Origin: Clostridia bacterium
GTDB taxonomy: Bacteria; Bacillota; Clostridia; RGIG6154
DNA length: 35,080 nt
Assembly (NCBI GenBank): GCA_017626145.1
Contig: JAGAJK010000021.1
Location: 1-35,080 of the forward strand
Direction: 5' to 3'
Positions 1-35,080 of this stretch are shown here, piece after piece. The notes under the pieces were generated by a model that saw only the letters and a list, made by a program, of their open reading frames with translations, was not told the origin of the DNA and searched no databases. Each line of letters opens with the position of its first letter. Position 1 is the first letter of the stretch. A program made the position numbers and the translations under genes.

Positions 1-590
1 ATTTCAAATGCGTAATAGGATACGGGTTTGTCCATCACCGCAAAGGCGAATTTTTGATATTCCTCTTGTGTCCAAAAGAGCATTTCACGACTTCTCGCCT
101 TGCCCATATTACCGACCTTAGCGGCGGGGTTTTCTCTCAAACCATAGAACTTAACGGCGTGATTGAAAATGGCGCTGAGCTGATTGTGGAGCGTTTTAAG
201 GTATACGGGTGAGTACTTCTTGCCGTTCTTATCGCAACCTTTAATCATTTCATTCTGCCAAGCAATAACGTTTCTCGGCTGAATATCGCTGATTTTGCGC
301 TTACCGAAGTACGGCAGGATCTTCGTGCGGATAATATGCTCTTTAGTCTGCCAAGTGTTTTCCTTAATGCGGTTCTTCATATCCACCGTATAAGTTTCAA
401 TAAAGCTCGCAAAGGTCATACTCAGGTCTGCCTGAGTTTTGTTCAAAAACTCACGTTCCCACGCAAGTGCTTCTCGCTTAGTCGGGAAACCTCGTTTTGT
501 GCTTTGCTTGCGGTCTCCCTTCCAATCGGTTACTCGGTAGTAGACCATCCAAGTATTAGTTTTTTCATCTTTATAAACAGCCATTTTCAT
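1..590 (-). CDS. int: Tyrosine-type site-specific integrase, N-terminal part (truncated by window edge)
   Basis: Phage/ICE-type tyrosine recombinase that would carry out integration and excision at att sites. The visible 196 codons begin MKMAVYKDEKTNTW. They contain an N-terminal arm-binding-like region (YYRVTDWKGDRKQSTKRG, about residues 16-33), then the SAM-like core-binding helical domain (FIETYTVDMKNRIKENTW and KILPYFGKRKISDI, about residues 65-105), and the start of the catalytic domain (GKARSREMLFWTQEEYQKF). The R-H-R-Y catalytic residues lie beyond base 1 and cannot be checked. The start at 590 shares its A with the TGA of the upstream excisionase gene (TGATG), implying translational coupling. 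An alternative ATG two codons in (584) has better spacing to GGAAG. Family call is firm; subfamily is not determined. Confidence 0.9.
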   Translation of the reverse strand, partial: MKMAVYKDEKTNTWMVYYRVTDWKGDRKQSTKRGFPTKREALAWEREFLNKTQADLSMTFASFIETYTVDMKNRIKENTWQTKEHIIRTKILPYFGKRKISDIQPRNVIAWQNEMIKGCDKNGKKYSPVYLKTLHNQLSAIFNHAVKFYGLRENPAAKVGNMGKARSREMLFWTQEEYQKFAFAVMDKPVSYYAFE

Positions 591-790
591 CACTTCCTTT
601 CCTTAACTTTGGCTGCATCATAGCAAGTCTTGTCTAAAAAGAATTGTTTGTTGACTTTCCCCGCCATTGTGAAAAATCCTTGTTCTTGCAGTTCGGCATT
701 CATTTTCCGAATCACCTTATAGGCGAATGATTTGGAAATCTTGAGCGCCTTTGCAACGTCGTCTGCGGTCATATAATAATCTTCAAACAT
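590..790 (-). CDS. xis: Excisionase-like small winged-helix/HTH protein
   Basis: A 66-residue basic protein starting MFEDYYMTADDVAKALKIS. The segment MTADDVAKALKISKSFAYKV is a MerR/excisionase-type helix-turn-helix of the kind found in Xis proteins next to tyrosine integrases; these bend att DNA and favour excision. The start at 790 is chosen because AAAGGAGGT lies about seven bases upstream; the longer reading back to 847 has no ribosome site. The stop overlaps the integrase start by one base. Transcription probably comes from the promoter at 978-1006, leaving a long leader of about 180 bases. The sequence shows a HTH protein paired with int; the Xis role is inferred from context and size. 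Confidence 0.8.
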   Translation of the reverse strand: MFEDYYMTADDVAKALKISKSFAYKVIRKMNAELQEQGFFTMAGKVNKQFFLDKTCYDAAKVKERK

Positions 791-962
791 TGCAGTACCT
801 CCTTTCTTTGTTTTTAGTGCCGTGTTTGGATTTGCCGTTCTCCCCAAGTGCCGTTCCTGCCCCTGCCTTTTTCAGCGGCGTTTTCTCGCTCGTTCCTTTT
901 GGAAGTCTTGGCGGAGTATCCCACTTGGACGGTCATTCAGTTGTAGTAACTTAACTGTATTT

Positions 963-1064
963 GTTTAAGTTGCCCTTATTATACTAAACATATTCCGTTA
1001 AGTCAAGTGGTTTTCGAGAAAATGTTAAACTTTTTTGTTTATATTATCTTGACAGAACTTAAAC
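963..1064. promoter_or_regulatory. Operator-like inverted repeat pair between divergent promoters
   Basis: GTTTAAGTT (963-971) and its exact reverse complement AACTTAAAC (1056-1064) flank the divergent promoter region. One arm lies at the expected start of the xis-int transcript and the other inside the regulator's promoter. Related TTAA-centred sequences occur at 948-956 and near 997-1004. The placement fits binding by the neighbouring XRE protein to repress both promoters. Binding itself is inference. Confidence 0.45.
978..1006 (-). promoter_or_regulatory. SigA-type promoter for xis-int
   Basis: On the minus strand TTGACT (1001-1006) and TATAAT (978-983) are separated by 17 bases. Transcription would start near 971 and read into the excisionase and integrase genes. 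A 9-bp operator-like arm (963-971) covers the expected start site. Confidence 0.75.
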
Positions 1065-1078
1065 ATTTGTGTTATACT
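1049..1078 (+). promoter_or_regulatory. SigA-type promoter for the XRE regulator
   Basis: TTGACA (1049-1054) and TATACT (1073-1078), 18 bases apart. The start codon at 1114 lies about 30 bases downstream of the expected +1. An operator-like AACTTAAAC (1056-1064) sits between the two promoter boxes. Confidence 0.75.
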
Positions 1079-1113
1079 CAATGCAAAGCACATACGTAAG
1101 GAGTGACATTACT

Positions 1114-1623
1114 ATGGCAATTGGTGAAAGAATTAGATTTTTTCGTAACCTAAAAGGTATGACACAAAAGTTTCTTGGTGTAAAAGTTGGTTTTCCGGAG
1201 AAAACTGCCGACATCCGCTTGGCTCAATATGAGTCCGGCACAAGAACACCCAAATCAGATTTAACCGAAGCGCTTGCCGATGCTTTGGGCGTTTCTACTA
1301 TGGCGTTGAATGTTCCTGATATTGATACAGATCTCGGCTTTATGCATACACTCTTTGCGTTAGAGGACATTTACGGCTTGAAGATTGACAAGCTCGATGA
1401 TGAAGTTTGTATCCGTCTTGATAAAAACAGAGGAACATCTTACATTTCTCTGCTTGAGCGTTTTACCGCTTGGCAGAAAGAAGCAGAGAAGTATCGCAAC
1501 GGAGAAATCAGCAAAGAGGAATATGACCGTTGGCGTTATACATATCCCGAAGTAGAAGTGCAGCGCACAAGGGATGCTCTTGATGCACTGCGAGAAACAA
1601 AAGCGGGTGATAACAATGACTGA
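1114..1623 (+). CDS. XRE-family HTH transcriptional regulator of the integrative element
   Basis: 169-residue cytoplasmic protein with an N-terminal XRE/Cro-CI helix-turn-helix (GERIRFFRNLKGMTQKFLG ... RLAQYESGTRTPKSDLTEAL, about residues 4-60). A C-terminal half follows, ending in a charged helical stretch rich in Glu, Arg and Lys. Such regulators commonly sit at the int-xis end of Firmicutes mobile elements as lifestyle switches. The start at 1114 is preceded by AAGGAG about ten bases upstream; earlier in-frame ATGs (1069, 1081) are ruled out because they overlap or lie too near the promoter. Divergent from xis-int with shared operator-like repeats, and overlapping the downstream methyltransferase gene by eight bases. 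The control target is inferred. Confidence 0.85.
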   Translation: MAIGERIRFFRNLKGMTQKFLGVKVGFPEKTADIRLAQYESGTRTPKSDLTEALADALGVSTMALNVPDIDTDLGFMHTLFALEDIYGLKIDKLDDEVCIRLDKNRGTSYISLLERFTAWQKEAEKYRNGEISKEEYDRWRYTYPEVEVQRTRDALDALRETKAGDNND

Positions 1624-2356
1624 GAAAGAAAAATACGCCTTAGAATGGAATAATAGTGCTCAGTATTTTTACGATCATAACAGCTATAAGCATTTAGTTG
1701 CGCATATAAGTAAATTCAAAACGGTTTTAGAAATTGGTTGTGGCACAGGTCAAAGTACGCTCGCATTACTTGAGGCAGGTCATAGTGTAATTGCAATTGA
1801 CCAAAATGCGTTCTGTATAGAAAAAGCAAAGCAGCTAATAAAAGCATCCGGTTATTCAGTAATAGAAAACATTGGTGATTTGGCTCCTAAAACAGTCTTT
1901 TTCATTGAGAGCGATATTACGAACCCAAGTTTTGAACGAGATGTACTTCCCAATATCTTTCCTGATGTTGTGATCTGTTGGAATATTGGTTCATACTGGG
2001 ACAAAGCAAAAATAAATGATGCTGTTCCCAAAATGATAGAATACGGTCTATCTCGGGAACAAATCGCAGAGAACACCGAATCCTCTTACGGTGAGTTGAT
2101 ATTTTGGCGCACTTGCGTTATAGCAAAGGTTAAGCAATGTGCTGTTCATCTTGTAGATAGAGGTATGCAAAAAATCACAAAGTTTAATGACCCATATTAT
2201 TCATTCCTAAAGAGAGAACTTGGTTTTAGCAAAATCAAATATGCGAATATGAAAGCTACCACCCTTTCAAAGGGCGGAAGACAACTCATCTCAAATGGAC
2301 AGGTAAATACACAGAACGAAATGCCAATCATTTTCATCTCCATATTGATGACATAA
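1616..2356 (+). CDS. Class I SAM-dependent methyltransferase
   Basis: 246-residue protein. Motif I of Rossmann-fold methyltransferases is clear: TVLEIGCGTGQSTLALLEAG (about residues 36-55), followed by an acidic beta-2 end (VIAIDQN). A motif-IV-like segment VVICWNIGSYWD lies around residues 118-129. No NPPY/DPPY motif is seen, so a DNA amino-methyltransferase of the usual type is unlikely; a small-molecule, RNA or protein substrate is possible. The start at 1616 overlaps the regulator's stop region (translational coupling) with a weak GGGTG site upstream. It is the last gene before the terminator and the element boundary, so it is probably element cargo or part of its regulatory module. The substrate cannot be predicted. 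Confidence 0.8.
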   Translation: MTEKEKYALEWNNSAQYFYDHNSYKHLVAHISKFKTVLEIGCGTGQSTLALLEAGHSVIAIDQNAFCIEKAKQLIKASGYSVIENIGDLAPKTVFFIESDITNPSFERDVLPNIFPDVVICWNIGSYWDKAKINDAVPKMIEYGLSREQIAENTESSYGELIFWRTCVIAKVKQCAVHLVDRGMQKITKFNDPYYSFLKRELGFSKIKYANMKATTLSKGGRQLISNGQVNTQNEMPIIFISILMT

Positions 2357-2359
2357 CAA

Positions 2360-2404
2360 AAAAGAGCTAACAGATTTTGTAACAAAAATCTGTTAGCTCT
2401 TTAT
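2360..2404 (+). terminator. Rho-independent terminator after the methyltransferase
   Basis: AAAGAGCTAACAGATTTT pairs with AAAATCTGTTAGCTCTTT across a short loop, directly after the stop codon at 2354-2356 and followed by a T-rich run. The A-rich 5' flank means it could also work on the minus strand, insulating the element from guaA. Confidence 0.85.
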
Positions 2405-2423
2405 TTATGAATAATCTGAAATT

Positions 2424-2441
2424 GTTGTCAAAACGTTGTCA
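2424..2441 (-). repeat. Direct heptamer repeats, candidate integrase arm sites
   Basis: On the minus strand TGACAAC occurs twice with an 11-base period (2435-2441 and 2424-2430). They lie between the element's last gene and the guaA 3' end. Short direct repeats near att sites are typical arm-type binding sites of tyrosine integrases. The function is inferred from position. Confidence 0.4.
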
Positions 2442-2460
2442 CGAGGCCTTTTGAAACCTC

Positions 2461-2487
2461 GAAAACCCAGTGTTTATGCGGGTTTTC
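2461..2487 (-). terminator. Hairpin downstream of guaA
   Basis: GAAAACCC (2461-2468) pairs with GGGTTTTC (2480-2487) over an 11-base loop, about 14 bases past the guaA stop. The tail is not a clean T-run, so termination would be weak. It could equally be an element-end structure near the att core. Confidence 0.4.
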
Positions 2488-2500
2488 AGCGTTTTTGGTA

Positions 2501-3502
2501 TTATTCCCACTCAATGGTGCCGATTGGCTTTGGGGTGAGATCGTAGAGGACACGGTTGATGCCGTTTACTTCGTGGGTTATACGGTTTGTTATATGGTGG
2601 AGAAGTGCGTAAGGGATTTCTTCGATGGTTGCACTCATTGCGTCGGTTGTATTTACGGCGCGGATGATTGCAGGCCAGCCTTCGTAACGTTTTTCGTCCT
2701 TTACGCCTACGCTCTTAACGTCGGGGATTGCGATGAAGTACTGCCATACCTTTGTTGCAAGTCCGTTTTTATCGAATTCTTCACGCAAGATTGCATCTGC
2801 TTCACGGAGTGCTTCAAGACGGTCGCGGGTAATTGCACCGAGGCAACGTACGCCAAGTCCGGGACCGGGGAACGGCTGACGGTCAACCATTTCTGCAGGG
2901 AGACCTAAAGCTTTACCAACAACTCTTACTTCGTCCTTATAAAGAAGCTTAATAGGTTCAACAAGTTCCATTTTCATATCTTCGGGAAGTCCACCTACAT
3001 TATGATGTGACTTAACAGGCTTTCCGCTTTCAGCAGCCTTTATTGATTCTAAGATATCGGGATAAATAGTTCCCTGTGCAAGGAAATCTATACCTTCAAG
3101 CTTTGCTGCTTCTTCATCAAATACAACAATGAATTCACCGCCGATAATTTTACGTTTCTTTTCAGGGTCTGCAACGCCTTCAAGTTTAGATAAAAATCTG
3201 TCGGTTGCATCAACATAAATCAAATTTGCATCAAGCTGATTCTTAAAAACTTCGATAACAGCTTCGCTTTCGCCTTTGCGCATAAGTCCGTGATTTACGT
3301 GAACACATACAAGCTGTTTACCTATAGCTTTAATTAAAAGAGCCGCAACAACCGAAGAGTCAACACCGCCTGAAAGAGCCAGAAGAACCTGTCTTTCTCC
3401 TACCTGCGCACGAACTTCTTCTACTTGTTCGGCAATAAACTTGTCTGCTTGTTCTTTTGTCTGAATACGTTCCATAGTATCGGGTCTTTTGTTTGAATCC
3501 AT
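2501..3502 (-). CDS. guaA: GMP synthase, ATP-pyrophosphatase/dimerisation part only (no glutaminase domain)
   Basis: Catalyses ATP-dependent amination of XMP to GMP in purine biosynthesis. The 333 residues start with a short extension, then the PP-loop SGGVDSS (residues 44-50) and family signatures DPEKKRKIIGGEFI, LAQGTIYPDILES and KSHHNVGGLPEDM. They end with the classic GMP-synthase terminus TPKPIGTIEWE. Usual bacterial GuaA is about 510-525 residues with an N-terminal class I glutamine amidotransferase domain; here that domain is missing. The start is genuine: AAAGGAG lies eight bases upstream and a good promoter (3537-3565) immediately precedes it, so this is not a truncation by the window. 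The layout resembles the two-subunit GMP synthase of archaea, with glutaminase elsewhere or ammonia used directly. The gene's 3' end is the probable att site of the neighbouring element. Confidence 0.93.
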   Translation of the reverse strand: MDSNKRPDTMERIQTKEQADKFIAEQVEEVRAQVGERQVLLALSGGVDSSVVAALLIKAIGKQLVCVHVNHGLMRKGESEAVIEVFKNQLDANLIYVDATDRFLSKLEGVADPEKKRKIIGGEFIVVFDEEAAKLEGIDFLAQGTIYPDILESIKAAESGKPVKSHHNVGGLPEDMKMELVEPIKLLYKDEVRVVGKALGLPAEMVDRQPFPGPGLGVRCLGAITRDRLEALREADAILREEFDKNGLATKVWQYFIAIPDVKSVGVKDEKRYEGWPAIIRAVNTTDAMSATIEEIPYALLHHITNRITHEVNGINRVLYDLTPKPIGTIEWE

Positions 3503-3536
3503 GCTATAGTCTCCTTTGTAATAATTTTATTCTAAT

Positions 3537-3565
3537 ATTATACACGATTTTCACAAAAAAATCAA
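3537..3565 (-). promoter_or_regulatory. SigA-type promoter of guaA
   Basis: On the minus strand TTGATT (3560-3565), a 17-base spacer, then TATAAT (3537-3542). The expected start near 3530 leaves a leader under 30 bases, too short for a purine riboswitch. Confidence 0.75.
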
Positions 3566-3592
3566 TAGAAATCTCATATTTTTTACGATACA

Positions 3593-3620
3593 TTGAAACC
3601 GCCTTTAAAGGCGGTTTCAA
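3593..3620. terminator. Inverted repeat between the PHP gene and guaA
   Basis: TTGAAACCGCC (3593-3603) and GGCGGTTTCAA (3610-3620) form an 11-bp stem with a 6-base loop, beginning right after the PHP gene's stop codon. Neither strand has a strong T-run, so it is a plausible but imperfect terminator. Confidence 0.5.
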
Positions 3621-4451
3621 TTATTTGGCAATTTCTGCTATATCATTTTCGGTAAGCTCTAAAATTTCTGCAATTTTATCGCAATTACTATAATTAGTAT
3701 GCTCACTTATAACGTGGGCATCGCTACCGAATGTAAATTTACAGCCACACTCTTTAGCGAGACGGAACAAACGAATTTCCTCGTCCATCGACGAAACATC
3801 TTCAGGATTTTCCTTGGATAATTCAAAAACATTTATTTCCATTGCAATGTTTTTATTTGCCGCCGCATCGAATGCTTTTTTGTATCGGTCATCGGAAATC
3901 ATTCTGTTTAAGATTCTTCTGTCATAGGGAGCTGCAACCGCCCAGAAAGGATGAGCGATTGCGGTTACATATTTTGAAAACTCGCAATTTATAATATCGT
4001 AAAAAGCATCAAACATAAAATCTATATGCTTCTCATAAGGCTCATAACAGCTTTTTGGCATCATCATATGAGTATGGGAATTTGGAACAATCAAGAAGTC
4101 AAAGCTTTCTACGTGGTCTTTTGATACGGCGACGCTTTTCTTAAATGGGTCATACTCGCATTCCGCACCGAAATAAAGCTTTACTTCATCATTTTTGTAC
4201 TTTTCAAGGTCAGGCTTTATCTGTGAAATATAATCGTAATTCTGGGTTAAGTAATAATTATTGGGATTCATTTTTACGTTGTTGTAATATTCAGGGTCAC
4301 CGGGCTCACTTCCCCAGAAATGGTTTGCGAAGCCTAATTTGTTAAGTCCGTGCTTTTTGGCACTTTCAAGATAATTCTCCACCGTACCCGTTTTATCGGG
4401 AGCACAAAGTGATAGATATGTGTGTATATGAAAATCGTGATTTACCTTCAT
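3621..4451 (-). CDS. PHP-domain metal-dependent phosphoesterase (histidinol-phosphatase-like)
   Basis: 276-residue cytoplasmic protein of the PHP superfamily, whose members hydrolyse phosphoesters with a trinuclear metal site. Ligand motifs are in order: DFHIHTYLS (N-terminal HxH, residues 6-14), NHFWG (middle), a central NSHTHM, AHPFW, and the C-terminal GSDAH. Size and motif order match HisK/HisJ-type histidinol phosphatases and related phosphoesterases. No other histidine-biosynthesis gene is nearby, so the substrate is open. The start at 4451 has AAGGAGG seven bases upstream; a longer reading begins at a TTG with no site. It has its own promoter (4481-4509) and is probably monocistronic. 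Family firm, substrate uncertain. Confidence 0.85.
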   Translation of the reverse strand: MKVNHDFHIHTYLSLCAPDKTGTVENYLESAKKHGLNKLGFANHFWGSEPGDPEYYNNVKMNPNNYYLTQNYDYISQIKPDLEKYKNDEVKLYFGAECEYDPFKKSVAVSKDHVESFDFLIVPNSHTHMMMPKSCYEPYEKHIDFMFDAFYDIINCEFSKYVTAIAHPFWAVAAPYDRRILNRMISDDRYKKAFDAAANKNIAMEINVFELSKENPEDVSSMDEEIRLFRLAKECGCKFTFGSDAHVISEHTNYSNCDKIAEILELTENDIAEIAK

Positions 4452-4480
4452 AGATAAACCTCCTTTCAATATTCAGTGTT

Positions 4481-4509
4481 AGTATATCACATATGTTTTT
4501 TTCGGTCAA
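4481..4509 (-). promoter_or_regulatory. SigA-type promoter of the PHP gene
   Basis: TTGACC (4504-4509, minus strand), a 17-base spacer, TATACT (4481-4486), about 30 bases before the start codon. Confidence 0.7.
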
Positions 4510-4518
4510 TGCATTATA

Positions 4519-4623
4519 TTAAATGTTTTTTACACTTTTTTGTATGTGCTTGAGATATATTTGTACAATTGCACAGACAAGTATGATTGCAATGCTTATC
4601 CACTGTGCAGTTGAAAATGCCAT
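4519..4623 (-). CDS. Possible 34-residue single-TM membrane peptide
   Basis: Short frame with ATG at 4623 preceded by AGAGGT about seven bases upstream. The peptide starts MAFSTAQWISIAIILVCAIV and ends in a basic tail (KHIQKSVKNI). One hydrophobic helix (about residues 8-25) with a positive C-terminus is typical of bacterial small membrane proteins. It fills the space between the OPT/PqqD terminator and the PHP promoter. No family is recognised, and a frame of this length can occur by chance; the ribosome site and helix are the only support. Confidence 0.35.
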   Translation of the reverse strand: MAFSTAQWISIAIILVCAIVQIYLKHIQKSVKNI

Positions 4624-4650
4624 ATATATACCTCTTACTTCATTCATATA

Positions 4651-4694
4651 AAAAGTGCTTGTCTGATTTTTAAAAAATCAGACAAGCGCTTTTT
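4651..4694. terminator. Bidirectional terminator after the OPT/PqqD operon
   Basis: A near-perfect stem (AAGTGCTTGTCTGATTTT against AAAATCAGACAAGCGCTT), about 18 bp, with A- and T-runs on both sides. It immediately follows the PqqD-like gene's stop codon (4695-4697, minus strand). Confidence 0.85.
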
Positions 4695-5042
4695 TTATTT
4701 AAAGCTTACGAAGCCGTAGCTTTTCAAAATCTGAAAATATTTTGCCAGCCTTTCGTACAAAGGCTCGGCTTTTTCGCCGAAATGCTCTTTTACAAGCACC
4801 CCTAAATCAATAATTGATTTTTCTCCGTCAAGAAGCTTCCATACAAAGCTTCCGTTTTCATCAAGATGAACGTAGGTTACAGGAGGCTTTTTAAAAAGCT
4901 TCTGAGCAATTTTATTGAAAACACCTTTGTTCTCCACTTCGATGGCAACCATATCATTCTCATCGGTTGTCCATTTATATACAGGATTTCTGTAAGGCTT
5001 ATTTTCAAGATAATTTTCAGATATTATATTTTTCTTTCTCAT
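4695..5042 (-). CDS. PqqD-family (RRE-like winged-helix) protein coupled to the OPT transporter
   Basis: 115-residue cytoplasmic protein. The C-terminal two thirds (HLDENGSFVWKLLDGEKSI ... KYFQILKSYGFVSFK, about residues 59-115) match the PqqD fold: a small winged-helix domain used as a peptide recognition element in PQQ and RiPP pathways. The pattern NxxGxxxWxLLDG is clear. Its ATG overlaps the OPT stop as ATGA (5039-5042), so the two proteins are translationally coupled and probably made in fixed ratio. No radical-SAM enzyme or precursor peptide is visible nearby, so a PQQ or RiPP pathway is not supported. A role in peptide recognition or regulation for the transporter is an inference. Confidence 0.75.
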   Translation of the reverse strand: MRKKNIISENYLENKPYRNPVYKWTTDENDMVAIEVENKGVFNKIAQKLFKKPPVTYVHLDENGSFVWKLLDGEKSIIDLGVLVKEHFGEKAEPLYERLAKYFQILKSYGFVSFK

Positions 5043-6949
5043 AATGATTTACGCTTCTTCCATAGTGAGAACTTAAGAAGGCTTAAAATTACAAGTGCGA
5101 AAACAACAAGTGAAACAACACTTTCAGCAAATGCAGGTAAATTCAACATTCCTGAAAGGTCAATACGCTCATCTACTCCTGCAATTGTAAGAATAGCAAG
5201 TATGATACCAACAAGACCTTCACCGGCAATCATACCTGAACAGAATAAGATACCGTCGTTTACAATTTCCTTCTTTTCATCCTCGTTCTTCTTAAGCTTA
5301 TCCATAACAAGACGTACAAGACCACCTACCATAATGCAGGCATTAAGATGAACAGGAAGATATACACCAATTGCAAAAGGTAATACCGGAATACCTAAGC
5401 ATTCAACAATTACTGCAATAGCTACACCAACAAATACAAGCCCCCATGGAAGGTTTGCGTTCATAACACCTTCTACTATCATTTTCATAAGTGTTGCCTG
5501 TGGTGCTGCGATTTCTTCTGAGCCAAAGCCCCATGCTGCATCAAGAAGATAAAGTGTTCCACCGATAGCAAAAGCTGCAGCTGCAACACCGATTATTTCT
5601 GCAATCTGCTGTTTCTTTGGCGTTGCACCTAACAAATAACCTGTTTTAAGATCCTGAGAAGTATCGCCTGAAATTGCGGCAACAATACAAATAATTGAAC
5701 CTATAGCAATAGCACTTGCCATGCCTGTTGCACCAACAGTACCTGTTGACTTAAGGATAATTGTAGCAACAAGAAGTGTTGCAATAGCCATACCTGAAAC
5801 AGGATTATTGCTGCTTCCTACAAGACCAACCATTCTTGAAGAAACAGTTGCAAAGAAGAAGCCGAATACTACAATGATTGCTGCACCTAAAAGTGTTACA
5901 GGAACAGCAGGAACAAGCCATATAACAAGAGTTAATATTAATATCATACCAAGTACAACACCCATATTAAGGTCACGTTCTGTACGGAGTGTACCTGATT
6001 TACCTGAGTTCATCATACTCTTTATTGCACCTGTAAAGGTTGTGACAATCAACGGAAGTGATTTAACTAAGCTTATAATACCGCCTGCCGCTAAAGCACC
6101 TGCACCTATATAACGAACGTAGCTGCCCCAGATTGCACTTGCACCACCATCGGCATACATTTGCGCAATAGAAGTAGTTCCGGGAGCCATAATTGCTTCG
6201 CCACCGAAAAGCACAATTAAAGGAATCAACACTACCCAGCTTAAAAGTCCGCCGCTGAACATATATGAGGAAATCTTAGGTCCGCATATATAGCCAACGC
6301 TCATTACAGCAGGATAAATCTGTGTTCCTATTTCACCTGCAAAGCCTTTTACTACCAATGAAACCTCGCTTTTTGCCACTTTAAGACCGTCGATGATAAA
6401 CTTAAATAAAGCAGCAAAGCCCATACCTGCGAAAACTGTTACGGCACTTGAACCGCCGTTTTCACCGGCAAGAAGAACCTCTGCACAGGCAGAGCCCTCA
6501 GGATAAGGGAGAATACCATGTTCCTTAACAATTAACGCATTACGAAGAGGAACCATAAAGAACACACCTAAAAGACCGCCTATTAAAGCAATCAATGTTA
6601 TTTCAACAATATCAGGCTTGTCCATAATGCCTTCCTTTGCCCAAAGGAAAAGTGCAGGAAGTGTAAAAATTGCACCTGCAGCAAGTGATTCACCTGCTGA
6701 ACCTGTTGTCTGTACAATGTTACTTTCGAGAATTGAATTTTTTCTCATAATAATACGGATTACACCCATAGAAATAACGGCAGCAGGAATTGAAGCCGAT
6801 ACGGTCATACCTACACGAAGTCCCAGATATGCGTTTGCCGCACCGAAAACAACCGCCAGAATAATACCCATAAGTATTGATGTTACTGTTATTTCGGGAG
6901 TAACTCTTTCAGCCGGAATATACGGCTTAAAATTGTTGCTGTTTGACAT
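5039..6949 (-). CDS. OPT-family oligopeptide (or metal-chelate) transporter
   Basis: 636-residue polytopic inner-membrane transporter of the OPT family, proton-coupled importers of small peptides or metal-siderophore complexes. Hydrophobic helices run through the whole length. Family segments include GAANAYLGLRVGMTVSASIP near the N-terminus, TTGSAGESLAAGAIFTLPAL, YPEGSACAEVL, GGEAIMAPGTTSIAQMYADG and ISGDTSQDLKTGYLLGATP. The start at 6949 (MSNSNNFKPYIPAE) is chosen because GGAG lies nine bases upstream; longer readings have no site. It is first in a two-gene operon with the PqqD-like gene. Substrate cannot be told from sequence; members of this prokaryotic branch are often annotated as peptide transporters. 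Confidence 0.92.
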   Translation of the reverse strand: MSNSNNFKPYIPAERVTPEITVTSILMGIILAVVFGAANAYLGLRVGMTVSASIPAAVISMGVIRIIMRKNSILESNIVQTTGSAGESLAAGAIFTLPALFLWAKEGIMDKPDIVEITLIALIGGLLGVFFMVPLRNALIVKEHGILPYPEGSACAEVLLAGENGGSSAVTVFAGMGFAALFKFIIDGLKVAKSEVSLVVKGFAGEIGTQIYPAVMSVGYICGPKISSYMFSGGLLSWVVLIPLIVLFGGEAIMAPGTTSIAQMYADGGASAIWGSYVRYIGAGALAAGGIISLVKSLPLIVTTFTGAIKSMMNSGKSGTLRTERDLNMGVVLGMILILTLVIWLVPAVPVTLLGAAIIVVFGFFFATVSSRMVGLVGSSNNPVSGMAIATLLVATIILKSTGTVGATGMASAIAIGSIICIVAAISGDTSQDLKTGYLLGATPKKQQIAEIIGVAAAAFAIGGTLYLLDAAWGFGSEEIAAPQATLMKMIVEGVMNANLPWGLVFVGVAIAVIVECLGIPVLPFAIGVYLPVHLNACIMVGGLVRLVMDKLKKNEDEKKEIVNDGILFCSGMIAGEGLVGIILAILTIAGVDERIDLSGMLNLPAFAESVVSLVVFALVILSLLKFSLWKKRKSL

Positions 6950-7032
6950 CTTTCTTAACTCCATTCTTTTTATTTGTGTGTAAAATAACTGCACAAAATA
7001 AAATTTTTGCACCTATAAACACAATCCTATGT

Positions 7033-7061
7033 GTTTTATCATTTTATGACGTTTTTGTCAA
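7033..7061 (-). promoter_or_regulatory. Probable promoter of the OPT-PqqD operon
   Basis: TTGACA (7056-7061, minus strand) and TAAAAC (7033-7038) with a 17-base spacer. The -35 box is perfect and the -10 matches four of six. It lies about 85 bases before the transporter start. Confidence 0.5.
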
Positions 7062-7082
7062 TGTCTATTAACAATATTACAA

Positions 7083-7113
7083 AATAAAAGTACAGCGTAG
7101 CTGTACTTTTATT
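7083..7113. terminator. Terminator at the end of the tubulin/actin-like operon
   Basis: AATAAAAGTACAGC (7083-7096) and GCTGTACTTTTATT (7100-7113) form a 14-bp stem with a 3-base loop, T-rich on both sides. It begins six bases past the serine hydrolase stop codon. Confidence 0.85.
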
Positions 7114-7118
7114 ATTAT

Positions 7119-8057
7119 TTAATTTGCTGATACATATTCGCCCGGATTCTCAAAATATGTAACTAATTCAAGCGCCATATCTGCAATACTTTCCTGAATA
7201 TCCTCTTTCATACGGTCACGGGTTTCGTTGTTTGGAATATCGTTTACAAATACGCAAAAGATAAACTGAAACTCTTCACCCTTTTCGTTTTTACCGGTAA
7301 TTATTGCGACATCGTTTTCAACACTTGAAAGTTCACCGGTTTTATTGTACACGGTTACATTTTTATTTTTAAGCTTGGCGGGTATTTTATTCACACGCTT
7401 CTGATTCTTAAGGTAATTCAGTAAATCGTCACTGCATTCTTTATCTACAAAGCTTCCGTTATATACCTTTTCAAGAAGCAAACCAACCTCCTTTGCAGAG
7501 GTTAAATTATCCTCACCGCTTGGTCCTCCCGGTGGAAGTGTGTTGTACATTTTTCTGCGGAGCTCAGTGTTTCTGTAGCCATTTTTGTAAATAACCTGAT
7601 TAATTCTTCCGAAAGTATACTTATCAATAAGATTATTGCTCGATTCGTTGTGACTTTCGGTAATCATTTTATTAAGCCATTCTTTTGTCTCTTCATCCAT
7701 AGCCATACCATCCTGCTCATAAGCAGTAAGAGCGATGAAAAGCTTTATTACGCTTGCTGAATTCATCTGACGGTCGTTAAAAACAACATCCGCTCCCGTT
7801 TTCAAATCCTTTATATAAAATGAAAGCTCAAGAACATTGCCGTAATCTGTTTTAAATTCCTCTGCAAGCTTACCGGCAACAAATTCAAGCTGTGACACTT
7901 CTTTTTTGCCGGGATTTACTTCCTGCTTAACGTTTTCAGGTTCATTTACGGTAACTGAAGCAGGCTTTGTAAAATAGCGGTCGATAATTCTTCCCACAAC
8001 AAAAACAAGGACTGCGACTAAAATTACCAGTAATAGTACACGTAGTATTTTTTTCAT
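7119..8057 (-). CDS. Membrane-anchored serine hydrolase, class A beta-lactamase-like fold
   Basis: 312 residues. One N-terminal membrane helix (about residues 5-22), a linker, then a beta-lactamase/DD-peptidase-type domain on the outside. All three catalytic motifs are present: S102-V-I-K105 (SxxK), S135-H-N137 (SxN) and K239-T-G241 (KTG). The omega loop does not show the usual class A ExxLN pattern, so a resistance enzyme is not a safe call; a cell-wall or protein hydrolase is equally likely. Last gene of the ten-gene operon: nine bases after the zinc-ribbon gene, with AAGGTG before the ATG, and followed by a terminator. It is the intact relative of its upstream neighbour, whose same domain has lost its motifs. 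The role in the operon is inference. Confidence 0.85.
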   Translation of the reverse strand: MKKILRVLLLVILVAVLVFVVGRIIDRYFTKPASVTVNEPENVKQEVNPGKKEVSQLEFVAGKLAEEFKTDYGNVLELSFYIKDLKTGADVVFNDRQMNSASVIKLFIALTAYEQDGMAMDEETKEWLNKMITESHNESSNNLIDKYTFGRINQVIYKNGYRNTELRRKMYNTLPPGGPSGEDNLTSAKEVGLLLEKVYNGSFVDKECSDDLLNYLKNQKRVNKIPAKLKNKNVTVYNKTGELSSVENDVAIITGKNEKGEEFQFIFCVFVNDIPNNETRDRMKEDIQESIADMALELVTYFENPGEYVSAN

Positions 8058-8066
8058 TACATCACC

Positions 8067-9209
8067 TTAAAACTGACTTTCAATAACGTATCCGGCAATT
8101 GCTTTAATTGCATCGTATCTGTACTCGTCTTTTTCGTTAATATCATCTGTAAGAGCCATAATTGCAATTACAATTTCTGTATTTCCGTCGCTTATATACG
8201 CAACCTCATTGGATGAATAGTTATTTGCAACATTATGATTTGCTACAGTATATCTGCTTCCGTAAATCTTCTGAAGTCCGTAATAGTCACTCTGGTCTCT
8301 GTATTTACAAATGCTTTTCATATAACCCGAATCGCCTAATTCATTGTCAAAAATCATCTTTTCAAATATATTGCAAATATCATATGCAGTTGTGGCGTTG
8401 GGCTTTGCTGAGTTATCTATCTTACTTGCATCTATTACAATTTTTCTGTTTACGTTGGTATTGGTAAAGCCCTCTTCCCTGAGCCAGTTATTAATATAAT
8501 CAAAGCCCTCGTAAGCATCGTAATAACCCATATAATCAACAAGATAGTTTGCACAGTTATTGTCACCGTATGTACATACTGCCTCAATGTATTCTCTTAT
8601 GCTTCTGTATTCACCGTCATAATACTTGCTGTTCGGCATTTCTCTGCCGTTGGGAATATAGTCAAAATAGATGGTTTCATTATCGATGTCGTAGTCGTTC
8701 TCGTCTATAAAATTGCCTAAAGAAGCTATTATAGACATATATGTAAGTGCAGATGACGGCATACTTACGTGCTCGTTATAGCCATATTCTGCACCGTTGG
8801 TAAGATTTTTAACATATACAGAATACTGAGTACTGCTCGTATACGGTGAAACAAGATTTGAAACTGTTTCTTCGTCAAATATATTTACATATTCAACTTC
8901 AGGTGTTTCACCGTCATCGTCATCACCTGAATTTCCGCCTCCGTCACCACCGCTGTAGCCACTATCGATATTACTGATTATATTTTTAGCAAGGGAAAAT
9001 GCACCGATATTTATTGTACTTAATATTAAATTTACTACAATAAATACAGCAACACACGCAAATGCAATACCGACCTTTGCACCTGTTGAATAGTCTTTTT
9101 CAGGGTTAACTGCTTTTGGAGCAGGTGGTGCTGCTTCAACAGGATTACCGCAATTATTGCAGAACTTCGCTGTATCAGAAACCATCGCTCCGCATTTATT
9201 ACATTTCAT
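8067..9209 (-). CDS. Zinc-ribbon, single-TM protein with degenerate beta-lactamase-like domain
   Basis: 380 residues. An N-terminal zinc ribbon (CNKCG ... CNNCG, Cys 3, 6, 17, 20) would be cytoplasmic, followed by a membrane helix (about 46-66), a Gly/Asp-rich linker (83-101) and an external domain (about 108-380). The external domain aligns with the next gene's hydrolase, but the motifs are changed: S153-A-L-T156 for SxxK (Lys lost), G215-D-N217 for SxN (Ser lost), and H325-N-V327 for KTG. It is therefore probably catalytically dead and may bind a ligand or the partner hydrolase. The start has AAGGAG eight bases upstream. It is the ninth gene of the operon, 31 bases after the TM2 gene. The zinc ribbon on the inside suggests inside-outside linkage. 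Confidence 0.8.
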   Translation of the reverse strand: MKCNKCGAMVSDTAKFCNNCGNPVEAAPPAPKAVNPEKDYSTGAKVGIAFACVAVFIVVNLILSTINIGAFSLAKNIISNIDSGYSGGDGGGNSGDDDDGETPEVEYVNIFDEETVSNLVSPYTSSTQYSVYVKNLTNGAEYGYNEHVSMPSSALTYMSIIASLGNFIDENDYDIDNETIYFDYIPNGREMPNSKYYDGEYRSIREYIEAVCTYGDNNCANYLVDYMGYYDAYEGFDYINNWLREEGFTNTNVNRKIVIDASKIDNSAKPNATTAYDICNIFEKMIFDNELGDSGYMKSICKYRDQSDYYGLQKIYGSRYTVANHNVANNYSSNEVAYISDGNTEIVIAIMALTDDINEKDEYRYDAIKAIAGYVIESQF

Positions 9210-9240
9210 TTAATCACTCCTTGATATTTAGCGTTATAAA

Positions 9241-10128
9241 TTAACTGCAGAACTTATCATTAAAGGTCTGATTACTTGAAAACAAATAAATTATAGCTTC
9301 TACCAGAGCAACATAAGCAGGTACGCCTGTCCAGCATAAGCAAAGATAAATAATACCCCATACAATTTTTCCGGTATAGAATTTATGAATTCCGAAACCG
9401 CCTAAAAATACTGCAAGTAATATTGCGATAAATTTATTTCTTACCGGCTTAACATAAGTATTATTTGAATAATTCTGTGTGTTGTAATTTGTATAGCCGG
9501 TGTTTGTATTATTAGTATTAACCGTATTGGTATTTACAGTGTTAGTTTGCTGAACGTTATTTATAGGGCGTGGCTTTACCGTATTTGCAGGTTGCTGCAC
9601 CGGTCTGTTTGTATTATTTGTGTTAACCGCCTGTCTTTGAGCAGTATTTGTATTATTTCCTGCATGTCCGGAGGAAGCAGGTTTTTGCACATTTACCGGT
9701 CTGTTCTGAGGCTTATTGGTGTTGCCTTGTGGTGCTGATGTTTTAGCAGCAGGAGCATTCGTCTGCTTCTGAGTAGCAGGCTTAACTGTTTCAGGCTTAA
9801 CCTCCTCTACCTTCGGCTTCGGTGGTTCAACCTTTCTTGTAGTTATGGATATGCTTCCGCCCATTGCCAGAATTTCAGGTGGGTTGTATTCTACAACCGC
9901 CACATCGTTTCCGCCCAAAGCAAACTTTGCCGATGCAAAGCCACAGTTGGCTCCAAGATATTTAAAGAACATTTTTATGCTATGCTCACCCGGTTCCAGA
10001 GCAACAGAAACAGCCTCATTATTATTAAGCTTTAAATCCTTCACCGAATCGATTGTAACCTCAACCTCTGAACCCTTTAAAAAACCCAGAAGTGTCTGAT
10101 TAACCGTAATTGTGACATTGTTATTCAT
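9241..10128 (-). CDS. TM2-domain membrane protein with N/T/P/Q-rich linker
   Basis: 295 residues in three parts. Residues 1-100 form a compact beta-rich domain (MNNNVTITVNQTLLGFLKGS ... ISITTRK) that I do not recognise. Residues about 103-230 are low complexity, full of Asn, Thr, Pro and Gln. Residues about 232-290 are a TM2 domain: a hydrophobic helix, then GGFGIHKFYTGK, then a second helix pair. TM2 proteins are small membrane proteins with two helices and a conserved turn; their bacterial function is poorly known. The start at 10128 has AAAGGCGG upstream. It is the eighth gene of the operon. The linker may span a peptidoglycan or cytoplasmic distance; orientation is uncertain. Confidence 0.8.
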   Translation of the reverse strand: MNNNVTITVNQTLLGFLKGSEVEVTIDSVKDLKLNNNEAVSVALEPGEHSIKMFFKYLGANCGFASAKFALGGNDVAVVEYNPPEILAMGGSISITTRKVEPPKPKVEEVKPETVKPATQKQTNAPAAKTSAPQGNTNKPQNRPVNVQKPASSGHAGNNTNTAQRQAVNTNNTNRPVQQPANTVKPRPINNVQQTNTVNTNTVNTNNTNTGYTNYNTQNYSNNTYVKPVRNKFIAILLAVFLGGFGIHKFYTGKIVWGIIYLCLCWTGVPAYVALVEAIIYLFSSNQTFNDKFCS

Positions 10129-10164
10129 TTATTATGCCGCCTTTCGCAGAGAAAATATCTCCCG

Positions 10165-11526
10165 TTATTTTTTTGCCAATGCATCAATAGACTGTTTAAG
10201 CTGACCGATTTTAATCTTTATTGCATCGAGTTCGCCGTCAGTCGCTGCCATAGGCGAATTTGTAACAAGCTTACCGAGCTTACTGAACACGTTTGAATCT
10301 ATATACTTATGTCTTTTAAGTACAAAGTTTACAAGCTGTGTGTTGGCATCGGTCATATCATATATTTTCTTATTGAACAATACACTTGATGCTATACTCT
10401 CACGCAATGTTGCATTATAGCTTTCCATTGCAGAAACCATACTCTTTCCCTGTTCGATAAGTCTTTCATTTGATGCCAGAGTCTGATTTGTTCTTTCAAG
10501 ATTGTTTTCCATAAGGAATGAAATTCTGTTGAAAACATCACTTATATGGTTATCAACAATCATTTTAACTTCATTTAACTGCTTTGCAGTTATGGCACGA
10601 AGAAGAGCTTTGATTTCGCTTAGCTGTGCATCTGCACTTATGTTTCCGGTTTTAACTGTATCAAGAAGCTTCACAAGCTCAGAATCAAGCTTTTCCATAC
10701 TGCTGTAAAAGCTGTTGTAATCCTTGAAAAATTCAATATACTGCTGAATATCTTCGTCGTGGAGATGCTTATCTTTAATCATATCCTTATACTGAATTTC
10801 AATTTTTTCAACCTTTGACTCAAGAACGTGAATTTCGTCTCCGAAGGTACTGTTCTGGGGAGCAGTTTTTAAATCACAGTAATCTTTAGTTAAATCAAAA
10901 ATACTTTTAATGCTGCCCTGAACCGACTGCATAGTTTTGGAAAGAGTACCGCTTATTTCCGCGTATTCATGATTTTTATTTATCTTGCTGTCGAGCTTTG
11001 AATTAACAGATACCAAAAGCTCTTCCTTTTGCTGTTCATAGCTTTTTTGCATAAGAGCATATTTGTTAATTACGCTTCTTAAAACATCTTCCGCCATACC
11101 TGTTTCCGATGAAAGGGAAGCCTTATCGAAAAGAACGCAAATCAGATACCATACAGCAGAAACACTGCACAGAATAATGCATAAATTTTCTGTAATCATT
11201 CCCAAAAACACAAAAACTGCGTATACAACAAGTAAAATACAAAGCGAATATGTGCAGAAATGTCTGAAGCCCCATACATATTTTGTCATATCACTTATAA
11301 CAGAGCCGGGATTAACATTTATACCTTTGCTCTTCGAATCAAGGATATAAGTAATCTGACGTGACAGAAATTTACTGCCACAATTATAGCCTTCATCCTT
11401 GCTTGTCTTTAAAGCATTGACATCGACCTTTTTACACTCAGTAAAATAAGTTGTACGGGAGAAGAATAAAGCAACGTCAACAGCAACAATTAATGCCAGT
11501 AATATCCAGCTTAATATAGTCATCAT
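10165..11526 (-). CDS. Three-TM protein with long coiled-coil tail (second of a similar pair)
   Basis: 453 residues. TM1 at about 3-23, about 70 soluble residues, TM2 and TM3 at about 92-138, then roughly 310 residues of predicted helix and coiled coil with heptad-like Leu/Ile spacing (for example ESKVEKIEIQYKDMIKDK). The plan matches the upstream neighbour and is reminiscent of the MotA/TolQ/ExbB topology (one helix, cytoplasmic stretch, two helices, cytoplasmic tail), but I see no diagnostic channel motif. The start at 11526 is an ATG sharing its A with the neighbour's TGA (TGATG), with GGGAG seven bases upstream. Likely partner of the neighbour in a hetero-complex; function unknown. Confidence 0.75.
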   Translation of the reverse strand: MMTILSWILLALIVAVDVALFFSRTTYFTECKKVDVNALKTSKDEGYNCGSKFLSRQITYILDSKSKGINVNPGSVISDMTKYVWGFRHFCTYSLCILLVVYAVFVFLGMITENLCIILCSVSAVWYLICVLFDKASLSSETGMAEDVLRSVINKYALMQKSYEQQKEELLVSVNSKLDSKINKNHEYAEISGTLSKTMQSVQGSIKSIFDLTKDYCDLKTAPQNSTFGDEIHVLESKVEKIEIQYKDMIKDKHLHDEDIQQYIEFFKDYNSFYSSMEKLDSELVKLLDTVKTGNISADAQLSEIKALLRAITAKQLNEVKMIVDNHISDVFNRISFLMENNLERTNQTLASNERLIEQGKSMVSAMESYNATLRESIASSVLFNKKIYDMTDANTQLVNFVLKRHKYIDSNVFSKLGKLVTNSPMAATDGELDAIKIKIGQLKQSIDALAKK

Positions 11527-12932
11527 CACTCATCTCCCTTTGTTTTTTTAGTCAATGCTGCATCAACCTTCTTTGTAAGGTCATCCAAATCCGCTGTAAC
11601 AGACTGGAAATAGTCAGAAAGATTGTATTTGCTTTCGTTGAGGAACTGCTTCATTGACGAATTTGCTTCATGTGCATCGTTATTCTCAAGAACGTCCACA
11701 AGCTTATAATTTGCCGCACAGAGTGCCATAACAGCCTTTTCGATATTTTCATTTGTTTTTACCATATTATCGAGTGCGCCGACAGCTGTGTTGTGCATAT
11801 TTTCTGCAAGAGATATAATTTCCTTAAAGCCGTTGTCTGCAATCTGACACATTTTGTTTGATGTTTCAACGTGCTCGCTGAATATAGCCTTCATCTTTTC
11901 ATAGATTTCAGCAGACATCATATTAAGATTCGAGAAGGTAAACTTGGAATCACTTACAAATTCGCCAAGCTGTGCTTCCATTACGCTTTTAATTGATTCA
12001 GCAAGCTTTATGTAGGTATCTGAAAACTTATCAACTGATTCAATTGTCTTTTTGCTCATCAGGGCAACAGATGCTTCCACCTTACCCAAGTCGTTTATAT
12101 TTGAAAGACAGTTTCTGTAAAGCTGCATATTTTCATTGTAATTACTCTTTGCATCAGCAACTACAGCATTGAATTTATCAACAGACTTATTTAAATTTCC
12201 AAGTGCGTCAAATGGAGATTTCTTGCTTTCTTCTACAGAAAAATCGTAAATTTTCTGTAAAGCGGCAATAATATCGTCAAGATTCTGATTGGTTTTTAAT
12301 GCGAATTTCTGACTTTTGTCGCTGTTTTCACTACAGCTTTTTAAGTATGCTATTTCAGAATCAAGCTTTGAAGCAACACTTTTCATAGTTTCCATAGTTC
12401 TGTTAAAACGCTTTAATTCAGCGTCACACAAAACGGGAATATAAAGCTCGCCTATTGTTCCCAATGCATCTGCAAGAACATTATCAGACTTTACCTTGTG
12501 CATCAAAACCAATGCAAGTGCGATAACTGCTGCCAAAAATAAATCCGAACGTCCCTGGAACAGCATCACAACTGAGAAAATAAGGAACGCTATGGACAAA
12601 CAAAAAACAGGCATAACGTATCTGTTATACTTTGTCTTGAAATTTTCGCCTGCAAGCTGGCCCTCTCTGCCGTCGCCACTGCTTTTGAATATAGCAGAAA
12701 TAACCTCAATAATGAGGTTATTTCTGCTGATTCCGTTGTCAGTGCAATAGTTGAGTAATTCTGTTTCTTTTCCCAAAACGGCGGAGAGTTTTTTTACTGA
12801 ATTGTAATCGCTTAGCTTTGTAAGTGCTTTTTTTACAGATGACACCATTATCACCCACCCGAGTAAAACACCTGCAAAAAGAACTAAGTAAAAAATATTT
12901 ATAATTGTAAAAACACTACCCATTATATTCAA
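11526..12932 (-). CDS. Three-TM protein with long coiled-coil tail (first of a similar pair)
   Basis: 468 residues. TM1 about 8-30, a soluble segment, TM2/TM3 about 107-147, then about 320 residues of mostly helical, coiled-coil sequence (SEIYEKMKAIFSEHVETSNK and similar), resembling the signalling helices of chemoreceptors or the tails of ZorA-like MotA homologues. No HAMP or methyl-acceptor hairpin motif is evident. The likely start is TTG at 12932, since AAAGGTG stands at the right distance; the first ATG (12923) is too far from it. Stop overlaps the next gene's start. Together with the next gene it could form a membrane scaffold or channel driven by or anchoring the cytoskeletal proteins upstream; this is inference. 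Confidence 0.75.
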   Translation of the reverse strand: MNIMGSVFTIINIFYLVLFAGVLLGWVIMVSSVKKALTKLSDYNSVKKLSAVLGKETELLNYCTDNGISRNNLIIEVISAIFKSSGDGREGQLAGENFKTKYNRYVMPVFCLSIAFLIFSVVMLFQGRSDLFLAAVIALALVLMHKVKSDNVLADALGTIGELYIPVLCDAELKRFNRTMETMKSVASKLDSEIAYLKSCSENSDKSQKFALKTNQNLDDIIAALQKIYDFSVEESKKSPFDALGNLNKSVDKFNAVVADAKSNYNENMQLYRNCLSNINDLGKVEASVALMSKKTIESVDKFSDTYIKLAESIKSVMEAQLGEFVSDSKFTFSNLNMMSAEIYEKMKAIFSEHVETSNKMCQIADNGFKEIISLAENMHNTAVGALDNMVKTNENIEKAVMALCAANYKLVDVLENNDAHEANSSMKQFLNESKYNLSDYFQSVTADLDDLTKKVDAALTKKTKGDE

Positions 12933-12955
12933 CTTTCACCTTTCATTTACAGATA

Positions 12956-13852
12956 TCAAAGAACTGTTACTGCACCCTTACTGATTAAATCGGTGCGGCC
13001 TGAAGCTCTGTTTTCCTTTAATACAAGAGGTGCATTCAACACAACCATCTTACCGTTATCAGAATTTCTTGTAATATCAAACCAGGGGCTGTACATCATA
13101 TCGTAAGCTCTTTCTCTGATTTTAGCATCAGGATATACTTCTATGGTTTCGTTAGCACCTGCTCTGCAATAGAACATTGTATTTGAACCCATAATTTCGT
13201 TTAATTCGATTATTCCGCCAACAGTCTTAACATCAACAGCAGTAAGTCCGAGTGTTGACATTGTTCCGTCAGAAAGAGCACGGTTAAGCTTTTCTTCAAA
13301 GCTGAGTTCAACAGCAGGCTGATAAACAGGCTCAGGCTCGGGAACGTATGACTGTGAATTAACATTAGCATAGCTTACTTCTCTGCTTACAGTATCAAGC
13401 TGTCCTTTAATTATGTTAACGTCCTTTTCAATGAAAGAAACCTTGCTGTATACGGCGTCACGGTTCTGTGCCGCATCCTTAAGCTGTTTTTCAATTTTTT
13501 CAAATCTTTTGCTGTTACCTGATTTTGCAAGAATAACTATAAGCAATACTAAAACTGCAATACCCCATACTAAAACTACTATTGTTTTAATATCAAAAGC
13601 ATTTTCTTTGTCAGCTTCTTCTGCTTCTTCTTCAACTGCAGGTTCCTGTGCAGGTTCAACAGGTGGTGCCGGCTGCTGTACAGGTGCCGGCTCTTCTGTC
13701 TGAGCTTCAGGAGCTGCAGCATCAGGGTTTTCAGTTTGAACTGCAGCCTGGTCGCCGCCTTCAGTGCCGGTATCAGGCTCTGCGTATACGCCAACTGCTA
13801 CGCTGAAGCATAATGTTAATACCAATAATAATGACAATACAACCTTTTTCAT
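12956..13852 (-). CDS. Signal-peptide, single-TM protein with Pro/Glu-rich outer segment and coiled coil
   Basis: 298 residues. A cleavable signal peptide (1-24, cut after VYA), an extracellular acidic, proline-rich stretch (about 25-87, many Glu, Pro, Ala and Gln), a membrane helix (about 89-110), a coiled coil (about 113-165), and a cytoplasmic C-terminal domain (about 190-298) with no family I recognise. The topology (outside to inside) makes it a candidate link between the cell wall side and the cytoplasmic ATPase encoded just before it. The ATG lies three bases after the ATPase stop, with GGGAGG upstream. Fifth gene of the operon. Function unknown. Confidence 0.75.
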   Translation of the reverse strand: MKKVVLSLLLVLTLCFSVAVGVYAEPDTGTEGGDQAAVQTENPDAAAPEAQTEEPAPVQQPAPPVEPAQEPAVEEEAEEADKENAFDIKTIVVLVWGIAVLVLLIVILAKSGNSKRFEKIEKQLKDAAQNRDAVYSKVSFIEKDVNIIKGQLDTVSREVSYANVNSQSYVPEPEPVYQPAVELSFEEKLNRALSDGTMSTLGLTAVDVKTVGGIIELNEIMGSNTMFYCRAGANETIEVYPDAKIRERAYDMMYSPWFDITRNSDNGKMVVLNAPLVLKENRASGRTDLISKGAVTVL

Positions 13853-13855
13853 TTT

Positions 13856-16800
13856 TTAATTCCTCCCGTTTTCTTTAGATAAGATAGCCTTAACACCAAG
13901 TGCAAACGCAGGTGACATAATGCCTTCTCTTATTTCATTTGCAAGGTCAAGCTTGATTCTTTCGTAAATTGTTACCCAGTCATCAGCAGTATAATCGAGC
14001 TTCATTGCCTGGTCATCATATACAAGATGTACCTTGTTGCACAACTCGATAAATGCTTTGATGCTTTCCATATCACCATCAATTTTGATTTCAGCAATAT
14101 CACCGGGAGATGTAAGTGAGGAAGGTGTTCCTTTAACCTCGTAGTATTTTTTCATTGCTTCATCATCGTAAATATTGTCGGTTGCAACAAATTCCTTTGT
14201 TGTTCCGTTCTGATATCGGATTATTGCCTTTTCACCCATAAGAGTTACTGTGTTACGCAGATAATCAAATTCGTTACCGGATATGTTAAGAAGTCCTCTT
14301 GCAGCTTCAGTCTTAAGATTTGAACTGTTATACTGAATATCAATTACGATATCTCTTCCTATAACCTGTGCAAGATATTCTCTCATACATTTTTTAAGCT
14401 CGTTCTTATAATAATCCGGGAACCAGTTATAAAGCTTTGAACCATTACCGCCAAGACAAACAGTAAGACTGTGTGAATCAGCTATTTCATCCTTAACATA
14501 AGCAATTGCATTCATTGCATAGTAAAGAAGTGAGATAAAACCAACCGAAATGCTCTTCTGGAAGGTTGCCTTCTGAGCACTTTCAAAGTTATCAACAATA
14601 CCCTGAACACGGTTTTCAAATTCAAAGAGAATACCTTCAATTGCCATACGCAATTTATCTGTTATAACGCCCTGATTATCCTGTAATTCCTTTTCAATTT
14701 CACTCTTTAAAGCAACTACACTGCTACGGATATTGGAATCCTCAGTTATAAGCTTTGTGATGCTTGGAAGGAATATTGCACGTGATGCAAGATTAATTGA
14801 TGTCTGGAGAAGGTTCTTTGTATCAACGCCACGCTTCCAGATTGAAATATCTGTTGAACCGCCACCGATATCTACGCAAACGAACAAGCCTGCATCTGCC
14901 TGAGTGCCGAAGTACTCTGCTGCTGCGATACTTTCTGTGTAGAAGGTATGACCTTCTTCAACATTACACTTAATACCCGATTCCTGTTCGAGCATCTTAA
15001 TTATATTCTTTGTCATATTCTTGTAGCCGTCAAGAAGTGATCTTGAAAGTGCTGTAGGATATGACAGCTTCCAGGTAATTTCGCCTACATTTTTAATTGC
15101 TGCAGCATACACAATCTGTGAAAGAACCTGATATACATAGTTTCTTGCGGCAGCCTTAACATCAGAATCCGAACTCCACTTAAGGTCGGTATAAACCTTT
15201 GTAAGCTCGTTGCCGGTGTTTTCGTATGAGTAAAGTGAGTGACCCTTAACAAAAGCTTCTGCTGCAGAAGAATCAAAGTTGCTGCTCTGCTGTTCGTAAA
15301 TTGTAGGATATGCATTTCTCTGAAGATACATATCAGGAACGAACTGTGCTTTATCCTGTCTGAAAATAATAGGATTAAGAGCAACGTACAAGCCTTCATC
15401 AACTGTGTCACAGATTACCTTCTCATCCTTCTGTGTAGCTGTATTTCTTTCTACCTTATATTCGGTACCAAACTGTACAAACGATGTTCTTCCGTGTGCT
15501 TCGGTATAGAATGCAGTTGTTGATGTTGTACCAAAGTCAAAGCCTACAGTCCACTTTGTGTGAGTCTGAATATCACACTTCTTAGGACTTGTAAGAAGAA
15601 TTGCACCTAAGGATTTTGCAGGATTAGCCTTGTCAAAAATCTTTACATGAGTAGGAATGTCAGGATAAATGTACTGACTTCTTGTAAAGTACTCATCTGA
15701 AATGCAGTTAAGGTTATATGCATTTACATTAAATGGCTTGTCCGCACAGATTGAATAAGGAACGGTATCCTTTGTAGAAGCACAGTATGTATAATACTTT
15801 TTCCAGAGATTTTCAGGATTACCTTCCTTGCATACCTTAACATATGGCCATATTGAAAGGTATGGAACCATTGTTTCGGGAATAACAGTCATATCATCCT
15901 GATTATATCTCTTTGAAACTTCAATTTCACCTGCTAAAAGCTTTAATGAAAGCTTAACGATATATTCTGTGGTCGAAACCTTTTCAACTTTGATTCTGTC
16001 ACGGATTTCGGAAGCAGTCATATACTTGAAAAGAACATCGTTAACAGGCCATATAATATCTCTGTTATTAAGTGTTGCATAGTTGCTTGCATCTGCATTT
16101 TCATTTGTTATTGTTTCACTGCTTTCAATTAAAGCGAGCTTATCAAGGAGAAGATCTGATGCAATGAAAATCTCTGTATCCTCGGGAATAGGATGACCTG
16201 CATACATTCTGTCACCACTGCAGAAGCCACCCTTCTGTCTGAGGCTTCTTGCACCTATAACGGTGATGCTGTCTGCTATATCTGTATTTGCGGAGATACC
16301 TAAAATTGTATCATCAATAAGTATAAGCTTTTTATCGCCCTTTGTTTCAAGCTGAAGCTTACAAGGCTCCTCAACAGGAGTGTAGCTGAGCTTTATGTTT
16401 GACATAAGCTCATAAATTCCGGGCATTTCAAGCATAGGAACAGAAACACCGATGCACTTATCCTCAATTGCAGGAAGTCCGATTTCGCTTCTGAACTGTT
16501 CGAGAAGTGAAATTAAGTTACCCAGTACGATTGACTGCGGAAGATTTGTCATTAAGTATTCAATAAGCTTGCTGAGCCATGTAAACATAGCATATTTTCT
16601 GCGTTCATCACTTGCAATGTAAGGAACAGGATTAATAAAGCTTCCGTTAACAAAGAAAGGCTTTGTTGCAAGAAGAACCTGTGTTTCAGGAGCAAAATGG
16701 TATGGAGGGCAAACAAGAGTTGAGTTTGAAAGCATACCGATATTGAATTCTCTGAGTCTTTCGTTAATATTAATCGGAGTTACCTTGTACCAGCAGGTAC

Positions 16801-17230
16801 CGTCTCTGAAAATATAGTTTCCGGGAGTGAGCAGTTTAAGATTCTTAAACAGCTTTTCTTCCGATGCGTTCATATGATTGTTTAAATCAATAGTTTCATC
16901 AAGCACTACATTCATACCGATGATTTCACCTAAAGCGATTAATGTGAGAAGACATCTCCAGTCGTTAAGTGCCTGATCGTAAAGTGTGCCGTATTCTTCC
17001 CTTCCACCAAAAAGAACAGATTCGAAGGACACGAATTTTGCCCAGGGTGAAGGAATTGAAATATCGTCCATTGTTAATTTCGTACCTTCAGCAACAGGAG
17101 GTAAGTCCTGAGAAATAGCTGAAAGTGCGTTTAAAGCATTTGCTTTAACCCATGAATTTTCCAGACCCGGTGCAACACCTAATTTGTCGTTATATCCGGG
17201 GGTTTTATTTTTAGTTCTGTATAAAGCCAT
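13856..17230 (-). CDS. Large protein with actin/Hsp70-type ATPase domain and unknown N-terminal half
   Basis: 1124 residues, no membrane segments. The actin/Hsp70/sugar-kinase ATPase fold spans about 555-1010: phosphate-1 motif VGFDFGTTSTTAFY (about 558-571), phosphate-2 motif FVCVDIGGGSTDISIWKRG (about 780-798) and an adenosine-type motif LTVCLGGNGSKLYNWF (about 918-933). Residues 1-550 (including PGYNDKLGVAPGLENSWVK at the start) and the last 100 are not recognised. This is far larger than MreB, FtsA, ParM or DnaK. The ATG has AGGAGG eight bases upstream and follows the tubulin-like gene by 14 bases. It could polymerise, act as a chaperone for the tubulin-like protein, or act as a sensor; sequence alone cannot decide. 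Fourth gene of the operon. Confidence 0.85.
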   Translation of the reverse strand: MALYRTKNKTPGYNDKLGVAPGLENSWVKANALNALSAISQDLPPVAEGTKLTMDDISIPSPWAKFVSFESVLFGGREEYGTLYDQALNDWRCLLTLIALGEIIGMNVVLDETIDLNNHMNASEEKLFKNLKLLTPGNYIFRDGTCWYKVTPININERLREFNIGMLSNSTLVCPPYHFAPETQVLLATKPFFVNGSFINPVPYIASDERRKYAMFTWLSKLIEYLMTNLPQSIVLGNLISLLEQFRSEIGLPAIEDKCIGVSVPMLEMPGIYELMSNIKLSYTPVEEPCKLQLETKGDKKLILIDDTILGISANTDIADSITVIGARSLRQKGGFCSGDRMYAGHPIPEDTEIFIASDLLLDKLALIESSETITNENADASNYATLNNRDIIWPVNDVLFKYMTASEIRDRIKVEKVSTTEYIVKLSLKLLAGEIEVSKRYNQDDMTVIPETMVPYLSIWPYVKVCKEGNPENLWKKYYTYCASTKDTVPYSICADKPFNVNAYNLNCISDEYFTRSQYIYPDIPTHVKIFDKANPAKSLGAILLTSPKKCDIQTHTKWTVGFDFGTTSTTAFYTEAHGRTSFVQFGTEYKVERNTATQKDEKVICDTVDEGLYVALNPIIFRQDKAQFVPDMYLQRNAYPTIYEQQSSNFDSSAAEAFVKGHSLYSYENTGNELTKVYTDLKWSSDSDVKAAARNYVYQVLSQIVYAAAIKNVGEITWKLSYPTALSRSLLDGYKNMTKNIIKMLEQESGIKCNVEEGHTFYTESIAAAEYFGTQADAGLFVCVDIGGGSTDISIWKRGVDTKNLLQTSINLASRAIFLPSITKLITEDSNIRSSVVALKSEIEKELQDNQGVITDKLRMAIEGILFEFENRVQGIVDNFESAQKATFQKSISVGFISLLYYAMNAIAYVKDEIADSHSLTVCLGGNGSKLYNWFPDYYKNELKKCMREYLAQVIGRDIVIDIQYNSSNLKTEAARGLLNISGNEFDYLRNTVTLMGEKAIIRYQNGTTKEFVATDNIYDDEAMKKYYEVKGTPSSLTSPGDIAEIKIDGDMESIKAFIELCNKVHLVYDDQAMKLDYTADDWVTIYERIKLDLANEIREGIMSPAFALGVKAILSKENGRN

Positions 17231-17244
17231 TTCTAATCCTCCTA

Positions 17245-18680
17245 TCAGCTGTTTTTACAAAGATTGAGTAATGTACGGTAAAATCTTGCAAATGGTGATG
17301 CACCCTCAACAGGAGCTTCATTATTGAAGTCTGTGATGATTTCGTCACCTTTTTTACCTACTCTGTCACCAAATACTATTTCAGAAAGCAAGTCAAGCTC
17401 TTTTGTCTTTTCACCGAAGAGAGTCTTTGTAACGGGAGCACCGTTATAAAGAATATCGTAATCAAGTGAGAATCTGAAAAGTCTTATTGCGTTATTTACG
17501 TTAGGTGTAAGATAACCGTTTGCATCTGTCTGACGGTGTACTGCTCTCATCCAGTTAATAAAGAGCATTGAATATTCGTAAAGAAAATCCATTTCTTCAG
17601 GAGTAATACCCTTATATTTGTCAAGCCATGCACCGTTTGCTCTACCTTCCTTTAAGTGATGGTAATAATACTTTGTATACATAACAGCAAATTTAAGAAG
17701 ACCTGCAAGGTTTTCATATGAATTGCTCTGACCTGCTTTGTTTAACATATCCTGTGTTACAAGCATAAGTCCGTTTTCTTCATCACGGGTCATAAGCTTG
17801 ATTTCAAATGCTGCAGGAGCACTCTTTAAAAAGTCAATCAAAGCGGTTGCCGCACAAAGCTCAATTGCATTAGGGCAGTTAACCTGAGAATTACCGCCTA
17901 CGCTGTAGCCTACATTCATAAACTGGTCAACATCTTCACCGATTATGTAAAGGCTTCTGAAAATTTTATCAAAGTTCTGCTTGTCATAGAAAGACATTGC
18001 AGCCTTTGTTTTAGTAGTAAACGCAGTATAATCAATTACACCGTCGTTCTTTTCGGTTGTAAACTTGAAGTAAGGCATAACAAGAATTGCCGAAATATCA
18101 ACATTAGGACGGAATTCCTTTAAAATTCTTGATATAGTAGGTACACCTGAAGCACCTGTACCACCAAAGGCTGAACCTACAACAAAATCTTGTCACCGTC
18201 TGTAATATCCTGCAAAAATGCGTGCCATTCAGGAGTAAGCGTTCCCGGTGCTGTCATAAGCTGATCCGCCATGAACAATGAACCTATTGATGTATGACCG
18301 TAAAAGCCTTCGGTAAGGGTTTTGGTCTGTTCAAAGTCTGTATAAAGGAAATCAAGAACCTTTTTACCTGTCTTGTCACCCATAAATGATTTTCCGAGGA
18401 TAGTTTTCATATCGCTCATATCTGCCAGAGGTGACCAGCAAAGTTCTTCTATGTTTTCGTTCTTTGTAAGAATTTTTGTTTCAAATATATTATTTGCATC
18501 AAGCTTACGGTATTTTTCAACCAAGCCCTTAAGAAGTGCAAAGTCTTCGTTTCCGCCGTCGGAATCAACGCACATCATCTTAAGTGAATTTACAGGTAAG
18601 CTTCCTGATGCTGCAAGGTGAACTATAGCTTTACCGACTCTATGTCCGGTTCCACCAATAAGTACTACATAACATGCCAT
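17245..18680 (-). CDS. Tubulin/FtsZ-like GTPase, interrupted by a single frameshift
   Basis: Two frames together encode about 478 residues. The first (from ATG 18680, with GGAGG eight bases upstream) opens with a Rossmann-type nucleotide loop, CYVVLIGGTGHRVGKAIVHL, and runs to DGDKILL before TAG at about 18177. Shifting by one base near 18178-18187 restores the text IFVVGSAFGGTGASGVPTIS, which carries the tubulin/FtsZ signature GGTG[AST]G, and continues through MPYFKFTTEKND to the stop at 17245. Similarity is to bacterial tubulin-like families (Tubulin_2 type) rather than true FtsZ. The motif and whole length return with one base added, so a recent mutation or a sequence error is likely; no classic slippery heptamer is present. 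Third gene of the operon, with its predicted partner ATPase 14 bases downstream. Confidence 0.8.
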
Positions 18681-18712
18681 TTTATTAACCTCCAAAACTT
18701 AATTAATATACG

Positions 18713-18764
18713 AAAAAAGGATGATAGACTCTAATAAAACGTATTAAAATCAACATCCTTTTTT
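18713..18764 (-). terminator. Internal terminator-like hairpin between the membrane protein and the tubulin-like gene
   Basis: AAAAAAGGATG (18754-18764 in minus sense) pairs with CATCCTTTTTT (18713-18723) across about 30 bases, ending in a T-run. It lies in the only long gap (about 90 bases) of the operon and may reduce read-through so that the first two genes are made in excess. Confidence 0.5.
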
Positions 18765-18769
18765 ATGAC

Positions 18770-19231
18770 TTATCTTCTGATGAATCTTGCTACAGGATTA
18801 AAATGCTTGTAATCACTACATGTGAAAATTGATGAAATGAAGTATGTTACGAAGTTTAATAACGTAAACATAAGTGTTGTTGTTACAAATGTATCTGTAT
18901 CTGTAAGATAATCAACTCTGAACAGATAAACAAACACACAGGATACAAGCATATTAAGTACAAGGAAAATGAACCATACTGCTGTTGAGTTCATATTCAA
19001 GAATACCATAGCAATAACAAATAAAACATTTAATATAATGCATACGAGAACTGCTTTTAAGAAAACATCGCTGAATGCTACAGCAAAATCTTCTGCCGCA
19101 AGAGTTTCATCAAGCGGAATTGCATTTACAGACAAATTCGGTTCCACAACAAATGAATTGATGAGGAAGAAAATAATCGGAATTGCAATGCTTAAAATAA
19201 TCTGTACAACTGAACCTGCTAATTTTTTCAT
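18770..19231 (-). CDS. Four-TM membrane protein of unknown function
   Basis: 153 residues, strongly hydrophobic. Helices at about 8-28, 57-78, 82-104 and 115-136; the loop after helix 1 (about 29-56) is acidic and probably outside. The C-terminus is basic (ARFIRR). No family recognised. The ATG follows GGAGAG by about ten bases and lies 16 bases after the lipoprotein stop, so it is the second gene of the operon. A membrane platform for the lipoprotein or the cytoskeletal proteins is possible. Confidence 0.7.
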   Translation of the reverse strand: MKKLAGSVVQIILSIAIPIIFFLINSFVVEPNLSVNAIPLDETLAAEDFAVAFSDVFLKAVLVCIILNVLFVIAMVFLNMNSTAVWFIFLVLNMLVSCVFVYLFRVDYLTDTDTFVTTTLMFTLLNFVTYFISSIFTCSDYKHFNPVARFIRR

Positions 19232-19247
19232 AATTTAAACTCTCCTT

Positions 19248-20627
19248 TTATTTAAGCTGTAAATACAATGTAAATGTATTACTTACTTTATTTGACTTTT
19301 CCTGATAATTATATATTGTTGCAAACATATTCACCAGATTTTCCGTTTTACCGTTATCCCATGATTTAATCCATGCAGGAAGAGTTTCGGTAGATGTGAA
19401 ATGCTCTATTGTAACATCAAGCTTAACTACATCGCTGCTTGCAGGAAGCTTTGCAGCATTGGGAAGGGTTACGTTGAATATAAGTGAATTTGTCTTGTTA
19501 TCAACACGCCACTTACCCTGTTCCTTTGTTACACCTTCAGCTACATCGGTTTCAATTACCTCGCTGTAGTCACCCTCATACTTTTTAAACTTACCCTTGT
19601 TGCTTCTGTCGGGAACGTACAATTCAGAGGTTACCTTGCAATCCATTGTGCTGAGCTGAACACCGTCAATTATTTCAAAAGGAATGTACATTTTAACCTT
19701 ACCGCCATATTTCTTCTTGGCATCCTTTTTGGATAACAGAGAAACTGCACCAAGGTCAACTGTATTCTCTCCGACTATCTGAACAATTTTCTCCTTGGGG
19801 TTAAAGTTAACTGTACCTTCAATGTTATCAAGACCTTCTCTGTCAGTCTTTTCAATTCTTCTGAAGTTACCCTCAGCCTTTACCCAGTCGATATTTTTAT
19901 AATCAATGTTCATAATACCGCTCTTTTCAGCAAGTATCTGATAATTGATTGGTCTTTCTATGTCAAGAGCAAATTCTTCATCGCCATCTGTTCCGGAAAT
20001 TTTAACAACATCAGGTCTTTCCTTAAATGCCGTTACATAATCGGAAACGTGATAGCTGTTACCGAAAACAAGTATGTAATATGGTGCCGGAGTTGCGTCC
20101 ACACCGATAATACCTACGGCTCTGCTTTCTCCAAGTCCCTTCTTTATAATAAAGTTTGAAACAGTATTATAATCGTTAAGGTAAGAATTAAGCTCGGTTA
20201 TTACGATTGCAAGAGTTCCTTCTTTCACATCTTCAATAAGATTGAACAAATCTGCCTGAGGCACGGTATATAAAGCCGTATCCTTAAAGCCGTCCGTGAA
20301 GAAAGCTCCGTCTGCATCCGAAACAACATCTCCTACTGTTTTAACAGTTTTCTTTGTGCCGTTCCAGGCATCGTCAACTGCACTGTATGCAGAATAAATT
20401 ACCTTTGCGTAATTTTCATCATTAAGATATGCCGCCATACCTGATGAAATATTGTAATACACATTAACACTCGGTGCATCAAGTTTCTCAGGTTCTACAA
20501 TAATGTTTTTATTTGCATCATCAACCATAGTAGTTCCGCAAGATGTAAGCATTCCGATGACTAAAACAAAAACAAGCAGAACTGAAAAAACTCTACCTGC
20601 GTTAAAGCTTTTTTGTTTTGCTGTCAT
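19248..20627 (-). CDS. Lipoprotein, possibly with a degenerate vWA-like domain
   Basis: 459 residues. Lipoprotein signal: basic start, hydrophobic core, lipobox LTSC with Cys30. After a short linker comes VNVYYNISSGMAAYL (about 54-68), which resembles the first strand and MIDAS loop (DxSxS) of von Willebrand A domains with Asp replaced by Asn59. TLAIVITELNSYL further on could be the fourth strand. The C-terminal half is beta-rich with no recognised family. The start at 20627 is chosen because GAGAGG lies eight bases upstream and the lipobox then sits at the usual distance; earlier ATGs have no site. It is the first gene of the operon, directly after a consensus promoter. The lipoprotein call is firm, the vWA likeness tentative. 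Confidence 0.75.
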   Translation of the reverse strand: MTAKQKSFNAGRVFSVLLVFVLVIGMLTSCGTTMVDDANKNIIVEPEKLDAPSVNVYYNISSGMAAYLNDENYAKVIYSAYSAVDDAWNGTKKTVKTVGDVVSDADGAFFTDGFKDTALYTVPQADLFNLIEDVKEGTLAIVITELNSYLNDYNTVSNFIIKKGLGESRAVGIIGVDATPAPYYILVFGNSYHVSDYVTAFKERPDVVKISGTDGDEEFALDIERPINYQILAEKSGIMNIDYKNIDWVKAEGNFRRIEKTDREGLDNIEGTVNFNPKEKIVQIVGENTVDLGAVSLLSKKDAKKKYGGKVKMYIPFEIIDGVQLSTMDCKVTSELYVPDRSNKGKFKKYEGDYSEVIETDVAEGVTKEQGKWRVDNKTNSLIFNVTLPNAAKLPASSDVVKLDVTIEHFTSTETLPAWIKSWDNGKTENLVNMFATIYNYQEKSNKVSNTFTLYLQLK

Positions 20628-20696
20628 TCCTTTATCCTCTCCAGACATATTATTTTTTTCATAATTTTTTCGCAAATTATTCACGTATTATTTCAT

Positions 20697-20725
20697 ATTA
20701 TAACAAAATTATATACGCTTGTCAA
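20697..20725 (-). promoter_or_regulatory. Perfect-consensus SigA promoter of the tubulin/actin-like operon
   Basis: TTGACA (20720-20725, minus strand), exactly 17 bases, TATAAT (20697-20702). Both boxes match consensus fully. No other convincing promoter is seen before the terminator at 7083. The stretch 20628-20908 otherwise holds only AT-rich DNA and the glp operon terminator. Confidence 0.85.
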
Positions 20726-20865
20726 TAATATTACATTAAATTTGTTTCTTCGGGAACCACCCTTTTTTTAGTAGTGTTTAAATTAACCGCAAACACCAAA
20801 ACAATGGAAAATCATTTGTCATTATTTGTATTTTTTTACATTTTTTTGTATTTTTATTCACAAAA

Positions 20866-20888
20866 AAATACAGTGTAATTTCTTACAC
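20866..20888 (-). terminator. Terminator of the glp operon
   Basis: GTGTAA, tetraloop GAAA, TTACAC (minus sense, 20888-20873), followed by TGTATTTTTTT. It lies about 20 bases after the HAD phosphatase stop. Confidence 0.65.
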
Positions 20889-20908
20889 CGCATTTTTGTT
20901 TTAAATAA

Positions 20909-21700
20909 TTATTTAATTAAATCGTTATATACTTCTCTGATATTTTTGTAAATAAATTCCGGCTTTTGCTCGCTGTTGTCCACGTCCTCCATAGTACCTT
21001 CGCCACTTAAAACAAAGATTGTACTTACTCCTGCATTTATACCGCTTGCGATATCTGTATAAAGACGGTCACCCATTACAACAGTTTCTTCCTTTGAAAA
21101 GCCTGTTTTTTTCATAGCAAGATAAATCATCTCAGGCTGAGGCTTACCTATGAATACAGGATTTCTTTTGGTTGCATTGCAAAGTATCTGTGCAATGGAA
21201 CCGCAATCGGGTACAAAGCCGTACCAGGTAGGACATACCCAGTCACAGTTTGCCGCAATGTAATCAACACCTCTGCCTAAAAGTATGCAGGCATCCTCAA
21301 GCTTCTGAAAGGTAAGCTCTGTATCAAAGCCAAGACAAAGACAGTCAATGTCGTCCTCTAATTTATCGGTTATATTAAAGCCGCCGTCCTTAAGTTGCTG
21401 ACGAAAAGACTGAGTTCCAAAAGCATATATTTTTTTATAGTTTCTCTTGCTTAAGTATTCAACGGTTGCATTTACCGAGGTTACAAAGTCATCGGCAGTC
21501 GCATCAATACCCATACTCTTTAATTTTTCTATGTATTTATCAACACTTTTGGATGAATTGTTTGTTAGGAAAATATATCTGCCGCCGATTTTTTTAACGT
21601 GCTCCAAAAAATCAATTGTACCGTCAAACAAATCGGTATCAAGGTATATTGTTCCGTCCATATCAAGTAAAAATAATTTTTTGTCTTTAATTGTGCTCAT
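20909..21700 (-). CDS. HAD-superfamily (class IIA, NagD-like) phosphatase
   Basis: 263-residue cytoplasmic phosphatase. Motif I LFLLDMDGTIYLD (residues 9-21) with the nucleophile Asp, motif II FLTNNSS, the IIA cap domain, a conserved Lys in FIGKPQPEM and motif IV VVMGDRLYTD. Class IIA members act on small phosphoesters such as glycerol phosphate, phosphoglycolate, p-nitrophenyl phosphate or nucleotides. Its place at the end of a glycerol-3-phosphate operon, two bases after glpP, suggests glycerol phosphate or glycolytic side products as substrate; that is inference. The ATG has GGGGG upstream. Confidence 0.88.
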   Translation of the reverse strand: MSTIKDKKLFLLDMDGTIYLDTDLFDGTIDFLEHVKKIGGRYIFLTNNSSKSVDKYIEKLKSMGIDATADDFVTSVNATVEYLSKRNYKKIYAFGTQSFRQQLKDGGFNITDKLEDDIDCLCLGFDTELTFQKLEDACILLGRGVDYIAANCDWVCPTWYGFVPDCGSIAQILCNATKRNPVFIGKPQPEMIYLAMKKTGFSKEETVVMGDRLYTDIASGINAGVSTIFVLSGEGTMEDVDNSEQKPEFIYKNIREVYNDLIK

Positions 21701-21702
21701 AA

Positions 21703-22257
21703 TTACCCCCAGAATTCTTCTTTACCTATTGAAACTGCCGTTGCACCGCTTTGGATAGCTTCGAGAATTTCTCTCTCGCAATCTATAATACCGCCTGCAA
21801 CAATAGGCATATTAAGCTCCGATTTTAATTTTTTAATTACCTTCGGAACAACTCCCGGCATAACCTCTATCATATCTGCTTTGGAGTTTTTGGATGTTTC
21901 AATAATTGTGTCAACAGAATGGGAATCAACTATAAAGAAACGTTGAACGGCGAAAAGCTTATGATTTTTTGCGAGCTTGATTATATTACTTCTTGTGCTG
22001 ATAATTCCGTCTACACCGCATTCTTTTGCGTAAAGAATTCCAAACTCGTCCTTACCTATTCCTTCAGCTAAATCAAGATGTATAAAAATCTTCTTGTTTG
22101 CATCGTGAACTGTTTTTGCCTGTTCCTTTATAAGGGAAATATTGGGGCAAAGCATAAATATTATGGGCACAGAAGATTTAGCTGCTTTAATAAGCTCATC
22201 ATTTGTTCTTACCGCTGCTATTACGTTTCCTTTACTCAATGTTTTCACCACCGACAT
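21703..22257 (-). CDS. glpP: GlpP, glycerol-3-phosphate-responsive mRNA antiterminator
   Basis: 184 residues of the GlpP family, a TIM-barrel protein that in Bacillus binds glycerol-3-phosphate and then the leader RNA of glp genes to prevent early termination. Recognisable stretches are VPIIFMLCPNISLIKEQAK, KKIFIHLDLAEGIGKDE, GIISTRSNIIKLAK, ADMIEVMPGVVPKVI, IVAGGIIDCEREI and AVSIGKEEFW. It overlaps the preceding DUF1667 gene by 26 bases. The start at 22257 has no clear ribosome site; a TTG at 22239 after GGTGG is an alternative. The operon leader carries a matching intrinsic terminator (25467-25513), so GlpP very likely regulates its own operon. Confidence 0.9.
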   Translation of the reverse strand: MSVVKTLSKGNVIAAVRTNDELIKAAKSSVPIIFMLCPNISLIKEQAKTVHDANKKIFIHLDLAEGIGKDEFGILYAKECGVDGIISTRSNIIKLAKNHKLFAVQRFFIVDSHSVDTIIETSKNSKADMIEVMPGVVPKVIKKLKSELNMPIVAGGIIDCEREILEAIQSGATAVSIGKEEFWG

Positions 22258-22591
22258 TTTTTACTGCTACAATATTACTGCCGAACACATCCTCTATTAT
22301 AACATCTCCAACGGAAATTGGCAACTGAATTCTTACTTTATTTATAAGTTTCATTGCCTCGAAAACTTTATCCTTTGGAATTGCACGGTCTGTTTTAACG
22401 GGAACAGGTTCGCCGTTTACTGTTTTAACTGTTGTGGTTACAACACGCATGGGATTTACGCATTCGCTTTCTGCGTACGCCTTGCCCTTCGGGCAGGTGT
22501 TACCTGTTACGCTTACAACCTTTCCATTTTCAATTTCTGCTGTAAGTGAGCAGCCTATGGGGCATACAATACATGTAAGTTCTCTTTTCAT
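22232..22591 (-). CDS. DUF1667 cysteine-rich protein of the glycerol-3-phosphate dehydrogenase cluster
   Basis: 119 residues. The N-terminus has C7-x2-C10-x3-C14 and C33, the spacing seen at the [4Fe-4S] site of molybdopterin oxidoreductases, plus C44. The family is regularly found next to GlpA/GlpB-like FAD proteins in Firmicutes. A role as iron-sulphur electron carrier or subunit of the dehydrogenase is likely but not shown. Two bases after the FAD oxidoreductase gene and overlapping glpP. Cytoplasmic. Confidence 0.85.
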   Translation of the reverse strand: MKRELTCIVCPIGCSLTAEIENGKVVSVTGNTCPKGKAYAESECVNPMRVVTTTVKTVNGEPVPVKTDRAIPKDKVFEAMKLINKVRIQLPISVGDVIIEDVFGSNIVAVKNVGGENIE

Positions 22592-22593
22592 AA

Positions 22594-23826
22594 TTATACC
22601 TCCAACGCGAATGTGATTTCACTGCAATTTTCAAAAAGCTCTTTTTTAAGCTTAATGCTTTCCATTTCACCGGGTGCAAGCTTTGGTTTTTTCTTTGAAA
22701 GAAGAACCTCTCCGTTACCCGATACTGTTATTTTTGCATTTCTGAAAACATCGGCAACTCTGAAATATACCGTTACATCCTTTTTGCTTGTTATAACCTG
22801 CGGAACGGTGTATCTTACTTTACCGTCGGTTTTTATTGTTACATTTGTTTTTTCATCAACCCGGCCGTTTATATAATCAGCTGCCGCTTTTCCTGCGATT
22901 TCCGCTTCGTCGGAAACGAAGTCAACAAGGTCGTGAACGTGAAGAACGTTTCCGCAGGCAAAAATACCTTCTGCCGAGGTCTGTCTGTTCTGATCAACAA
23001 CCGCTCCGCCCGTAATTCTGTCTAAAGTTACATCCGCACTCTTTGAAAGCTCATTTTCGGGAATTAAGCCTACTGAAAGAAGAAGTGTATCGCAGGGGAT
23101 AAATTCTTCTGTTCCCGGGATTGGCTTTCTGTTTTCATCAACCTTTGAGATTGTTACAGCTTCAACTCTGCCCTTACCGTGGATTTTTGTTACGGTATGG
23201 CTGAGTTTAAGAGGAATGTTAAAATCGTTAAGGCACTGTTCGATATTTCTTGCAAGACCGCCGGAGTATGGCATAAGCTCGCAAACTGCGTGAACCTTTG
23301 CACCCTCTAACGTCATACGGCGAGCCATAATCAAGCCGATATCGCCTGAGCCTAAAATTACAACATTTTTACCGGGCATATAGCCTTTCATATTAACAAG
23401 CTTCTGTGCTGTTCCTGCACTGTAAATACCTGCAGGTCTGGAGCCGGGAATATTTAACGCACCTTTAGAACGCTCACGGCAACCCATAGCAAGAATAACA
23501 GCCTTTGCCTGAATGCAGAAAACGCCGTCGGTGGCGTTGGTGGCAGTTATAACCTTGTCACTTGTTATATCAAGAACCATTGTATTAAGCTTGTAGGGAA
23601 TATTTAATTCCTTAACCTTTTCTTCATACTTCCAGGCATACTCGGGACCTGTAAGCTCCTGACCGAATTTGTGAAGACCGAAGCCGTTATGAATACACTG
23701 TTGCAGAATTCCGCCTAAGGAATTGTCACGTTCTAATATAAGTATGTCACGTATTCCTGCTTCATATGCGGCAACTGCGGCACTCATACCTGCCGGACCG
23801 CCACCGATAATAACTAAATCTGTCAT
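22594..23826 (-). CDS. FAD/NAD(P)-dependent oxidoreductase of the glycerol-3-phosphate cluster (GlpB-like role)
   Basis: 410 residues, pyridine nucleotide-disulphide oxidoreductase type 2 fold. FAD motif DLVIIGGGPAGMSAAVAAYE (residues 3-22), second Rossmann motif NVVILGSGDIGLIMARRM (about 160-177), and the C-terminal FAD segment GIFACGNVLHVHDLVD. No CxxC redox pair of the disulphide class is seen. In anaerobic glp clusters such a protein passes electrons from the G3P dehydrogenase. The start at 23826 (MTDLVIIGG) has GAAGGAG eight bases upstream; a longer reading to 23871 has no site. It is second in the operon, after a hairpin-rich gap of 178 bases. Function by family and context. Confidence 0.88.
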   Translation of the reverse strand: MTDLVIIGGGPAGMSAAVAAYEAGIRDILILERDNSLGGILQQCIHNGFGLHKFGQELTGPEYAWKYEEKVKELNIPYKLNTMVLDITSDKVITATNATDGVFCIQAKAVILAMGCRERSKGALNIPGSRPAGIYSAGTAQKLVNMKGYMPGKNVVILGSGDIGLIMARRMTLEGAKVHAVCELMPYSGGLARNIEQCLNDFNIPLKLSHTVTKIHGKGRVEAVTISKVDENRKPIPGTEEFIPCDTLLLSVGLIPENELSKSADVTLDRITGGAVVDQNRQTSAEGIFACGNVLHVHDLVDFVSDEAEIAGKAAADYINGRVDEKTNVTIKTDGKVRYTVPQVITSKKDVTVYFRVADVFRNAKITVSGNGEVLLSKKKPKLAPGEMESIKLKKELFENCSEITFALEV

Positions 23827-23874
23827 ATTAATCTCCTTCCGCCGCCATACGCCGGCACAAGTGTTAATCAAATT

Positions 23875-24011
23875 TCTCTTATCCGTATGGCAAGGAATGA
23901 TAAGAGATTAATGTGCCCATGTGCGTTTCTTTGCGAAAGCAAAGAAAATTTCGCACGGGCTATTTAAATCCGCCGGAGGCAATAATGGGAAAGTTCCTTT
24001 CCCATTATTGC
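23875..24011. repeat. Three successive stem-loops between the two glp oxidoreductase genes
   Basis: First: TCTCTTATC/GATAAGAGA (23875-23883, 23899-23907). Second: GCCC..GTGCGTTTCTTTGC with GAAA loop and GCAAAGAAA..CGCACGGGC (23915-23960), about 18 bp. Third: GCAATAATGGGAAAG/CTTTCCCATTATTGC (23979-23993, 23997-24011), a 15-bp stem containing the stop codon of the upstream gene. No T-run follows on the transcribed strand, so these look like mRNA processing or stability elements or a small repeat insertion rather than terminators. Confidence 0.65.
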
Positions 24012-25438
24012 GCATCCTTTGTTTTGCCTGTAATCATTATTGAACCCGAACCGCTCTTGGTTACTTCTTCAATGGAAATATTGTTTTCCTTTGCGAGAAG
24101 CTCCATAATATACGGTGAACAGAAACCACCCTGACAGCGACCCATCTGTGCTCTTGTTCTTCTCTTTACACCGTCCAGGTCAGAGGGACGTGGGTTTGTT
24201 CTTATTGCTCTTAATATTTCACCCTCGGTTACGGTTTCACAACGACAGATTATTCTGCCGAAGGTTTTGTCTTTCTTTATTATTTCATTTTTCTCTTCAA
24301 CGCTTAAATCCTTGAAGCCGTGCATCGGTTCACGGATTGGATTGAAGTCTTTATTTTCTTCAAGGGTGTAGCCTTGTTCTTTAAGCATATCCGTAACCTT
24401 TTTAGCTATTGCAGGAGATGCTGAAAGACCGGGAGATTCGATGCCTGCAAGATTGATAAAGCCTTTAGATGGTGATGTAATTATAAAATCACCTGTATCC
24501 CCTGCCGCACGAAGTCCGCAGAATGAGGTTATTGTTTTGTTGAAGGGAACGTTGTTTACGTTTTCAAAGGTTTCTTTAATTATGTGTGCAAACCCTTCCG
24601 CAGTTGTGTCCTTGTCTTCCTTATCTTCTATATTTACGGAAGTAGGTCCTGTGAGTAAATTACCGTCAACGGTTGGTGAAACGAGTATACCTTTACCCAT
24701 TTTTGAAGGTGTACGGAAAATTGTGTGGCTTGTTAAGTTGCCGCATTCTCTGTCGAGAAGAATGTATTCCCCACGTCTTGGTGTTACCTTAAAGGAATTG
24801 TCGCCAATCATTGAAGCGATAGTATCGGAATAAAGTCCTGCTGCGTTGATAACGATTTCAGCTTCAACAAAATCTTCACCCGAATAAACCTTGTATCCGT
24901 TATCCGTTTTTTCAATAGCGGAAACTTCAAAATTGCACTTTAACTCCGCTCCGTTATCCATTGCGTTACCAATTGCAGCCAAAGTAAGCTCGTATGGGCA
25001 GATTATTGCACCCGTTGGTGCATATAATGCACAGATTGCTCCATCACCAATGTTTGGTTCGATCTCCTTTAAACGAGCTCTGTCGATAACCTCAAGGTTT
25101 TTAACACCGTTTTTTGTTCCTCTCTCATAAAGCTCTTCAACAGTCTTTTTATCCTCTTCATTAAAACCGATTACTAAAGAACCGTTACGCTTATACTTAA
25201 CGCCAAGCTCCTTTGCAACCTGCTCCATCATAACGGAACCTTTAACATTAAGCTCTGCCTTAAGTGAACCCTCTTTTGCATCAAAGCCTGCGTGAACTAT
25301 GGCAGAGTTTGCCTTTGTTGCTCCCATAGCAACATCGTTTTCCCTTTCAAGAACACAAACCTTCATGCCATTTTTAGTAAGCTCACGTGCCGCCATTGCT
25401 CCCACAACACCTGCACCGATTACCACAGCATCAAACAT
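24005..25438 (-). CDS. glpA: GlpA-like FAD-dependent glycerol-3-phosphate dehydrogenase with C-terminal [2Fe-2S] domain
   Basis: 477 residues. Oxidises glycerol-3-phosphate to dihydroxyacetone phosphate. FAD motif DAVVIGAGVVGAMAARELTK (residues 3-22), DAO-fold signatures VINAAGLYSDTIA and PRRGEYILLDR, FCGLRAAGDTGDF, then a BFD-like ferredoxin domain in the last 90 residues: ICRCETVTEGEI (CxC) and GRCQGGFC. This matches short GlpA homologues of anaerobic Firmicutes. The start at 25438 (MFDAVVIG) has GGAGG eight bases upstream; the longer frame at 25459 lacks one. First gene of the glp operon, behind a promoter and a leader terminator, so expression should depend on GlpP and glycerol-3-phosphate. 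No glpK or glpF in the window. Confidence 0.9.
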   Translation of the reverse strand: MFDAVVIGAGVVGAMAARELTKNGMKVCVLERENDVAMGATKANSAIVHAGFDAKEGSLKAELNVKGSVMMEQVAKELGVKYKRNGSLVIGFNEEDKKTVEELYERGTKNGVKNLEVIDRARLKEIEPNIGDGAICALYAPTGAIICPYELTLAAIGNAMDNGAELKCNFEVSAIEKTDNGYKVYSGEDFVEAEIVINAAGLYSDTIASMIGDNSFKVTPRRGEYILLDRECGNLTSHTIFRTPSKMGKGILVSPTVDGNLLTGPTSVNIEDKEDKDTTAEGFAHIIKETFENVNNVPFNKTITSFCGLRAAGDTGDFIITSPSKGFINLAGIESPGLSASPAIAKKVTDMLKEQGYTLEENKDFNPIREPMHGFKDLSVEEKNEIIKKDKTFGRIICRCETVTEGEILRAIRTNPRPSDLDGVKRRTRAQMGRCQGGFCSPYIMELLAKENNISIEEVTKSGSGSIMITGKTKDAQ

Positions 25439-25466
25439 AGAACTACCTCCATTTTTCATAAAAACA

Positions 25467-25513
25467 ATAAAAAAAGACGCACCAAAATAAGCCTACACTT
25501 ATTTTGATACGTC
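25467..25513 (-). promoter_or_regulatory. Leader terminator/antiterminator site of the glp operon
   Basis: Minus sense: GACGTATCAAAATAAG, 6-base loop, CTTATTTTGGTGCGTC (a 16-bp stem with two G-T pairs) and seven T. It stands between the promoter and glpA, where it would stop transcription in the leader. With glpP in the same operon this is a likely GlpP antitermination target. Confidence 0.8.
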
Positions 25514-25535
25514 TCCAAATCTCTGTATCAGGTAA

Positions 25536-25564
25536 ATTGTACCATAATTAATTATTTTTGTCAA
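25536..25564 (-). promoter_or_regulatory. SigA-type promoter of the glp operon
   Basis: TTGACA (25559-25564, minus strand), 17-base spacer, TACAAT (25536-25541). The transcript would carry a leader of about 90 bases. Its -35 box lies 27 bases from the -35 of the divergent hsd promoter. Confidence 0.8.
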
Positions 25565-25591
25565 TGTTTTTCACCCCCGTCTAACATTTTA

Positions 25592-25620
25592 TTGCTTTTA
25601 TCCTCAAAATGCGTTATAAT
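25592..25620 (+). promoter_or_regulatory. SigA-type promoter of the hsd operon
   Basis: TTGCTT (25592-25597), 17-base spacer, TATAAT (25615-25620), about 80 bases before hsdM. A second TATAAT-like sequence near 25670 lacks a convincing -35. Confidence 0.65.
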
Positions 25621-25707
25621 AATTTTGTACTTATCAAAGAGATTTTTATCGGACAGTAAATATCGCATAATATAATTAATAAAACAAAAACTTTTCGGAG
25701 GAAAATT

Positions 25708-27273
25708 ATGATTGATACAAAGAAAGAGCAGGAACGTGAAGAACTTCACCGTACTATATGGGGCATTGCTAACGATTTAAGAGGTAGCGTTGACGGCTGG
25801 GACTTTAAGCAGTATGTGCTTGGTATGCTCTTCTATCGCTACATTTCTGAAAACTTCAGAAACTATATAAATGAGGGTGAGATTGAAGCAGGTAATGCTG
25901 ACTTTGATTATTCAAAGCTTTCTGACGAAGAGGCTGAGAGTGCAAGAGAAGATTTGGTTGCAACAAAAGGCTTCTTCATACTCCCAAGCGAACTTTTTGA
26001 AAACGTAAGAGAGAAAGCTAAGAATGACGAAAACCTGAACGAAACACTTGAAAAGGTCTTTAATAACATTGAACTTTCTGCTCAGGGCAGTGACAGTGAA
26101 GATGATTTCAAGGGTTTATTTGACGACATTGACGTTAACAGCAACAAGCTTGGTGCAACAGTAGCAAAGAGAAACGATAAACTGGTTAAGCTTATGGATG
26201 GCGTAGCTTCAATGAAGCTTGGCAACTATAAGGATAATACCATTGACGCGTTCGGTGATGCTTATGAGTTCCTGATGGGTATGTATGCCTCAAATGCAGG
26301 TAAATCAGGCGGTGAATACTATACGCCTCAGGAGGTTTCTGAACTGCTTACAAAAATAGCACTTGGTAACAAGACAGAAGTAAATAAGGTGTATGACCCT
26401 GCTTGTGGTTCAGGTTCACTCCTTTTGAAAGCGGCTAAAATACTTGGTAAGGAAAGTGTTCGTCAGGGCTTTTACGGACAGGAAATAAACCTTACTACAT
26501 ATAACCTTTGCAGAATCAATATGTTTCTGCACGACATTGACTTTGATAAGTTTAACATAGCAAACGAGGATACACTACTTAGCCCACAGCATTGGGACGA
26601 AGAGCCTTTTGAAGTAATCGTTTCAAATCCCCCATACTCTACAAAATGGGAAGGCGACTCCAACCCTCTTATGATAAACGACCCAAGATTTTCACCTGCT
26701 GGCGTGCTTGCACCAAAGAGCAAGGCTGACCTTGCGTTTATTATGCATTCTTTGGCGTGGCTCTCAACTAACGGAACAGCTTCAATAGTATGTTTCCCCG
26801 GAGTAATGTATCGTGGCGGAGCTGAGCAGAAAATAAGAAAATACTTGGTGGATAACAACTACATCGACTGCATTATTCAGCTTCCTGATAATCTTTTCTA
26901 CGGAACAAGTATTGCCACCTGCATTATGGTTCTGAAGAAATCAAAGCAAGACAGCTCTGTTTTGTTTATCGATGCTACAAAAGAATGTGTTAAGGTTACA
27001 AACTCAAACAAGCTGACAGCAGAAAACATTGAAGCAATCTATAACTGCTATATGGAGCGTTCTGAAAAAGAGCATTTTTCAAAGATTGTTATCTACGATG
27101 AGATAAAGGATCAGGACTATAACCTTTCTGTTTCTACTTACGTTGAACAGGAGGACACAAGAGAAGTTATTGACATTAAAGAGCTGAATCGTGAAATAGG
27201 TAAGATTGTTGCTCGTGAGCAGATGCTTCGTGATGAGATTGAAAAAATCATTGCAGAAATCGAGGTGCAGTAA
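25708..27273 (+). CDS. hsdM: Type I restriction-modification system, N6-adenine methyltransferase subunit
   Basis: 521 residues. N-terminal HsdM helical domain (WDFKQYVLGMLFYRYISENF, about 19-38), then a class gamma amino-methyltransferase: GEYYTPQEVSELL (about 201-213), SAM motif I YDPACGSGSLL (about 228-238) and catalytic NPPY (about 307-310). Methylates adenine in the bipartite site chosen by HsdS and is needed for both modification and restriction. GGAGG lies seven bases before the ATG. The stop TAA shares its last A with the hsdS ATG. First of hsdM-hsdS-hsdR. Length and motifs are complete, so it is probably active. Confidence 0.96.
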   Translation: MIDTKKEQEREELHRTIWGIANDLRGSVDGWDFKQYVLGMLFYRYISENFRNYINEGEIEAGNADFDYSKLSDEEAESAREDLVATKGFFILPSELFENVREKAKNDENLNETLEKVFNNIELSAQGSDSEDDFKGLFDDIDVNSNKLGATVAKRNDKLVKLMDGVASMKLGNYKDNTIDAFGDAYEFLMGMYASNAGKSGGEYYTPQEVSELLTKIALGNKTEVNKVYDPACGSGSLLLKAAKILGKESVRQGFYGQEINLTTYNLCRINMFLHDIDFDKFNIANEDTLLSPQHWDEEPFEVIVSNPPYSTKWEGDSNPLMINDPRFSPAGVLAPKSKADLAFIMHSLAWLSTNGTASIVCFPGVMYRGGAEQKIRKYLVDNNYIDCIIQLPDNLFYGTSIATCIMVLKKSKQDSSVLFIDATKECVKVTNSNKLTAENIEAIYNCYMERSEKEHFSKIVIYDEIKDQDYNLSVSTYVEQEDTREVIDIKELNREIGKIVAREQMLRDEIEKIIAEIEVQ

Positions 27274-28430
27274 TGAGCAGACTTGAAGAACTTATCGAAA
27301 AGCTTTGCCCTGAAGGCGTTGAGTATAAAACAATAGCAGACGTATGTGATATTTCACGTGGTCAAGTAATTTCAAAAGATTACATTAGAGATAATGTTGG
27401 AGACTACCCTGTATATTCATCACAGACAGAAAACAACGGAGAACTCGGTAAAATATCCACATATATGTTTGATGGCGAGTACTTAACTTGGACGACAGAC
27501 GGAGCTAATGCGGGAACTGTTTTTTATAGAAATGGAAAGTTTAGTGTTACAAATGTTTGCGGATTACTTAAAGTTAAAACAGACGATCTTATTACAGCAT
27601 TCTTGTACTATGCTCTTTCGATTGAAGCTCACAAGCACGTAAACAGTGGAATGGGAAATCCTAAGCTTATGAGCAATGTTATGAGCAGAATAAAAATCCC
27701 TGTACCGCCACTTGAGGTACAGAGTGAAATTGTCAGAATACTTAACAATTTCACGGAGCTTACAGCGGAGTTAACAGACAAACTCACAGCGGAGCTTACA
27801 GCGAGAAAGAAACAGTATGAGCATTATAGAGATGAACTGTTGACTTTTGGCAATGATATTCCTGTGTTTGCACTTAATGAAATTGCTTGTTACTCTAAAG
27901 AAAGAATTGATGCAATTGAAGTCGACGAAGGCACATACGTTGGGGTTGATAATCTGTTGCAAAATCGGATGGGAAAGACACTATCAACGCACGTGCCAAC
28001 AGAAGGTAGACTTGTAAAATATCTTAAAGATGACATTCTAATCGGAAACATTCGACCTTACCTTAAGAAGATATGGTACGCGAGTAATTGCGGTGGCACC
28101 AATGGGGATGTATTAGTTATCAGAACAACAAGTAATGATGTATTGCCTATCTACTTATATAGTGTGTTGTGTTCAGATAAATTCTTTGACTATAATATGC
28201 AACATTCTAAAGGAGCAAAAATGCCACGAGGAGACAAAGAAGCTATAATGAGTTTTAATGTAGCAGTTCCGTCACTCGAAGAACAACAGCGTATTGTTGA
28301 CATTCTTGATAGGTTTGATAAGCTTTGTAATGACATTTCAGAAGGTTTACCTGCTGAGATTGAAGCAAGACAAAAGCAATATGAATACTATCGTGATAAG
28401 TTATTAACATTTAAGGAGAAAGCTATATGA
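27273..28430 (+). CDS. hsdS: Type I restriction-modification system, specificity subunit
   Basis: 385 residues with the usual two-fold plan: target recognition domain 1 (about 15-145), conserved helical region 1 (PPLEVQSEIVRILNNF then TAELTARKKQYEHYRDELL, about 147-190), domain 2 (about 195-330), conserved region 2 (PSLEEQQRIVDILDRF then ARQKQYEYYRDKLLTF, about 332-382). The central region holds T-x-x-L tetrapeptide repeats (residues 161-175) like the TAEL repeats of the EcoR124 (type IC) family, which set the spacing between the two half-sites. Starts on the last base of hsdM; ends in an ATGA overlap with hsdR. Both domains are intact, so it should define a bipartite target; the target cannot be read from sequence. 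Confidence 0.95.
   Translation: MSRLEELIEKLCPEGVEYKTIADVCDISRGQVISKDYIRDNVGDYPVYSSQTENNGELGKISTYMFDGEYLTWTTDGANAGTVFYRNGKFSVTNVCGLLKVKTDDLITAFLYYALSIEAHKHVNSGMGNPKLMSNVMSRIKIPVPPLEVQSEIVRILNNFTELTAELTDKLTAELTARKKQYEHYRDELLTFGNDIPVFALNEIACYSKERIDAIEVDEGTYVGVDNLLQNRMGKTLSTHVPTEGRLVKYLKDDILIGNIRPYLKKIWYASNCGGTNGDVLVIRTTSNDVLPIYLYSVLCSDKFFDYNMQHSKGAKMPRGDKEAIMSFNVAVPSLEEQQRIVDILDRFDKLCNDISEGLPAEIEARQKQYEYYRDKLLTFKEKAI
27753..27797 (+). repeat. 12-bp tandem repeats encoding TAEL-type linker in hsdS
   Basis: ACAGCGGAGTTA (27762-27773), ACAGACAAACTC (27774-27785) and ACAGCGGAGCTT (27786-27797), preceded by a related ACGGAGCTT. They code for TAEL-TDKL-TAEL. Copy-number change by one 12-bp unit would keep the frame and alter the distance between the two recognition domains. 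Confidence 0.75.
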
Positions 28431-31400
28431 GTGAATTTAATATAGTGCTGGCTTCAAACGAAAGTACAGTTGTTTCTGAATACACGCCTGAGGGCAAGCG
28501 TTCAGAGAGCTATCAGAGTGAAGCTGAGCTTGAAAAAGAGTTTATAAAACTGCTCGGTGAGCAGGGGTATGAATATATTACAATACACGAGGAAAAAGAC
28601 CTTGTTACAAATCTCCGTAAACAGTTAGAAAAGTTAAACGACTATACTTTTACGGAGAGTGAATGGAAGCGTTTCTTTGAAAATAACATTGCCAACGCTA
28701 ACGAAGGCATTGTTGAAAAGACGAGAAAGATACAGACTGACCACGTGCAGGTATTAAAGCGTGATGACGGAACAAGCAAGAACATTTACCTGATTGATAA
28801 GAAAAATATACACAATAACTTTATGCAGGTAATCAATCAGTACACAGAGGATGGCGGTAAGCACGACACACGCTATGACGTTACTGTTCTTGTAAACGGC
28901 TTGCCTTTAATACATATTGAGCTTAAAAGACGTGGTGTTGCCATTCGTGAAGCGTTTAATCAGATTAAGCGTTATCAAAGGGACAGCTTTTGGGCAGGCA
29001 GTGGGCTTTATGAATACGTGCAAATATTTGTTATATCCAACGGAACGCATACAAAGTACTATTCCAACACTACACGTAACAGCCACATCAAGGAAATGAG
29101 TGAATCAGCCAAGAAGTCAAGCAAAAAAACAAGCAACAGCTTTGAGTTCACATCATACTGGGCTGACGGCAACAATAAGATTATAGCTGACCTTGTGGAC
29201 TTTACAAAGACATTCTTTGCAAAGCATTCGATACTGAATATTTTAACAAAATACTGTGTGTTTACATCGGAAGATTTGCTTTTGGTAATGAGACCGTATC
29301 AGATTGTGGCAACAGAAAGAATCTTAAACCGCATTGAGGTATCTTCCAACTACAAAAAGGAAGGCTCTCTTGATGCAGGCGGTTACATATGGCATACCAC
29401 AGGTAGCGGTAAAACTTTAACATCCTTTAAGACGGCACAATTGGCATCACAGCTTCCTTACGTTGATAAGGTGCTGTTTGTGGTTGACAGAAAAGACCTT
29501 GACTATCAGACCATGAAAGAATACGACAGGTTTGAAAAAGGTTCTGCAAACTCAAATACAAATACAAGTGTTCTTACAAAACAGCTTGAAGATTCTAATG
29601 CAAGAATCATTATAACTACCATTCAAAAGCTTGATGTGTTTATCAGAAAGAACAAGACTCACGACATATACACAAAGCACGTTGTTCTTATCTTTGACGA
29701 ATGCCACCGAAGTCAGTTTGGTGATATGCACTTGGCTATTATTAAGCATTTTAAGAAATATCATATCTTTGGGTTTACAGGTACCCCTATATTTGCAGTA
29801 AATGCAAGCACAGGCGGTAATCCTAATCTTAAAACAACACCGCAGGCGTTTGGTGATAAATTGCACACCTATACAATAGTTAATGCAATCAATGATGGTA
29901 ATGTTCTGCCGTTCAGGATTGATTATGTAAACACGGTTAAAACCAAAGAAAACATCAAGGACTATGATGTGCGTGCGATTGATATTGAGAAGGCAATGTC
30001 AGCTCCTGAGAGAATCAGGGAGATTGTAAAATACACTCTTGAAAACTTTGAGAAAAAGACAATGCGTAACAGCTTCTATTCTTTAAAAGGACAAAGGGTT
30101 GCAGGATTTAACTCTATATTTGCGGTTAGTTCCATTCCTGTAGCAATGAAGTATTACAATGAGTTTAAACGTCAGCTTGAAGAAATGCATAAGAAACTGA
30201 ACATTGCAACGATATTCAGCTTCTCTGCAAACGAGGACGATCCGGAGGACGGTCTTTTGGAAGAAGGGTTTGATACCGATAGCTTAGACCAAAGCTCACG
30301 AGATTTCTTGGAGTCTGCAATAGCTGATTATAACAAGACATTCAGCACCAACTTTGATACTTCAAGCGACAAGTTCCAAAACTATTATAAGGACTTGTCA
30401 ATGAAGATGAAGAACCGAGAGATTGACTTACTTATCGTTGTAAATATGTTCCTGACAGGCTTTGATGCTACAACTCTTAATACTTTGTGGGTTGACAAGA
30501 ACTTGAAGCAACACGGACTTATTCAGGCGTTTTCAAGAACGAACCGAATCTTAAACTCTGTTAAGACTTACGGCAACATCGTTTGTTTCAGAGATTTGGA
30601 GCAAGAAGTGGTTGATGCTATATCTTTATTCGGAGACAAAGATGCTGAAGGTATTGTGCTTCTTAAAAACTTTGATGCATATTACTACGGCTACGATGAG
30701 GACGGAGTGCATCACCCTGGATACGTTGAGCTGATTGACGAGCTGGAAACAAGGTTCCCTCTCGGCAGTGAAATTATTGGTGAAGCTGAAGAAAAAGCGT
30801 TTATTAAGCTTTTTGGTGCGATATTAAGGCTCAGAAACATTCTATCATCATTTGATGACTTTGATGCAACAGACAAGATTTCCGAACGTGATATGCAGGA
30901 CTATCAGAGTATTTACATTGACATTTACCAAACAATAAGACCACCTGCAGGCGAGAAAGAAAACATTAATGACGACATTGAATTTGAGATTGAGCTTATC
31001 AAACAGGTTGAAGTTAACATTGATTACATTCTGATGCTTGTTTCTAAATATCACGAGAGCAACTGTCAGGATAAAGAGATACTTGCTGACATTTCAAAGG
31101 CTGTTGGTGCAAGCATTCAATTGCGTTCAAAAAAAGAACTTATTGACGGGTTTATTGCAAGCGTTAATGCTGATACAAACGTTGATGATGATTGGAAAAT
31201 ATTCGTTAAGGAACAACGTGAAAAAGACATCAGCACCCTTATTACCGAAGAACGTTTAAAGGACGAAGAGGCAAGAAAGTTTATTGACAACGCCTTCCGT
31301 GATGGACTACTCAGAACAACAGGAACAGATATAGATAGAATTATGCCTCCTGTATCTCGTTTTGGCGGTGGCAACAGAGCTGAGAAGAAAAACGGAATCA

Positions 31401-31447
31401 TTGCCAAGCTTACAGCCTTTTTTGAAAAATATTTAGGACTTGTATAA
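28427..31447 (+). CDS. hsdR: Type I restriction-modification system, restriction/translocase subunit
   Basis: 1006 residues. N-terminal endonuclease domain with a PD-(D/E)xK-type pattern (TRYDVTVLVNGLPLIHIELKRRG, catalytic ELK about 164-166). Superfamily 2 motor follows: Walker A HTTGSGKTLTSF (about 324-335), Walker B DECHRSQFGD (about 424-433), motif III GFTGTPIF (about 448-455) and motif VI QAFSRTNR (about 700-707). A helical C-terminal part binds the HsdM/HsdS core. The enzyme translocates DNA with ATP and cuts distant unmethylated DNA. Start overlaps the hsdS stop by four bases; two hairpins end the operon. Full length with all motifs. Confidence 0.96.
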   Translation: MSEFNIVLASNESTVVSEYTPEGKRSESYQSEAELEKEFIKLLGEQGYEYITIHEEKDLVTNLRKQLEKLNDYTFTESEWKRFFENNIANANEGIVEKTRKIQTDHVQVLKRDDGTSKNIYLIDKKNIHNNFMQVINQYTEDGGKHDTRYDVTVLVNGLPLIHIELKRRGVAIREAFNQIKRYQRDSFWAGSGLYEYVQIFVISNGTHTKYYSNTTRNSHIKEMSESAKKSSKKTSNSFEFTSYWADGNNKIIADLVDFTKTFFAKHSILNILTKYCVFTSEDLLLVMRPYQIVATERILNRIEVSSNYKKEGSLDAGGYIWHTTGSGKTLTSFKTAQLASQLPYVDKVLFVVDRKDLDYQTMKEYDRFEKGSANSNTNTSVLTKQLEDSNARIIITTIQKLDVFIRKNKTHDIYTKHVVLIFDECHRSQFGDMHLAIIKHFKKYHIFGFTGTPIFAVNASTGGNPNLKTTPQAFGDKLHTYTIVNAINDGNVLPFRIDYVNTVKTKENIKDYDVRAIDIEKAMSAPERIREIVKYTLENFEKKTMRNSFYSLKGQRVAGFNSIFAVSSIPVAMKYYNEFKRQLEEMHKKLNIATIFSFSANEDDPEDGLLEEGFDTDSLDQSSRDFLESAIADYNKTFSTNFDTSSDKFQNYYKDLSMKMKNREIDLLIVVNMFLTGFDATTLNTLWVDKNLKQHGLIQAFSRTNRILNSVKTYGNIVCFRDLEQEVVDAISLFGDKDAEGIVLLKNFDAYYYGYDEDGVHHPGYVELIDELETRFPLGSEIIGEAEEKAFIKLFGAILRLRNILSSFDDFDATDKISERDMQDYQSIYIDIYQTIRPPAGEKENINDDIEFEIELIKQVEVNIDYILMLVSKYHESNCQDKEILADISKAVGASIQLRSKKELIDGFIASVNADTNVDDDWKIFVKEQREKDISTLITEERLKDEEARKFIDNAFRDGLLRTTGTDIDRIMPPVSRFGGGNRAEKKNGIIAKLTAFFEKYLGLV

Positions 31448-31476
31448 AAGTAAAAACAACGTACGGTGTGCGTTGT

Positions 31477-31509
31477 CAGACCGCTGACAAAGTCAAAGTC
31501 AGCGGTCTG
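31477..31509. repeat. Perfect 12-bp inverted repeat after hsdR
   Basis: CAGACCGCTGAC (31477-31488) and GTCAGCGGTCTG (31498-31509) with a 9-base loop. It precedes the terminator by four bases and lacks its own T-run; it may stabilise the hsd mRNA 3' end. Confidence 0.7.
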
Positions 31510-31512
31510 AAT

Positions 31513-31550
31513 CCTGAAAACCGCTTAAATAGCGGCTTTCAGGTTTTTTT
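31513..31550 (+). terminator. Terminator of the hsd operon
   Basis: CCTGAAAACCGCT pairs with AGCGGCTTTCAGG, followed by seven T (31544-31550). Together with the preceding repeat it closes the hsdMSR transcript. Confidence 0.85.
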
Positions 31551-31881
31551 ATGTTTCAGTCCAGCTCTTTCTGTATTAAAATTTCAAGATGTAATTGAAA
31601 CAGTTTTTGTGTGCAAATTGACAAACCAATTAGGATATTGATATACATAGAATTTATTCAAAATCGAAAGAGCTTCAAGTTTGAACAAGGATTAAATGCT
31701 TTGGTCTGTGCACCCCTTCATTTACCCTAAGGCTTTGATATAATTCCTCAATTGTAAAATGAAACGCAATACCTGTTTATGTTGGTTATAATTTTAAGTG
31801 TATAAATTATAGATGCAGGCAAATGTTGCGTTTAGTTTTGTAAAAAACTCACCGTCAAATTGCTGAAATTTTTTAAATTTA
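31551..31881. other. AT-rich non-coding stretch without a recognisable gene
   Basis: About 330 bases between the hsd terminator and the next promoter. No frame has both a ribosome site and a plausible protein. A short open stretch on the minus strand (around 31690-31780, including the residues FHFTIEELYQSLRVNEG) looks slightly protein-like and could be a decayed gene end, but it is short and flanked by stops. Confidence 0.4.
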
Positions 31882-31910
31882 TTGAAATTTATGACTAATT
31901 ATGCTATAAT
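31882..31910 (+). promoter_or_regulatory. SigA-type promoter of the XRE/7TM-LuxR pair
   Basis: TTGAAA (31882-31887), 17-base spacer, TATAAT (31905-31910), about 35 bases before the XRE gene. Confidence 0.7.
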
Positions 31911-31944
31911 ATGATATATTTGGAGAGTTATTCGGGTAGGTACT

Positions 31945-32190
31945 ATGGCGGAAAACGTAAGTTTATTAAAAGTTAAGACGATGGGCTTTCAGGATCAGAT
32001 AAAATTTGTTCGTATGCATCTGCAGCTCAGCCAGGAGGAGCTTGCAAGACAAATGGGTATTTCCTTTGCAACTGTAAGCAGATGGGAACGAGAAAACAGA
32101 AAGCCGCAGCTTGCTCTGCTCGGCAAGTTCTATTCCTTTTGTCAAAGGAACGGAATAGAAATAGACTTATCTGATAATACGAATATATGA
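31945..32190 (+). CDS. Small XRE-family HTH protein
   Basis: 81 residues, almost wholly one DNA-binding domain: IKFVRMHLQLSQEELARQMG then ISFATVSRWERENRKPQ, a clear helix-turn-helix with the recognition helix ATVSRWERE (about residues 45-53). The start at 31945 has only a weak GGTAGGT site; an internal ATG at 31981 has none. It lies 14 bases before the 7TM-LuxR gene and probably shares its promoter. It may regulate that gene or act with it. Cytoplasmic. Confidence 0.8.
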   Translation: MAENVSLLKVKTMGFQDQIKFVRMHLQLSQEELARQMGISFATVSRWERENRKPQLALLGKFYSFCQRNGIEIDLSDNTNI

Positions 32191-32204
32191 TGGAGGAATA
32201 AAAA

Positions 32205-33197
32205 ATGAGTATAGCTTATGGAATCCTCTGCGTCATATCGCTGTTTTTGATTGGTGTGTGCCTCGCAGTTGATAGAAAAAAAGATATATGTTTGTTGCTT
32301 TTGTTTATATCGGTGTTTGTGTGTAACTTAGGACAGTTTTTGATTTCGGTTGCACCAAGCCTTTCTTTTGCACTTAACGGTAATAGGATTGCATATTTAG
32401 GTCAGGTTTTTCTGCCACTTCTTATGCTGAAAATGATACTGAATTTATGTAGTCTTAATTATAAAAAGTGGCTTCTGCCTACGCTTTCATTTATCAGCAT
32501 AGCCGTACTTTTCGTAACACTTACACCCGGATTTTTCCCTTGCTATTATAAAAATGTTTCAATAGAGGTTGCAGATGGAGTAACAAGGCTTATTCGTGAT
32601 TACGGCCCTTTGCACTTACTCTACTACATATATCTGCTTTCGTACTTTGCTTTAATGCTGATTGTAATTATATACTCTGCGGTTAAAAAGAAAATTACAT
32701 CTACACTCCACACAACCTTCTTATTGTGTGCGGTGCTGTGCAGTATTATAATATGGTTTGCAGAACGGTTCTTTCCTCGTGGATTTGAATTTTTAACGGT
32801 GTCCTATGTGATTTCTGAGCTTTTCATTTTGCTTTTGTACGGAATTTTACAGGAGTACGGTATCAGGGGTGAAAACGGAAGCATCATAATCGCAAACACT
32901 TCAAAGAAAGCAGAAGAATATCTGTCGGGAGCGATTCAATCTGACGATGATAGCACAGCACTTTTTAGTGAAAAAGATATTGACTGCATATTAGCATGCG
33001 AGAAAATCGTCAGTCGGATTACCGAAAGAGAAAAAGAGGTCTTGATAAAACTGCTTGCCAACAAACAACGAAAAGAAATTGCAGACGAGTTGTTTGTAAC
33101 CGAGAGCACTATCAAAAAACATACAAGCTCCATTTATGCAAAGTTCAATGTAGCAAACCGATTTGAACTATATGCTAAATTAAAAAAATATATCTGA
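32205..33197 (+). CDS. Seven-TM membrane protein with C-terminal LuxR-type HTH
   Basis: 330 residues. Seven hydrophobic helices at about 2-22, 27-49, 63-83, 89-109, 137-160, 168-188 and 195-214, resembling the histidine-kinase N-terminal 7TM sensor module. A cytoplasmic linker (about 215-265) follows, then a GerE/LuxR HTH: ITEREKEVLIKLLANKQRKE then IADELFVTESTIKKHTSSIY (about 269-315). There is no kinase or receiver domain, so it is a one-component membrane-bound regulator: signal in the membrane or outside, DNA binding inside. GGAGG lies about eight bases before the ATG. Followed by a terminator. Ligand and targets unknown. Confidence 0.85.
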   Translation: MSIAYGILCVISLFLIGVCLAVDRKKDICLLLLFISVFVCNLGQFLISVAPSLSFALNGNRIAYLGQVFLPLLMLKMILNLCSLNYKKWLLPTLSFISIAVLFVTLTPGFFPCYYKNVSIEVADGVTRLIRDYGPLHLLYYIYLLSYFALMLIVIIYSAVKKKITSTLHTTFLLCAVLCSIIIWFAERFFPRGFEFLTVSYVISELFILLLYGILQEYGIRGENGSIIIANTSKKAEEYLSGAIQSDDDSTALFSEKDIDCILACEKIVSRITEREKEVLIKLLANKQRKEIADELFVTESTIKKHTSSIYAKFNVANRFELYAKLKKYI

Positions 33198-33211
33198 AAC
33201 TGACAAATTTG

Positions 33212-33240
33212 CCGTCCATTGAAAAATGGGCGGGTTTTTT
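33212..33240 (+). terminator. Terminator after the 7TM-LuxR gene
   Basis: CCGTCCATT, GAAA tetraloop, AATGGGCGG (9-bp stem with one G-T pair), then six T at 33235-33240. Confidence 0.85.
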
Positions 33241-33305
33241 ACTGTATATGAAACTTTGTTCCTATACAGTAAAAACTTTGATTATATTGCCGTGCAAATT
33301 TTTTT

Positions 33306-33361
33306 GAAAAGCGATATTGCTCCGCACTTCCGCCGCAGGCGGTGCGGCAAAGCCGCTTTTC
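33306..33361. repeat. GC-rich multi-part stem-loop in non-coding DNA
   Basis: Outer arms GAAAAGCG (33306-33313) and CGCTTTTC (33354-33361). Inner arms CCGCA (33322-33326)/TGCGG (33343-33347) and CCGCC (33330-33334)/GGCGG (33338-33342) with loop GCA. Base composition differs sharply from the AT-rich surroundings. It could be a structured RNA or a small insertion-type repeat. Confidence 0.55.
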
Positions 33362-33381
33362 TTGGCGTAAAATCAGGCATG

Positions 33382-33465
33382 GTAGCCCTGGGTCTACCCC
33401 CTAAAATTCCATAAAGTAGCCCTAAGTCCACCCCCTCAAATCAGCAAAAGTAGCCTTAGGGCTAA
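33382..33465. repeat. 34-bp-period tandem repeat, about 2.4 copies
   Basis: Copies start at 33382, 33416 and 33450, exactly 34 bases apart. The first two share GTAGCCCT..GTC.ACCCCCT.AAAT; the third is GTAGCCTTAGGGCTA and ends early. No ribosome site or frame covers it. Part of the gene-free stretch 33241-33605. Confidence 0.75.
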
Positions 33466-33502
33466 TATACAAAATTAATGTTTTTAAGTAAAATTATATT
33501 AT

Positions 33503-33561
33503 AAAAAAGTCACTATTGTGACTGTCGTTCGCACAGCTCACTTCCATAAGTAGACTTTTTT
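33503..33561 (+). promoter_or_regulatory. Terminator-like structured leader upstream of the zinc-ribbon genes
   Basis: AAAAAAGTC (33503-33511) can pair with GACTTTTTT (33553-33561), enclosing AGTCAC/GTGACT and CTGT/ACAG arms. The inner AGTCAC..GTGACT hairpin would compete with the outer pairing. It stands 45 bases before the next gene's start, so it may act as an attenuator; no promoter upstream is convincing. Confidence 0.4.
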
Positions 33562-33605
33562 GTAATTTAGTAAATTGCTAAAAGATAACCAAAGGAGGTA
33601 GTACG

Positions 33606-33968
33606 ATGCTTAGTCCAATAACAAAAAAATACACAGACGAATCGTCAATGAAACAGTTTAAGTTTGTTTTCTATTGCGACTGTTGCGGTAAGGCAATCCA
33701 AACACAGGCTTATGACTTCAACAGTGCTTTTGCACAAAAAACTTTTCTGTCCAATGATGAAAAAGAAGCTCGTGCAATCATTTATGCAAATGAACATGCG
33801 GCAGCATATGAGCGCGCAAACAACGAAGTAAGGCTAAACTTAAACCGTTGCGAAATATGTGGGGATATGATTTGCGAGGATTGCTCCGTATATTCAGACG
33901 AGCTTGGTGGCGGAGTTTGCTGCACAAAATGTGCTGAGGCAAACAACGAGATAAAAATCGCAAAATAA
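33606..33968 (+). CDS. Small cysteine-rich zinc-ribbon protein
   Basis: 120 residues with two Cys clusters: CDCC (about residues 24-27) and C-x2-C, C-x2-C, C-x2-C near the C-terminus (CEICGDMICEDC ... CCTKC, about 82-108), typical of one or two zinc ribbons. A central helical segment is rich in Ala and Glu. No signal or membrane segment. AAAGGAGGT lies six bases before the ATG. The next gene, also a zinc-ribbon protein, starts 32 bases after its stop, so they are probably one operon. No family function recognised. Confidence 0.75.
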   Translation: MLSPITKKYTDESSMKQFKFVFYCDCCGKAIQTQAYDFNSAFAQKTFLSNDEKEARAIIYANEHAAAYERANNEVRLNLNRCEICGDMICEDCSVYSDELGGGVCCTKCAEANNEIKIAK

Positions 33969-34000
33969 GTACTCTACCATTATGAAGGGAGGTAAATTCC

Positions 34001-35080
34001 ATGGATGTGGTACAAAATTATAAATGTCCTTGTTGTACGGCGCCTTTAGTGTTTAATGCCGTAACGCAGAACTTAACATGTGAATCATGCGATAATACTT
34101 TCCCACTTGAAACGATGCAGCAAATGACAGAAGGCTCTGCCGATTCCGGTGGCACATCAAAATACGATTGGGAAAGCTATACGCCAAGAAATTATGAAGA
34201 TACAAACGAGGTTACTCTTTCAAATTATTCATGCCCCTCCTGTGGAGCAGAAATTCAGGGCGATGATACACTTGGCTCCACAGTTTGTCCTTATTGCGGT
34301 AACTCCACTATTGTCAAAGGACAATTTGAAGGAACACTAAAGCCTGATTACATAATTCCGTTTAAGCTAAATAAAAAAGCTGCAATAGAGGCTTTTGAGG
34401 GTGATTTCAAAAATGCACCGTTTTTGCCCGATGAATTTAAGAATAAAAGAAAAATTGAAGAGATGGCAGGCGTATATGTTCCGTTCTGGATGTTTGATTG
34501 CGACTGTGATGCGGCGGTAAGCTACAATGCAGAAAGGGTAACTGCATGGAGCGATTCGAACTACAATTACACCAAAACAGATTATTATAAACTGTTCAGA
34601 AGCGGTTCTATTGGATTTGCAAATATTCCTGTTGACGGTTCAAAGAAAGCGGATGATACCTATATGGAAGCCGTCGAGCCGTTTAACTATGAAGATGCCG
34701 TTGAATTTAGCGGAGCTTATCTTTCGGGATACTTAGCTGATAAATATGATGTATCGGCTGAAGAAAGTATTGAACGAGCAAATGAGCGAGTTGAAAATTC
34801 AACTGTTGAGGCTTTTAATGATACGACAAACCGTTACACAGCAGTAATTCCCGAAAACTCAAGGGTAAGCTTTTCAAACGGTAAGATAAGGTACTCTCTC
34901 CTTCCTGTATGGATGCTCAACATTAAGTATATGGATAAAATGTATAAATTTGCTATTAACGGACAAACAGGAAAAGTCGTTGGTGAATATCCTGTTGATA
35001 ACAGCAAAAAGTGGAAGTATTTTTGGAAGATTGCAGGCATTGCATATGTAGCAGCCGCCGCTATTGGCTGGATGCTTTTG
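34001..35080 (+). CDS. TFIIB-type zinc-ribbon membrane protein (C-terminus beyond window)
   Basis: 360 codons are visible without a stop. Two N-terminal zinc ribbons: C9-x2-C12 with C27-x2-C30, and CPSCG with CPYCG (about residues 78-100). A mixed domain follows (KPDYIIPFKLNKKAAIEAF, AGVYVPFWMFDCDCDA, YSLLPVWMLNIKYMDKMYKF), then a membrane helix beginning at about 345 (KIAGIAYVAAAAIGWMLL) at the window edge. This matches Firmicutes proteins annotated as zinc-ribbon or TFIIB-type zinc-ribbon-containing membrane proteins; their job is unknown. The start at 34001 has GGGAGG eight bases upstream. Partial only because of the window. Confidence 0.8.
   Translation, partial: MDVVQNYKCPCCTAPLVFNAVTQNLTCESCDNTFPLETMQQMTEGSADSGGTSKYDWESYTPRNYEDTNEVTLSNYSCPSCGAEIQGDDTLGSTVCPYCGNSTIVKGQFEGTLKPDYIIPFKLNKKAAIEAFEGDFKNAPFLPDEFKNKRKIEEMAGVYVPFWMFDCDCDAAVSYNAERVTAWSDSNYNYTKTDYYKLFRSGSIGFANIPVDGSKKADDTYMEAVEPFNYEDAVEFSGAYLSGYLADKYDVSAEESIERANERVENSTVEAFNDTTNRYTAVIPENSRVSFSNGKIRYSLLPVWMLNIKYMDKMYKFAINGQTGKVVGEYPVDNSKKWKYFWKIAGIAYVAAAAIGWMLL

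Follow-up and report, generated by a model that had tools for sequence, protein, structure and literature searches.

A candidate membrane cytoskeleton module that combines a tubulin-like GTPase and an actin-fold ATPase in a clostridial operon

Actin and tubulin are coupled in the eukaryotic cytoskeleton, while the clear bacterial case of such coupling is FtsZ with FtsA. A locus in a 35,080-nt stretch of DNA (the window) of a Clostridia bacterium (Bacillota; Clostridia; RGIG6154; assembly GCA_017626145.1, contig JAGAJK010000021.1, positions 1-35,080) raises the question whether bacteria possess a further pair of this kind, and what it might do. A preliminary description read the locus as a ten-gene, envelope-spanning cytoskeletal machine. 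The analysis reported here points to something smaller. With a probability of roughly 0.45, judged from sequence comparison, the locus holds a conserved membrane cytoskeleton module of a vWA lipoprotein, a 4-TM protein, a tubulin-like GTPase and an actin-fold ATPase, with a role in locally remodelling or reinforcing the membrane and wall.

All operon genes are located on the minus strand, running from 20627 to 7119, and all features described below lie on that strand. The genes are separated by gaps of 3-36 bases and one gap of 89 bases, with one 4-base overlap; the compact arrangement described earlier thus stands, with small corrections to its spacing (given as gaps of 2-40, one of about 90, and overlaps). 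A TTGACA-17-TATAAT promoter (20725-20697) matches the consensus at 12/12 positions, has a TG preceding its -10 box and sits 70-98 bases ahead of the probable ATG start at 20627. A GTG start at 20684 is unlikely because it would follow the -10 box by only ~10 bases. The promoter is the only 12/12 match in positions 5500-22000 (16.5 kb), and it is found in front of the first gene; by our estimate ~0.03 such perfect sites are expected per region by chance. Sites matching at 9/12 positions occur at chance level in the same 16.5 kb (53 observed vs 51 expected). Purine-rich ribosome-binding stretches precede most of the genes, and a terminator hairpin of 14 pairs with T-rich tails on both sides (7113-7083) directly follows the last stop codon. 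Gene spacing, promoter and hairpin bear out the description of a tight, one-strand operon.

Family profiles for the first four products were built without the window sequence. The first gene (19248..20627) encodes a lipoprotein of 459 aa with a signal peptide and the lipobox LTSC, which is matched by its window-free profile at E=1.3e-5. The family alignment displays a MIDAS motif, VDGSGSMLGYV (DGSGSM), and a TDL motif; in the window copy the MIDAS is degenerate and reads YYNISSGM (NISSG). Pfam VWA_2 gave a single match in the family (1/16 members, E=0.07), and a PDB profile search with the family returned nothing significant. Motif and context suggest that these lipoproteins belong to the vWA family. 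The preliminary description correctly recognized a lipoprotein, but overlooked this putative vWA identity, known for partners in FtsZl1 systems. The second gene (18770..19231) encodes a protein of 153 aa with four hydrophobic segments (window-free profile E=2.5e-5). By profile, a 4-TM gene occupies the same position in 21/26 loci, and a vWA gene lies beside the core in 19/26.

The third gene encodes a tubulin-like protein and is split in the window by a frameshift just before the GTP-binding T4 loop. The N-terminal part (18177..18680) carries the T1 loop IGGTG, ends prematurely and is matched by the window-free profile at E=4.7e-24 over model positions 2-167. The C-terminal part of 277 aa (17245..18078) follows in a shifted frame and is matched at E=2.9e-22 over model positions 220-365. 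Three-frame translation located a T4-loop remnant, GSAFGGTGASG (18145..18177), in a second frame outside both listed open reading frames. The loop, GSxFGGTGASG, is nearly invariant among intact relatives. Both halves were matched through the clade profile only, with no Pfam match of their own; Tubulin_2 matches 14/14 relatives (best 5.2e-9) and PF00091 10/14. A structure search with the model of the L006 relative (mean pLDDT 57) returned mostly tubulins among its top matches (E ~2e-3), with enoyl reductases intermixed. Most family members are ~490-530 aa long, the member of clostridial locus L007 being longer, and in a phylogenetic tree the window-type proteins form a clade separate from classical FtsZl1 (support 100/100). 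The protein is predicted to be a tubulin-superfamily GTPase that would form GTP-dependent filaments. The earlier assignment to a tubulin/FtsZ type therefore holds for the fold, supported by profile and structure searches, but not for the single open reading frame, the frameshift having been missed.

The frameshift bears directly on the possibility that the copy in the source genome is a dying, non-functional relic, which does nothing or works only via its actin-like and accessory proteins. Programmed frameshifting was considered and rejected, no slippery site being recognized by eye, and all related full-length tubulin genes that were checked (22/22) are uninterrupted. The altered MIDAS of the window lipoprotein also fits a relic. 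However, apart from the break both tubulin halves and the remaining genes are open and show good conservation, so the lesion either arose recently or reflects an assembly error. Moreover, locus L007 pairs a likewise altered MIDAS with an intact tubulin gene, so that an altered MIDAS need not signal decay. A relic is unlikely on balance, though it is an explanation of real weight. Unless it stems from misassembly, the frameshift probably impairs the module in the source genome, and the window copy may be inactive.

The fourth gene (13856..17230) encodes a protein of 1124 aa, matched by its window-free profile at E=5.9e-102, of which the N-terminal ~550 residues are of unknown fold. It carries the phosphate-1 motif WTVGFDFGTTST (~560-571), the phosphate-2 motif VCVDIGGGSTDISIW and the adenosine motif CLGGNGS (~925-931). 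These three motifs align across the family (alignments A3 and A9), as is characteristic of ASKHA proteins. Pfam FtsA is matched by 17/24 family members and MreB by 14/24, while the family profile matched actin, MreB and FtsA in the PDB (actin/MreB at 3.6e-4 to 8e-4). All 50 structure matches listed for the window model (mean pLDDT 38) are actin/Hsp70-fold proteins. Profile and structure searches thus support the earlier identification of an actin-fold ATPase of 1124 residues. A relation to SrfB-type actin and SrfA was considered and rejected; a single weak SrfA match (0.011) was obtained, and there was no literature link. FtsA carries an amphipathic, membrane-targeting helix at its C-terminus; the conserved C-terminal helix of the actin-like protein is not clearly amphipathic, its hydrophobic moment being at the 79th percentile (median of the family) and at the 48th in the window protein.

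Comparison between genomes showed that the gene order vWA-4TM-tubulin-actin is kept in Clostridia and Cyanobacteria, on plasmids as well as chromosomes. The tubulin gene lies upstream of the actin gene on the same strand in 23/26 loci, or 24/26 when a circular Gloeothece plasmid is counted; three loci have the actin gene with no tubulin gene in view, one of which is explained by the circular plasmid. The core is rare, occurring in 2/391 genomes of the host's class and 22/244 cyanobacteria. In the actin tree Bacillota and Cyanobacteria are separated (support 95/96), indicating that the gene order outlived a deep split. The phages and viral contigs searched gave no match, and an origin from phages or viruses is unsupported. 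The host genome encodes its own FtsZ elsewhere, so the tubulin/actin module is an extra system. Homologues of the core genes are not scattered among other genomes, and both folds proposed earlier are supported. Sequence comparison further shows that only the first four genes are recognizably conserved, that the fifth is matched by position only and that the remainder differ between loci. The six non-core genes are accessory, and with recognizable conservation confined to this core, describing all ten genes as one machine claims too much.

Which known system does the core resemble most? vWA/FtsZl1 (Tubulin_2, PF13809) loci have been predicted to be membrane-remodelling systems (Makarova and Koonin 2010 (PMC2875224)). 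They share with the core a divergent FtsZ/tubulin GTPase accompanied by vWA and membrane proteins, a patchy distribution and the presence of a canonical FtsZ. However, FtsZl1 has a long coiled coil and an alpha-helical C-terminal domain, which the core tubulins (~500 aa) lack; classical Tubulin_2 proteins in the host's class are 843-1192 aa long, including one truncated where its contig stops. The frequent Ser/Thr kinase, P-loop GTPase and OmpA partners are absent from the window operon. OmpA-type proteins are found in some vWA/FtsZl1 loci; L041 and L055 are the only core loci with one. In the host's class, classical Tubulin_2 loci have vWA genes but no large actin, whereas an actin-fold ATPase of ~1,100 residues is constant in the core. 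The core is best read as a distinct, apparently undescribed branch of vWA/FtsZl1 systems with an actin partner, although the supplement of that paper may list some of the genes as uncharacterised families. A possible further lead is the magnetosome pair MamK (actin) and McaA (vWA), which may be comparable in joining an actin-like filament to a vWA-domain membrane protein; its gene set is different.

By analogy, the core perhaps works at the membrane in the manner of the FtsZ-FtsA pair. Like that pair, it would combine a tubulin-superfamily filament former with an actin-superfamily ATPase, with wall enzymes across the membrane. FtsA is ~400 aa long, whereas the actin-like protein of the window has 1,124 aa; the core also has two further members, the vWA lipoprotein and the 4-TM protein, and the genome has an FtsZ of its own. 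The operon core probably is one membrane-linked skeletal machine, with the vWA lipoprotein outside, the 4-TM protein in the membrane and the GTPase and ATPase inside. The tubulin-like protein would form GTP-dependent filaments along the inside of the cytoplasmic membrane, with the actin-like protein as its ATP-dependent partner or adaptor. The 4-TM protein may join these filaments to the vWA lipoprotein, which would have a binding target in the wall or on the surface of the cell. TM and coiled-coil proteins of the accessory set could anchor or bundle the filaments, and proteins that bind the wall or act on it would work outside, the output being local reinforcement or remodelling of membrane and wall. 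Of the envelope-spanning machine proposed earlier, the tubulin-actin-membrane core is retained; a search for an Omp85 protein found none, so spanning here refers to the cytoplasmic membrane and wall only.

A broader proposal can be put forward only tentatively. On this view the core would be an undescribed bacterial membrane cytoskeleton machine with two polymers, tubulin and actin, that is distinct from the division apparatus. It would carry its vWA lipoprotein on the outside, would in some lineages be joined by a proton-driven motor of the ZorAB type, and would have been passed on as one unit from a time before the clostridial and cyanobacterial versions split. If true, bacteria would have a second conserved pairing of tubulin with actin, linked to a lipoprotein at the surface and in some cases to a rotary-type motor, and cooperation between two cytoskeletal polymers at a membrane could be tested in a new setting. 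Part of the FtsZl1 family would also gain a definite partner.

The accessory genes begin directly 3' of the actin gene with a signal-peptide, one-TM, coiled-coil protein of 298 aa (12956..13852; two hydrophobic segments). Post-actin proteins of other loci share a C-terminal domain of ~110 aa (L042, 1.1e-13; L041, hhalign 92%), which was not detected in the window protein. By topology, the next two genes encode 3-TM coiled-coil proteins, A of 468 aa (11526..12932) and B of 454 aa (10165..11529), overlapping by 4 bases and without detectable homology to each other. The TolQ-like topology noted earlier is indeed alike, but homology to TolQ, MotA, ExbB or ZorA was rejected: there is no Pfam match, the hhalign probability is below 1% and GLLGTxxG is absent from TM2/TM3. 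One weak ZorA match (E=0.005) covers the coiled coil region only. A TM2-domain protein of 295 aa (9241..10128; PF05154 E=8.4e-16) is followed by a zinc ribbon, TM and beta-lactamase-fold protein of 380 aa (8067..9209; PF13354 E=4.9e-15, PF13240 E=8.9e-8), which is without SxxK and probably non-catalytic, judging from its sequence. The last gene (7119..8057) encodes a membrane-anchored beta-lactamase-fold serine hydrolase of 312 aa (PF13354 E=5.6e-34) with SVIK, SHN and KTG motifs. All three assignments agree with the preliminary description. Wall-linked neighbours recur, with a beta-lactamase fold in the window and L002, glycosyl hydrolase family 3 (GH3) in L042 and OmpA/ZorB-like proteins in L041 and L055.

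The latter two loci raise the possibility of a Zorya-like envelope response to phages or damage, in which the vWA/4TM proteins would sense a disturbance and the filaments, in some variants with a proton-driven ZorAB-like motor, would trigger a local response. ZorA- and ZorB-like genes lie shortly 3' of the core in L041, from the host's class (2.9e-11 and 4.9e-19), and in L055 (2.4e-7 and 6.9e-9). The patchy, partly plasmid-borne distribution of the core fits defence, and the window also contains a complete type I restriction system, located 5 kb upstream. However, no ZorAB-like or MotA/ExbB proteins were found in the window or its whole genome, no ZorC/D/E-like effectors were recognized in L041 or L055, and PADLOC families gave no convincing match to the core. 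To our knowledge the tubulin/actin core is not known as part of Zorya. We consider a defence function distinctly unlikely.

A power unit for membrane transport or secretion, with the filaments as scaffold, was raised as an alternative for the related systems by a reviewer of the paper that predicted them (Makarova and Koonin 2010 (PMC2875224)). The combination of a surface lipoprotein, a multi-TM protein and NTPases would suit it, but the conserved core has no recognizable channel, transporter or secreted substrate, which makes this quite improbable. A TubZRC- or ParMRC-like plasmid or DNA segregation apparatus is hardly credible: tubulin- and actin-like proteins do segregate plasmids in those systems and several loci lie on cyanobacterial plasmids, but many are on multi-megabase contigs, including a 2.2-Mb single-contig genome, and the core lacks a small DNA-binding adaptor and usually has a lipoprotein and membrane proteins nearby. 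For the membrane cytoskeleton module preferred here, experiments are feasible since the core is present on Picosynechococcus plasmids; the Picosynechococcus locus L002 likewise contains a TM2 gene.

Only three products of the window operon have Pfam names: the TM2 protein and the pair of beta-lactamase-fold proteins. When plasmids were searched by tblastn, the large actin-like protein turned up in Picosynechococcus and Gloeothece, encoded beside a tubulin-like gene; the Picosynechococcus plasmid locus additionally carries a TM2 gene and a serine hydrolase gene. The plasmid record annotation names the Gloeothece tubulin and labels the actin 'hypothetical'. Whole-genome searches with profiles built from the plasmid loci and four loci from genome contigs detected the actin-like family in 22 of 244 cyanobacteria, in 2 of 391 genomes from the class and in 2 of 398 from the phylum (the window's genome counted in both); no occurrence was seen in the five genomes of the same family that were searched. 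When the window was left out of profile building, the profiles still recovered its actin-like protein (5.9e-102), the two halves of its tubulin (4.7e-24 and 2.9e-22), its 4-TM protein (2.5e-5) and its vWA lipoprotein (1.3e-5).

Gene order was compared in 26 loci remaining after removal of near-duplicates. In 23 of these, from Bacillota as well as Cyanobacteria, the tubulin gene precedes the actin gene and both share a strand; the co-occurrence proposed as a check in the preliminary description was found for the core genes. The two genes lie within ~620 bases of each other in 22 loci; L059 carries an insertion between them, consisting of three unrelated genes (4410-8379, + strand). On the circular Gloeothece plasmid, whose record start splits the locus, the other half shows the tubulin-before-actin order too. 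The 4-TM gene is present in 21/26 loci and the vWA gene, in line or divergent, in 19/26. Some core loci are located on plasmids, others on large chromosomal contigs. In the actin tree Bacillota stand apart from Cyanobacteria (support 95/96), with long branches for all four Bacillota members.

The actin fold proposed for the 1124-residue protein is upheld by several lines of evidence in agreement with an actin/Hsp70 fold. FtsA matches were found in 17 and MreB matches in 14 of the 24 members of the family, the family profile matched actin and MreB in the PDB at 3.6e-4 to 8e-4, and the best 50 structural matches of a poor predicted model of the window protein were all Hsp70, actin, ParM, MreB, Ppx or PilM. 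No relatives of its N-terminal half were found. Two loci harbour a second, shorter actin-like protein (L048, 16443-18641, +; L058, 4949-7879, -).

The tubulin assignment held for the family, with Tubulin_2 (PF13809) matches in 14/14 intact relatives and PF00091 matches in 10/14; the window gene itself is split by a frame change. Its N-terminal ORF (18680-18177) ends at a stop, and the remainder, with the T4 loop GSAFGGTGASG, is in another frame. No slippery heptamer was recognised on reading the frame break, which leaves a genuine mutation or an error of assembly as the cause of the split. A structure search with a predicted model of modest confidence of the tubulin of L006, a related locus, returned mostly tubulins (E ~2e-3), with some Rossmann reductases among them.

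An alignment of 16 lipoprotein relatives shows a lipobox followed by VDGSGSM.GYV and, further on, TDL. Since Pfam and PDB profile searches gave no confirmation, motif and gene context are the basis for assigning a vWA domain with a MIDAS site. The corresponding window sequence is NISSG, from which normal metal binding would not be expected. Loss of function of the window copy is a rival reading, on which the altered site and the split tubulin bear. The MIDAS site is likewise altered in the clostridial locus L007, where a lipoprotein occupies the vWA position. Both L007 and L041, also clostridial, encode a 4-TM protein without detectable similarity at the place of the 4-TM gene.

The signals around the window operon are as the preliminary description had them: a single-strand, tightly spaced operon with promoter and terminator, on the minus strand from ATG 20627 to the stop at 7119. 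Intergenic gaps are 3 to 36 bases, plus one 4-base overlap. Two spacings are longer: 89 bases in front of the tubulin gene and 98 bases separating its two ORFs. A perfect sigma-70 promoter, the only such site within the 16.5 kb scanned, precedes the operon, and a 14-pair hairpin with T-rich tails lies 3' of the last stop. The ATG start, the one taken in the preliminary description, is preferable to the alternative GTG at 20684, since the latter would sit about ten bases past the -10 box.

The vWA/FtsZl1 kind of system was proposed by Makarova and Koonin (2010; PMC2875224), whose main text does not include an actin partner. In the same class, five classical Tubulin_2 (FtsZl1) loci (L066-L070) encode long tubulin-like proteins adjoining vWA-type and large membrane proteins. 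At 843-1192 aa these tubulins are longer than those of the core, the DDSGSM motif of the vWA-type neighbours is intact in at least two, and, unlike the core loci, none has an actin-like gene (three viewed in ~20 kb context, two on ~6 kb contigs). The actin-associated tubulins form a clade apart from classical Tubulin_2 (support 100/100). On these grounds the core belongs to the vWA/FtsZl1 kind, as a branch with an added actin partner. Literature searches, which covered the main text of Makarova and Koonin, nowhere found the tubulin-actin pair described. What makes it of high interest is that such a conserved pair outside the division machinery appears not to have been described before.

Whereas homology, folds and gene order of the core are shown by the comparisons, its filaments, contacts and output are what we infer. 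The simplest reading of the arrangement is a pair of membrane-bound filaments that would work as FtsZ does with FtsA, with an outside component that may serve as sensor or anchor and helper proteins that may act on the wall. FtsA has a membrane anchor helix; the C-terminal helix of the large actin-like protein is a candidate for one. Neither a MotA/ExbB protein nor an Omp85 protein was found in the window's genome; the machine, if it works, would therefore be located at a single membrane, which narrows the envelope-spanning machine originally suggested.

A Zorya-like defence role is a further rival to the filament-pair reading. ZorA- and ZorB-like motor genes lie shortly past the vWA-4TM-tubulin-actin core in L041 (13014-15474, +) and L055 (15915-18599, +), and no Zorya effectors were recognised beside them. 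In L041 a 1,133-aa protein without family assignment comes next. A divergent ZorA-like gene (4.8e-5) occurs in L054, on the vWA side. ZorA kinship of the window 3-TM coiled-coil proteins was considered and rejected, the resemblance being in topology only.

Genes downstream of the core vary between loci. In the window they encode two 3-TM coiled-coil proteins, a TM2 protein and two proteins of beta-lactamase fold; SxxK, SxN and KTG motifs are present in one of the latter, and the other lacks SxxK. L002 encodes TM2 and beta-lactamase-fold proteins, one of each. An unnamed ~110-residue domain is common to TM/coiled-coil, zinc-ribbon or TM2 proteins in cyanobacterial loci (L002, L044, L048, L058 and others) and in L042 (7881-8918). 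Downstream of the actin gene, several proteins of a locus carry it once or twice, and it is also found at the N-terminus of the shorter actin-like protein of L058. At the end of the L042 operon (4210-5955, -) are a glycosyl hydrolase family 3 protein, which has an N-terminal membrane segment, and a zinc-ribbon DUF805 protein. Upstream of the window operon, at a distance of 5 kb and beyond a glycerol-3-phosphate gene cluster, is a complete type I restriction-modification system (HsdM, HsdS, HsdR; 25708-31447, +).
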